Below, one piece after another: positions 1 through 64,000 of a stretch of DNA of 64,000 nt. The stretch is from Acytostelium subglobosum LB1 (lineage: Eukaryota > Evosea > Eumycetozoa > Acytosteliales > Acytosteliaceae), in the NCBI RefSeq assembly GCF_000787575.1, contig NW_012236509.1, positions 471,076 through 535,075 of the forward strand. Direction: 5' to 3'. Numbering within the stretch: the first letter of the stretch is position 1; each line of letters starts with the position of its first letter. Position numbers and translations under genes: made by a program. Below the pieces are notes generated by a model. It searched no databases. It saw only the letters and a program-made list of their open reading frames with translations, and was not told where the DNA came from.

Positions 1-1
1 T

Positions 2-2060
2 AAGGTCCCCGCCGGCGACTACTGTCTCACTGCATCCATCCCCGACGGCTCCTACCAACCGGGCAAGTTCGCCAACGACAACAAGTTTAACAAGGGCAAA
101 TACTGCTTCACTGTTGGTCCCGATAGCGTCACCAATGCAAACTTTGGCGGTGTCAAGGTATTCACAATCCAGTTCAATGCATGGGATGACACTGAGAACA
201 AGGATGGATACTACAGAGTTGAGAGGAATCTGGACAATGTCTACGTCGATCTGAAGACCTCTGCTGGCAACCTGGTTGCCAGACAAATTACCTTAAGGAA
301 TGGCACCACCTTCACTGCGCCACAAGGTAGCTACTGTTTGCAAGCGACCCACGCAGATTTCATTCCATTAAGTGTCCGTGCGCATGACAACGTCTTTGAC
401 AGCTCTGGAAGGTACTGCTTCACTCTCGACCGCAACATCGAACCAAAGGCCGGTAAGTTTATATATTCAAACATGGTCTGATCGTTCGTAATTCATTCAT
501 ACTCACGCAATCAATCATGACAGCATTCATCAAGTCCAAGTTCACCATTGCTGGTTTCTGTTGGGATGATTCGTTGAAGGACGAAGGATTCCTAAACAAG
601 TCCAGACCTCTGGGTGGAATGACAATCAATCTCTTTGACGTCAACTACAAGTTGATCAAGACACTAAATGATGTGAGTGGAGAATACGCCTTCACAGGTC
701 TTCCAGCTAGCCAGTACTGTGTTGAGGCCTACCGCGAAGATGGAACTTACATCCCAGGACGCCACAGAAATGATATGAGTTTCCTCGAGAAACAGCATTG
801 TGTTAGCCTTGGATTCCCAGACGATGTTCTTGATGCTCACTATGGTATGTAATGTGTGACACTCTCCCCCACTGACAATCAGTCAAACGACTAATCACCC
901 TCCCACCCGTGATCATCCATCCACCACCACAATTAATAGCTGGTCTCAAGAAGCTCAGGGTCACAATGAATGTTTGGAACGACACTATTGACAATCAAGG
1001 CATATATGACAGCAAGTTGCTAATGTCTGGTGCCAAGGTCGAGTTGACGAATGATCAAAACATATTGATTGACAGCTACATCACTACCGGCAAACCAATC
1101 ATCTACACGCTCGGTGCTGGTGGTTTGTACTGCTTCAATATCACATACCCATACGTCGACTATCCAGACTACGTCCCATCCACCAAAGGAAACGACAACA
1201 TCATTGACAATACTGGAAAGTATTGTTTCCGCGCTACTCAAGACGTTGACCTTCATGCCGGTAAGTTATATATATTACACATTCAATCATTCATTCGTCG
1301 TATCAGACGCTGACCATAACCCCCTCTCCTCATTCCCAAAGCATTCGTCGTTGCTCCTAGATACATGGTGCGAGGCACTATCTGGGATGATACCAAAGAC
1401 AACTTGGGTATACTTGACAAGTCGAGAGTGTTGTCCGGTGTACGTATGATTCTCAAGGACAGGAGAGGCAGAGACCTGTTGACATTGGACACGACTGGTG
1501 GAGAGTACTACTACTTCCGCGATCTGCGTGCTGGTCAATACTGTATCCTCGGTACAAAGATTGGTGGCGGCTACTGGCCATCAGAGACCAGGACTGACAA
1601 CAAGTATGACACCAATGGTTACTACTGCTTCGAGATCACCTCTGATATTCTGGACGCCAACTATGGTTTCATCAAGAGATGGAGAGTCCAGGGATCGGTC
1701 TGGGATGACACAGCCGCAAGACAAGGAAAGATGGACTACTCCAAGCTACTCGTGGGCGGCACGGTCACTCAGACGTCCCCCGCAGGCACCTCATCAAAGG
1801 AGGTCATCCACTCGTACTACTTCTACTTTGATGGCGACCACCCCAACGTCTGTCTAACAATCTCACAACCAGGCTACTCACCACTGGGCATTATCCAGAA
1901 TGACAATGCCTATGACAGCAATGGCAAGGTTTGCTACAATGTCGACAAGGATTATCTTGGTGCTGGTGCAGGTATGTTATCAACAATCCATCATAGTCTA
2001 TCAATCAATCAGTGACTAACACTTACTCCTTCCATCAACACAGCGATGATAAAGAAATAA
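2..2060 (+). CDS. SdrD_B-repeat (colossin-like) extracellular protein, 3' part
   Basis: The gene enters from the left edge. I read five exons: 2-452, 524-844, 940-1260, 1342-1971 and 2044-2060, stop TAA 2058-2060. All four introns (70-95 bases) are in phase 1. The exons encode about six repeats of the SdrD_B/Cna-B-like type. Each has a W-D-D opening (VWDDT..QGKMD-like), a middle NGTYSF..L..GQYC-like strand, a DN..D.NG..C strand and an NA.(F/Y)G end. In bacteria such repeats are stalk modules of surface adhesins; dictyostelid colossins carry long arrays and are secreted or surface-exposed. The C-terminus is a short AAMIKK-like tail with no membrane anchor. Family assignment is firm, function unknown. 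Each of exons 2 and 3 equals one repeat, so the exon is the duplication unit. Confidence 0.85.
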
Positions 2061-2719
2061 TAATCCACACTGATTATTACGCCATATTTTATTTTACTTC
2101 AATCAAATCACTCAATCAAATCAATCAATCAATCAAATAAACAATATTTAACTACCACCACCTACTTAATTAAGATTGGGTTCTATTCCATCCCGTCTAC
2201 TATTATGATGAATCATCAACACCTATTTCAGAGGTCACTTATCATTCTCCTACGACAAGTCAAAGAAGGAAGCTTACTATTCCAATGACTTCTCTACCAG
2301 GGCTACTTTGATGTTCATCCATCACTCATTCTTCAAGATGACACCAAATTGAACAGCTATTACCACTACCAATGGGTAGTCATACCTTCAATCTAATCAC
2401 ATCGTGCTGTGATCACTTTCAATCAGTCTCCGACTGAGATATTTTTTTATCCATCTCCTTTTTTCAAAGTTTTTGACTCTGCAGAGGCCAACAGGGTACG
2501 AAACAATTGAGCCCAAACAGGACAGATGGCCCTGGACTAAACACGAATTGCAACACCCCACGCAGCAAAGGCCTTGCTTGAGGTGGTCCCCGAAGGTCAC
2601 ATGGTCATTACCATCATCATTCACCATATGTTATCATCCATTACTAGTACAACAGATACAGACATTCATAGATACATAGACATATATATAGAGAGAAAGA
2701 GACAGAACACATCAATACC
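2061..2719. other. Spacer between colossin-like and DENN-WD40 genes
   Basis: About 660 bases. The first 100 are AT-rich with TCAA repeats, expected for a 3' UTR. Between about 2170 and 2400 the composition looks coding-like, and one + frame (about 2233-2349) reads roughly 40 residues before a stop, but I recognise no domain, no start and no splice signals. It may be a gene remnant. The last 100 bases, with a GAGA-rich stretch at 2690-2706, are the leader of the DENN gene. Confidence 0.4.
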
Positions 2720-5700
2720 ATGTGTGACGAGCCGACTACAAAGTCTCCAGCATCCTCATTCTTGAGTATTGGACATCCATCAGCATCAGTATCAGCATCT
2801 TCATTAGGATCAGTTGTTATTGATAATGGAAACCTTGGTTTGGGCAGCAATAATAGTAGTAGCAGTAGCATGAGCAATAGTGGTGGCGGTCCACCATCCA
2901 ACCTGCGATTGGTCGATTATTATATAGTATGCGCAATGAATCGATCCATTGTTACCAACTCGTTGGAGAAACCATATCAAGTGGAGATCATCGAGCGATT
3001 CCCCGCGCACAATCACGAGAATGTAGCATTGCCGCCTCATATATGGATGTTCTGCTTCCCCACAGGTCTATACATTAAGAAGGAGCCGCTCGAGCCGGCC
3101 CTATCAACATACTGTCTCACAGAACTAGACGGCGCAAGATTCTACGCAGCATCCCTTGTATATTACTCTCAACTTCCGCCAGAGCATATTGTACGTACAT
3201 TATATTATGCGTGGGTGGCTGTCAAACATGTTGTCACCCTTTGACTGACACTATCGCCTCGCCACACCACACACATCTCTGCGCCAACAACTCGCCACTA
3301 TACGACCCATCACACCACAACTACAGGAGGAATACAACATATCACTATACTCGCCAGTGTCTATTAACTTACTGTCGCGATACCCTTGTTACAATATATT
3401 GAAGGAGATATTGTGCTACATTCATCGCTCAACGCTAGAGCAACAGAGACATGCACTGCCCTTCGAAAGACTAATCTCCAATATCATCTATGATTTGCCG
3501 CGACCCGTTTCTGGCTACCAATTCAACTTTGTTCTGCCGACACTGTCTGCGTTTCCCACGCAGCAGACGCGCTTCATCTACAGCCTGCCAAGCTGCTTGA
3601 CGCTGCCTCAGGTCGACGTGCCATTCACGTTCATCTTCAACATACTTGGCATACAGGGCGTTCTCAAACTACTGTCACTGGTACTCTATGAGCGCAAGCT
3701 GTTGTTCCTCTCCTCAAACGACTCGCTGCTCACCATTGCATGCGAGACCATCACCAATCTACTCTATCCATTCGTCTGGCCACATGTATTCATACCAATC
3801 CTACCGACTATTCTGATCGACTTCCTCCAAGCGCCCACTCCCTTCATCGTTGGCATGCATTACGACAAGGGCAAGGACTTCAGGATCGACAACAACGATG
3901 TATGTTTCGTACAAGTAATCCATGAGTCAGTCCATGAACATCCACTCACCCTCCCTCCATCTATCAAACGATCCATCACAACAGATTACTATAATCAATC
4001 TAGATCAACAGACTATTACTATACCAAGTGCAATCACACTTCCACAGCTACCCGAACAGCAATTGAAGCAACTGTACAAACGACTCAACTTGATACTTTA
4101 TCCGGCGATGGCCAATGTCAGTGTGGCCTATCCAGCCTCGACAACGGCCTCATCCGGCATCTCAATGGACGATCAGATACGCGCGGCATTCATGGATTTC
4201 TTCCTGGCATTCTTCAACGATGTCAACTCTTATCGCTACCTCCTGAGGAAGTATCCCAAGCCCATCACATCATTCAACACATCATCATTCCTAATGAAGA
4301 ACCAGAACACTGAAGTTGTTGTAAGTACCCGCTGATCAGCGTGAGTCGGTGATTGATTGGAGCATCCATATACTGATTGATCAATTGCCATCTCTTGTAG
4401 AACTTCCTCACGGACCTCATTGAGACATCGGCGGTCACAAGATTCCTCGATCAGAATCAAGAGAACACATCATTCTTCTATCATATCTGTCAGCTTCATC
4501 TACAAGAGACCACGAGGACACTGTCAACAACAAGTCAGACAGCATCATTCTATGACACAATCATTGGACACTTGTCGCGTGTCAACAAGTCACGGATCGG
4601 AACATTGGAGGAAGTGACAATTCCTCTTCCAGACGATGCAGATCTGTCAACAGAGACGGCGACCACGATCACCACTGGCGAAGTGGGAATGAATGGAGAT
4701 AGAGACACACCAGCGTACTCATACACATACGACCTCATGAAAGAGTTGGACGAGGAGAATTTCTCGCGTCGCATACCATTCTCTGTTCAGATGTCACACA
4801 TTCGACACCAGCGACCATTGTCTATCACAGCAAAGCCTGTTTCCCCATCACCTATGCTTGCACCAGAGTCCACTACAACTGCAACAGAGTCTCTCAAACA
4901 TGGATTCTTTGGAAGCAAACTTAGTGAGAGTCACTTCCGCCGAGGATCACTCTTCAAGAGCTCACCTCAATCCACCATTGTGTTGGCCAACTACCAACAG
5001 AGTCAAGTGGCACAGCTCTCAATCACATTGAGTGAGGACCAAGAGGTGTTGAAAGACTTTATCGATGGATACATCGATCTGATCTTTGATGAAGATGAAG
5101 GCTCGACCACCGTGGACTTGGAACATCAGAACTTACTTTTCAACATCTTTGCCATCCGTCGTAGTCGTCACTACTTTGTCGAATCACTGGCGACCATCTC
5201 CTCCAAGAAGTCATTCACATTTGGCAACTGGCGACTCTTCCTCCTCGTCGAGATCATCAAAAAGATCTTCAACGAGTGCGACAAGTCTGCGGACTTCAAG
5301 ACTGCCTCCACCCTGCTCATTCGTATCAAGGAGTTCTACTACAAGGACAACACAAACCTCGAGCCACTCTATGTACGTCCTCCCATCATTCACTCATTCA
5401 ATCAATTCACTAACTTCAAACCAACATCATTCATATAGAACCACTTCATCAATCTGTCACTTTGGAAGAATGTCCACTTCTGGGAGTCATCATTCTTTGA
5501 TTCCGTGCAGTCGTTGCGACGAGAGAAGCTTGGCAGCGTGTTCAACGATCAGACACTTGATGATTGGGAGACACATTCAGCTGAGAAGCAGCGCACATTG
5601 ATTGAGACTGAGGAGGACATACTCTTCACATCTTTGAGTGCCTTCTCACTCCAGATGATTAAGCTCAAGGTGTCCACAGTGGAGATTGGTCGATTCGTCA

Positions 5701-7633
5701 GCAAGATGTCCGTTCTGACGTCTCTTAGCGATGAACACTCACAAACACTTACCGAGCTCATTACCAAAATGTACAAAGCACAAGCCATCGAGTTCCAGAC
5801 AGCCGTACCCTCGACCTTATTTGTATGTTTGATCGCCACTTACTCATCCACTCATTTGCTCATTCACTTACTCATACTCTCTCAACAAACAGAACAAGTC
5901 AGACATCAAATATTTCACAGCATCAATGCGAAGGAACATTGAGATTGAGAAGGAAGGCGCAAAGCAGATTTATACAAAGCTCATTCAGATCAAGAGGAAG
6001 GAAACGCCACAAACCGGAGATGAGAGGTCACATGATGTCCCGGAGTACCTCGAGACCACCATCAACAATGTGATTGATACCTCGTCAGAGAAGAGGGACG
6101 GATACTCAGTAACGACTCTCAAAGGAAGCAAGGCGGGCATAACTTGTGTGGCGATACACAATCAACCAAAGTGTATACTAAGCGGCGATCTGAGTGGAAC
6201 GATCATGGTGTGGAACTATGAAGATGGAAGACATCTCCAGAAACTGTCCAATCACAAGGACAGCGTAAGCTGCATAGGCATTGGCGACTATGATGTGTTT
6301 GCCAGTGGCTCCAGAGATAAGACGCTGCGACTTTGGAACTGTAATGAGAGTGAGTGGAACTGCGTATCCACACTTCAAGAACACACATCCGAGATATCAT
6401 GTCTGGAGATGAAGCGTAATACTGTCCTCACTGGCTCATATGATAGTACTGTCATTGTAAGTAACCTACCATTTATCCAGGTACCATGCGATAGGTCTAA
6501 CATTATCATACTAGATGTGGGACGTAAGAACAAACAGGAAGATCAAGACATTCACAGGTCACAAGCAGAATATCCTATCGATTGCGATTGGAGGCGTTGG
6601 GGATACGTTGGCTGTATCCACATCTTGTGATACAACCAGCAAGATTTGGGACTTGAGAACACTCAAGTGCCTACACTCATTGAGCGCACACAATGACTGG
6701 GTGAGCAAAGCTGTGATCGACGGAAGCAGATTGTTCACTGCAGGCTATGACGGAGTGATCAACATTTGGGACATGGTCAATGGCACACTCACCAAGACAC
6801 TGAAGGGTCACAAGGGAAGTGTTACATGTCTCTCTTACAACAACACCAGTGGAGTGCTATACAGTGGTGGATCGGACTCATTCATTCGTGCATGGGACCT
6901 GACAAATGGCCTGGTATCCAAGATATACAAAGGTCACAAGGATGAGATTGAGTCCATCCTTGCTGATGAGGACAAACTGGTGACCAGCTCCAATGATCAG
7001 ACACTGCGCGTGTGGAATGCGCATACATCAATCTGCACCAAGGTCCTGCGAGGACACAATGACTACGTTAGACAGCTCACAGCTCCAAAGCATAACTCAC
7101 TCACCCGATTCGTGTCTGGAGGACTAGACGCCACGATCAAGATATGGGATATCGAACCTTCGACCACACTGCTCACTCCTCCAACGCTACAGCCCAAGAG
7201 CTCCAAGTCTTTCATTGGCCATGGCTTGTCAGGCATGCCTATTCACTCAGCATACGACCTATCCATGACGACAGAGAAGGCAAAGAGGAAGAACAAACAT
7301 AGCAAAAAGGCTAGCGTGGATATTTCAGCATTGATGTTATCGCACCACGCCCCGCTCCTCGTCTCTGCTTCCACCAGTATCTCCCTATCCTCCTCCATGC
7401 AGAACTTCTCATCGTCCTCGACTGCCACAGCCCCAGCGACATCGACCACTACGCCATCCTCTCTATCAACCTCATCAACACCGTCAACTCACATTTCACC
7501 ATCAACTACACCCAACTCTTCATCACCAGTAGTGTCGCCTCCCAATATCATGTGGCAAGTTGGATCACCATCCAACAAGATACGTCGTTCTGCTGAGCCC
7601 CATGTATCAAGGTCCAAAGAAGTAAATGAATGA
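2720..7633 (+). CDS. DENN domain and WD40 repeat protein (SCD1/DENND3-like RabGEF)
   Basis: Seven exons: 2720-3190, 3327-3914, 3985-4320, 4401-5372, 5439-5822, 5893-6456 and 6515-7633. All junctions are phase 0, giving about 1477 residues. Residues 1-57 are a Ser-rich low-complexity tail. From about 58 to 500 lies a tripartite DENN module: uDENN start LVDYYIVCAMNRS, cDENN with YPCYNILKEILCYIH and LYERKLLFLSSN, then IINLDQQTI and the dDENN helices AAFMDFFLAFFNDV. Residues about 990-1316 hold eight WD40 repeats ending in W-N or W-D (VWN, RLWN, MWD, KIWD, NIWD, RAWD, RVWN, KIWD). The last 160 residues are Ser/Thr/Pro-rich. DENN domains are exchange factors for Rab GTPases. DENN plus C-terminal WD40 is the architecture of plant SCD1 and animal DENND3, which act in vesicle traffic. 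The Rab partner cannot be told from sequence. The dDENN-WD linker (about 500-990) has no domain I recognise. Confidence 0.9.
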
Positions 7634-7704
7634 AAGAATGATCGGTTGTGATTGATTTGATTGAATGCGCTACTACTTTTTAATCGACTAATCATTGGTC
7701 TGAT

Positions 7705-9732
7705 CTAGAGAATGAACTTTAGGAACAAGAGCAGCGCTATCAAGAAGACCATAAAGAACTTGGTGAAGGAATATACAGATTTGATCGTCAGCTTGTGGCA
7801 GGTAATCATTGATGATGATGATGTTGAAGTAGTTGATGAAGTTGTTGTCGATGTTGAAGACGTCGAGGTCGATGACGATGTTTGAAGGTTTTCTCCAATG
7901 ACCGATTTGTAACGTTTGCTGTAGTTCTCGCTGAACACTTCAAAGTAGTAGCAGGCACCATTCCAAGACACCATCACAAAGATGAACAAGAGGAATACAG
8001 TATGAGCGACGAATGATGTCATCAACAATGGCAATGTTATCAGTGTTCCAAGGGTATAAAGTAGTTGGAAGGCTAGAAAAAGTTGATTTGTTGATGTATT
8101 AGCATTGAACACTGTTTGTTGTATCTTTGTAGAGATGATAACATACCCATGAGTACTGCACCTGGCGAGACATTGATGTTCTTGGCTAATAACATCTTGT
8201 AAATTGGATGTGGCTGTCTGACAGACATCCATCTAGAGGACGTCATGATGTCTTGATCGTTGGCCAGCTTGGTCTCATCGATGATTTCCGTCTTTGCAAA
8301 GTAAAAGACTTGCCAGAGAACGTATAGGGCGATGGGAATGACGAATGTATCTTTGAATGAGAGTGTACAGGGTTGTCCGCCACAGGCATTATCCAGTGGG
8401 AAGTCGATTGGGTACCAGCGCAGACAATATGTCACGATAGGAGGACAGAGATGAATGAACACAGATGTGAGCTTGTCAACGTCGTGGAACACCATACTGT
8501 TACGCCAAACAATGCAGCCCCATGCCAATGGCCCATTGGTCAGCGCAAACACCAGTTTGAAGAATGACGGCGTGGATAGAGGTCCGAGCAATAACTGATG
8601 TCCAAACATGTAGAATAGCAAGAGGAAGTTGCATAGGTAACAAAAGTCCAACATGAAGTAATGGTACTTTGAGCGGTGGTAGTCAAAGAATCGTAGTACC
8701 ATCAATGGTATCACCAGTGCAGTGTACAATAGATACATGTACTGAGGTGCACGTATCAGTACAAACTCTGAAGTGAACAAAACGATCAGTCCCAAAGTGA
8801 AAGCCACTTTGTCCATCAGACGTAGGAATGGTGGCGCATTCATCTTGTCATTGAACTCCTGTGTGTGTATGTGTAAGATGGTTGGTATGGTCAGCGTAAT
8901 GACACCAGTGAGAGTGGATATACACCTACACTCTTCTTGAGCTTTATCAGCTCCTTGATCTTATCCTTCTCTCTCTTTAGTCTCTGGCCTTTCTCCTTGA
9001 GGTTGACATTGTCCACTACCTTCCTCCTCAATCGGATCAACTTGGTATTGAGTTGTGAATGTCTATGCTTCAAGCTCTTGATTGCCTCTCTGTTGTTATG
9101 TATGTGTTGTGTGAGAATGGAGTGTTGTGTTACTTGATCATGTGAGCATACCTATTAAGGAACCGCTGGAACATGCTGATTAGAGGAACTTCGTGGTCCT
9201 CATCCTCAAGGTCTCCAGTTAAAGGATTGATCTCTGGTTCGGTATCGGAGAGGTAATGTTTGATTTCCGATGGTGACATTGGAGAGGTGATCTCATCCTC
9301 CTCATCCTCTTCCTCATCCTCTCCCTTTGTTGATTCGTATTCATCGTCCTCCTCGTCCTCGGTTGTTGTTGTGGTCGCATTGGCACTACTACTGCCATCA
9401 GTTGAATCTGAGTTGGCAGCGACCACCACTTTACTCCTGGATTTATACGCTCTTCTAGTTCTTTGATGAGTTGTTGGTGGTGGAGGAGTTGTCTGATCAG
9501 AACTCTCACTACTACTATTACTACTAATACTATTATTCTTTTCCATCAAAGGTGATGACGAAGATGATGAATAAGATTCATTCTCATCTGCAGAGGATAT
9601 CAACACATTTTGTTGTTGAGTATGATCCATGTTTGAGTCTGTATTTATAATATCGCCTATGATTGATTAAGTGATTGTGAGTGAGTGAGTGATTGAGTGA
9701 TTGAGTGAGAATGACAAGTACTTACACTCCAT
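7705..9732 (-). CDS. Glycerophosphocholine acyltransferase (Gpc1 / DUF2838 family)
   Basis: Exons on the minus strand: 9732-9726 (only ATGGAGT), 9656-9152, 9089-8930, 8858-8147 and 8072-7705, about 583 residues. The 7-base first exon is inferred: its GTAAGT donor and the acceptor at 9657 keep frame with the next exon. If it is wrong, translation starts at 9630. The N-terminus is Ser-rich and acidic, followed by a Lys/Arg-rich coiled coil, then a multi-span core with family motifs: DKVAFTLG, FDYHRSKYHYFMLDFCY, NGPLAWG.IVWRNSMVFH and DK.TS.FIH..PP. These match the yeast Gpc1/plant GPCAT family, which transfers an acyl group from acyl-CoA to glycerophosphocholine to give lysophosphatidylcholine. 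A Ser/Thr-rich tail ends in a hydrophobic segment (FFMVFLIALLLFLKFIL). The stop is 72 bases from the stop of the convergent DENN gene. Confidence 0.88.
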
Positions 9733-10120
9733 TTTATATATCTATGTACAATGAATATTAACAACAATAAATAACCAACTATTACTAATACTACTACAAC
9801 TATCTAGTATGTGTGCATCTGTTAATGATGTGTAAGTTAACACTCAAGTTGAGTGTCATCTAGAGGTTGACAGATAGCGACAAAGCGGTCAACCCTATCT
9901 AATTGGATGGTGAAGATGGATAGAGGTTGTGGGTGAAACCTTTGAATAAAATTAATAAAAATCAACAATCCCAGCAATCTGAACCATCTCACCTTCCAAA
10001 AGACACAAACCCACCCACATGAAGTGTGACAACCTTGAAAAAGGTAAACAATTGCTCATTGTACATAACATAACATAACCAATATTTACATTATAAGTAG
10101 TAGTTAGTCTTTTCATTTGA
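9733..10120. other. Spacer: Gpc1-like promoter and B-box gene 3' region
   Basis: About 390 bases, AT-rich. The part near 9733-9800 is the probable leader and promoter of the divergently placed acyltransferase. The part near 10050-10120 is the 3' side of the B-box gene. I see no ORF, RNA gene or long repeat. Confidence 0.5.
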
Positions 10121-11695
10121 TTATGTTATTGATATGTTATTGTTGTCTATCTTCAAACATGCTCCATTATAGATTGCTGGACAACTGTTAATAGGATCTG
10201 TGTCACTGATTGGACTCCATTTGTTAGTCTTTGTTGTGTAGAAATAGTTTCTACCCAGGCCACCAATATAGTATATTCCACCAGACTGTTTGTCATATAG
10301 TAATGAACATCTTGTTGTGTCAGAGACTGGACAGGGGGCCAACTTGCAACTTGTCATTACGCCCATAATAGCTTTGTAGAATTTGACAAATCCTTGGGAG
10401 GTCAGAATGTATATATAAGTTGTTCCATCAAAGCAACTGGCATAGTATTGGCCATCAATGGTAATGTGTTTCGTAGGATGAAAATCTGTTGTCATTGTTT
10501 GGATATTGCAGTTCTTATTTTCTTTGTTGTTTGATATCACAATTATCTTCTTGTTGTAAAAGTACAGTTGTGTACTGTCGACACCAATCGGGTCAAAAGT
10601 GGAGAACTTCCTCGTGTCCAAGTTGACGCACACCACTTTGCTTGCTCCATCACCTAAAAGGTAGATGTTATTGCTACCATCGTAGACTGCAGAGACATGA
10701 TTTTGGCCCTCCAGTATGCCAATCTTAACTCTCTTTAACTTTCTCTCTGATAGTGAGATATTAGTGCAGCAGTTTGGTTCCGCACCTCCAAAGACATAGA
10801 CATTGCCACGAGCAAAGACCAATGAATTGTTTGAGTTGAATGACTGATTGAATTGGTCCTTGTAATGAGTCCATTCTTTAGTCTCCAACGAGTACAATGA
10901 ATAGTGATTTTCATAGATGGAGAATATATGACGGTCAAAGGCATTTAACTCTGGTTGGATCAAGGTGAAACTGGATTCAATGATATCCTTGACATCCTTC
11001 AAATTCTTAGTGTCAATCATAACTTGACAAGGTTCCCGCAATAATGTTGAGTAATGGTCGCCGTATGGCCACTGAGTAGTGAGTTGAATGTGGTTGTCGA
11101 TCATTGACAGTAGCTCATCATCATTGAGTGGTGATTTGTGGTCATCTTTCTCATCATTACTCTGACATAATGAGTTGTTGAGGAGCTCTGTCATTGATTT
11201 ACATTTAGTGAAAGTGTCGATTATAAGTTGTGATGTCTCATCATCTTGCTCCTCATTATTACTATGATTGATTGGATGTGACATGTTGATGATACAGTTG
11301 ATATCTCTTAACTCTGCTACAATGTGACTCATTGTTGCCTTGATATGCTCCATCTTTGAATTGATTGGAGTCTTGACCTTGTGCTCCTGTGCCATAAGCA
11401 CCTTGATCAGTTGTTCAAAGTGTCCAGTGACCTCTGAACGCAATCTCTCGAGTGTTTGATAGGATGTTGCACATTGTTGCAATGTTTTCCAGAGTTGGTT
11501 CAGCCTTGGCGAGCACCAAAGAGCGTCATAGTCTTTCTGCGACAAGTTCATCTTTATATTATCCAAATGATCCAAGTTATGACCCTTGTGCAGCCTAACA
11601 AAGCATACTGAACATAACAATTGGTTACAATCCAAGCATAGGAATTCTGGTCTTTGATCATGGTCTTGGCATCTTGTTGACATTGTATCTATCAT
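10121..11695 (-). CDS. B-box zinc-finger protein with C-terminal repeat domain
   Basis: Single exon of 524 residues. The N-terminus (residues 8-50) is a B-box zinc finger: C-QDH-D then C-LD-C, C-SV-C and H-KGH spacing around FLCLDCNQLLCSVCFVRLH. A helical, probably coiled-coil region follows, and then from about residue 255 a run of short beta segments with kelch-like character (VFARGNVYVFGG, NIYLLGDGASKV, GIYYIGG). This B-box plus coiled coil plus beta-propeller-like layout is a lineage-expanded family in dictyostelids; individual functions are mostly unknown. The alternative start is Met5. B-box modules usually mediate protein contacts in TRIM-like proteins, but no RING is present, so ligase activity is not supported. 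Confidence 0.8.
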   Translation of the reverse strand: MIDTMSTRCQDHDQRPEFLCLDCNQLLCSVCFVRLHKGHNLDHLDNIKMNLSQKDYDALWCSPRLNQLWKTLQQCATSYQTLERLRSEVTGHFEQLIKVLMAQEHKVKTPINSKMEHIKATMSHIVAELRDINCIINMSHPINHSNNEEQDDETSQLIIDTFTKCKSMTELLNNSLCQSNDEKDDHKSPLNDDELLSMIDNHIQLTTQWPYGDHYSTLLREPCQVMIDTKNLKDVKDIIESSFTLIQPELNAFDRHIFSIYENHYSLYSLETKEWTHYKDQFNQSFNSNNSLVFARGNVYVFGGAEPNCCTNISLSERKLKRVKIGILEGQNHVSAVYDGSNNIYLLGDGASKVVCVNLDTRKFSTFDPIGVDSTQLYFYNKKIIVISNNKENKNCNIQTMTTDFHPTKHITIDGQYYASCFDGTTYIYILTSQGFVKFYKAIMGVMTSCKLAPCPVSDTTRCSLLYDKQSGGIYYIGGLGRNYFYTTKTNKWSPISDTDPINSCPAIYNGACLKIDNNNISIT

Positions 11696-12117
11696 AACAT
11701 CATTATTCTTCTTGTTCTTAATCTGTGACTCTTTATGTTTATATTTATATGTATGTGGGGGAATGAATGGATGAATGAATGAATGAATGAAAGAATGAAT
11801 GTGTTACCCTAAAGTCAGAGACAAGCATGAAGTGCAAACGGGGGGTCATGGGTACCCCCTTACTACTATATTAGGTAATTGTGGACAGTTTAGGAAGGTT
11901 ACAAGTCAATTGATCCTGATTTGGTAAGTGTGTATATATATATTATATTACAATATAATTTCATTGCCCGCTCTGATGCGATGCATATCCATCCATCTAT
12001 CCATCACTCTTGGTCACAACACGCCATGCCATGCAAGGTGGATGGAACAGGAACAGGAAGTGGAAGTGGAAGTGGAGAGTGGAAGTGATCACTTCCGAAT
12101 GTCTAGTCTAGTCTTGC
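11696..12117. other. Spacer with TGAA repeats and a GGGGGT/ACCCCC hairpin
   Basis: Upstream region of the B-box gene and downstream region of the TACC gene. It holds a (TGAA)n run at 11763-11800 and an inverted repeat GGGGGT (11841-11846) / ACCCCC (11854-11859) with a 7-base loop, about 150 bases upstream of the B-box start. It also holds a GGAAGTGGAAGTGGAAGTGG microsatellite near 12055. No gene seen. Confidence 0.45.
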
Positions 12118-15100
12118 CTAGTCGGACTGTCGTTGCAACTTGACGATGAGGTCGTCGCATAGCCTGCCCAACTCCTCGTTCTCCTTCTCCTTGACATTGA
12201 GTCGAACCTCTGTCTTGTTCAGTTTGGCGTTGAGCACCGCCACCTCCTTGGCAGCCATGTCTTTAAGTCGCATGAGCTGATCGGACGCGCTGTTTAGCTT
12301 CTGCTCGGCATGTGCCTTGAGTGCGTTGAATCGCGAGTTTTGAAGATCGAGATCCTTGCTCAGTCGCGCCACGTTCTCCTTGCTCTCCTTGAGCTCCTTC
12401 CTCAGATTGTCATTCTCCATCAGTGTCTCTGTCAGCTTGGCATTGTTCTGGGGCACTGGTGCGGGCTGATCAATCATGCTCTGCATAGTTGCCTGATACT
12501 GCACCAACACCGTCTTCATCAGTGCGCAGTTCCTAACCTCCTTGTCGTGTTTGATCTGCATGTCCTCCAGCTCAATGGCAAGTATAGCACTCTCGTCTGA
12601 TGCCTAATAGGACCAAGTGGACAGTGTCAGTTAGGTGAATGAATGAATGAGTGAGGTGAGTGAGTGAGTGATACGCTACCTGCTTAAGTATCTCCTTCCT
12701 TGTTGCCTCGACGATGCGGTCAACATCCTCTTGGGTGTACATGGCATTGGGCTGGTAGAAGTTTGGCTGTGGGATGTAGTATTGATGCTGCCCTGGTTGT
12801 GGCTGCTGGTGTTGGTTGTGATAGGGCGATTGATGAGGTGATTGGTAGTACATTGGCATGTGACCAGGTGTCGATGGCGCATTCTGTTGTTGATAATACT
12901 GCTGCTGCTGTTGTTGCTGTTGTTGTTGCTGATATTGAGGCTGTTGAGATGGCAACATTTGTTGTAAATGTGATGATGTGGTCGTCGTGGTACTGGTCGT
13001 TGTCGTGGTTGGTGCAGGTTGTTGAGCTCCACGGACGCCATTCAAAGGAGGACTGGTAGAGGGGAAGTCTTCGTCGGCTCCCATTGTGTCATGTGTGCCC
13101 ATCTTCTTCAACTGCCCCTTCATCAGCTCGCGCTGTTGGTCACGCTCCTTCTGCTTGGCCAGACGCTGTTGCTCCTTCTCCTCATCCTCTTGCGTCTTCT
13201 TTGATGTGGCCGCTGCCGCTGCCGCCTTGCGCTGCTGAACTCGCTTCTTTGCCTCCTCCTCTTTTCTCTTCATTTCCAGCTCCAGCTCTGCCTCCTCATC
13301 CTGATAGCTGGACGTCGTGACGCCTGCATTCTTCTGCTCTAGCTCCAATCGTTCAAACTCCTTCTGCATCTGCTCCTCAAGTGCTCGCTGCCTGTCTGCC
13401 TGTCTCTTGGCCTCGGCGGCCTCCCTTGCCTGCTCGTCGTCCGCCGCTGGCACCACCGCTGGTTCGACCTCCACCTTTTTCTTGTTCATCTGCTGCTTCA
13501 TCAACTCGCGTTGTTGGTCACGCTCCTTTTCCTTCTCCAATCGCAGTCGCTCCTTCTCCTCATCCTCTGGCGTCGTCGCCTTCTTGGCGCCAGCTGCCAT
13601 CTTCCTCTGTCGCTCCTGTACGCGTCTCCTTGACTCCTCCTGCTTGCGTTTGGTCTCCTCCTCATCCTCAACCGGTGCTCCTCCCTCTGCGTCCAATCTT
13701 GCGAACTCCTTGGCCAGCTCCTCCTCCATCTTTCTCTGTTTCTCCTGTTGCTGTCTCAAAGCCTCTGCCGCTGCTCGTTCATACTCTTGGTCATCATCTA
13801 CGTGTGGTGCTGGCGCTGCCGCAACGGGTGCTGGCTCTGGGGTTGGAGCGGCGGGTGTTGGCGTAGGTGCAGGTTGCTTGGGCGCCTCTTGCTTGGGTGC
13901 ATCGTCGCCATCATGATGGGAGGCCTGTTGTTTCTGTTGCTTCATCTGTTGCTTCATCAACTCGCGCTGCTGATCCATCTCCTTTTGTTTCTCGAGACGC
14001 AGACGCTCCTTCTCCTCCTCCTCTGGTGTCTTTTTCTTGGCACCAGCCATCATCTTTTGTTGTCGCTGTTGTACTCGCCTGCGAGTCTCTTCCTGCTTCC
14101 TGCGCTCTTCCTCTTCGTCGACCATGCCAACACCCTCGGCTTCCAGACGTGCGTACTCTGCATCCAACTCCTCCTGCATCTTCCTCTGTTTCTCCTGCAA
14201 CAATCGCTCAGCCTCTCTGGCTGCCTTTTCAAACTCGTCATCATTCTCAATGGGTTTTGATTCCTCTTGGGCTGGTGCTGGAGCTGGGGCTGGAGCTGGG
14301 ACTGGGGCGGGGGCTGGGGCAGTGATCACTGGCGGGAGCACAACTTCGTGTGAACTGATCTCAGGTAATGATTCGCTGACGACGGTGTCCTCTTGCTTCT
14401 TCTGGCTCATCTGCTTCTTCATGGTCTCACGCTCTTGGTCGCGCTCCTTCTGCTTCTCGAGACGCTGGCGCTCCTTCTCCTCCTCCTCTGGCGTCTTTTT
14501 CTTGGCACCAGCCATCATCTTTTGTTGTCGCTGTTGTACTCGTCGACGTGCCTCCTCCTGTTTCTTGCGGGCCTCTTCCTCCTCATCGACGACAGCCACG
14601 CCCTCAGACTCGAGTCTGGCGAATTCTCTGTCCATCTCCTCCTTCATCTTCCTCTCGCGCTCAAGCTGGATGCGCTTGGCCTCCTGGGCAGCGCGCTCAA
14701 ACTCTGCATCGTCGTCGATTGGCTTGGATGTCTCTTCCTGCTCCTGTGTGGCGTTGTGTGTGGTCTGGTCGTCTCCCTGTTGCGCTTGCTTTGCACCAGA
14801 CGAATGATTGGACTGCTGCTGTTGCTGCTCGGGATGATCATTCGTTGTGGCGGCGGCGGCAGTGATCTTCTGTTTCATCAGCTCACGCTCCTCATCGCGT
14901 TTCTTCTGTTTCTCCAACAACTTCTTATCCTCATCACTCTTTGCGGCGCTGGCGGCGTTGGCAGAAGGCTTCTTTCCTCGGTTGGCAATAGCCTCGCGAC
15001 GCTGACGCGCCTTTTCCTCGACCTCTCTCCTTCGCTCCTCCTGGTCGTCGTCCTCCTCTGGCTGATTCTTTGCCTCACGTTCCAATCGATCAAACTCGGC

Positions 15101-15403
15101 CTGCATCTCCGCCTCCATCTGTCTCTTCCTCTCCTCCTGGATTCGCAATGCTTCCTGTGCCTGTCTTTCAAACTCCTCCTCCTCGCTATTACTATTGTTG
15201 TTGGCAGTGGCACTTGTTGAGTTACCATCTGCATCTATTCTTCCAGCTGCCAATTCACTCTTGTAATGTTCATATTCCTTTGGATTGACTGTTGGATCAT
15301 CGTCATCATCTACAAATATACCATCATCCTCCAATGACAATCTCTCCCTGAACTTTCTAATCATCTCAGGGTCACCCAAGAAGCTTGCCATCCTTCTTAA
15401 CAA
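12118..15403 (-). CDS. tacc: TACC family centrosomal protein with five charged coiled-coil repeats
   Basis: Two exons, 15403-12680 and 12603-12118 (phase 0), 1069 residues. The last 100 residues match the TACC coiled-coil signature: FNALKAHAEQKLNSAS, KEVAVLNAKLNKTE and KEKENEELGRLCDDLI. TACC proteins bind XMAP215-type proteins at centrosomes and microtubule ends; the Dictyostelium TACC interacts with CP224. Before it lie five tandem repeats of about 110 residues, each with an (E/D)FERAAQEAxR-like start, an EF.RLE.EG turn, RRVQ.RQQKMMAGAKKKTP-like core and an EKQKERDQ..LMK.QM end. They are separated by Pro/Ala- or Gln-rich linkers and a poly-Gln stretch near 12900-12940. The repeats are nearly all Glu/Lys/Arg/Gln and are probably long helices. 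The N-terminus (MASFLGDPEMIRKFRERL-like) is unique. An E2F-like motif lies 243 bases upstream. Confidence 0.85.
12896..12945 (-). repeat. Poly-Gln trinucleotide tract in TACC
   Basis: A run of CAG/CAA codons, written CTG/TTG on the + strand, encodes an interrupted Gln stretch in the linker between the charged repeats and the C-terminal TACC domain. Such tracts are typical of dictyostelid proteins. Confidence 0.8.
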
Positions 15404-16054
15404 TACTGATTCAGTCTATGTATATCTAATCATTGATTGATTGGATTGATTGAGTGAATGAGTGAGTGAGTTCGACATGTTTGATTGATTGATTGATGGT
15501 CATCAACATACTTGAATGAATGAATGAAGATATAAGTAATATATATATAAAGTCTGTTATGTTGTATTGTAATTTAATAGTTGTAGGCGTTTGAATGAAC
15601 TTGATGTCAATGCCACTTTGAGTTGAGTGTTCATCATTCAAAGGGTTGGCGGGAAGTGATCTAATCTGATAACGTGACCATCATCATTCAGTTTCAAATA
15701 AATGATTTAAATTCAATTTTTCAAAAACACATCTATCCTCTCTCACGAGCTACCTCACACGCTCTCTCCCTCTCGCTCAAATCCTTCGTCTGCACTCTTA
15801 TCTCGAATCAGTTTGCAATAACCAAGTCTGTTACTCATGTATGTATATCTACTTTATAATCACATCCATCCAATCGACAGTATATCAGGATCATTAGATT
15901 CATAGCGACACAGGATAGCCAACGATACATTGATCATTGGATGGATGATGAATGAATGAATGAATGAAGATAAATGAAAGATACAGGATACTAATACAAC
16001 AATGAACCAACAATAACAGTAAGGAATTCAATCCCAAACAAACGATAATCAAAT
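15404..16054. other. Divergent spacer between TACC and eS12
   Basis: About 650 bases shared as promoter by two divergently transcribed genes. Contents: TGAT/TGAA runs at 15430-15500 and 15940-15970, an E2F-type motif at 15646-15655, and a pyrimidine-rich stretch at 15735-15790. No coding potential recognised. Confidence 0.6.
15646..15655 (+). promoter_or_regulatory. E2F-like motif TTGGCGGGAA upstream of TACC
   Basis: The 10 bases match the classical E2F/DP consensus (TTTSSCGC, here as TTGGCGGGAA). It sits 243 bases upstream of the TACC start codon, and two atypical E2F genes lie 6-9 kb away. Binding is inferred from motif alone. Confidence 0.4.
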
Positions 16055-16474
16055 ATGTCTGAAGGAGATGTTGTATCAGCTATCACCAACCCATTGGAGA
16101 AGGTCACTGACCCAATGGTCGCCCTCAACAAGGTCTTGAAGGAGTCCCTCTCCGTCTGCGGTCTTTCTCGTGGTCTCCACGAGGTCGTCAAGGCCCTCGA
16201 CAAGAGATCCGCCCGTCTGTGCATCTTGGCCGACGACTGTGACGAGCAGAACTACGTTCGCTTGATCAAGGCTCTCTGCGCCGAGCACTCCATCCCCTTG
16301 ATCACCGTCGAGGAGTCCAAGAAGTTGGGCGAGTGGGCCGGTCTTTGCAAGCTCGACAAGGAGGCTACTGCCCGTAAGATTGTTGCCTGTTCCTCCGTTG
16401 CCATCAACACCTTCGGAAAGGAGTCCGAGGAGTACAAGTTCCTCATGGAGTACGTCGAGAAGAACAGAATCTAA
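16055..16474 (+). CDS. rps12: 40S ribosomal protein S12 (eS12)
   Basis: Single exon of 139 residues, close to the usual eS12 length. The L7Ae-like fold is evident: VLKESLSVCGLSRGLHEVVK, then ARLCILADDCDEQNYVRLI, ALCAEHSIPLI, GEWAGLCK and a C-terminal CSSVAIN segment. It is a component of the small ribosomal subunit near the beak. The coding sequence shows strong codon preference (TCC, GTC, AAG), as expected for a highly expressed gene and stronger than in its neighbours. The start is chosen from length and from MSEGDVVSA, a normal eS12 opening. Confidence 0.97.
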   Translation: MSEGDVVSAITNPLEKVTDPMVALNKVLKESLSVCGLSRGLHEVVKALDKRSARLCILADDCDEQNYVRLIKALCAEHSIPLITVEESKKLGEWAGLCKLDKEATARKIVACSSVAINTFGKESEEYKFLMEYVEKNRI

Positions 16475-16853
16475 ACATCCTCTTTAGTTTCCAAATCATC
16501 TCAACATAAACCGTAGTAGCGACAGTTCCATCAATGTCTTACAAACAACTCATTCATCTTTGTTCATTCATTCATTCATTCATTCGTTCGTTTAGGTGGC
16601 TCAGTGCCATGACATTGCAGGGTAGATGTCTGAAGTCACGCTTAGGCATCAGTCGGGGCAGGCTTAGGTAATGGTCAGGGGTAGACAAGGATAAGGGTAA
16701 GAGAAGAGTATGGCAAGTATATACATGACTTTATTGGATCAACATGTTGAGGATGTTATTGACATCATTGACATCATTGTTTGATGTTGTTGAATGTTGA
16801 ACGTTGTTGATTGATTGAATGATTGAATGTGTTGGTGAGTTGTTGATGAAGGA
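16475..16853. other. 3' spacer between eS12 and Lys-rich gene
   Basis: Convergent 3' regions of about 380 bases. It has a (TTCA)n run at 16560-16590 and a G-rich stretch near 16610-16700 without ORF. No gene or RNA recognised. Confidence 0.5.
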
Positions 16854-17573
16854 CTACTGGTCTTGGGTACGCTTGGGAAGCACCTTGATATCACCTTGAG
16901 GAGTGATCATGAATCTCTTGGAATCCTTGAACATCTTTTTGTTGACAGCCTTGTTGATGGCTTTCTCCACTTTGGCCATCTGAACCTCAAGTAGTCTGCT
17001 CCTAATCTCAGCAATGGGTATAGATGTACCGACTGGATGTTCGGCCACAATTCTCTTGATCTCTCTCTTCCACTTCAACTTCTTGACTCTGACCTTCTTG
17101 TCCTTCTTGTCCTTCTTGTCCTTCTTGTCCTTCTTGTCCTTCTTGTCCTTCTTGTCCATCTTCTTGTCTTCCTTCTTGTCATCCATCTGGTCCTCCTTCA
17201 GGTCCTTGATTGGCTCCTTCATAACAGTGATCACCTCTTGGACTATTTGTTCCTGGGAGTCCTTGTTCTTCTTGTCCTTCTTGACTCTGACCTTCTTGTC
17301 CGTCTTGTCCAACTTGTCCTCACTCTTGGGCTTCTTCTCCCTCTTGACTCTGACCTTCTTGTCGGTCTTGTCCATCTTGTTCTCCTCATTCTTGATCTTC
17401 TTGACCCTCTTCTCACAGTTCTTCTCCTTCATCTCCTTTCTCTCCATTCTTTGGATCTTCCTGGCGATCTTGATATCAATGGCTTGATCAGAGTTGTTGT
17501 TGGACAGTGTGATGGATCCTATTTGCTCGACCAAAAGGTCTGATGATATCTCATTATTGTTGTTGGCAGTCAT
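16854..17573 (-). CDS. Lysine-rich, probably nucleolar protein (LYAR-like C-terminus)
   Basis: Single exon of 239 residues. The start is taken at 17573 (MTANNNNEIS) because the upstream in-frame sequence is TGAT-repeat spacer. Residues 50-165 are almost all Lys, Asp, Glu and Val, with VRVKKDKK-type repeats and a perfect KKD tract. Residues about 168-239 form a compact alpha/beta module (WKREIKRIVAEHP, PIAEIRSRLLEVQMAKVEKAINKAV, RFMITPQGDIKVL), which resembles the winged-helix-like C-terminal region of LYAR-type nucleolar proteins and the positively charged ends of ribosome-biogenesis factors. That assignment is by pattern only. A nuclear or nucleolar location is inferred from the Lys content. 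Confidence 0.65.
   Translation of the reverse strand: MTANNNNEISSDLLVEQIGSITLSNNNSDQAIDIKIARKIQRMERKEMKEKNCEKRVKKIKNEENKMDKTDKKVRVKREKKPKSEDKLDKTDKKVRVKKDKKNKDSQEQIVQEVITVMKEPIKDLKEDQMDDKKEDKKMDKKDKKDKKDKKDKKDKKDKKVRVKKLKWKREIKRIVAEHPVGTSIPIAEIRSRLLEVQMAKVEKAINKAVNKKMFKDSKRFMITPQGDIKVLPKRTQDQ
17097..17160 (-). repeat. 9-bp tandem repeat encoding Lys-Lys-Asp
   Basis: The + strand shows TCCTTCTTG repeated about seven times in a row, coding for DKK units on the minus strand. This is an in-frame microsatellite inside the Lys-rich gene, and its copy number should vary between strains. Confidence 0.9.
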
Positions 17574-17813
17574 TTTTGATGATATTATTATATAAAGTTG
17601 ATTGATTGATTGATATGTCTGATTGTTTGATATGTCTGATTGATTGATATGTCTGATTGATTGATATGTCTTTGATTGATTGATTGATGATGTTGGTTGA
17701 TTGTCAAGGTACCATTTAAATAATGTTCCAGTCATTCTGGAAATGTGTTGAAAGTGAAAGAGTTTGGCAAAGGTCGCTCAGAATTCTGAGCATGGGATGG
17801 TGGTCTCAACAGG

Positions 17814-18969
17814 CTAGGGATGGCTCATGAATGACATGACCACATTGTTGCCTTTGAACAATACCATCAGTATCCTCCCGATCTCATTGGTGATCACTTG
17901 CTGAGGATAGTCAGAGACTAGTGACGCTTGGTATGTTAGATCAAAGAAATCAAAGAAAGATATACAATGATTGTTAGTGACTGATGACCTCACGACGAGG
18001 ACATTCTGTAGCTTGACATGATATACATACCCCATCGTATAAGCTTGACAGTGGTCGTACGTAACATAATTGCATAGGCAACAGAGATCACTCCTAGTGC
18101 GATCAATGTGAATGAGTGCTCGAGAAAGTTTCTTGGTTGCAAGTATATAAAGTCAAGTACTTGTTGACATATGTTGTTGAGTCTCTCGTCACCAGGGAAG
18201 TATGATTGGAGCAACAATGCCACGACCTCATCAACCAATGGTATTCTCAAATAGTTGCTAATGACCTCCATGAACTCTGTTATGCAGCATGTTGTGTCAA
18301 ACAATCAACTTGTCCTTGTCACTCATACATCAATCGAATACAACATACCTTGTTCCATTGTAACATACGAGCCCTTTGAGAAGTATGTTGCGGCCAGTCT
18401 GGTGAGTATGTCCTTCTGGTCCACTTGTGACTCATTCATCTAGGTTGATCAATCATGTGTCAGTCAGCTGATGTGTTGGTAACAATGGTAGATGTTATAC
18501 CCACCTTACAAGATAGGATCAGGGCACATATAGCCATTTGGATGTCAACATCCTCGGATGTCTCTGTTGTGGCCTTACCATCTTGGGCCTGAGTCGCAAC
18601 AATCTTCTTGTTGATATCCTTCAATCCAATATATCTCTGTAATAAACTATATTATGAATAAGGAATGTCAGGTATACCTCAACAATCATTCAATCATTCA
18701 ATCATTCAATCAATGGCATTAGACAAGACTAGACTAAGACCATACCACACAGCATAATGTACATTGATTGAACTCAACTTGTATTCTCTTGCTAGACTGT
18801 AGAGTATTAGTATTATATGTCTCTTTGGGAATGGATACAATTGATTGTAATTCCTCCAACTGTCCTCTTTGAAGCTCAACAATTTGTAAGTCTCATATCT
18901 ATCAAATATATTATTGTTCATCAACTGTTGTTGTTGCACTGAATATCTATTGCTATCCAAGTCTATCAT
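17814..18969 (-). CDS. Cyclin-like protein
   Basis: Exons on the minus strand: 18969-18763, 18636-18505, 18439-18349, 18276-18031 and 17926-17814, about 262 residues. The first donor is uncertain: the stronger-looking GTATGG site 14 bases downstream would create a stop, so I used GTACAT at 18762. The last acceptor is AAG rather than CAG/TAG. The protein reads as a cyclin-type helical bundle: ILILYSLAREYKLSSIN, DVDIQMAICALILSCKVDQKD, TRLAATYFSK, EFMEVISNYLR, then a second set around CQQVLDFIYLQPRNFLEHSF and VISVAYAIML. No known cyclin class (A/B/D/T) is clear, so the kinase partner is unknown. Confidence 0.6.
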
Positions 18970-19266
18970 CTATTCAATCCTATACTATACTGTTTATTAT
19001 CTCAAGTTTATAGTTATAACACTTGTATCTTCAAGATTGAATATTGTATCTTTGCAACTTCCCTTTTTGGATTCGCCGAACACACAAGTTGTGTTGATGT
19101 TGTGGACTTTGAGATGGAATGAATTGAATGTTCAAGTTTGTTGACAACACTTTATCATGACTCAGTCATCAATCAAACACAAACTTATAAATAATGTGAT
19201 AGATATTTGAATCAATATTATTACTTGTATATATTATAGAGATAAGATTAGACATATAGATAAAGG
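18970..19266. other. Divergent spacer upstream of cyclin-like and unknown genes
   Basis: About 300 bases, strongly AT-rich towards 19190-19260, shared by two divergent genes. No ORF or RNA gene recognised. Confidence 0.5.
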
Positions 19267-20862
19267 ATGTATCCACAACCAAGTGCTCCTCCAGCACTCA
19301 AACCATCAACATCACAACAACAACAACAACAACAACAAGATATAGTTGTTGGAGATAATGATGATTTGGATGATATACTCAATAATATCAATAATAATAA
19401 TAACAATAATAATAAGATAGACAATAATGATTATGATTTAAAGAGTTTACAGATATACTCACCAAAGAGTAATGGTGGTGTAGATCCATTACAAGAGTAT
19501 AGACCAATGTCTTCACCATACGGGCAACAACAACAACAACAACAACAATCAATTGTCAAGGACAACATAACAAGAGTGGCTCACTTTGGTATCAGCATGG
19601 ACAATGCCACCAAGCTCTACGAAGAATGGCTCAATGGTCTATGGTTCACACCAACAGGGTATGTTTGATAATGATTGATTGACAGTGATTGACAAGTGAT
19701 GATTGATTGAGTTGACCTAACAAATACAACATATTCAAGATTCAAGAGACAAGTTGGAGTTGATACACTTCAGAAATTGTATATACCATTCTACAGCTTC
19801 AGAGCGGTGTACAATGTATACTTCCAGGGCAATGTATCTTATAATGACAATTGGATACAACCGACGAATAACAATGGCAAACTGATCATCCCCTCAGTAA
19901 CACCATCACAACAGCAACAACAACAATCTGTGGCGTCAGTTGCCACCGCTGCAATCTTACCAAGCAAGCGACCACCAACAAAGGCACGCGAACAAGGCTT
20001 CATCACGAGAACGGTCAATCGCATCTTTCTATGCGCGTCCAACTCAATCGATTGGCAAGAGTACCAAGACATTCGCGTACTCTTTGACTTTAACAATGTG
20101 GATGCAGTGTCTGTCAGCGACTTCAAGATACGTCTACATCAGGAGAATGCCAATGAGGCGATGCGCGTTGTCGAGGAGGTGGTGTGGGCTCGCCACAAGA
20201 GTCGCATCGAGGTGGAGGAGCAGGCCAATGCACTGGCCTACCTCGTCAATCAGGAGCAGACGCCACACATTGACAATGTCAGCAGCAATGTACAGTTCCT
20301 CTCTTGCTTTGCCACACTCTACTACGTGCCATTCTATCACGCCAGCTACAACTTTGAAGACAAGACCTACAGCTTCTTTGTGGACGGCCAGAATGGCCAG
20401 GTGTTTGCCACGCGACCCAACTATGGCCTGGGCAAGATTGGCGATGCTGTCAAGGGCGTCAAGAACTACTTTGGCATGATCTTTGGAGTGCAGGAGCAGG
20501 TGCAGAAGAAGCGTGGCGCCGAGCTGGCCAGCGAGGACGGCACACATGTATATACTAAGGACAACTACTTTGTGACGTGGCCGCGCTCCGCCACCGGCCT
20601 GTTCAGCGGCTACGTGCCCGGCTGGCTGACCATCAGGAACAAGTCGTCGAGGCCAGTGACCATTCGTGCACAGAAGCGTCGCGGCGCTCGCAAAGGAGCA
20701 CCGATCGAGTTGGGCATTTGTCAAGAGCGATCATTCACCTACAAGGGACATCTCTGCATCGAAGTGCTCGACGGAGACTACACCGCCATCGGCATCACGT
20801 ACTTTAGTACTACAGGCGGTAATGAGAAGTCGGCTCAACTCACCAACCTTCTGTACGGATGA
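19267..20862 (+). CDS. Uncharacterised dictyostelid protein with VDGQNGQV motif
   Basis: Two exons, 19267-19658 and 19740-20862 (phase 2), 504 residues. The N-terminus is Pro/Gln/Asn-rich with two poly-Gln runs. The conserved part starts at about residue 100 (AHFGISMDNATKLYEEWLNGLWFTP) and contains LQKLYIPFYSFRAVYNVYFQG and a later parallel unit: YYVPFYHASYNFEDKTYSF then VDGQNGQVFATRP. That pair (Y.P.Y...Y.Y..K.Y.F.VDG.TG.V.G.RP) is a recurring motif in bacterial and eukaryotic membrane or zinc-ribbon-associated proteins of unknown role. The C-terminal 100 residues are beta-rich (GYVPGWLTIRNKSSRPVTIR, YTAIGITYFST) like a C2 or PH fold. No catalytic residues recognised. Confidence 0.75.
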
Positions 20863-21405
20863 CGATGATGATGATAATGATCAAGGATGATGTCGACGGA
20901 TTGCGATGAAGATCTAAGATGATTGAACGAAATACACATGATCTTTCACTCTTTGTTCATAATCAATCAAATAATCGATTGACCAATGGAGAGGTGCGTG
21001 CCATGGCACACATGACAATCATATAAACGATCAGAGTTTGTGTGATCCGCACTGGAGTTCCGATTTGATTGTGAAAAAGTGACCAAATGAGGGCCTTTTT
21101 TGGTAAAACCTGGGGTGCCCTCTTGATCAAAAAATCACTGTGAGTCGATCATTTCCCTCATCTCGGCCCCGACATGTTCTCTTTTTCTCAGACTACGCAT
21201 GCTGTGCCGGTCGTGGCCCCTCCATAGGGAGTCATCGTGCTGGTGCGACGACCAACTCAACCAACTCAACTTAAGTTCACTTTGGCATAGTGCCATTTAA
21301 TTTATGCTCAAATTCTTGTACAATTCTCAAGTGTCGTCTGCTGGATGAGTGTGCAACAACTTTTGCTATAAATACTTCTGATCAGTGTTTAAGTTATTAC
21401 TCATT
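20863..21405. other. Upstream region of the first E2F gene, GC-rich and hairpin-forming
   Basis: About 540 bases. Past 21050 the composition is unusually G+C-rich for spacer DNA. An inverted pair GGTCGT (21209-21214) / ACGACC (21248-21253) encloses CTCC (21220-21223) / GGAG (21228-21231). A CCAAT box lies near 20981. It could be a regulatory region or hold an unrecognised RNA; I cannot tell which. Confidence 0.45.
21367..21374 (+). promoter_or_regulatory. TATA box of first E2F gene
   Basis: TATAAATA, 39 bases before the ATG at 21406. A start-proximal TATA element is usual in dictyostelid promoters. Confidence 0.55.
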
Positions 21406-22953
21406 ATGGATTATACTGACACTTATGCAACAATTACTAATGACACCCCAACAACAACTTTTGCCCCGTCCACAAGTCCAACTGCTGACCATCATCACAT
21501 AAGTGCTCCAGCGGCAACTATGATGATGATGATGAGCAGGTCGAGTGATGGAGGCGAGAAGTTTGGGGTGTCAATTGACAACAACAACAACAATACATTC
21601 TTGGACATTGACATTGACTCTTTCAATCTAGACTACCTACTGCAATCACCTTTCAACATTAATAATAACAACATCAACAATAACATGGATAATCCACATT
21701 ATTATAATCCTTATAATAATAATAATAATAATAGTAATAATATTTTTAATAATATTAATCAATCGATATTTTTATCGTCTTCAACAATCACTACTGATGA
21801 TGTGATTGATCAGTTATGCCCTGAGCCATTGCCAATGCCTTGGCTTCTCGAGCCATCCTCCCCCATCCCGTTCACTGACGATGTCCAAGTGGACATTGAC
21901 CCTACACCGACGTCTTCCCCCTTTGCGTCCACACCTACCCCTGGTAGTCCTTTGCCCTCGCCCTCGCCCTCGCCATTGTCCAGCCCATTGATATTGGGTT
22001 CTGTTCATACCTCGGATGTATTCACAAGTGGCATTCCATTGGCATCAATTGATTATTACCATCCATCTACTCCACCAACAACGACAACAACGACAACAAC
22101 TACGACAACGTTGGTGGATCAAATGTGCCCATATCAAATGTCATCGCCATTCCAGCCACAATCACCTTTTATGTCACCTATGTCGACCACGAGCATGACA
22201 AGTGACACCGAGCTATCCCAGCCAGAGACCCCGTCATCCCCCTACCCCGTCACTCCTATTCTCGCGCCGACTAAGAAGAAGAAACAAGTGACATCCCCCT
22301 ACTCCCCCAAATCGCCAGCCAGTGTTGCATCCAAAGAATTGGCCACCGCAGAACAAAAATGTTCGCGAACACTCAAGAGTATTACCGAGGCATTCCTTGA
22401 TGAGTATCGCACCGCTGAGCCAGAGATGTACATCGACATTGGAAGAATGGTAGACCGTCTCCAAGTGACCAAGCGCCGCTTCTACGAGATCATGAACGTG
22501 ATGGAGTGCTTTGGAGTCGTACGCAAGGAGGTGCGCGACACCTACTTTTGGCTGGGCTTTGATAACATTGGCGCCTCGATCAAGGCAATCCAACAACTTT
22601 CACAAGCACTTGCCAGTGCTGGAGTCCCACAGCCGTCAGTTACCGCTGTTGCGGTGGACCCCTACGGAACCAAGGTGTCATCAATCACAACTTTATGTCA
22701 CCAGGTTGTCAATCTGTTCCTTAACAGACGTGTTACCAGCATGGTTGACGTCAGAGAATCACTGCATCTCTGCGCCAAACAAGCACCATGCAAACGACTG
22801 TATGATATTACCAACATACTAGTGTGTCTTGGCCTGCTCTCCAAACCGGAGAAGGTGGGTACCAAACAAATGTACACATGGCTTGGTGGCGCATCAATGC
22901 CATCAACAACTTTCATCACAGATATCAAAGATAATAAAAATATAACTAAATAG
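21406..22953 (+). CDS. Atypical E2F transcription factor with two winged-helix domains (copy 1)
   Basis: Single exon of 515 residues; start at the first ATG of the frame, MDYTDTYA. The N-terminal 300 residues are low complexity (Asn, Thr, Ser, Pro). Two E2F-type winged helices follow. The first (residues about 318-395) has MYIDIGRMVDRLQVTKRRFYEIMNVMECFGVVRKEVRDTYFWLG; key residues are RR.YEI.NV in the recognition helix. The second (about 425-505) has MVDVRESLH..CKRLYDITNILVCLGLL and a W at YTWLGG. Canonical E2F helices read RRIYDITNVLEGIGL. Two DNA-binding domains in one chain without a dimerisation leucine zipper is the layout of animal E2F7/8 and plant DEL factors, which bind DNA without DP and repress cell-cycle genes. 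Repression here is inferred. Confidence 0.85.
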   Translation: MDYTDTYATITNDTPTTTFAPSTSPTADHHHISAPAATMMMMMSRSSDGGEKFGVSIDNNNNNTFLDIDIDSFNLDYLLQSPFNINNNNINNNMDNPHYYNPYNNNNNNSNNIFNNINQSIFLSSSTITTDDVIDQLCPEPLPMPWLLEPSSPIPFTDDVQVDIDPTPTSSPFASTPTPGSPLPSPSPSPLSSPLILGSVHTSDVFTSGIPLASIDYYHPSTPPTTTTTTTTTTTLVDQMCPYQMSSPFQPQSPFMSPMSTTSMTSDTELSQPETPSSPYPVTPILAPTKKKKQVTSPYSPKSPASVASKELATAEQKCSRTLKSITEAFLDEYRTAEPEMYIDIGRMVDRLQVTKRRFYEIMNVMECFGVVRKEVRDTYFWLGFDNIGASIKAIQQLSQALASAGVPQPSVTAVAVDPYGTKVSSITTLCHQVVNLFLNRRVTSMVDVRESLHLCAKQAPCKRLYDITNILVCLGLLSKPEKVGTKQMYTWLGGASMPSTTFITDIKDNKNITK

Positions 22954-22998
22954 TTTACATCATAACTTTCACGGGGATGCCGAGCACAGTCTTCTTGA

Positions 22999-23110
22999 TT
23001 ATCTTTCTTTGTAAGTTGGACACACACCACTTTGTGTAAAAGCAACTTCTTTGAAGATGTCGAATGGGCCATCCTTGATGATGTCCACCATCACCTCCAG
23101 TGCCTTTAGA
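22999..23110 (-). pseudogene. Possible gene remnant of about 35 codons
   Basis: Reading the minus strand from about 23107 gives an open frame ending in TAA at 23001-22999, with a protein-like stretch (LEVMVDIIKDGPFDIFKEVA). It has no ATG in frame and no clear splice partner; a possible AAAG acceptor precedes it. It could be the last exon of a lost gene or a mobile-element fragment. I do not recognise the family. Confidence 0.25.
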
Positions 23111-23293
23111 ATGAGGAAACTCTTAGATCATTGATAATGCCCATTAACATAACATAAACCAACACTTACTGATTCAATCATACTCACTCACTCATTCTCT
23201 CTCTCTCTCTCTCAAATGATCACCTCATCCCTTTGGATTTTCAAAGTAAGACTTTAGTTGTTTGTATCTCTAGCGTGACACGTCAGCCTAAAT

Positions 23294-23415
23294 ATCTCAC
23301 TCGTTCAAACTTGCCAAAAAGAGGAAGTGATTGATGACGTAACAAACTGTGTTGTCAAATAAAATCTCACTCGTTGTGGTCATGATCTGGTAATGTTTTG
23401 ATTTGATGACGTAAC
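23294..23415 (+). promoter_or_regulatory. Duplicated module: CTCACTCGTT plus CRE-like TGACGTAA
   Basis: Two copies, about 70 bases apart, of ATCTCACTCGTT (starts 23294 and 23364) each followed by TTGATGACGTAAC (starts 23331 and 23403). TGACGTAA is a bZIP (CRE/ATF-like) half-palindrome. A third bZIP-like core, CACGTCA, lies at about 23278. The module sits 600-700 bases upstream of the second E2F gene. Confidence 0.4.
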
Positions 23416-23421
23416 AGGCCG

Positions 23422-23450
23422 GTCCTTTGGGAATCTAGTGCCCAAAGGAC
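23422..23450 (+). repeat. Perfect 10-bp inverted repeat, 9-base loop
   Basis: GTCCTTTGGG at 23422-23431 and CCCAAAGGAC at 23441-23450. It directly follows the second TGACGTAA motif. Confidence 0.85.
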
Positions 23451-24008
23451 GAGTGTGATGGCTAAAGCCACATTATCCATCACCTTCATCATTCTCGACC
23501 ACCACCTCATCAGAACAATCAACCACACATTTTTCAATCTGGCAAACGAAGGGCCAAACCCGACGAGAATTCATTCCCTCATTAACAACAAAGACAGTCT
23601 TGGTTGATTGATTGATGGTCGAGGGGGGATGAGTGGCCCATCCAACACGTCACTCCAATCAAATATTGATGATGTAAACCATCAACACTTCATACAGATG
23701 AATGGATGCTACAGGACTCTGCCAACCATCACCACCACCTTTGATCAAACATTGCAGTGCACTTCAATAAAGGCAACACACAAGTGTTGTTGCCTGTATG
23801 CACTAAGAATTATACATTGATTTCTATTTCAACCGTTTCAAAGAGCCCTCATTACTAAACATTAGTTTGTTAGATGGTCGAGTGAATAAACTTTGAACAT
23901 GTCCATTGATAATCACTCTATATCATTCATTCATTCACTCAATCATTCATACAATCGTTCATTCACTCATTCAATCTTAACAAACAACGTTCACTCTTTA
24001 AATATAAC

Positions 24009-25136
24009 ATGGATCCCAATAACAACAACAACATTAATATTAATAATGAAGATGGAAATATAGACCTCAACAACAACAATATCATCTCATATAATCATAC
24101 TTCGTTTGATTACTATACTAATAATATTAATAACTATAATAATACAATGTCTTATTTTAATGTAAATGATAATAATACCTACAATAATAATAATAATACT
24201 ATTAACATTAATAATATCAATCATCAATTACAATTGAACTTTGAGTCCATCAACTTGGATTTCATTTATAATCAACCTGAGATTCAATCACCTTCATCAT
24301 GGGCTTCATCTCCATCATCCTCTTCATCCTCAATAATATCGTCACCATTTGATTATGACCAAATGTCTCCGATCCAAATGACATCACCCGACACCTACGT
24401 TCAATCAACTTCACCAACTATAACTTCAACTACCAGTACCGCCATTAACAATCACCCTTATAAATACTACAATCAACATCCCCAACTACAACAACTACCA
24501 CAATCCGACAATCTACCGGTGTTCTTGGATGAGATGTCTCCTAGGCCTACCGCCAAACAACTTGGAAGCGACCCTTCAATGGCCGAGATCCAACCACCCA
24601 AACCCAGCCTATCATTGAGGAAGATGTCTGATACGTTGCTTGGAGAGTATCGAAATGCGCCGTCAGGGCAGTACGTTGACATCCGTAGGCTGGTCGAGAA
24701 GATTAAGGTGACCAAGAGACGTCTATACGAGATAATGAGCATTATGGAGTACTTTGGAGTGGTGCGAAAGGAAGTCCGTGACACGTATTACTGGACAGGA
24801 CTGAACAATATTGCCCAAGCAGTCCAGACCAAGGTATTTGATGCGCCACCAGACCAACAGCCACACAAGACATCGTTCACCAACCTATGCCATCGTCTTG
24901 TCTGCCTATTTGTGAGCAGACCAGTTCTCAGTATTGTTGATGCCAGGGATGAGCTTGGTCTTGGCTCCATGCCAGCACGTTGTAAACGACTCTATGATAT
25001 TGCCAACATCCTCGAGAGTCTCGGACTAATAGCCAAGTCTGTTAAAGTCGGTGGAAAACAACTATACATGTGGCAGGGGCCATTACCTCCAGCGTCAACC
25101 ACATCACCAGTGTCTGTGACCACGACACCTCTGTAA
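24009..25136 (+). CDS. Atypical E2F transcription factor with two winged-helix domains (copy 2)
   Basis: Single exon of 375 residues, tandem paralogue of the gene at 21406. The N-terminal 190 residues are mainly Asn plus Ser/Pro patches; the same (S/M)SP and TSP patches as in copy 1 remain visible. First winged helix about 198-262: QYVDIRRLVEKIKVTKRRLYEIMSIMEYFGVVRKEVRDTYYW. Second about 277-358: SIVDARDELGLGSMPARCKRLYDIANILESLGLI and a final MWQG. The first domains of the two copies are near-identical across the recognition helix (VTKRR.YEIM..ME.FGVVRKEVRDTY.W), whereas the second domains and N-termini have diverged. The same orientation and no gene between them indicate a local duplication. 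Confidence 0.85.
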   Translation: MDPNNNNNININNEDGNIDLNNNNIISYNHTSFDYYTNNINNYNNTMSYFNVNDNNTYNNNNNTININNINHQLQLNFESINLDFIYNQPEIQSPSSWASSPSSSSSSIISSPFDYDQMSPIQMTSPDTYVQSTSPTITSTTSTAINNHPYKYYNQHPQLQQLPQSDNLPVFLDEMSPRPTAKQLGSDPSMAEIQPPKPSLSLRKMSDTLLGEYRNAPSGQYVDIRRLVEKIKVTKRRLYEIMSIMEYFGVVRKEVRDTYYWTGLNNIAQAVQTKVFDAPPDQQPHKTSFTNLCHRLVCLFVSRPVLSIVDARDELGLGSMPARCKRLYDIANILESLGLIAKSVKVGGKQLYMWQGPLPPASTTSPVSVTTTPL

Positions 25137-25513
25137 ATCAATCACAATAAATAATATTAATAATAATGTATAATAATAATAATATATAACATATGGTGTG
25201 TATATATATACATTAACATATATTATCCTCATTGACCAGAATTAGAGAATAGGTGAATGAATGAATGAATGTGTGAACTGGAATGAGAGAGAATGAGGGG
25301 TTGTCATGTGGTAACGTTTTTCAATTGTTGAAAGGTGTGTGAAACAACTAAACATTTATTTCAATTTATTTGTTTTTTTTTGGAAGTTTGTGGAGTGTGG
25401 ACAGACTCCTCGCTCGAGGATACCCAACACACCAACGCTGAATGGATACAAGCTACTGATATCAATCGTTTGCCACTCACCACTTGCGCGTTAACCTCCT
25501 ATCATATCACACA
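25137..25513. other. Promoter region of eL31
   Basis: About 375 bases. It is extremely AT-rich at 25140-25220 (3' side of the E2F gene), with a (TGAA)n run at 25250-25272 and a T-run at 25372-25381. The last 120 bases are GC-richer and probably the leader of eL31. Confidence 0.5.
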
Positions 25514-26234
25514 ATGTCGACCAAGAAGACCACCACCAGAGCCGAGCAGGGACCAATCTCCCGCGAGTACACCATCAACCTTAAGAGCAGACTCTTGGGA
25601 AGGTATGAATCAATCATTCAATCAATCAATCTTGCGACAGGACAGGCAAGACAGGATAGAGACAATACAGGCAACACGACAGAGATGATACAGATACAGG
25701 ATGATGATGATTGACACGATATGTCCCACCAATATATAGCTCCTTCAAGGATAGAGCCCCAAAGGCCGTCAAGCAGGTCAGACAGTTCGCCCAGAAGGCC
25801 ATGAGCACCAAGGATGTTCGCATTGACAACAAGCTGAACTGCTTGCTCTGGTCCCAGGGTATCAAGAACGTTCCCCACAGAATTCGCGTCGTCCTCTCCA
25901 GAAAGAGAAACGAGGACGAGAACGCCAGAGAGAAGTTCTACACTCTTGCCACATTCGTTGCCACCAAGTCCTTCAAGGTGCGTATTATAACGATCATCAA
26001 GCAGCAGTACTCGACATGTTCATGCGATAAAGCGATCGATCACATACAGATAAACAGACACAAAAGAATGACATTGATACGATGAACATGACCGACTCGA
26101 CTTGCGACTACTGGACAGCGAATATTTTGACATTCACAATCATTACAATCTCTCATAGCTCCGTACTAACTTAATCAATCAATCTCAATCAAACATTATA
26201 GGGTCTCAAGACCAAGGTCGTCACTGACAACTAA
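25514..26234 (+). CDS. rpl31: 60S ribosomal protein L31 (eL31)
   Basis: Three exons, 25514-25602, 25740-25977 and 26202-26234, giving 119 residues, the normal eL31 size. Family features: [69 protein letters not shown] and the short last exon [10 protein letters not shown]. It sits on the 60S subunit near the peptide exit. Introns are 137 and 224 bases; the second is long for this window. Codon use is strongly biased (AAG, GTC, TCC), as in eS12. Confidence 0.96.
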
Positions 26235-26993
26235 ACATCAGTGTCGCAATTGATGAAAGACATTCATTATGACAGGAATAAACAGCAGCCCCTCAAACAA
26301 AAATGCATTCGACTTCTTCCACTTCACTTCCCAATCATGTAGTAATCTCTTTAATTGATCGATGGGATCGTTGATAGGTAAGGCAAGATTCAATCGAAGC
26401 CATGGCCCTTGGTTTGGCTTTGTTTGTAGTGGCATGACATGGTAACAGGTAATATATTACTTAAAAAGGGTGAACCCTAGATCTTTCCCTAGGACAGATC
26501 TCTTGATGGTCGACCGAACCGAGCAAACAAGATCGTGATTATGATCTTAATGATAATTTGCATTGGTGCTGCTAAGAGACCTTGATTCCAATATCACTCA
26601 AAAGTGTATAACTACAATCCAATCAATTAACAATCAACCATTAATGGGATTATTATTAAAATTGATTGAATTTGATTGATAAAGGTGTTGTAATACATTG
26701 ATTACCTTTCCAACCATCTTCCATCCATTGGTGTGACCTATCAAATATGTGTATAATCAATCAGTACTTCGGTTTATATTTAAAGGTATTTAAATTATTA
26801 ATATTTTGTTGGACCTTAGGGGTTCGAAGAGAGAGGAAACACAAACAAACAAAAAGAATGAAAGTTGAGCACAAGAAGTCACTTCCAATTTTTTAGTGCT
26901 TGTACAGATAGAAGAGAATAGAGTATTATGTCGAAGTACTTGTCTGCATAGCCGGTCGTATAATCTGATATTATATAACTGTCAACGTTAGCT
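26235..26993. other. Spacer downstream of eL31
   Basis: About 760 bases without supported genes. Small inverted repeats are present, for example AAGATC/GATCTT around 26529-26548. The last 60 bases contain a TATA-like TATTATATAAC at about 26969-26979, some 20-30 bases before the hairpin-rich block. Confidence 0.45.
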
Positions 26994-27405
26994 GGGAACA
27001 AATACACACAACAAACGTGTATTCCCGTTTAATAGGAGAAACATATCATACTGGGATATGGAGCACAATACAACAGTGCAGCCTACGTGGTTACCCATAC
27101 CGCGCTATATCGCCGACTCTTTTTAAGAGTTGGGATGCTTTCCCGTTAGCTTCGCAACGCCTACCCACATATACTCGTTACGTCTCCGATGTCGACAGGT
27201 GGTTCAAGAGAAGAAGTCAACAATAAGAGCCCTGGTCTCATACCTTCTTCCCGGGGGGAAGGATGAGATAGCTCTCGGTCGGGTTGGGACATATTACCCA
27301 ATATATGTCTCCTCCTCCGAGATCTATCCAATCCTACACTCACTGCACATGTTGGATCGATTGGCTGTAACAAGAATATAACAATAAAGTTAACCGAAAG
27401 GTTTT
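26994..27405 (+). ncRNA. Candidate structured non-coding RNA, about 410 nt
   Basis: No convincing ORF, but a chain of hairpins found by eye. GGG+AATACAC (26994-27007) pairs with GTGTATT+CCC (27017-27026). CATATC (27042-27047) pairs with GATATG (27055-27060). CCGACTCT (27113-27120) pairs with AGAGTTGG (27126-27133). TCTCAT plus CCTTC (27236-27247) pair with GAAGG plus ATGAGA (27258-27268). TCTCGG (27273-27278) pairs with CCGAGA (27317-27322), enclosing GACATAT/ATATGTC. ATCCAAT pairs with GTTGGAT (27326-27357). At the 3' end AACC-GAAA-GGTT (27392-27403) runs into TTTT, as at a Pol III terminator. A TATA-like element lies just upstream. I find no SRP, RNase P, U-snRNA or 5S signature. Alternatives are a mobile-element fragment or chance hairpins. 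Confidence 0.35.
27392..27405 (+). terminator. GAAA-tetraloop hairpin followed by T-run
   Basis: AACC (27392-27395), GNRA-type loop GAAA, GGTT (27400-27403), continuing as TTTT (27402-27405). It fits the 3' end of a Pol III transcript on the + strand. It lies 82 bases from the end of the minus-strand colossin-like gene. Confidence 0.35.
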
Positions 27406-27486
27406 ATACATTAATTACGTCTATGTTTAATATTTGATTGATTGATTGGTTGGTTGGTTGATTGGTTGGTTGAATGGTTGATGGTC

Positions 27487-30400
27487 CTATGGTGCAGTTA
27501 GTTTGACCCATCCTATTGGTACAACGAATGAATGAATGAGTTAGAATGATTGGAGATGATGACAACGATGTTGAAGATTGATATGACTTACCAGAGTTGG
27601 CAATGATATTCCTGTTGGTTGAACCAGGCTGTGGCAATGATAGACAATAGGTGCCATTGCTGTCAAAGACATTGTCATTCATGGTTACACCAGGTGCAAA
27701 TAGGCCATCGGGTGACGTGCCATATAAACAGTAGTCACCAGAATCCACGTCTTCAAACTTGTAGTATCCAGATGTACGAGAGTGTTCCATGACAAAGTTC
27801 TTGCCTCTAAGCAACTTTATCATAATATTATATGTACTTGACTTCTTGTTAAGTACACCATCGTTGGTTTTATCATTCCACAAGTATACTTCGATACTGA
27901 ATGTCGTGTTGCTAACCATTGCTACTCGGTTGATTGATTGATTGATTAGGGTTTGATGTACATATGCTGAGCTCAATGATTAATTGATACTTACCAAGGT
28001 GTGCATTGGTGTTTGATGGAGGTACAGTGGTGCAATAACTGTCTGTGTCTTTGTTGAACACGTTGTCATTCATTGTGACACTGTGTTGGAATCCAGCCTT
28101 GGAGGCAAAGATGCAGTACTGTCCTGAGGGGATACCAGTGAAGGCGTAGGAGCCATTGGCTAGATCAATGGTATTGACCACTGAGCCATCACCCTTCTTG
28201 AGTACCATGCGAACACCGTTCAGAAGTGCCTTGGTGTCCAGAATGCCCAGTTTGTTATCTCTGTCGTCCCATATCTGGCCACTCAATGTCTAGGTGGGTA
28301 TCTTCATCATTGCAAAGTTGGCCGCGGTGTTTGATGGAGGCAATGTTGTGCAGTACTTGCCATTCTCAAAGACATTGTCATTCTTGAAGAAACCTGGAAG
28401 ATATCCATCCTTTGTGCCAACGATGCAGTATTGCCCAGGCTTGAGATCGTCAAACAAATACGCTCCTTTCACGACATTGTCAAGACCGACCATCGAGCCA
28501 TTGGGGTATTGTAGCTCCATTCGTACATATGTCAGCAGGTTGTTGGTGTCAATCCTGCCCTGTTGTCCCTGACTGTCGTCCCAAACAATGCCAGCCAATT
28601 GATACCTGGGCGCAAGCTTCATACCAAAGTGTGCAGCAGTGTTGGATGGAGGTATGGCAAAGCAATACTTTCCAGTGGCATCAAACACGTTGTCACCAAA
28701 GTGATTGATAGGGATGTAGGTGTCATTAGGGTACCGTCCAAATATACAATAGTTGCCACGGGGTATCGTGAATGAGTACGATCCAGTCACATTGTCCAAC
28801 AGGTGTATGCTATCACCATATTGATTTTGAAGATCAATAGTTGCTCCATTCAGCAGATTGGCCATGTTGAGCCTGCCATCATTGTTGACATCATTGAACA
28901 CGTTTCCTTGGATTGTAAGCGTCTCAGCGGCGATCATTCCAATGTTGGCATTGTCCTCGTTGGGTGGGAGGGTCGTGCAGAACTTGCCATTGTTGAACTT
29001 GTTGTCATTCATGAATGGACCGGGGATGTAGCTTCCATTGGGATATGATGCGACGATGCAATATTCACCAGCTCTCAGATCATCGAATGTATAAGTTGCA
29101 AAGGTATTCTTCTTGGATATGTATATGCTGCCATCACTATACAAATCCAGTTGAACATCGTACAGTAATGACTTCTTGTCCATCACTCCATCATTGTTCT
29201 TATCAATGAACATATATCCACCAATACGGAATGTCTCATTGCCAACCATTGCTATAATTTGTTGATTGATTGATCGGGTGGGTCAGTGATTGATTGATTG
29301 ATTGAATGATTGAGTGATGGAGGGTCAGTGTTTGACTATCTTACCAAAGTGAGCATTGGCGATGGATGGAGGGACGGTCGTGCAGTATTTTCCATCAGAG
29401 TAATATACGCTGTACTGGCCTGGGACACTTGGCTTGAATCCTCTCTTTGATCCAAAGATGCAGTATTGACCTGGCAACAAATCATCAAAGGTGTAGGTGA
29501 TGTTGGCGTTGGTGATGGTGCTGATCACAGTTCCATTTGGATACCTGAGTTGCATCTGAACATTCCTGAGAGGTTTGTCCAAATAGGCTGGCTCGGAGCT
29601 GTCCGCTCAGTTGGTATGTGGTTCCCTTGTCAAGTCCAAGGTTGGCGGCAGTGTTTGATGGAGGAACCTTGGTACAGAACTTGCCATTGACAAACACGTT
29701 GTCAGCCTGCTTTGTAGGACTGGGTGTGTATCTTGCATCGGGGTAAGTGGCCACAATACAATATTGTCCACGGTTGAGGTTGGCGAATGAGTAGCTTCCT
29801 TGTGTGTTGCTGAGATGTGATCACTCCACCGACATTGTCCTGTAGTTCCAGGTTCACGCCCTTGACCAAGTCATTAGGGTCCATTACTCCATTGTTCTTG
29901 TCATTGAATGTCATGCCCTGTAGTGTGTACTTCTCATCCTTGATCATGGCTGTGATTGGGGGGTGATTCGGTTAGTGATTGACCAGCGGTGAGCTAGTGA
30001 TCGTGTTCCAACAAGTACTTACAGCAATATGCCTTGGAGTTTGATGGTGGGATGTCGGTGCAGAACCTGCCAGTATTGTCGTATACATTGTCTCGGATGG
30101 CAAAGCCTGGGAGATAGTTGGACTTGGTTGCCACAACACAGTATCGACCTTGGAGTAGATTGACAAATGAGTATACTCCTGTTTGTGAAGAGTATACTGT
30201 GCCAGTCTTTGTGCCATTGGCGAATTGGATCTCCATCGCAGCGCCCTCAATTGGCTTGTTTGAATCGAACACTCCTGCGTTGTCTAGAGTGTCGTCCCAA
30301 ACAATTCCTTCGAGTACATATGTTGGAGCCTTCTTCATACCAAAGTGAGCCGATAGGTTGTTGGGAGGCACTTGAGTACAGAACTTGCCGTTGGTAAACA

Positions 30401-32531
30401 CGTTGTCGCCAATGTGATCACCTGATATGTATGTACCATCGGGATAGCGTCCGACAATACAATAGGTGCCTTGAGGTACGGCGAATGAGTATGATCCTGT
30501 AACATTCTCCAACGTTTGAATATTCGTGCCAATGTCTGTTTGAGGCTCAATGGTCGCTCCATTCAACAAGTTTGCCGTGTTGAGCACGCCATCATTGTTG
30601 ACATCATAGAATACGCTGCCTTGGATCGTGTATGTTTGAGCGAGCACCATTCCAAAGTCGGCATTGTCTTCGTTGGGTGGGATACTCGTGCAGAACTTGC
30701 CATTGTTGAACTTGTTGTCATTCTTACCAGGGATGTAGCTGCCATTGGGGTATGATCCCACGATACAATACTCTCCAGCTCTAAGGTCCTCGAATGTATA
30801 CGTTGCAAAGGTGTTCTCCTTGGTGATATACAAGTTACCCTTGCCATTGAACAACTGCATACGAGCATCATGCAACCTTGTCATTAACTCCATCACCGTT
30901 CTTATCAATGAACAAGTATCCTCCAATACGGAATGTCTGATTGGCTACCATGGCTGTTGATAGGTGGGTTGGATAATGGATAGGGATTAGTTAGATACTG
31001 GAATGATTCCAAGTATGTGGGGGTTGACTTACCAAAGTGGGCATTTGGGATTGATGGTGGAGCTGTTGTGCAGAACTTGCCATCTGTGGAGAATACGTTG
31101 TCTTTGGCCTTGGCGCCAGGTGCGTATCCTAACTTGGAGCCAAAGATACAGTATTATCCAGCAAGGAGATTGGTCCATTCAAGAAAGATGATGGACCAAC
31201 ATGGATACAGTACTCGCCATTGTTGAACACGTTGTCATTGTGGCGTATACCTGGAGCGTACTTGCCAGTTGGGTCTGATCCATAGACACAGTATGATGCA
31301 GACTAGAGGTTGTTGAATGAATATGTGCCATTGGCAGGATCAATCACACTGATCGTATGTCCATTGAAATCCTTGAGTACCATCCTCATTCCACCAAGTA
31401 ACCTAGAAGTATTAAGTATTCCTTGCTTATCTCTGGTATCATCCCAAATATATCCTTGGATGGAGAACCTAGGTACCTTCACCATGGCTAGTGTTGGTGT
31501 TGGGGGTTGGGGGGGTAGGGTTGAGTTAGTACTCTGATTGGGATAGTTCCGGTCGATCAATCAGGGACTTACCAAAGTATGCATCAGTGTGTGATGGACC
31601 AAGGGCGGTGCAGAATCTACCAAACATGTCGAATACATTGTCATTCCTGTTAATACCCGGAACGTAGGAGTTGTTTGGATAGGATCCAACGACGCAATAT
31701 TGGCCAGATGGTAGGTTGTTGAAAGAGTAGGTACCATTCGCTTGTTCAATGACTTTCAACTGATTGCCGCTGTTGTCTTGGAGTACCATTCTCACGCCAT
31801 TGAGTAAGTTTGATTTGTTAAGAATACCCTGGTTACCAATTGTATCATCCCAAATATATCCTTGAATGATAAAGAACTTGATGGGAGGCCGACTAGTAAG
31901 AGGCGGAGTAACAGGAGGAGGAGTTGGGGGTTCAGTGGGAGGCTCAGTTGGCGGTTCAGTGGGAGGTTCGGTGGGAGGCTCAGTGGGGGGTTCGGTGGGA
32001 GGCTCAGTGGGCGGCTCAGTTGGCGGCTCAGTTGGTGGCGGAGTAGGGTCAGATGGAGGCTCGGTTGGAGGCTGGGTAGGGGGAGGTGTTGTGGTTGTTG
32101 ATGACATTGATGTGGTGGATGAAGTAGTAGTCGTGACACCACCTGTTGTAGTCAATGTTGAGGATGTTGTCATATTGCCAGTGAATGTCGAGGAGGAGGT
32201 CGATAGAGAGACTGGAACACATCTTGGTTCACCATTGACGACTTGACATGCAAGGTTTGGTGGACATTGAAGAAATCTACATTTATCCAAACAAGTTGGT
32301 GGCAAACAATGTTCCTCGCCACAACATACTTGATGATCTGGGCAATATATATCTCCACATAGTTCTAAAAAGGTATTAATAATAATATTGAATTAGTCTT
32401 TGTTAAATTCAATCATTCATCATCCATCTATAAATCATACTCTTCTTGTTGATGTTGGTGGAAGATGATGCTGTTAAACAACAACTACAACAAAATAATA
32501 AAAGTAGAAAGAGAGGAATAATCCCTCTCAT
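27487..32531 (-). pseudogene. Decayed SdrD_B-repeat (colossin-like) secreted protein gene
   Basis: Exon-like blocks on the minus strand: 32531-32441, 32364-31573, 31487-31033, 30953-30023, 29949-29345, 29251-27995, 27921-27592 and 27512-27487, all joined by phase-1 introns. The start encodes a clear signal peptide (MRGIIPLFLLLLFCC). A Cys-rich CTDC-like module follows (LCGDIYCPDHQVCCG, CPPNLACQV), then a Ser/Thr stretch, a PPTE tandem repeat and about 13 SdrD_B repeats. The frame is broken several times: TAG at 31305-31303 and TAA at 31156-31154, both where other repeats have Gln in GQYC; a deletion with frame change at about 31165-31195; frame changes at about 30885, 29820 and 29580; and TAG at 28292-28290 where a Tyr is expected. 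Neighbouring genes mostly lack such lesions, so decay is more likely than sequencing error, which cannot be excluded. Confidence 0.75.
31915..32075 (-). repeat. 12-bp tandem repeat encoding Pro-Pro-Thr-Glu
   Basis: The + strand shows degenerate GGCTCAGTGGGC-like units about 12 bases long, coding PPTE repeats on the minus strand between the Cys-rich head and the SdrD_B repeats. It probably forms an extended, O-glycosylated stalk. Confidence 0.85.
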
Positions 32532-33357
32532 TCTTTTAATAATAATAATTATTTACCTTTATGTTATAAATATTTATTAGGAGGGAGAAATAATAAATGA
32601 AAAAATGAAAGGAAAATTAATCTCATCATTCATTTATTGTAAAAATGTGTTTGATTGTTGTTGTTGTAGTGTATTATGTGTTGTGTGTAGGGTCATCCTT
32701 TGTACAAAAAGAGGGCGGCAGGGCCACCAATACATACATCCAGCCATCTATCCATCCATCCAGCCATTCATCCATTCATTCATTCATTCCTATATTCATT
32801 CTTCGACACCCTTATTAGTGTGTTTTGTGTTGGTGGTATGATTTGGTTGATGATGGTGGTGATGCATCACACCACAGTAATTCATGAGTGTAGATGGAAG
32901 GGCAAACACCTGCTTAAGCACCATCACATAATGCAGTGCTATGATATATTAAATCTACAGTCTCAAAATAAATGAATGCGACGTATTTCATTTGGATATC
33001 TTGGCGGTGGCTGTGGCGGTGAGTGCAGAGAGATGATAGTGTGGGTGTGATTGATTGAATGATTGAATGATTGAATACTAGATTATGAATAAGTGCATAT
33101 GTGTTTGATTGTATTTGTCATTCACTTGCCTTTTGAATTGAACACCCATCTTTGTTGAATGTCACACTTCAGTATGGAGCAAAAAAAAACGAATAAAATT
33201 AAATCAAATCAGTGTTTTTGAACTCTTTGAAGACGACTCACGACTCGACTCGTTCGTCTAAATGAATCCATAGTTTCAACTCATATTCTCTCTTACACAT
33301 ACATACATACATATATAATCAGTCAATATCAGTGAAGTGAAGTGAGTGTTTTCAAAT
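32532..33357. other. Divergent spacer between colossin-like gene and UTP20
   Basis: About 825 bases with an AT-rich promoter-like part at 32540-32600, ATCC/ATTC microsatellites at 32735-32800, TGAT repeats near 33050, and an (ACAT)n run at 33297-33313 just before UTP20. No ORF of interest. Confidence 0.5.
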
Positions 33358-33567
33358 ATGGACACTACTAGCATTAGCAAGAAGAGTAAACATGGCTTCA
33401 CTACAACTGCCGAAGAGTACTACTCAGAAGAGGGAGACCAGTCCACATTACCAATCGCTGCCACTCCATCAGTTGGACGATCAAAGAAGAAGAATACATA
33501 TAGAGTACGTACTCCCCATCACTCACTCACTCGATCACTCGATCACTCGATCACTCACATCACTCAC

Positions 33568-33601
<34 letters not shown>

Positions 33602-36600
33602 TAGTTTAAATCATTTAGCGAACAGATATCAAGTATCGATATAAATATATTCAATAAGGTTGGAGATGTTGTTATTGAGTTGGAGGAGGATGAGGAACAG
33701 AGTGACTCGTATTTTCACAAGACGATGGTGGCATGGCGCGAGCTCAACTTGACGATGCATTTTGAGCAGTTTCAAATCGAGTTGAGGAAGTGTCCAGTGA
33801 CGCTGGCCGAAGTGCTGCTGCACAAGGAGCATCTGGTCGATGTGATCACTAGACATATGGCCATTGCCGGTACCATGGCACTCCAGCCACTGCTCGGTCT
33901 GCTGACGGCTTTGTCACGCGATCTCCGCTCCGAGTTCTTTGAGCACTTCTATGCTCCCGTGCTCCAAACCATGATCACAATGCTGCAACGTCCTCAACCG
34001 ACACCAGAGGTCATCAGTGAGTTGTTCACATCACTATGCTACCTCTTCAAGTTCCTCGAGCGTCAAATATGCAAGGACTTTATCCGCTTCTATGAGTAAG
34101 TCCATGGTCCATGGTCTTGGCGCGACATGGCGAATGTGTTGTCTAACGCGCGACACTCACTAACTCACTCAATCACTTGACACTTAATGTAGCATATACT
34201 CAGAGTTGTTTAGACTTAGGAAGAAATACCTTAGGAGGTTCGCTGCAGAGTCGATGGCATTCCTTCTGCGAAAGATACAATATGAGCAGCTGCAGCAGTC
34301 GTTGACGGCGATGTTCCAGCGTGCAGAGACTCACTACAGCTCGAATGAGTATTGCGACGCATTCTCATACCTGCTGTTCCAATCGATCAAGGGTGTCAAG
34401 GGCAAGTTCCACTCGAGAGCCGAGCACACTCTGCCGCTGACCTTCCGCGCAGTCGACGCTAGTCGCGAGTCAGCCGTCGTTGCCGCACACCGCATACTAG
34501 TGCCATTCTTCCAACTCATACTAAGACATGCAGTTAACGAGGGCGATAACATGGATGCGATCTGGGCGACACTCATTGGCGAGTCCGACTTCCTGGCCAA
34601 ACAACTCGAGGCCAAACAATGGCCCGCATTCATCTCCAAGCAGTACAAGACATTCTTTACAATCATCCAGTCGTTCATCAAGTTTAGGCGTGGAGCTAAC
34701 ATCAAGGGTAAGTTGTCCGAGATGCCAGTGCACGCCCTCCTCACTCACGCCATTCAATCACACAGACTACGGCGATGTAATCAACATACTTGGCCGCGTA
34801 CTTAATACCAAGACATACAAGAGCATTATTGCCAAGCAGTCGTTTGATATTGAGGCCATCACTTTGACAATGTCTAGCTTGCTGCCTCATACATACTTTG
34901 CGCGATTCAAGGAGCAGAGGGACGCTTTCACAACGCTGGTCGACGTGCTCTTTGCCCTGTCGGACCAATCGTCGCAGTCCAACATCATCTCGTTCTGTCT
35001 GTCGATGGAGCGTCACCAGCTGTTCGAGTCATTCATCATCACTCGTCTGCTAAAGTACGTCGAGCGCAACATGGAGAAGCTGGACTGGGAGCAAGTACTC
35101 TCGTTCCTCGTACGCCTGGTGGCCCTTGATCCGACCAGCCAGGATGGCCTGCACCCCATCCGCGAGTACCCCACGCTCAAGTCCACGCCACAGTTGTCTG
35201 CCAAGGTCAAGAGTGTCCTTGGCTCGGCCGACGTCGACAACTCAATGCTTTGGGCATGTCTGGTGCTGGCCGTATCGCTCGAGTTCCAAGACGCCACAAT
35301 CTTGGCCACCCTGGAGAAGGTGTTTGAGCGTGTGAGCGCGGCACACAACAAGGCCGCTGTCGGAGGCAAGACCGCCATTGACGAGACCACCTATCTCGTA
35401 GGCCAATGTTTGATCACCCGAGTGATCCTGACCTCCCGTCTCGCACCCAAGACACTCATCTCACTCAGTCCCGTGGTGTTTGCCCTGCTCGAGAAGCTGC
35501 CAAACAACTACCACGTACTCAACGCTTCGGCCATCTATCTGGAGACGCTTCTTGAGAAGGGATCCGCATCCACAACCATTCAAAAATCATCATCATCAGT
35601 AGCCGGCAGCAAGAAGAAGGCTTCCGCCGCAGCACCAACAGCATCAGCCACAGCAACAGCCACAGCCACAATCACACCATTGGTATCATATGACCAATTC
35701 CTCAAGTTATTGCCATTGTTTAGCAATAACCTTTCGCATCAATCGACGTCCATTCGAAGGACGACGGTATCAATGTTGGTCGGCCTCCACAAGGCCACAC
35801 AGGCATCATCCGAAAGTGATGTAAGTTATCTTCAACTTGCCCTCAATCACTCCAATCACGCACTCACACTCATCCATCAATTAATCTATCAATCAGGTCG
35901 ACATTCAAAGAATGCTCCAGTACATGTTGGAGATTGAGACAACTCAGTATCATACTATAGAGGGACGCGATGTAGTGTCCAAGATGGACGCGTTGACAGT
36001 GCTGCACACATCGGGCAAGACCAATGTGCTGAGCCAACACTTTTACAACTACTTGCTCGGTGGTTACTACATCCGTTACACACCACTTTGGACTGCCATC
36101 CAGAATGCCATCGTCCAAGTGTGCAAGTCCCAGGACAAGGTCAAGGTGTTCTACCCGCTGCTCTACCAGCGTCTCCAGGACGTCAATCAACAGCTTCAAG
36201 AGATGAAGTGCGCCACACCCATGGACATCGACACACCAGGCAATCATGCTCATGAATATGAGCTCACTGGCGAGGAGTTGAATGAGGAGGATGTTGACAC
36301 AGTTGAGGACACACATGAGGTAGAGGACGAGCAGGACGACGAGGAAGAGGCACAGGACGAGGAGGACGACGACACATTCCACTTGGACCTCTCGAGCTTG
36401 AAGACCACTGTGGTGTACGGCGAGGTGCAGCAGTTGGCCAAGGGCACGTTCAACGCAGACTTGGGTGTGCGCAATATTATTCGATCATCAACAGACCTCT
36501 CATCATACAACGAGCTGATCTGGAAGACTTATGCTCGTCTGGGCCATTTGATCGAGCATTACAGCAAGGAGATCATTGTCCAGTTCCTCGAGTTCATCGC

Positions 36601-39600
36601 CATCGACTATCACAGGTTCTCGGCGGTCTTTGCCCGCCCGTTCGACGCATCTCTCGGTGCGCTGACCGACTCAACGCGTGCCCAGCTCATCTTTGCCAAG
36701 TTCGAAGCAAACAAGCTGCTAACCTACTTCCTCGAGTTCTTTGCTCAGCTCAAGAAGCCCGCGCAGATGCATCGCGCACCTATGATGGCCGCAATCTTTG
36801 TGCGCACGCTCGAGATTGAGGACTCCAAGATTCAGTTGGCCGGTCTCGCCTGCATGTTGTTGTCGCGAATTGAGCTGCAACCATACCGCAAGAACTTTGA
36901 GCGATTGATCAATGACAAGACGATGCGCGAGGAGATGGTCAACTTTGTGATCTCGGCATCGTCGCCATCATGTAGCGTGCCAGCTGACAATCGCGCCAGT
37001 ATCGTAGAGCTCATCATCAAGATCCTGCTGTCCAAGCTTAACAAGAAGGCCAGCGGCAACCGCACCACCATCGACGCACAGCGCACCACAATCTTTGCCT
37101 ATCTCTCGGGTCTCCAATCAGCCGAGATCACGCCCATTTGGCAGCGTGTCTCCTCCGCCTTCTCCAAGTTCCTTCAGATGCTACCCGTCAAGAAGGGCAG
37201 TTCCAGCGCGCTGCTCACGTCCATCAACCAGTACACACCCGCGCTTCTCGATGCGCTGCCACAGACCGACTCACAGGTGAACTTCCTCAATGTGGTGCAC
37301 CCGTTCATCAGACAGATGGGCACTCTGTTGCTGGGCGCCAATCTGGACGCAATCATGCATATCTTGTTGGCCATCGCCATCAAGTCATGCCAATCAATGG
37401 GCAACAAGGGATACGCCAGCGCCAAGGCCAACGAACTTCGCTCAATCTCATTCAAGCGCATCTCTGGAATCATCGAGCAGTTCAGTGGCGTTGATCACAA
37501 CACACACCTGAAGGTACTGTTCCAGGTGTTTGCCCAGATGTGGCCTGCGATCCAGGCACATGGCATCTCGTTGGGCATGAAGCAGGTGATGCTGATTGTG
37601 TCCAAGAACCCACTCCTGGTCCATCACCTCGCGACCGACCCCACGCTGCTACCCAAGCTCATCTCCTTTGTCACATTCCAGCCAATGCAATCCGATGTGA
37701 TGATGCTGATTGAGAACTTGCTGCTGGGCGCCGATGAGCACGAGCAGTACATGGCCGTGCTGCAGCCCCTGGTCACGCCCATCATCACCTCGGTCAAGGC
37801 CGTGCTGTACAAGAAGCAAGGCGCATCACTCCATTCAATCTCGCGTCGTCAACTTGTCGTCCTGGCTGAGGTCTCCAAGTATGCTCGTGCCGGCGACCAA
37901 TCTGCCGAGCTACTCGAGCTGCTGCTGCCTTTCTTCACCGCCGGCTCGTCCACGGTCACCAAGCTCAAGAGCGACCCGGGTCTTGTGATGTCCATCCTCA
38001 CAATCTTTAGGAACTTGGTCGAGCACATTTCCGACCCCGCCAGCCACGTGCCCGCGCTCTCTTCACTCTTTGCCAGCTTTGTGACTCGCGAGACCCGTGA
38101 GCTGCTGTGCCAGATCTTCACGGGTATTGGCCGCAAGGTGCCATCCATTGGCAAGATCGCCACACTCCTGGCCGACCTCAATGCATTCAAGCAGGACACC
38201 GTGCGTTTGGATGCTTACGAGTTTGAGCCGCGTCTCAAGGCTTTCGAGAAGCTCACACCATTGCTTGGTCAGTACGATCAGATTCAGTTGGCGCCAATCC
38301 TCAACAATATGATGTTCTACCTCTTGGACGCAGACTACTCGATCCGCGGATGTGCCGCCAACGCCTTCTCCAAGCTCATAGCGGCGATGTCATCGTACAG
38401 CCCCGAGCAGCTGGACTGGACCTGCCGCCTTCTCCACGAGATCTTTGTCCCAGCAGTCAAGCGCAACCTCATGGAGCCTGGCGATGCCAGGACTGAGATG
38501 CTCAACCTCTTCAACAAGCTGGCGGCCAAGTTCCCACTTCACTTCTTTGGCGACGTCGAATGTTTGATGGGCGACAAGGGATTCCTTGCACTCTACACCA
38601 ATATCCAGTCGTCCAAGCGCAGGTCTTCGTTCACAATCCTGCGTCAGAATATCCAGGAGCACAAGGACACGATGAAGGCACCATCCATCACTCAGTTGAT
38701 CCTGCCCCTTTGTCTGGCCGCCATTCTCGAGACTTCAAACAAGGAGACTGCCTACCTAGGTGAGATTGCCAAGGCCATTGGTGAGATGGCAGCCATCTTA
38801 GAGTGGCGCCCATACTACCAGATGGTGCGCACGCTACATCGCACCATGGCCAAGCATCCCCTCAAGGGCAAGTTCATGCTGCGTGCCCTGTGCGAGGTGT
38901 TGGACAAGTTCCACTTCTTCGTCAATCAAACAGACATTGCACCAGAGATGGTCGAGTCAGTCAAGGGCAAGAAGGCCCAGATCTCATTCGTCCCTGCCGA
39001 CATGGAGGAGGACACGACTCGCGAGTTGGATGACGACGAGGCTGCCGTGGCCTCTGCAGCCGCCGCCTCAACAGACCCCAAGGACGCGCAAGATGATGAG
39101 GAAAACAAGGCGGACAGGTTACAGATTCAGGCTTTGGACATTGCCACGACCAAGATGGTGGTGCATGTAGCCCAGCGAGTCAAGGTGCGCAACGTCAGCG
39201 AGGAGATACATCAGGCGATCATTTACGTATTGGTGCCAGAGTTGGAGAAGTTCTTGTTCTCCTCAAAGAAGAGAAAGGATCCCAATGCACCAGCCAAGCC
39301 AATGGCAATCGATGGCAAGTCAAAGAGCAAGGACAAGGCGGACAGGGACACAATGGTCGACATCACCGTGGCCGTAGCCATATTCAAGCTGTACAATCTG
39401 TTGCCAGAGGAGTCCACGCGCTCGCTCTACCCACCACTCATTGGCAAGCTGGCCAACGAGCTCAAGAGCAAGGTGGTCGAGTCGCGTGAGATGGCCCGTC
39501 AAACACTGGTCAAGGTACAGGGCATCCTTGGCGTGCGCTACTTCCCCTTTATGCTGCACGACCTCAAGTTTGTGCTCAAGAGCGGTTACCAGAAGCATGT

Positions 39601-42412
39601 GCTCGTGTTCACACTCCACGCGCTGCTGTTGCAGCTGGAGAAGGATGGCGTGCAGCCCGGCGAGATCGACAAGCAGGCACCACTGGTCATGGACATCATC
39701 ATCGACTACCTCTTCCTGGACATCACCATTCCCAAGGACTCCCGATTCCAAGACTCGTTCATGGAGGCACGCCAACCACGTGTGCTCAGCGCGCTCAAGG
39801 TGTTGGTCAAGCTGATCACATCGACCAGCATCACCAAGGTTGTGTTGCAGCCTATTGAGGACGTGCTCCAAGATTCAACCTCGCCCAAGCTAGTATCCAA
39901 CGTGAGCAAGATGCTCAAGAAGATCGCCAAGGCAGTGTTGCGCAACAAGTCATCAACTGATCGCGACCTCCTCATCCTGTGCTTCAACATGTTCAAGCGT
40001 GGCACTCATCGTCGCGACGACGTGCCAGAGAACAAGCGCAACCCCAACCTCAAGCCCACGTACGAGGAGACGTTCACAATCCAGGCCGACCCCAGGAAGG
40101 CCAAGGCCGAGCGCGTCAAGAGTCTCAGCTACAACTCATTCGTCTACACTGACTTTGCCCTGCAGCTCATGTTCAACGTGATGAGCAAGTCTGACACGGA
40201 GGTGCGTCCACTCATCCCCATGCTGGACCCACTCGTGCCCAGTCTGATCGCCACACTCAATGACAAGCATCCAAAGATCGCCTTCCACTCGATCAAGTGT
40301 TTAAACAGACTTCTCCACCTCGAGCTGCCCTCGCTGCGTCCACAACTTGCCAGCGTCACAGTGACCATCCTCAAGCGTCTCCAACAAGACGCTGGCAATG
40401 AGAAGGTCTCATCCGTGTGCTACAGCACCATCATCCAGATCATCAAGGATCCAGCCAACAAACTTCTCAACGATGCTCAGCTCAAGGCCATCCTCATCCT
40501 CACCAAGCAGTACTTCACCGGCAACGATATGAAGCAGACGCGAGCCATCAAGATGCTCCATGTATGTACATGGAACTTTTCAATCAATCAATCAAACATA
40601 CTAATCAATCAATCAATCCAATCAAATCAGGTGATCATTGAGAGGAAGGTGATGCTACAAGAGGTGTACGAACTGATTGACCTGTCCAGCAACATGTTGA
40701 TCAGGACACAGAAGAATTTTATCAAGAAGGCCCTGTCTGATCTGATGATAGACTTCCTGTTGCATTATCCAATGGGCGAACAACGTTTGAAGCAGCACTT
40801 GACGTTCTTCATCAAGAACATGGCGTACGAGGCAGAAGAAGGCCGTTTGGCCGTGCTCAAGATGCTCGTTAGGATAGTCGATCAGTTCCCACAAGAAGTG
40901 CTCAACACCTATGCCCAGCTCCTATTCGTCCCATTGATCGCACGTCTAGCCAACGACACATCACTTCCATGTCGCCAAGAAGTTGGCAACGTGCTGTTGA
41001 TGCTGCTCAAGGGTGTGTCCAACCAAGTGTCCAAGAAGCTGATCGAGCTCACATTGGCATGGTTTGGCAAGGGAGACAATGTGCCAATGTCAAAGACAGC
41101 GGCTCAAGTCCTAGGCCTGGCCTCAGAGGCTATTACCAACTTCCATACATTCTTTGATCAAGTAATGCCCCTTGCAATCGGACATCTCAAGCAAGGTTTG
41201 GAGCAACTTAGACGCCTCGAACAGACATCACAGATATTCGAGGAGATTGGTGGAGACGACGAGGCGACCAAGTCATCCAGCGCACTCACTGGCTGGGCAC
41301 TGTACTACAATATCATGTTGATGGTTGAGAAGATGTTCCCTGTTCACGCTGCCGCCATGAATGCGAGCGACAAGTTTGTTCTTTTCTGGCCCGTGGCCAT
41401 CGAGTACCTCAACTACCCTCATGTCTGGGTTAGAACATCAGTCACCAGACTGTTTGGCCAATACTTCAACACACAGAAGTTGGACGGTGTCAAGGACATT
41501 GTACAGGGCACGTCACAGAAGAAACAGAAGCAGACGGTCCAGACCACGATCTTCAACCCAACCACATTGTTCCAGATCACCAAGAAGACCTGTTCGCTAC
41601 TGAACAGCAGGTTCCTGACCGATGACCTAGGTCTCCAGGTGACCAAGAACCTCCTCTACCTCTCAAACGTCTTCTTCAAGTGCCAAAGTATCAGGCCCAT
41701 GGAGGATGCTGAGGAGGATATCCAAGACATTGCAGAGGAGAATGGCGAGGCCATTGTCAACGGTGATGGTGATGAAGGTGAAGAGCAAGATGACAATGTT
41801 TGGGGATTCAACGGCGACACAGAGATGGAGGAGAGCAGTAATACCAATGGCAAGACCACTAGCTCAACCCCGACAAAGACCAAGTCAACAGAGACCCAAC
41901 AACAGGGCGAGGAGTATCCAATGCTCCTGTGGATGTTCAAGAGACTGTCGTACATGGCATCCAAATTTGGTACAATGCGTAGGAAGTACGTATTCAGATG
42001 GGTCGGCGCAGTTGCCAACCAGCTGCCAGAGAAGTCCATGTCACAGTACCTCAGCATCGTCTTGTACCCACTGTACAAGTCATCCGAAGCCAAGTACAAC
42101 CCGACCAAGGAGCTCAAGGACCTTTCAATGGAGGTGCTCAACATGATCAAAAAGAAGGTTGGTGCGCCAACATTCTCCCTGGCATTCCGCGAGATTGAAG
42201 GTGCCATCTTTAAGAAGCGTGCACTGAGGAAGCAGGAGGAGAAGCTATTGGCGGTGTCCGATCCAAAGGAGCATGCCATCAGGAAGGCTGAGAAGAGGAA
42301 GCAGCGTACCCAGTCCAAGAAACGCAAGCAAACAGACTACACAGAGATCACTGATGATCGTATGTTAATCAAGGTACCCAGGAGAGTTCTTGAAGAGTCA
42401 ATTGATGACTAA
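33358..42412 (+). CDS. utp20: UTP20, small-subunit processome HEAT-repeat scaffold
   Basis: Six exons: 33358-33504, 33605-34095, 34193-34707, 34766-35820, 35897-40561 and 40631-42412, about 2884 residues (human UTP20 about 2785). The protein is alpha-helical HEAT-like repeats throughout, with family blocks such as FKSFSEQISSIDINIFNKVG near the start, LCYLFKFLERQICKDFIRFYE, a long acidic insert (EDVDTVEDTHEVEDEQDDEE) at about residue 850, and FVYTDFALQLMFNVM. A Lys/Arg-rich tail (RKAEKRKQRTQSKKRKQ) ends the chain. UTP20 is part of the 90S/SSU processome, binds U3-associated pre-rRNA and is needed for 18S maturation in the nucleolus. The acidic inserts (about 36270-36370, 39000-39110 and 41700-41850) are lineage-typical. 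AATAAA follows at 42420. Confidence 0.93.
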
Positions 42413-42612
42413 TAATAATAATAAACTCCAATCCTAATAAGGATTCAATGTATTCGTTCAGTCGTTTGTTGATTGATTTGTGGGGGTGTCGGAATAGTTC
42501 CAGGTCAGATGATCATCACATGCTTGTCAACTCGATTCTGATCAGATTTACTTCATTATTTTGTTGTCCAACTACATCATATATACAGATACAAACAACA
42601 GATTTGATCAAG
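42413..42612. other. Short spacer between UTP20 and TMEM234-like
   Basis: About 200 bases with the UTP20 polyadenylation signal (AATAAA, 42420-42425) and the leader of the next gene. Nothing else seen. Confidence 0.5.
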
Positions 42613-43210
42613 ATGTTACTACGTAAGGACTGATCATGTGATTGAATGAAACGAATCATGATGTTAATCAATCAATCGGTCCACTCAACAACAGAGAATG
42701 CATTGAGCCTAGTACTGGTTGGAATCATTTGGGGCTGCACCAACCCTCTGATCAAACGAGGCAGTGAAGGTGTATCAGCCATCAAGAAGGAAGGCGCCCT
42801 TCATCAGTTCATTGCAGAGTTCATCTATCTTTGGACAAAGCCATCAGTATGTATCAATCTAGATTGAGAGACTTCTAAGCACTCTCTTGAGTTGAACTAA
42901 CTCTCTCTGTTTCAAGTATGTTATACCAATGCTCACCAACCTGAGTGGGTCTGTAGTCTTCTTCTATACACTCAGCCAAGCAGACATATCACTGGTTGTA
43001 CCCATCTCAAACTCATTGACATTCCTATTCACTGCACTGATGGGTATGATGCTGGGCGAGAAGACACTTGGAATGAGTAAGTTGTGTTTAATAGCAGTAT
43101 TACAATCATCATACCAACTAACCAATCAATCAATCAATCAATGATTAGAATCATACATAGGGATGCTATTCATCCTGATAGGTGTATCAATATGTGTACT
43201 TAGTAAATGA
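42613..43210 (+). CDS. TMEM234-like small membrane protein
   Basis: Four exons: 42613-42622 (10 bases), 42695-42846, 42917-43076 and 43149-43210, 127 residues. The EamA/DMT-like half-transporter fold of TMEM234 is visible. TM1 is SLVLVGIIWGCTNPLIKRGSEG (the WG.TNP..K.G signature). TM2 is MLTNLSGSVVFFYTLSQADISLVVPI. TM3 is NSLTFLFTALMGMMLGE, and TM4 is YIGMLFILIGVSICVLSK. The molecular function of TMEM234 is unknown; in vertebrates it affects the kidney filter. The first coding exon is only ATG TTA CTA C. Confidence 0.88.
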
Positions 43211-43312
43211 TCAAATGGACTTGTAGATACAGAGAATGATCCAACATTGATGTTGGATACTTTATTGATTGATTGATTGATGGGTGGAAGGTTGATTGAA
43301 TAGATGGAAGGA

Positions 43313-46300
43313 CTATGAGAAAGCACGGCCATAACCACCTTGAGAAAAGAATGCCACTGCCAACATTAATCCACCAATCAGTAGCCATGGTAACAAGGGA
43401 CGGTCATCCTTGACCATCAATGACTCGAATGGTGCATCCAACTCTTGGTTCTTAGCTGTAGAGTAGGGATGTACATGTTGGAAGTTTGTTAATGAATGTT
43501 CGTCAATCATTCAATCATTCAATCAATTACTTACCCATTAGTGCACCTTCACCACCCTGGTATACATCAACCACTGCGTTGTTGACAAAGTACTTGTTGT
43601 GGCGCAGTTTTGTCACCGTTTGTTGAGCTGGATTCTTTAGGTTCTTGATGACATCCATGATCATACGCTCAATTACTGCTTCATCATGATTGTTGTCAGT
43701 TGATTCCGAATCTGAATGGTCGTGAGCCACTGGTGCTGCTGCTGCCGCTGCGTTAAGTCCATTGATTGTCAACTCCTTCTGACGTAGTTGATCTTCCAAA
43801 GCACTTATTCTCTCTTGTAATGAGGCCTGAGTGGCTGCCGCCTCCTTCTTCTCCTCTTGATTCTTCTTGTTCTTCTTGATCAACTCTTGAAGTTGGTCGA
43901 ATGATTGACCCAACGACTTCCACTGCTTGTCCGTGTTGGTCAGCTGGTCTTGTTGCTTGGTGCGCTCATTGAGGTCATTCTCCAACTTGTAGTACTTTTG
44001 TGTCAAAGTCTTCAACTTGTCCAAGGCATCAGTCAGTGTTTTGTTGGCAGCTGCATCCTTCTCCTTAGCTGCTGATTGCTTGTCATCAGACTCTTTGGTC
44101 AGACGTTGTATCTCGCTGTGGCTCGATTGTTTGAGTGCAGCCAGCTCCTTCTCCAGTCTCTCCTTCTCCTGGGCCATGTCTTTGGACGAGGCCTGTAGTT
44201 GTTCAAGATTCTTGGCTCCATCCTTGTTTGCATTGCCCAGTTGCTGTCTCAGATCATTGACCTCGGACTGCAACTTCTCAATACTCTTTTGCAAATCCTT
44301 CTTCTCCTGATCATTCTGCTGTTGTTTCTCGCTCTGGCTCTGATGTGCAGACTCGCGCAACAATCTCAATTGCTCCTGGGTCTTGCTGGACTCATCCTCT
44401 GCCTTCTTCCTCTGTTCGTCCAATGCAGCAATCTGTTTGGCCTTCTCCTCCAGATCATTGTTGGCATTGGACACCTGCTCCTCCAGCTTCTTGATTGTCT
44501 GTCCGTCACCCTGAGCATTGTTTGCCAACTGAGACTTAACTGCGTCCAACTGATCCTGCAACGACTTCCTATCATCCAGAGCACGGTCAATGTCTGCCAG
44601 GGTCTTGTCATGTTGGGCTTGCAGTGTAGACAATGCATCCTCCACCAACTTGAGCTTGGCCATCTCATCCTTGACGTGATTCAACTCACTGATCAACTTA
44701 TCCCTCTCCTCCTTGGCGCGAGTCTCACGCTCCTGGTACTCCTTCTCCAACTGGCTGGCACTTTGTTGACTTTGCTGCAGATTGTTCTCTACGTCCTTGA
44801 ACTTGTCGACCTCACCCCTGATACTGGCCAGCTCATCAATCAACTTGTTCTTTTCACTGTTTGATTGATCGTGTGCCTCGGAGATCTTGCTGTGACTACC
44901 CTTCAACTCTGCCAGTTCACGCTTGAGTGCGTCCAACTCGTCGATCAATCTCTGTCTCTCTTGTGTGGATGAGTTGGAATTTGATTCATTCATCTTGTTC
45001 TTCTCCTCAATCTCTTTGTTCAACTTGGAGCACTGCTCTTTGGCGTCGGCCAGCTCTGCGGCCAAACGATCACGTTCCTCCTTTAGTTGTCCTGCTTGAT
45101 TATCCATCATTTGTACACGCTCGCGCTGCTCATCCAACTGCTTTGACAGGTCTTGGTGCTCGCCCTCTTTGCCAACCTTGAGCTCCTGGCACTCTTGCTT
45201 GGACTTGTCCAGCTGGCCTAACAGATCTGTTTTATCACCATCCAATGCCTTGATTTGGACATCCTTGGCCTCGATCAAACTCATCAGCTCTTGAATTTTA
45301 GTTTGTAGATCGTTGCCTTGACTTGCTGTGCCACGCTCCAACTCTTCCAGCTTCTGCTTCAAACCATCCTTCTCAGCTTGGGCAGCCTGCATATCCCTGT
45401 CCTTTGCCTGAAGATCATTCTTGAGTCCGTCAGTCTCAGCTTGGGCAGCGAGGATGTCCTTGTCCTTTGCTTGAAGTTCATTCTTGAGTCCGTCAGTCTC
45501 TGCCTGGGCAGCTACTATGTCCCTGTCCTTGGCCTCCAGGGAGTTCTTGAGTCCATCAGTCTCAGCCTGTGCCGCCAGAACATCCTTGTCTTTGGCTTGT
45601 AGTGCGTTCTTTAGGCCATCAGTCTCGGATTGGGCGGCCAGAATGTCCTTGTCCTTGGCCAACAGAGCGTTCTTGAGCTCCTCAATACGGTCGCGGTTGT
45701 CTGTCTCAACGTTGTCCTTTAGTCGGGTGACCTGGGCCAACTGCTCTTTGTTTCGTGTGATCTCCTCCGCCAAGTGAGACTCCTTCTCGCCTACCTGTTT
45801 CTCCAGTTCACCAATGCGCTCCTTGAGTACAATGACCAGCGTGTTGCATTGGCACTTCTCTTTGAAATCCTTGAGATTGGCCTCAAGCTCATCACGCATG
45901 TGATGGACCTCGTCCAACTTTACCGTGCTCTCACCATTGGCGCGTGTGAGTGATTCGATACGCTCTTGAAGACGGACCAGGGTCTCCTTGTTGCCAGCGA
46001 CCTTCTCGCGGAGCTGATCGACAAGCTCGTTGTTGCCACGTTGGTAGTCCTCCCACTGCCACGACACGTCGCCTGGTGCGTGCTCAATGTCGTTGAGAAT
46101 GTTGCCGAGCACCTTGTGAGTGTTGTTCTTTTCAAGGTCGCGCTCATGCTCTTGCTCGAGCAAACGTTGCTCCAAGGCCTTGATCTTGCGCTCGAGGTCC
46201 TCAACTTTGATACGCTGTTCCTCGTCCTCTGCTGCGTCCTGCTCCAGTTGTTGGCGTCTCAGCTTGTCGGCGGCCTCTGCTTCGCCCGCCTCACGAATTC

Positions 46301-47313
46301 TACGCTCCTCGTCTTCTTTAGCGCGCTTGGCTTCCTCCTCCTTGCGGACGCGCTCACCCTCCTCGCGCAACTTCTCCTGCAAGTTGTCGGTGCTCACGGA
46401 CATTGAGTCGCGGAACTGCACCTTTCCATTGCTGGGCGATGCAACTGGCACTGCAACAGAGAATCGTTTGTTGGCGGCGTTGGGGTCGTTGGCCTTCTGG
46501 TAGACACGTGGGAACAACGACACGTAGGTCATTATACTCTGCTCGTCGGGGTGCTCCAGCACCTCCTCGGGCTCGAGAATGGAGGGGATGTTGAGCTCGC
46601 GATGCGCCGTGTCAAAGGCCATCTTGAGGTTGAAGAGCGGGTCGTCCTGCTTGAGCTCCTCCATCTTGATTGCCTCTGGCACCAATCGATGAATTAGCGC
46701 ACAAAACACCGTGCCATCCTTGAAGCTCGTTGTGAAGTCGTTGATCTTTAGTGAGTAGCCATCGAGTTGCTCGCGTGTCCAGTTGAGCAGCGACTCTTTG
46801 GAACCACCCTGCGCGCCAGCCTTGGACGGCGTGCCATCCTTGCCCGCGCCAAGTGACAAGGTCTGGATTTGGTAACATTTGATCAGAGTCCAAATTAGAC
46901 CCATGATCATCTTTAGATCACCATCCACGATGTTCTCGCCACTTAGTCCAACCAGTTTGATGCCCTCGTCCGTGATGAACTTTAGTGTGAAGTTGACATT
47001 GGTGACGAGATGTAGTCTACTCTTCATCTTTTGCATTTTGGACACCAATACATTCTTTCCACTCAATGTCTCCAACAAGTTTGCCAACTTGAATCCATCC
47101 TGGAAGTCTGTTTGCAACTCAGTCACAGTCAACTCTCTCAATGCCAAGTAAATATTACACCACTTTGTGAATACCTATCCATCATCCACCATCCATCATA
47201 CGAATTCGTTTGTTTGTTAGTTCCACACTCAATAGATGATGTGATGATTGATGACATACCTTCTTCTGTGCCAGAACCCAAGGTTCGAGCTTTTCAGGTT
47301 CCTTCTGCATCAT
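43313..47313 (-). CDS. abpD: Interaptin-like actin-binding protein: two CH domains, long coiled coil, tail anchor
   Basis: Exons 47313-47260, 47174-43535 and 43455-43313, about 1278 residues. N-terminal tandem calponin-homology domains: CH1 about 10-120 (EPWVLAQKKVFTKWCNIYL, TDFQDGFKLANLLETLSGK) and CH2 about 143-245 (LLNWTREQLDGYSLKINDF, FKDGTVFCALIHRLVP). These form an alpha-actinin-type F-actin-binding unit. Residues about 280-1170 are continuous coiled coil, including at least five copies of a 20-residue unit AQAETDGLKN.LQAKDKDIL near 45380-45680. The C-terminus has one membrane segment (PWLLIGGLMLAVAFF) and a short GGYGRAFS tail, so it is probably tail-anchored. This is the plan of Dictyostelium interaptin, which links actin to the nuclear envelope and ER. 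The symbol is transferred by architecture; the protein is shorter than D. discoideum interaptin. The start could also be Met2 (47310). Confidence 0.8.
45380..45690 (-). repeat. About 60-bp tandem repeats in interaptin-like coiled coil
   Basis: At least five near-identical units encode the motif AAQAETDGLKN.L.AKD(K/R)D. The high nucleotide identity suggests recent expansion by slippage or unequal crossing-over. The 20-residue period keeps charged positions aligned although it is not a multiple of the heptad. Confidence 0.85.
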
Positions 47314-47756
47314 AATATTTAATACTGATAGTTAGTGATTGATTGATTGTTTGTGAATGATTGAATGAGTGATCAGAATGAATGAATGATCAGAATGAAC
47401 AAACAGAAATAAACACCTGATTTAATGCCAAATACATCTTAATAAGATGTGATCGTTCATTGAACTAAACACCCACCCACACTGATGTGTTTAAACCCAT
47501 CAATTTAATCAGTAATACCATCGATAGTGTTGGTTTTGTTGCATTGTGAAAGTGTGTGTGGGTTGGGTGACCCTTTGCGCTGTTGTCCAAAACACACACA
47601 AAAGAATTAGATTTATGATGATCAAACACGAGTGTGTGTGTTGTGTTATGTTGTAAACTACAATGATTGTTCTCTTTGGTGTTTGGAAGGACACAGACAG
47701 TCTAGAGTTTGTGTGATGATGGTGTCAACACATAAATATAATACTTGGTCCAAAAG
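47314..47756. other. Upstream region of interaptin-like gene with CA-rich/G-box motifs
   Basis: About 440 bases. CACCCACCCACACT at about 47469-47482 and GTGTGTGTGGGTTGGGTG at about 47551-47568 resemble the G-box/CA-rich elements bound by GBF-type factors in dictyostelid developmental promoters. They lie about 155 and 240 bases upstream of the interaptin-like start. No gene seen. Confidence 0.4.
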
Positions 47757-49097
47757 TTAATAATTAACATTCAGGTGGACCCGATGTATACCAGTCTGGA
47801 TAATGTAGTCTCTGATTGATTTGTTCTCAATGGTTGGATGCTCTTGAAGTACTTTGTTCAGAGGGCTGAGATCGATTCTATCACTATTTGATTCATTCTT
47901 CAAATAGAATCTTCTCAATGTCTTGTTTTGTGAAAGGTACCATAAGAATGTACTTGATAGGTATCCACCTTTCAATGTAACAGTCAATTGTTGTATTGAT
48001 TTACATTCGAGTATTATGGAACCTAGTCCATCTTCTTGATATACCTCCTTATTGCGAATATGTGCCGTCCACTCCAAATGATCGACATTGTTAAAGGATG
48101 TGCAAATATCGTTGCTGCGAACCTTTCCAAAGAACTTGAGAGTCGACAGTCGCTTCGTGATTGGCACGTCCAGTATGCCCTTGACAGAGAGGTCCAGGTG
48201 CGCGATTGTACATTTAGGACTCTGCAGCAGCATCTCAATTATATTACGTTGATCATAAGTGATCAACTGAGTGAGTCGGAGCGATGTCAATGAACGTTGT
48301 TGACCAAGATACTCCGTAATCAAGTCAGCGACACCATTATAATATCTTGCCTCTGGGATGATTGGGCCAATGGACAAGTGTCGCAGCAGTGGCAGTTGAA
48401 GCAACAATGGGAGGACTTCGCGAAAGAGCAGCAGCGGGGTTTCGATATAGTATCTTTCGTAGAGTAGCTCGAGGTGCGTGAGGTTGGTGAGACTTGAAAG
48501 GATGCTCAATAACTCGACTTTTTTGGTAAAATCACATATTGACAACCAGATTGCGATGTTGGATAGCGTGTGCTTGAGCATTGACATTTGTCGCAGGACG
48601 TAGCTGAACCCTTCTCCAAGAGATGAAGTCTCAATGCAAACACGCGAGACTGGTGCACATCTGTCTGAAAGAAGACTGAGGTCCCTCACACTGTCACATC
48701 CGGTGACATCAATGTTGAGTCTACTCTTGAGCTTATCAATTCTATTTGCATTATATCTAAACTGTGGACACCATCTTGAGTCGATATCAATCTGTTCAAG
48801 TGATTGCCATAGCCACCACTTGTTGATGTCATTGTCATTATTGTTGACTTTGTAGTTGTTAGACTTGACATGTATGAGAAGGTGACGAATGAAGTGATGA
48901 TCGATTGTTGACATTATGATGTGCTTCTTTGATACGATGATGTGTAGTGTTCTGCTGACTAGTGCCAATGGCAAAATAACATTGTCATTGTAATTGCTCA
49001 ACGAACCTCTGTTCCTACGAACAACCTCCAACTCAATGTCCAACAAATAGTTTACAATCTTCTTTAATGCCAAATATGGAATATGTATATGTTCCAT
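47757..49097 (-). CDS. F-box/leucine-rich-repeat-like protein
   Basis: Single exon of 446 residues. The N-terminus (IPYLALKKIVNYLLDIELE...LPLALVSRTLHIIVSKK) has the L.L..I..YL..L..LAL.SR..H pattern of dictyostelid F-box-like domains. After an Asn/Asp-rich insert come irregular leucine-rich repeats (LSILSSLTNLTHLELL, LPLLRHLSIGP, SLTSLRLTQL, CTIAHLDLSVKG). F-box proteins recruit substrates to SCF ubiquitin ligases. The substrate and even Skp1 binding are unproven here. It belongs to a large fast-evolving family in these amoebae. Confidence 0.7.
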   Translation of the reverse strand: MEHIHIPYLALKKIVNYLLDIELEVVRRNRGSLSNYNDNVILPLALVSRTLHIIVSKKHIIMSTIDHHFIRHLLIHVKSNNYKVNNNDNDINKWWLWQSLEQIDIDSRWCPQFRYNANRIDKLKSRLNIDVTGCDSVRDLSLLSDRCAPVSRVCIETSSLGEGFSYVLRQMSMLKHTLSNIAIWLSICDFTKKVELLSILSSLTNLTHLELLYERYYIETPLLLFREVLPLLLQLPLLRHLSIGPIIPEARYYNGVADLITEYLGQQRSLTSLRLTQLITYDQRNIIEMLLQSPKCTIAHLDLSVKGILDVPITKRLSTLKFFGKVRSNDICTSFNNVDHLEWTAHIRNKEVYQEDGLGSIILECKSIQQLTVTLKGGYLSSTFLWYLSQNKTLRRFYLKNESNSDRIDLSPLNKVLQEHPTIENKSIRDYIIQTGIHRVHLNVNY

Positions 49098-49364
49098 TCT
49101 CTGTATAATTAATTGAATAAATTATTGATTGGCCTCATATTGCTATTGCTGTATCTACATTGATGTGATGAAAGTGTTTTTGGCGAAATGAGGGAAGACT
49201 GAATAATTAAGTTCCAAATCATCTTTTACAAGAAGTTCAACTCAATCTGAGTTTTCATTACTTTACCCATTTAATATTATTATTTCATTATCTCTTCACT
49301 CTTGTAACTTTACTATTTCTTCTTTTAATATCTCAACAACAACAACATCAACATCAGCAACACT
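49098..49364. other. Divergent spacer between F-box/LRR and crinkler-type genes
   Basis: About 270 bases, AT-rich, with pyrimidine- and CAA-rich leader sequence before 49365. Nothing else recognised. Confidence 0.5.
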
Positions 49365-51581
49365 ATGACAACAACAACAACATCATCAACATCAACATCG
49401 TGTAAGTCTCTGATCATGGAATAGTCAACAATATTATTCATTCATAGAATGCTAACATATCACTTACATTTATTAGTACAAGGACTGGTTCAGTTTCCCT
49501 TGAAGAAATACAAGGCTACTGATGTCTTTGGTAATGACTATCCATTTGTACAACGAGAGAGAGTTCAAGAACAAATGATCGAGGTGGCATTGTCCAACTT
49601 CCAGAACAGAGGAAAGAGCATTTCTCAGGACCACACATTAATCATTATTACTGGAGGTTCAGGAATTGGCAAGACGCGAGCAGGATATGAGACGTCACAA
49701 CTCAAACCTATCCTTCAAAAGATGACAGGTATCGATACACAGTTCTCACTGTCAATGGAGGAACCACTCTATCTCTTTATCAACATCTTTAGTGGATTCA
49801 CATATCGATTGGACAACCCTTTGTCGGATATATCTGTGATGATCGGTGTCAGACTGGCACTCTCATGTGGCATGTTTGGAGTTGGCGGTCGGCCATTCAG
49901 GTCGATTGATCAGATCATCGACTTTAGTCCTGGACTGTACAAGCAATTTACATTCGAAGCAACAATGGACATCCTGGATACACTATTGAAAAGGGGAAGG
50001 GCTGCCCTGCTGTCATCATTCACATGGATGAGTTCCAACGATTCGTTCCCCATTACAACAGTGCCCATCAAACACAGGACGGCAGCAAAGTGTTCAAGTC
50101 AATGATCGAGGTCATTGGCCAGTATATGCATAGATCTGACAAAATGTTCATCATTCCCATCATAACGGGAACCTCTGATTGTGGGACCGATTGCATGAAG
50201 ACTAGCTACATATACAGATCGTTGGACCTCCTCCCACTAACCAGACAATCATGCAAGACTATCATTGACCACCACTTCAAAGATGACCCGCAACTTATAG
50301 CACCTCTCTTTGGGACAACATCATTCGAGGTGGACTCGCCGATACTGGCTATATCCCCAAGGACGTTTCATTCTTCTTGGACTTGTGTCGCTCCAAGCCA
50401 CAGGAGTTCTCGAGAGAGACATTCTTCAAAATACATAATCTCAATCAACCTGCTGGTCGACCGCTCGACGACCTCGATTACAAGAAGCTTTGTCAACTTT
50501 CCTTTACCTCTCACCCTGTGACACTGTCCGACAAACTACCAAGTGGAGCCACCATCGATGACCTAAGACTCAAAGGACTGTTGTACTTGTTACCAATAGA
50601 GGACACCGTTACGACATCAATTACAGGAGGTACAGCGACACCATCTAATTATCGACTCTACTTGTCATTCTACAACCTCAACAGTTTTAATTTCTCTATG
50701 TATACACCAATCTTTCCCAACGACCTTCTGGCCATTCCCACGGCTCACGATAAGTGGACGTGGAATAAGTTTGAACAAATCTATCCATTCTATCAACAGA
50801 GTCTTATTTGTGAAACCAACCTTCAACTTCCCAACATCTTCCGTGGCGCCAAGGGTGCCCAGTATTTCAAGTGGAGCTATTGCCAAGGATGGATATCCAA
50901 ATACCAATGTATGTATTATATCGTTTCGTGGTCCAGCCTAAACAATACTAAAATCTTGTTGTTTACTAGGTAAATTATGAGTTGGAGTCCTCATTGACTA
51001 ACATCAATGTCACCCACTCCCCTAACATTGCGAGCAATGTTCCCATCACCTCTGACATCAGGGACACCAGATGCATTCTGAAGTGGAGCCAGAATCCAAC
51101 ACCAAAGATCGATTACCGCTTTGTATTCAAGATGGAGGATGGACATATCATTTTTGTCAATGTTCAATCAAAGGAGAATGTCAAGAATTCAAAGATGGAG
51201 ACAACATTGATCTTGGAGAATGCCAATCTAGTGTCAAAGAACTTTGAGACACTGTGGAGAGCAACCAAGGCACCACCCAACTCAGATCAGCAGACATATA
51301 CAGTTGCTAGCAAAACGGAATGGTCACTCATCTATCTTCTGGTCACCAATCGTGTCGTTGATCAAGATGTCATTGATCAATATGCCAAGATGAAGTCAAT
51401 GGGTGGAAATGGCGATTCACCGACCAACCACATCAGACCGAATCACTACCTCATCGTGGTCTCTGCCGACAACTTCCAAGAGTTCTTTGGCGATGCACTC
51501 ACACATAGAGGATTGATGGTACAACCGAGTGACGACGAGATCGATGACGACACAACAGACAGCTCACTACCAATCGAATGA
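49365..51581 (+). pseudogene. Crinkler-type P-loop NTPase with nuclease-like C-terminus, frameshifted
   Basis: First exon 49365-49401, then coding from 49477. The head reads LVQFPLKKYKATDVFGNDYP, followed by Walker A GGSGIGKTRAG (49653-49685) and Walker B-like VIIHMDEFQRF (about 50012-50040). The C-terminal part (50982-51581) has YRFVFKMEDGHIIFVNVQSK, with the D..x-VQSK spacing of PD-(D/E)XK-type nucleases. This is the layout of eukaryotic crinkler (CRN/CR-effector-like) NTPase-nuclease proteins. The frame changes by one base at the AAAAGGGG run (49989-49996) and again at the GGG run (50312-50314). The intron at about 50909-50970 also cannot be joined cleanly. Both clear shifts are in homopolymers, so sequencing error is a real alternative to a pseudogene. 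The last ORF (50982-51581) is intact. Confidence 0.65.
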
Positions 51582-51708
51582 TCATCGCAAAAGACAACAT
51601 AAAGTGCCAATGTACAGAGTTGCCGCGATAGACGCTCATCGGTAGGAGGGGGGAAGGTTGGTACAATAGGAGGGCAATGAAGTGTTATTGTTGTTGTTGT
51701 TGCTGGGA

Positions 51709-54003
51709 TCAAAGACCACCTCCTGCGCTCTTCTTCAACTTTGAGAGTCTGACTGTTTGATCCAACGATCCAGTGACACACCAATTCATAGTTGGATGCC
51801 AATCCACCGCAATGACCGGTCCAGAATGTCCTGTGATCTGTGTTACCGGCACACTATTGTCGACATTATATATAAGAGCATACTTATTGTTGGAGCCAAC
51901 GACGAATGATGTACCATCAGAGTTAAATGATATCTTTGTCGTGCGATGTATGTCTGATGGGAAGCCTGGATACTCGTACTCCTTCTCTGGTTTGCCCATC
52001 GTGTGTATGTTCCATTGGCTCAGTCTGCCATCCTTGCCCAACGAATATATCTTGTTGTCATCGTTACAAAACTGCACAGCCAATATCTCCTGTTGATGTG
52101 CCTGCCATCCTCCAATCACTTGGCAACTCTTGATGTCTATATGTCATCGAGTGATTGAGTAAGTATGTGTCATTGAATGATTGAATTGTTGATTAAACAT
52201 ACCAAATATGCGAACTGTTCCATCTACACAGCCTGTGGCCAACAATGTACCGTTGCTATTGTAGCACATTGAGTTGATTACGGCATTGGACGATGAGAGT
52301 CTGTCCTCTGTCTTGAGTGTTCTAAAGTTCCATGTATAGACAATGCCATCCGTCCTCGAATTTGTCGTCGACGAGCTGGCGAATGAGTTTCCATTTGGAT
52401 TGCATACCAAGTCCTCAACCCTTGGAAACTCTTGGGATATGTTGATGTCACCAATCGCCTTGTCCGTGGTTGAATTCCAAAGCTTGATCTTTGAGTCGGT
52501 AGTTCCACAGAGTAACTATGTTGAGGGTAGGGCAGGACAGGAAGTGTCAGGATGCGCCAACAATAGTACCACTCAATCAATCAATCAATCAATCAACTTA
52601 CCAGCTTGGTCTTGTTCTCCCATTCCAATGATATGACCTCGGACAGACAGTAGATTGTTGTGTGGCGAGAGAAGCCGTCCACGTTCCACACGCGAACGGT
52701 ACCATCCACTGCACTGCTGGCAATCTTGGAGCCGTTGGAAGAGAACTTGCATCTGGTGACGGCAGTGGTGTGCGACGTGCACACCTCTTGTGTGTCGACA
52801 AGGTAGGTCGATGTGTCGCCGATGGACGCCTGTGACTTTGGCGTCTGTCGCTTGCCAATCTCGTCCATCTCTGTCATCTCGAATGAGGCCACCTGGTTCT
52901 GTATCGACTTGCGTGATCGCACTGAGCCCGAGCCTATCACCACCTTCTCCTTGCTCTCCTCGTCGTCGGCGCTCAGACCCAGCGGGTTGTTGCCCGGACC
53001 ACCCCCACCGCTATTGGCCAACTTATCCTTGTTAGAGTCTGTTGTCTTGCGTCCACGAGAGAAGCTCACACTGGCTGATACCTCCTGTGTGCCTGGCTGC
53101 TGTTGTTGCTGTTGTTGTTGTTGTGGTTGGCTATGTTGTACAGTTTGTACCTGCTCGCGCTTTAGCTGGTACTCAAGCTTGTCGACCTGTGAGCGCAAGT
53201 CCTCATTCTGATTTATCAAGTTCTCGACCTGTGTCTCCAGTCTCTTCCTATTCTGTCGCTCCAAGTTAAACTGAAGTATCTTTGGCAAGGCTACACATTG
53301 TGTCAATCAATCATTCAAAGGTTAGTACATCGACGTGTCGCGGTCATGTGATCACCATTTGATGTCTTACGTAAGTTCTTAAAGATTGTGGACAAGAAGT
53401 TCCTCAGAGACAATGAGAATGCCTCTGACCATCCTTTGGAGAAGTAGACCTCAAACAGAGGGTCAAGGTGAGGTGTCTTGAGATAGGGCAAGGCTGATGA
53501 TGTGATTGAATGCACATTAGAATGATGTTGAATGATTGATTGAATGAATGATGGACATGAGACATACCGAACCAATGCTTCCAATCTGGATCCTTGACTA
53601 GTTCATGACTGTAGTAATCAAAGAACTCTCTGACCTTTTCATTCTTGCCATTGTTGACGGCGGTGATGAGGTAGAACTTCTTGAGTGAGTTGGCCAACTT
53701 CTTTACAGTGGCCGAGAAGTCCTGTTTGGTGGATGATGTCGACGACTTGAAGCCATAGTGAGAGTTGTAGTCGATGCGATTGAAAAAGGTAGAGTCGAGG
53801 AAGTTCCATAACTCAACCAAGTGCACTATATCGTAGTTTGTGATGTACAGATTGATCTGCTCCAATATCTTGTCCACTTGAAAGCCTTTAAGCTTGTCTG
53901 CTTTCTTCTCGAGGTTGAAGTAGTGATTGGCCTGTGTGAAGCCTCTGAATATCAAGTACTCCTTTACCAACTCATCAATATAGTTGATTGATATTGGGTT
54001 CAT
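51709..54003 (-). CDS. wdr91: WDR91 homologue (endosomal PI3P/Rab7 regulator)
   Basis: Exons 54003-53568, 53493-53371, 53290-52602, 52515-52203 and 52136-51709, 662 residues (human WDR91 747). The N-terminal region matches WDR91: DELVKEYLIFRGFTQANHYF, DKLKGFQVDKILEQINLYI, a helical block ending WKHWFG, and LDPLFEVYFSKGWSEAFSLS. A coiled coil (KRLETQVENLINQNEDLRSQ) and a Gln-rich linker follow. C-terminal WD40 repeats include VDGTVRVWNVDG, TDSKIKLWNS, GIVYTWN, VDGTVRIFG and GSLDQTVRLS. In animals WDR91 binds Rab7 and Beclin/PI3-kinase and lowers PI3P for early-to-late endosome conversion. It lies convergent to the crinkler-type gene (127 bases between stops). Confidence 0.88.
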
Positions 54004-54953
54004 TATATTATCTCTTTGGTGTTGGTTGCAACCAACATATATATTTATATATATATATGTAAATGTACTTGATTGATTAGATCAAAGAATGTTCAAAAGC
54101 CAAGTTAAGCTTGCGAAGAGTGGGGAACCAGGCCTTGACAAAAAAAAAGATCAAAATGAGGATGCCTCATTGCTTTTACAAAAGATCTGATCAATGATAT
54201 CACATAGATAGAGATAATAATAGTAGTTGTATTAATACTTGACATTCTCAATACTCCACTCATAACATACTCAGTCTCACCAATGTGATCATTCATTTGA
54301 ACATCACTAGGTGAGGATGGAAAGACAACAAACAATATTATGGACGATGTCATTGCAATTGCATTCTCTCTAAACGATAACCATCCCACAGTCAACACCA
54401 TTGTGTCGTCTTCTTTGATACCACATGTACAACCCTACTTCTTGTGTGTGATTGAATGATTGATTGATTGATTGGTGTCAATAATAAACACACACACACA
54501 AACAAAGAGATATAAATTAAATACACACACACACCAAGTGTTAGTGTGTTAGATGATGATGGAATTGATGAATGACAAGTTATGTGTTCAAAGTTGTGTT
54601 TGGCACTATAGTATAATATATATCCCACTTGGACCTTGAAAGGCCGTTGGTACACTTCTAATAATACCACCTATTCTCCAGCCTCCAATCACCCTTCCGA
54701 CTACCTGTCTGTCACCTACCACCACCAACTCAACTCCCTCCATTACTCACTCACTCCCTCAACGACACTTCTAACTTGAATGCATTTAATATGTTGTTAT
54801 TATTATTATTATTAAGTTTATTACATTGATCAATTCCAACGAACCATTGATCATTTAATCAACATCTTTGGATCGATCAAACAAATAATATATAACATCC
54901 AAATTCCAACTTCCTTTTTCCAGGACAGACAATCATCAATCAATCAATCAAAC
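54004..54953. other. Spacer between WDR91 and IPT/TIG genes
   Basis: About 950 bases. An antisense ORF of 98 codons (54401-54105) has hydrophobic stretches but no family resemblance. CA/TG microsatellites lie at 54487-54535 and a TTA run at 54793-54812. I see no supported gene. Confidence 0.45.
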
Positions 54954-56816
54954 ATGTATAAACTATCTATATTATTATTACTTTGTATTACATTAATAGC
55001 TTCAATATGTATGTGATCAATTCGCCTCCATTTGGAATAATTCCGTCCCATAAATAAACTATCAAACTAACTTCCTCCCCACTCTCGCCACTTTGTAGCC
55101 GGAGAACCAAGTGTCTCATATACTGCCGACACTGCAACAGTGAGTGGAGCTGATGTGGCCGCCACAACTAGTGCGACAATCAGTTATGTGATCAAGGGTG
55201 TGACTTCATCGGCAAATATTGACAAGGTCACTGTAGTTGGCGATGCTATTTCTTTCCAATTCCCCGAGACTCTCTCGATAAAGGGTACGATCACTCTACA
55301 TCCAAGTGAGCAAACTACCGTTTGGAACCCAACTCCCATCGTCACGACTGTGTCCCATCCCGACATCTCAGGAGGAACGATCTCCCTGATTGGCGCGTCA
55401 CTCAACTCCAAGTACTACGACACTGCCTCTTCGCTGACCTTCCCCAATGGCGAGACGATCAATGAGGTCAGCCAGACATCCGAGACGACCACTGCCGCAT
55501 TCACCCTGCCATTGGAAGTGTCGACCAAGTACTCTGGCGTCAACATACCCCTGACTCTCACGGTCCGCGGTATTAATGTCACCATCCAGCTGACATTCGC
55601 GCCACCAGTGATCACTTCCCAGGCCAACATAGAAGATGGAGTGCAGTTGGTTGGTAAGAACTTTGGCTTCAACTCATCCCTTGCCACTCTGCTCGTCACG
55701 CCAGGCGACACACCCGTCAAGATTGGCAACATCACCAACACTGCCATCACCATCCTCTTTGCCGACAATGCCTTCCTCTCCACCGCTGGCACCCAGTTGC
55801 TCACACTCTCAGTCAATGGCAACAAGATGGAGAAGGCCTTCTCATTGACTATCAGTAAGTATATGATTGAATGATTGATTGATTGAATGATTGACTGACC
55901 TTGTCACAATAGAGACCCAGATCGTTAGATACTTCCAGAAGGCTCAATTGGGCTACATTGTTACCAACATACCATTGAAGCAACAGGGTAAGGCTTTGGT
56001 CCAGAACAATGAGATTGATTATAATGCTGTGTCAGACTCGGATGCTGGAAAGAACGTCGTGGCGTTCACTCTGCCATGGAACTCTGTGCTGGGCAACTCG
56101 TCCGTCTACCTGAACATTGGCGCCGGCTCGATTGTGACCGACCCCTTCCCCATCTACATCCAGCCATCGATCACCAACATCAACCAGTCGATGCCAGTGT
56201 GGGGCGGCTTCGTCCTGATCAACGGATTCATTCTGCCAACTGATACCAGCACCAAGCGCAGTGTGATGCTCGGAAACTACTCTTGCGAGAACATCTACAG
56301 CTACAGCGCCAACCAGATCGCATGTACCGCGCCACCAGGTGCCTCGAAGGATCTGCCCGTGGTGGTCACACTCAACGGAATCAAGAACCTTGAGGCCGAT
56401 GCCATCACCTTTAGCTACGTTGCGCCAATCATTGACTCAGTGTATGTTGCCGAGGCCAACATATCGATCAACGGATCAAACTTCAATCTCCCTGCAAACA
56501 TCACTGTCAATGACATACCCTGTGACTCGCCATCCGTCACCACCTACGACCAGATCACATGTGTGTTCAGCGGTGACCTAACTACCTTGCTCGGCACCGA
56601 GGTCACTGTCAAGTTATCAGTTGGTAACCAAGAGGTCGATGGAAAGTACACATGTAAGTGTTCAATTATTCATTCCTATATTCATTCAATGATGTACATG
56701 TACTAATACTCAATCATTCATTCTTTAATCAAACAGTGACATCATCATCGAACAAACTAATGACAAGTATCCTGCCTGCAACAGTCGTTATGTTGCTGCT
56801 ATTACTTGTACTCTAG
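54954..56816 (+). CDS. IPT/TIG-domain cell-surface protein, signal peptide and probable GPI anchor
   Basis: Exons 54954-55008, 55099-55854, 55913-56653 and 56737-56816, all introns in phase 1, 543 residues. The first exon is exactly a signal peptide (MYKLSILLLLCITLIASI). The ectodomain has Ig-like IPT/TIG modules: PIVTTVSHPDISGGTISLIG, PPVITSQANIEDGVQLVGKNFG, PSITNINQSMPVWGGFVLIN followed by (SC..I..YSANQIAC.APPG), and PIIDSVYVAEANISINGSNFN. There are several N-glycosylation sites. It ends in SSSN plus a hydrophobic tail (SILPATVVMLLLLLVL) with no cytoplasmic residues, typical of a GPI signal. Such proteins act in cell-cell adhesion or recognition in dictyostelids (compare Tgr proteins). The precise family member is unknown. 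Confidence 0.82.
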
Positions 56817-57313
56817 TGATCAAACCTTGTTAATATATATTACATAAATACATACTTATAATCATACATAAGGGGAAGTCGGGTTGGGTTGGTAGACTTC
56901 AGCAGTTGATGAGTTGTTGTTGTGATCGTCTTTAAAGACGATCACAATCACATTCACACCCACTTATTATATTAGTAGTTGATTGATGTTGTGGTTCCCT
57001 GGTTAATTAATTATTTGAACAAGTCTAGACTTATAGGTATACATTATTGCATTATCACTTTAGCTAACGAGTAGCATTGAGACCAAGAATGAAGACGTTG
57101 GTGCTCCCAAAGCTTCAGGACTTGTCCCCTTCACCACACTCTTCAAATTCCACAACACTACCCTACCCTTTATTGCGTGAATCTTCAAAGAGTCTATTCA
57201 ATCAACCTTTTGAACTTGACCTCTTTAATATATTACATTCATACATACATATATTTATTATTAATACAACTGTACATTGAACATAGAGATAGAGTAGAGA
57301 TAAGAAGTAAAGA
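56817..57313. other. Spacer with perfect 28-bp palindrome
   Basis: About 500 bases, AT-rich apart from the palindrome at 56920-56947. No ORF of interest; the last 60 bases are the AT-rich leader of the filactin gene. Confidence 0.5.
56920..56947. repeat. Perfect 28-bp palindrome
   Basis: TTGTGATCGTCTTT (56920-56933) is followed immediately by its exact reverse complement (56934-56947). It lies 104 bases after the stop of the IPT/TIG gene, probably in its 3' UTR or just beyond. It could be a 3'-end hairpin, a dimeric protein site or a mobile-element terminus. Confidence 0.95.
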
Positions 57314-60267
57314 ATGACAAAGTTTACTGCTGCTTATATGTATGTGATGATTGAATGAATGAATGAATGTTGACAGATGGCACAGGAACAGGAATTGAAT
57401 GACTGACTGACCGTTTGATTGAATGAATGAATATGATAACAACAGGAGCATGATGATTAAGTTGGCCAACTCAAGATTGGTATTGCATAAGAATAAGAAC
57501 CTTGAGATGGCCAATGCACACAAGAGAGAGGTTGCTGAATTACTGTCGTTGGGCAAGGAGGACCAGGCACGTGTAAAGGTCGTCACCGTAATCAATGAAG
57601 ACTATCAAACAGAGGTACTTGGTATACTACTAATCTACTGTGAGACATTGGGCAACAGAGTCAAAGGTCTGGAAGGTGTAAAGTATGTCTATCATCCATC
57701 CATCCATCCATCCATCCATCAATCTGATGATCTCTAACACAATCATCATTGTCATGAATAGAATATGCCCACCAGACATCAAGGAGGCTGTGTGTAGTAT
57801 CATATTCGCTGCGCCATATCTCGACAAGCAGGTCGAGTTGTACAAGATAAGGAAGAGATTGATCGAGAAGTTTGGAAAGAAGTTCCCAGAGGAGTGCATT
57901 GACTGTTGTTGTATAAATCCTAAAGTGAGTCTCATGGATATGTCCACAACCAGGCATGTGACCAACTAACTCGTCAACTTATAGATCCTCCACAGACTGT
58001 CGAACAAGCCACCAGAGGACTCATTGATCAACTATTACCTCGCCAACATTGCCAAGAAGCATAACGTTCAATGGGAGACACCCGTAAGTATCCTGGTGAT
58101 GCCAATCAATCGATCAATCAATCGAATGATACTGACACGATCATATGATCAGATGTTACCACCCTTGGTAGACCTACAACAGAGTATTCCAGAGTTTACA
58201 ATGTCGGCTTTGGCTGAGCAGCTGCCATCACCACCTCCTGTGCAGGAAGCTAGCACAGCTATATTGGACTTCCCATCGGTGCCATCGACCGATGTGAAAC
58301 TGGACTTCCCTGTCGTGCCCCAGTTCCCAACGATTGTTGAGAAGCAAGTGTGCGATGCCAGCCGCGTCGAATGCTTTGGACCGGGCCTCACGGGCGGCTT
58401 TGTTGGCGTCGAATCACTGTTCACCATTCAGGGCTATGACACCAAGGGCCAGAAGATGACCAGTGGCGGCGACACTTTCAACGTGCTCATCCAGGGTCAG
58501 TTTGGCGATCAGATCTACGGCAAGGTCAAGGACAATGGCAATGGATCGTACACTGGATCGTTCACACCACCAAAGGCGGGCGGCTACGCCATCGCCGTGT
58601 ACCTGGTCAACCAGCAGGTGGCAAAGAGTCCATTCTACCCCACCGTCGTGGACAATGAGCCTGTGACCGACCCCAACCAGGTTCAATGCTACGGAGACGG
58701 CCTCACAAGTGGTCGTCCAAAGATCCAATCGACCTTTACCATTCAGGCACGCGACTCCAAAGGCAACAACCGCAACAAGGGTGGCGATAAGTTCTACGCA
58801 TTCATCCAGGGTCCACCTGGCATCCAGATCCACGGCAATGTCGTGGACAACAACAACGGCACATACACCGTCACATACACCCCACCCAATGCAGGCGGCT
58901 ACGCTGTGGCAGTTTATCTCGACAAGGTCCAGTGCAAGAGTGGCCCATGGACATTCTTCATACTTGAAGAGGTCCAGGCTGAGGTACACATCGACAAGGA
59001 GGAGGACGAGCTTGACAAACTGTGGAAGGAGACCAGCAAGCTGTCCTTTGAGCCATCGACCGCCGTTCTCGAAGCCACCATGGATAACATCCCACCAGCA
59101 CCATCAGCCGCCGGCTTCAAGATGCCAAACATTGTGTCCAATGCCGAGTTCCTCCAGTCGATCACTGAGAAGACATTGGTCATTGACAATGGAAGTGGCG
59201 TCGTCAAGGCAGGATTCGCCGGCGAGGATAAGCCAAGATGTGTATTCCCATCGATCATTGGATACCCGCTGTTCAACAGCGTTATGAAGGGCATGGGCAA
59301 GGAGAAGTACATTGGTGACGAAGCACAGGCCAAGAGAGGTGTGCTGTCGATCAAGTACCCGATCGAGCATGGCATCGTCACGAACTGGGCCGACATGGAG
59401 ACACTCTGGGAGTACACCTTTATGAATGAGTTGCGCGTCGACCCATCCAAACACCCGGTGCTGCTCACCGAGGCCCCACTCAACCCTAAGGCCAACCGCG
59501 AGAAGATGCTCGAGATTATGTTTGAGAGCTTCCAAGTGCCCGCGCTCTACATTGCCATCCAGGCCGTGCTCTCGCTGTACGCCAGTGGCAGGACGACTGG
59601 CACCGTGCTGGACTGCGGTGATGGTGTGTGCCACACCGTGCCCATCTACGAAGGCTTCTGCATCAGCCACAACGTCAAGCGTCTGGACATTGGAGGACGC
59701 GACATCACCGAGTACATGATCCGTCTGCTGACTGAGCGTGGCTACGCATTCACCTCGACGGCCGAGCGCGAGATTGTTCGCGACATCAAGGAGAAGACAT
59801 CGTTTGTCGCACTCGACTTTGCCGATTCCATGCAGAAGGACGAAAACTCACTGCTGACACACTATACAATGCCCGACAAACAAGTGCTGTCCATTGGCAA
59901 CGAACGCTTCCGCTGCACGGAAGCACTGTTTGACCCTAGCCTGCTGGGCATGGATGTTAATGGCGTGCAGCACCTGCTGCACAACACCATCATGGGCTGT
60001 GACATTGACATTCGCAAGGACCTCTACTCCAACATTGTGATATCTGGTGGCTCCACCATGTCGCCAGGCTTTGAGCAACGTTTGGAGAAGGAGTTGAAAC
60101 ATCTGTCCACAATGCCCGTTAAGATATCGGCGCCAGCCGAGAGGAACTACAGTGTCTGGTGTGGTGGCTCTGTTCTGGGCGACCTCAAGAGCTTCCCTGG
60201 CCAATGGATAACAAAGCATGAGTATCAAGAGTATGGACGAAGCATTGTACACAAGAAGTGTTATTGA
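57314..60267 (+). CDS. fia: Filactin: IST1 domain, two filamin repeats and a complete actin domain
   Basis: Exons 57314-57339, 57446-57682, 57762-57924, 57985-58083 and 58153-60267, 879 residues. Residues 1-175 form an ESCRT-III-like IST1 domain ([66 protein letters not shown]). A proline-rich link follows. Two filamin Ig repeats lie at about 242-335 and 349-440 ([11 protein letters not shown]...[32 protein letters not shown]...[13 protein letters not shown]). Residues 515-879 are an actin fold: [16 protein letters not shown] phosphate loop, [31 protein letters not shown] and the C-terminal HKKCY. Dictyostelium filactin has this chimeric plan. IST1 regulates ESCRT-III/Vps4 and filamin repeats scaffold actin, so a link between membrane scission and actin is inferred. 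The 26-base first exon is inferred from splice signals. Confidence 0.9.
57690..57721 (+). repeat. (ATCC)n microsatellite in filactin intron 2
   Basis: About seven CATC/ATCC units inside the 79-base second intron. Confidence 0.9.
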
Positions 60268-60872
60268 TTGAATATTGCGATTGAGTTGATCTTGATTGAT
60301 TGATTGATATTCGATCTCGATCTACTTAATATATAATTAAACAATCAACTACCTTCATCATCACAATATTTATAAATATACCCGGGTCATGGATGGTCAG
60401 CGTCGATTCACCGCACACCTCTGATCGATCATGAGGTGAGAGCAGATTGATTGATTTGGGGAGGGTGTTTTGTGTTGCCCATCACACTCACTGGAACACA
60501 CAGATCAATCAATCAATCTCTCAATCAGTTATGACACAATCTATCATTTTACTTTATTAGGAAGTACTATAAGGTCATTCTTTAATGAATGATGCAATCT
60601 TGTGAACTGACACTACTACTCAATCTCCTCAATCCATCTTCAAATGAACTTTATAATAAAGCAAGTGCAACTTAATAATAGGGATCAAGATATGATCGGG
60701 ATCGCCTCGATTGATGGAAGGATAGGTTCTTAAATTTGAAGATGGACCTGGAAATAAATAGTATAAATAACCAATCCTTAAGGATACAAGAAGTCATCGA
60801 ATCAACAAACAATATTAAATAACAAATATCCACTCTTTCTCCTTTAATAATAAATAACTACCAATTCCAAAA
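60268..60872. other. Promoter region of the HssA/B-like gene
   Basis: About 600 bases. TGAT repeats at 60290-60310, TCAA repeats at 60502-60530, and a TATA box at 60762-60769. A TACCCGGGTC-like stretch lies near 60379. No further gene recognised. Confidence 0.5.
60762..60769 (+). promoter_or_regulatory. TATA box of HssA/B-like gene
   Basis: TATAAATA, 104 bases before the ATG at 60873; the leader would be about 75 bases. Confidence 0.5.
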
Positions 60873-61128
60873 ATGACTTTGATTTGTAAGTAATATATAC
60901 CTGGTATATATCAAATATAATATTATATTAATACCATAATATGAAGCTTCAATTACCAAGATGGGTTCAGTCCAACAGCCAAACTCCTCGTCCACAACCA
61001 AGTTTGGAACTTCTACCAGTTACTCTGCCATGCAAGGTGCCAATGAAACGGAGAGTCTGATCAACCTTAACATCTTGGCCAGTATCCTTGGCCTAATTGG
61101 AATTAAGATTTGTGCCAGTGTCCTTTAA
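60873..61128 (+). CDS. HssA/B-like small protein (64 residues)
   Basis: Two exons, 60873-60885 (13 bases, MTLI) and 60947-61128, 64 residues. The opening MTLISSITKMGSVQ followed by a Ser/Thr-rich stretch and an intron right after the first four codons is the hallmark of the dictyostelid HssA/B-like family, which is expressed in large copy number during development. Unlike typical members it lacks the Gly-Gly-Cys-rich centre and instead ends in one hydrophobic helix (NLNILASILGLIGIKICASVL). That could be a membrane segment, so it may instead belong to the related SigN-type small proteins. The acceptor is AAG. Confidence 0.65.
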
Positions 61129-61330
61129 ACCATCCATCTCCATCCATCTACCTCAACTTGTAAATATCATCAACCTTTCGAATACCATTATCTTAATAAA
61201 GATCACCAAATCCATTCTCTCTTTGTAAATATTCGTCAAACTCTACACTTTTCTTCAAGCGGACCATTCCATCATTTGAAGAGATACAGCAAACATGTAA
61301 TAATCAATTGGATTAAACAATATATCTAAC

Positions 61331-61925
61331 ATGCAATATAACTATCATCAATATCAAAGACAACATGCTGCTGTTGTACCTCTGCCACCACAGTTGAACC
61401 AATTGATACAAGATAGAGGTGTTCGAATCACTCATCCCTTCTATCTAAGGGATACCTTATTAGCCTCAGACACGACATACCAACACCAATACCAACATCA
61501 ATATCAACATCAACATCACTATCCACTTTACTACAATCACTACCAACCTTACTACAACTACGATCAGCAACATAATGATATAGAAGCAAACGAAGAACAA
61601 GATGAAGATGTGGATGAGGAGTATAACGAAGATGAGGATCAAGATGAACATCAGCATGGTACTGGAGATGCTGGCCAATATGTACTCTCCGACGAAGTCA
61701 TTGCAATGTTTGCTAGAACAGAGATGAAGAGAAAGGGTATGTAATATGAATGATACATTGATTGAATGAATGAATGAGTGAATGAATGAACTTACCATAC
61801 TTACCTGGCCACACACATTATTAGAGAAACTGCGACAACAACAAGTTATAGAAGAACAAAAGAAGACTGCGAGAGATGTTGTGACCTCTGTGAATCCAGC
61901 TGAACAGATGCCACACATCAGCTGA
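61331..61925 (+). CDS. Uncharacterised Tyr/His/Gln-rich acidic protein
   Basis: Two exons, 61331-61736 and 61825-61925, 168 residues. The N-terminus (PPQLNQLIQDRGVRITHPFYLRDTLL) looks folded. It is followed by a HQYQ repeat block, a Tyr-rich block, and an acidic stretch (DEDVDEEYNEDEDQDE). The best-conserved-looking piece is the C-terminal QYVLSDEVIAMFARTEMKRKGEKLRQQQ helix crossing the intron. I do not recognise the family. The small acidic helix-rich form would suit a nuclear or ribonucleoprotein factor, but that is speculation. The stop is 90 bases from the convergent deaminase gene. Confidence 0.7.
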
Positions 61926-62015
61926 TGTGAATAATGAACGTCAATGTTAATAAGTAAATAGGCGAACGAGCAATGGCCATTTGCCAACTCTGTATTGTAA
62001 TATGTATGTTATGTA

Positions 62016-62804
62016 TTATAATCCACTCTCTACATCCTTGAAGTACCTGACAGTCTTGACCTTGAGTTCATCGGTGGAAGCATCGTCACAGACGATCATG
62101 GCCTTCTTGTGCATTTGGAGTGCCGATGCGGTCCACATGTGGCTGATGCCCTCCTCGACAGTCTTGTACAACGCCATGGCCTTGTTGTGACCGGTGATGA
62201 TCAGCACCACCTCGCGAGCATCCATGATCGTGCCGACTCCGACGGTCAGCGCACGCGTGGGCACTTGATCGATGCGCTCAAAGAAGCGAGAGTTGACGAT
62301 GATCGTATCCTTGGTCAGAGTCTTTAGACGTGTGCGACTGCTCAACGATGAACCTGGCTCGTTGAAAGCGATGTGGCCGTCGACGCCAATGCCACCCAGG
62401 AACAGGTCGATGCCGCCATGGTCGATGATGGACTGCTCGTAGCGAGCGCACTCGGCCACGGGGTCGGGAGCCACGCCGCACAATATGTGGATGTTGTCGC
62501 GAACGATATCGATGTGATTGAACAGGTTCTCGTGCATGAAGTGATGGTAGCTGAATGGATGGCCGGGCTGCAGACCGACGTACTCGTCCATGTTGAAGGT
62601 GACCACATTCTTGAACGACAGTCTGCCCTCCTTGTGCAGGGCGACCAGGCGTTTGTAGACGGGCAGTGGCGATGATCCAGTTGGCAGACCAAGCACAATA
62701 TACTTCTTTTGCTCGGATGGCACGAATGCGTTGATCTTGCTACAGATGTAATTGGCGATGAACTCGCCCACCTGGTCATTGTTATCTTTAATCACTAATC
62801 TCAT
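62016..62804 (-). CDS. gnpda1: Glucosamine-6-phosphate deaminase (NagB/GNPDA)
   Basis: Single exon of 262 residues, close to the usual 260-290. It converts glucosamine-6-phosphate to fructose-6-phosphate and ammonia, the entry of amino sugars into glycolysis. Motifs are complete: substrate phosphate loop LGLPTGSSPLPVYK, catalytic Asp in FNMDEYVGL, SYHHFMHENLFNHI, the active-site GGIGVDGHIAFNEPG (Asp, His, Glu) and SRFF.....VP..ALTVGVGTIMDA with ITGHNKA. Cytosolic, no targeting signal. The C-terminus is short, as in lower-eukaryote forms without the long allosteric tail. Codon use is GC-rich. Confidence 0.95.
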   Translation of the reverse strand: MRLVIKDNNDQVGEFIANYICSKINAFVPSEQKKYIVLGLPTGSSPLPVYKRLVALHKEGRLSFKNVVTFNMDEYVGLQPGHPFSYHHFMHENLFNHIDIVRDNIHILCGVAPDPVAECARYEQSIIDHGGIDLFLGGIGVDGHIAFNEPGSSLSSRTRLKTLTKDTIIVNSRFFERIDQVPTRALTVGVGTIMDAREVVLIITGHNKAMALYKTVEEGISHMWTASALQMHKKAMIVCDDASTDELKVKTVRYFKDVESGL

Positions 62805-63630
62805 CCTTATTTATTTGTTTGATTGTATGTATATGTATGTTTGAATGATTGATTGATTGAATGAATGAAAGGGTGGTGTTTGAATGAGTGATTGGATGAG
62901 TAAGTGGATGGAGTTAGGGCCTATCTAAGCACAAGTGAAGTTAAGTTTGGTGGGGCATGGGTGAATCAAGAGTGTGATGGGTTTGATCATCACCATCGCT
63001 TAAAAGCTTGGATACCACCCCCTCTAATTTGTGATATTTTGGTGATGGTATGAGCTGGGACATCACCCATCAACTTCAAATATTTGCTTAAACAACCTAA
63101 CCTTCTTCATGTTATTGTTATTGTTGTAAAGAATACTTTGCATTTAATATTATTAACAATATGACTCCACTGTCTATAATCCTGGTTCAGGCAGAGCAGG
63201 GAGAACTTCAACCAGTACATGAAGGGAGCGCTAGGCCTTTACGTCGCAAATAACCACTTTCCAGTGTCTTTGGCGATGTTGACTTGTTCACACCAACGCC
63301 AATGGCAAGATACAAGCTGAACCAGATGGTATGTGGAGGAGATATCAGTCAGAGTTGGTGGACAGGTGAAATCAATGCATAAGATGGATATGGACATCTT
63401 CAAAGTTTTGGCATCCGACCCTGAGCGCCACACACTTAAGATAGACACGTGTCTGATTGTCAATGACGGATTGGGCAGTCAGAGGTCCTATAGAGAGATG
63501 TTCCTCTGTTCTTGGTTCTGGGTTGATGAGAACATATTCATCATTTTTGGGGTCTGGAGAACTGGTGAGATGCAGTCTCGATATTAGATTTTTGGGAATG
63601 TGCAATGTTGTCAAGAGGATTTATTGTGAG
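62805..63630. other. Spacer with decayed coding-like fragments
   Basis: 62805-63170 is promoter and leader of the deaminase plus AT-rich spacer. At 63183-63370 the + strand has coding-like pieces in two frames (ENFNQYMKGALGLYV, then VDLFTPTPMARYKLNQM) without a full ORF. The minus strand at 63614-63372 has an 80-codon ORF (SSPDPKNDEYVLINPEP). These look like remnants of one or two genes or of a mobile element. I cannot assign a family. Confidence 0.35.
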
Positions 63631-64000
63631 TCACCAATCAATCCTTTGTCCATCTGATGCCTTCACAATGGTGAAGGCGCGGCAGTTGACTGCTGTGTCA
63701 TACGGATTCATAACCTTATCTTTGAAGGTGAAAGCAAAGTTGATATCGACTTGGTACTCCACCTCCTTCTTTGTCAACCACTCTTTATGTCTGCCAACAA
63801 TCTTCTTCATTGAGTCACTTAGCGTCAGAAGGGGGTTGCCAATGTACACTGTGAACGAGATGGAGCTATCAGCCACAACTTTTGACGAAAAGGACTTGAA
63901 TGGGGACCCGAGTATCACCAGAAGTTGCTCACCACAATCAACAAGTAGGAGATCTCGGAAGCATAAGGTTGGATAGACGAACTCGATTACGAGTTCATTG
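63631..64000 (-). CDS. Unknown protein, partial (C-terminal part; gene continues beyond right edge)
   Basis: The minus-strand frame is open from the window edge to a stop at 63633-63631, about 122 codons. The sequence is beta-rich: NELVIEFVYPTLCFRDLLLVD, LLVILGSPFKSFSSKVVAD, SISFTVYIGNPLL, KKEVEYQVDINFAFTFKDKV and CRAFTIVKASDGQRIDW. The alternating hydrophobic pattern suggests a beta-sandwich. No family recognised. The ORF just downstream (63614-63372) may be a related piece or another exon, but I found no good splice pair. Confidence 0.5.
   Translation of the reverse strand, partial: NELVIEFVYPTLCFRDLLLVDCGEQLLVILGSPFKSFSSKVVADSSISFTVYIGNPLLTLSDSMKKIVGRHKEWLTKKEVEYQVDINFAFTFKDKVMNPYDTAVNCRAFTIVKASDGQRIDW

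What the first reader, a model, noticed from the sequence alone, without database searches (positions are those of the whole stretch)
57314..60267. One gene fuses an ESCRT-III regulator (IST1), two filamin repeats and a whole actin
The chain carries a full IST1 domain, two filamin Ig repeats and a 365-residue actin with intact phosphate loop and HKKCY end. The actin moiety cannot be a normal filament subunit at its N-terminus, because 515 residues precede it. A protein that can touch both ESCRT-III/Vps4 and actin filaments suggests a direct coupling of membrane scission and cytoskeleton. Filactin is known in Dictyostelium; the ESCRT link through IST1 is the part least explored as far as I know.
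Basis: partly seen in the sequence, partly recalled or inferred. Interest (0 to 1): 0.8.

Follow-up and report, generated by a model that had tools for sequence, protein, structure and literature searches.

The report
Filactin: IST1-filamin-actin fusion in slime mould
This slime-mould gene makes filactin, an already described protein that joins a membrane-cutting (ESCRT) domain to a whole actin, and its relatives show a similar ESCRT domain joined to two other kinds of actin-linked part.

Summary
A five-exon gene at 57314-60267 (+) of Acytostelium subglobosum LB1 encodes 879 residues: IST1 (Pfam E 5e-44), two filamin repeats, and actin (E 5e-126) ending HKKCY. It is the orthologue of Dictyostelium filactin. 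The fusion is in print (2008); so is the IST1 link: filactin co-localises with spastin at the mitotic spindle (2022; reviewed 2025). The feature is a new member of a known kind.

New here: (1) the architecture also occurs in Pelomyxa and Entamoeba dispar. (2) Related IST1 domains sit on two other actin-linked chains: talin rod plus I/LWEQ (four proteins) and OB repeats plus actin (two). Fifteen fusion IST1 domains separate from three stand-alone ones, 99/97; outgroup sampling is thin. (3) Linkers carry MIM2-like FPSVP elements and a D[DE][LMV][DE]x[LM]W motif shared with the I/LWEQ class.

Best reading: an adaptor between ESCRT-III/MIT ATPases and actin. Binding is inferred, not shown.

The parts
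57314..60267 (+). filactin gene, 5 exons (57314-57339, 57446-57682, 57762-57924, 57985-58083, 58153-60267 with stop), 879 aa
   Evidence: residues 12-879 identical to P0001 of Acytostelium subglobosum LB1
57453..58071 (+). IST1 domain, residues 12-171 (across exons 2-4)
   Evidence: PF03398 E 5.3e-44; human IST1 structures E 3e-25
58156..58197 (+). conserved linker segment [14 protein letters not shown] directly after IST1 (residues 177-190)
   Evidence: 13 of 14 residues invariant in the 5 dictyostelid filactins compared, in an otherwise variable linker; not kept in Physarum (24% over residues 177-193)
58261..58284 (+). MIM2-like element ILDFPSVP (residues 212-219)
   Evidence: compare human IST1 MIM2 VLPELPSVP (PMC10586806); FPSVP invariant in the 5 dictyostelids compared; pattern matched in 8 of 10 filactins
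58297..58320 (+). second MIM2-like element KLDFPVVP (residues 224-231), followed by QFP
58351..58635 (+). filamin repeat 1 (residues 242-336)
   Evidence: PF00630
58672..58965 (+). filamin repeat 2 (about residues 349-446)
   Evidence: PF00630
58999..59049 (+). [17 protein letters not shown] element in linker 2 (residues 458-474)
   Evidence: D[DE][LMV][DE]x[LM]W in this place in 8 of 10 filactins and in the linker of 4 of 4 IST1-I/LWEQ proteins
59170..60264 (+). actin domain (residues 515-879), DNGSG loop at 59185-59199, ends HKKCY
   Evidence: PF00022 E 4.7e-126; 64% identical to conventional actin of the same genome

Best explanation
The gene is the Acytostelium orthologue of filactin. Shown here: the fusion, its orthology to D. 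discoideum filactin, its presence in several amoebozoan groups, and (with thin outgroup sampling) that its IST1 domain groups with IST1 domains found on other actin-linked modules rather than with the same genome's stand-alone IST1s. Inferred: it is a tether. The IST1 core joins or caps ESCRT-III (CHMP1-type) polymers at closing membrane holes such as nuclear-envelope fenestrae. The FPSVP and DELDxLW-type linker elements engage MIT-domain AAA ATPases (spastin, Vps4). The two filamin repeats act as a spacer. The ATP-binding actin domain enters or caps actin (or cofilin-actin) filaments, so that membrane scission and local actin are held together.
For: Domains complete. D. discoideum filactin co-localises with spastin at the mitotic spindle and is in nuclear cofilin-actin rods. 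Similar IST1 domains are joined to a second actin-binding module (talin rod + I/LWEQ) and to a second actin chimera, as expected if actin coupling is the conserved task. FPSVP is invariant in 5 dictyostelid rows and resembles human IST1 MIM2. In the A. subglobosum actin domain 16 of 19 chosen ATP-site residues are as in conventional actin, including D11, K18, Q137, D154 (site list recalled). MIT matches lie within about 1.3 kb of Vps4_C matches at three places of this genome, and Snf7-family matches are present.
Against: No binding, localisation or RNA data for this species. MIM2-like elements are absent from the Pelomyxa and Entamoeba rows (2 of 10) and lack the first proline of the MIM2 consensus; the looser pattern is reached by up to 350 of 2000 shuffles of a linker, the strict one by up to 72 of 2000, and the patterns were chosen after seeing the sequences. 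The DELDxLW-type motif has no known partner, and the same pattern also occurs inside the actin domains of both OB-actin proteins. The D-loop is one residue shorter than in actin and the 322-325 loop is shortened; D-loop 7 of 15, longitudinal 15 of 25, hydrophobic cleft 7 of 12 positions as in conventional actin, so polymerisation may be impaired. In D. discoideum filactin is seen at the spindle but not the poles. The E. dispar actin domain keeps only 11 of 19 nucleotide-site residues.
Confidence: 0.55

Rival explanations
1. Filactin is chiefly an actin variant for actin turnover and nuclear rods; IST1 is a passenger or only a localisation tag with no ESCRT-III function.
For: D. discoideum filactin is a rod component and a role in actin depolymerisation was suggested. 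Two other IST1 genes exist in this genome, one with a MIM1-like tail (DELTARFEALKR), so ordinary IST1 work is covered.
Against: IST1 is as strongly conserved as the actin domain (68% against 63% of positions invariant in five dictyostelid rows) and is the part kept when the actin-linked module differs. Filactin is seen with spastin.
Confidence: 0.25
2. IST1 acts as regulator: filactin sequesters Vps4 or CHMP1 and actin apart from membranes (a buffer or switch), not a tether.
For: The Pfam family is described as regulator of Vps4 activity in the MVB pathway; in human IST1 the type 2 element alone bound only 5 of 11 MIT domains tested (PMC9477494, passage), so a protein with MIM2-like elements might bind weakly.
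Against: [quoted passage not shown] the spacer repeats are conserved in the ten filactins found.
Confidence: 0.15
3. Gene-model artefact: two genes, IST1 and filamin-actin, joined by prediction.
For: The last intron is in frame and stop-free, so a separate filamin-actin ORF could start upstream of or inside it (ORF 58024-60267).
Against: The same fusion in nine other database proteins, one with a Physarum transcript name, and 65% identity over residues 1-515 in P. violaceum; D. discoideum filactin is listed at 105 kDa and was detected in rods by antibody and mass spectrometry (PMC5225641).
Confidence: 0.02

Closest known systems
Filactin (Fia) of Dictyostelium discoideum (Joseph 2008 PMC2441452; PMC5225641; PMC8932920)
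   Same: Same order of IST1, two filamin repeats, actin; 69% identical to P0007, which carries the filactin peptides SIPHAIKRIDIGG and [12 protein letters not shown] at 739 and 780, the places quoted in PMC2441452.
   Different: Shorter (879 against 944 aa); two FPxVP elements where D. discoideum has one.
Human IST1
   Same: Whole IST1 core (E 3e-25); FPSVP element like the end of the MIM2 core 324-332.
   Different: 33% identity in the core; no C-terminal MIM1/3 helix, its place is taken by filamin and actin. The other IST1 of this genome at L007 ends in a MIM1-like sequence.
IST1-talin rod-I/LWEQ proteins (P0022 Stereomyxa, P0025, P0026, P0027)
   Same: IST1 47-58% identical to that of dictyostelid and Physarum filactins, 30-43% to the divergent Pelomyxa and E. 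dispar ones; shared DE[LV][DE]x[LM]W element.
   Different: Actin-binding talin module in place of filamin and actin; a MIM1-like DxLxxRLxAL stretch is also present.
IST1-OB repeat-actin proteins (P0030, P0031, metagenome)
   Same: IST1 at the N-terminus, actin at the C-terminus.
   Different: Cold-shock/OB-type repeats replace the filamin repeats; neither linker element found in the linkers.

Membership tests
filactin | N-terminal IST1, two filamin repeats, C-terminal actin in one chain | tested here: met
filactin | closer to D. discoideum filactin than to other actins or IST1s | tested here: met
   IST1 82% to D. discoideum filactin against 34% and 31% to the two other IST1s of this genome; actin domains of the five dictyostelid filactins used group, 100/99 and 99/99
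filactin | presence in cofilin-actin rods / spindle spots | not testable with these tools
   reported for D. discoideum
IST1 (PF03398) | IST1 core domain over the curated cut-off | tested here: met
   150.5 bits against 33.6
IST1 (PF03398) | C-terminal MIM1/3 helix | tested here: not met
   no match to the strict or loose MIM1 pattern in the A. subglobosum protein or its linkers
IST1 (PF03398) | MIM2 element (consensus with hydrophobic-P-x-hydrophobic-P-x-x-P) | tested here: inconclusive
   ILDFPSVP and KLDFPVVP lack the first proline
conventional actin | nucleotide-binding residues | tested here: met
   16 of 19 chosen positions as in own actin L008; changes at 16, 306 and 336 (site list recalled)
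conventional actin | filament contacts | tested here: inconclusive
   D-loop 7 of 15, longitudinal set 15 of 25, lateral set 9 of 11 as in L008 (site lists recalled)
filamin | N-terminal CH-domain actin-binding region | tested here: not met
   no CH match at E 0.001

The most novel reading that the evidence does not exclude
Amoebozoa own an IST1 paralogue dedicated to actin. One IST1 lineage, distinct from ordinary IST1, has been joined to at least three actin-linked modules (filamin-actin, OB repeat-actin, talin rod-I/LWEQ), with MIT-binding elements kept or regained in the linkers of most. It is an old, physical ESCRT-III-actin coupler whose actin module can be exchanged.
Probability: 0.4. 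Interest if true: 0.75.

Novelty: new member of a known kind. Interest (0 to 1): 0.48.

Why it matters
Whether and how ESCRT-III membrane scission is coordinated with actin has, as far as I know, no simple molecular answer. A single chain with both ends, and the recurrence of a similar IST1 on a different actin-binding module, make direct coupling testable in D. discoideum, where a filactin-lacking strain and an antibody exist (PMC5225641, passages).

Tried and rejected
Split-gene artefact: rejected on comparative grounds. Dictyostelid-specific duplication of ordinary IST1 as the source of filactin: the best tree holding dictyostelid filactins with the genome's two other IST1s is 11.7 log units worse, but p-AU is 0.119, so it is disfavoured, not rejected. 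One origin of the IST1-actin join: filactin and OB-actin IST1s group with 81/91 in a tree without Pelomyxa and E. dispar, not significant, and filactin with I/LWEQ instead is only 0.8 log units worse (p-AU 0.452). With those two rows in, filactin IST1s are not one group. In the actin-domain trees the filactins form one side with only 59/88 and 79/83. In one search the I/LWEQ rows are not one group. A viral origin of the OB-actin gene: the scan of viral contigs gave 3 pattern matches, none confirmed. An IST1-I/LWEQ gene in this genome: the IST1 matches lie on C44 and C33, the four strong I/LWEQ matches on C55, C48, C50 and C30. A PDB match for linker 1: none meaningful.

Rows dropped: P0004 (IST1 with a gap, faulty end) from the IST1 tree (9 of 10 filactins used); P0003 and P0004 from the actin comparison (8 of 10 used) and from alignment A3 (8 of 10). 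P0022 enters the IST1 tree with 107 residues only.

Pattern searches were written after seeing sequences. In one search a narrower DELDxLW pattern missed D. discoideum, D. purpureum, P0003 and P0022 and hit the actin domain of P0030; it was widened for (linkers only). Over whole proteins the widened form also hits the actin domains of P0030 and P0031. The strict MIM1 pattern matched 0 of 16 proteins; the looser one matched the four I/LWEQ proteins, in P0022 also once inside IST1. A loose type-2 pattern also matched two I/LWEQ linkers (P0025, P0026). In one search each DELDxLW occurrence is counted twice by the overlapping pattern. Pelomyxa has EDPLLARLNSIK at about the DELDxLW place, MIM1-like by eye only; the pattern did not report it.

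Full report
What is there. The spliced gene at 57314-60267 has five exons with GT...AG introns and encodes 879 residues. Pfam finds Ist1 (12-171), two filamin repeats and actin (515-878), each above its curated cut-off. By sequence the IST1 part matches solved human IST1 from residue 3 to 174 at E 3e-25. The protein database holds the same protein under Acytostelium subglobosum LB1 with its N-terminus 11 residues shorter. The extra exon is supported by the near-identical start in P. violaceum and D. purpureum.

It is filactin. The search with residues 1-515 scored 7996 candidates (a cap) and returned 24 proteins. Ten have IST1, filamin and actin together: A. subglobosum, P. violaceum, T. lacteum, D. 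purpureum, D. discoideum, two EukProt models without a species name (P0003 lacks part of actin; P0004 is a faulty model with a foreign end), Physarum (by its transcript name), Pelomyxa schiedti and Entamoeba dispar. Nine papers in the library use the word filactin. I read passages of six of them: the 2008 actinome paper, where filactin is a conventional actin with a long N-terminal extension; the 2015 Physarum genome paper, which reports a Physarum filactin; the 2017 rod paper, which places it in cofilin-actin rods and calls it identified only in Dictyostelium; a 2021 review of nuclear actin; the 2022 spastin paper; and the 2025 review. Three were not opened. The 2022 paper names the IST1-like domain and shows co-localisation with spastin at the spindle but not at the poles. 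The IST1 link is therefore in print. Pelomyxa and Entamoeba filactins are not mentioned in the filactin passages I read; a search for Entamoeba with IST1 and ESCRT-III listed three papers that I did not open. Of 13 papers holding IST1, actin, Dictyostelium and ESCRT I opened the two named above.

Relatives with other actin modules. One hit (P0022, Stereomyxa by its name line) is IST1 followed by talin-rod segments and an I/LWEQ domain. A search with it (again capped, 7992 candidates scored) gave 7 proteins, 4 of them (P0022, P0025, P0026, P0027) with this architecture. Three come from EukProt and carry transcript-assembly names, one from JGI contigs. A search with the IST1 part of P0025, limited to proteins of about 490 to 1560 residues, gave 11 of 200 candidates, adding P0030 and P0031: IST1, OB/cold-shock repeats, actin. 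The P0030 cluster stands for 5 sequences on 4 contigs. Stand-alone IST1s of this lineage could not appear at that length. Searches for IST1 with LWEQ (1 paper, unrelated by its title and abstract) and IST1 with talin (6 papers; nothing in the listing points to a fusion; not opened) found no report of the talin form; passages of a 2025 talin paper on Amoebozoa do not hold the words IST1, ESCRT or Stereomyxa. A search for filamin, IST1 domain, actin and Vps4 together found no paper.

One IST1 lineage? In the alignment of 18 IST1 domains, filactins of dictyostelids and Physarum are 47-58% identical to the I/LWEQ and OB forms, against 31-38% to three other IST1s (two of this genome, and human); Pelomyxa (37-45% to the I/LWEQ and OB forms) and E. 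dispar (30-38%) are divergent. The tree parts the 15 fusion domains from the other 3 with 99/97; without the two divergent rows, 97/96. Only three outgroup rows were available, and a recent dictyostelid duplication is not formally rejected (p-AU 0.119), so this is support, not proof. The order of the three fusion classes is unresolved.

Linkers. Human IST1 binds MIT domains through VLPELPSVP (MIM2) and DIDFDDLSRRFEELKK (MIM3), as quoted in PMC10586806 (passages); the C-terminal element binds spastin (PMC9477494, passages). The first filactin linker has FPSVP-like elements in 8 of 10 filactins, not in Pelomyxa or E. dispar. With the strict pattern 0 to 72 of 2000 shuffles reach the observed number, with the looser one 0 to 350. 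FPSVP is invariant in the five dictyostelid rows compared while the linker is 42% invariant overall. The second linker has D[DE][LM][DE]xLW in the same 8 of 10, and the 4 I/LWEQ proteins have DE[LV][DE]x[LM]W; no shuffle of 2000 reached this in any of these 12 rows. The I/LWEQ proteins also have a MIM1-like stretch. The other IST1 gene at L007 ends DELTARFEALKRQNNMN, MIM1-like. That these elements bind MIT domains is inference. One caution: the same pattern occurs inside the actin domains of P0030 and P0031, where conventional actin has DDMEKIW, so the motif may instead copy an actin segment.

Actin. The domain is 64% identical to the conventional actin of this genome. Of 19 nucleotide-site positions (list recalled) 16 are the same; the D-loop is one residue short and the 322-325 loop is shortened in the five dictyostelid filactins compared. 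ATP binding is likely; polymerisation cannot be judged. The fused N-terminus does not by itself exclude filament entry.

Partners. The genome has Snf7-family matches (12), MIT matches (15) and Vps4_C matches (10), counted exon by exon; at three places (C27, C56, C28) MIT and Vps4_C lie within about 1.3 kb on one strand, as expected of Vps4- and spastin-type ATPases. Gene models were not made.

Verdict. The feature is an orthologue of a known protein. What lifts it above ordinary is the wider pattern: similar IST1 domains found on three actin-linked architectures.

Noticed in passing
window 43530-47174 (-): ORF of 1215 aa with two CH-domain stretches: another likely actin-binding protein, about 10 kb from filactin; a 63-base tandem repeat lies inside (45364-45677).
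   Followed up: no
window 21382-22950 (+) and 23913-25133 (+): Two neighbouring ORFs with E2F/DP-family domains.
   Followed up: no
window 35885-42409 (+): UTP20 (small-subunit processome) domains in one 2175-aa open frame.
   Followed up: no
window 58999-59049 against conventional actin L008: The filactin linker element [10 protein letters not shown] looks like actin's own DDMEKIWHHT segment (sequences, by eye); chance, copy or mimicry not tested.
   Followed up: no
L007 (G000:C44:547000-552500): Another IST1 gene with a MIM1-like tail; one N in the assembly breaks the frame in its Q/P-rich part.
   Followed up: partly
L006 (G000:C44:327500-332500): A third IST1 gene whose model ends without a MIM1-like tail.
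   Followed up: partly
P0010 (Pelomyxa schiedti): Filactin deposited under the name P-type ATPase, apparently a naming error.
   Followed up: no
P0022, P0025, P0026, P0027: IST1 fused to talin rod and I/LWEQ domains, with DxLxxRLxAL and DE[LV][DE]x[LM]W linker motifs.
   Followed up: partly
P0030, P0031: IST1 fused to OB/cold-shock repeats and actin in unnamed metagenome organisms.
   Followed up: partly
window 28293-29282 (-) and 29997-30944 (-): Two ORFs with SdrD_B-like domains.
   Followed up: no
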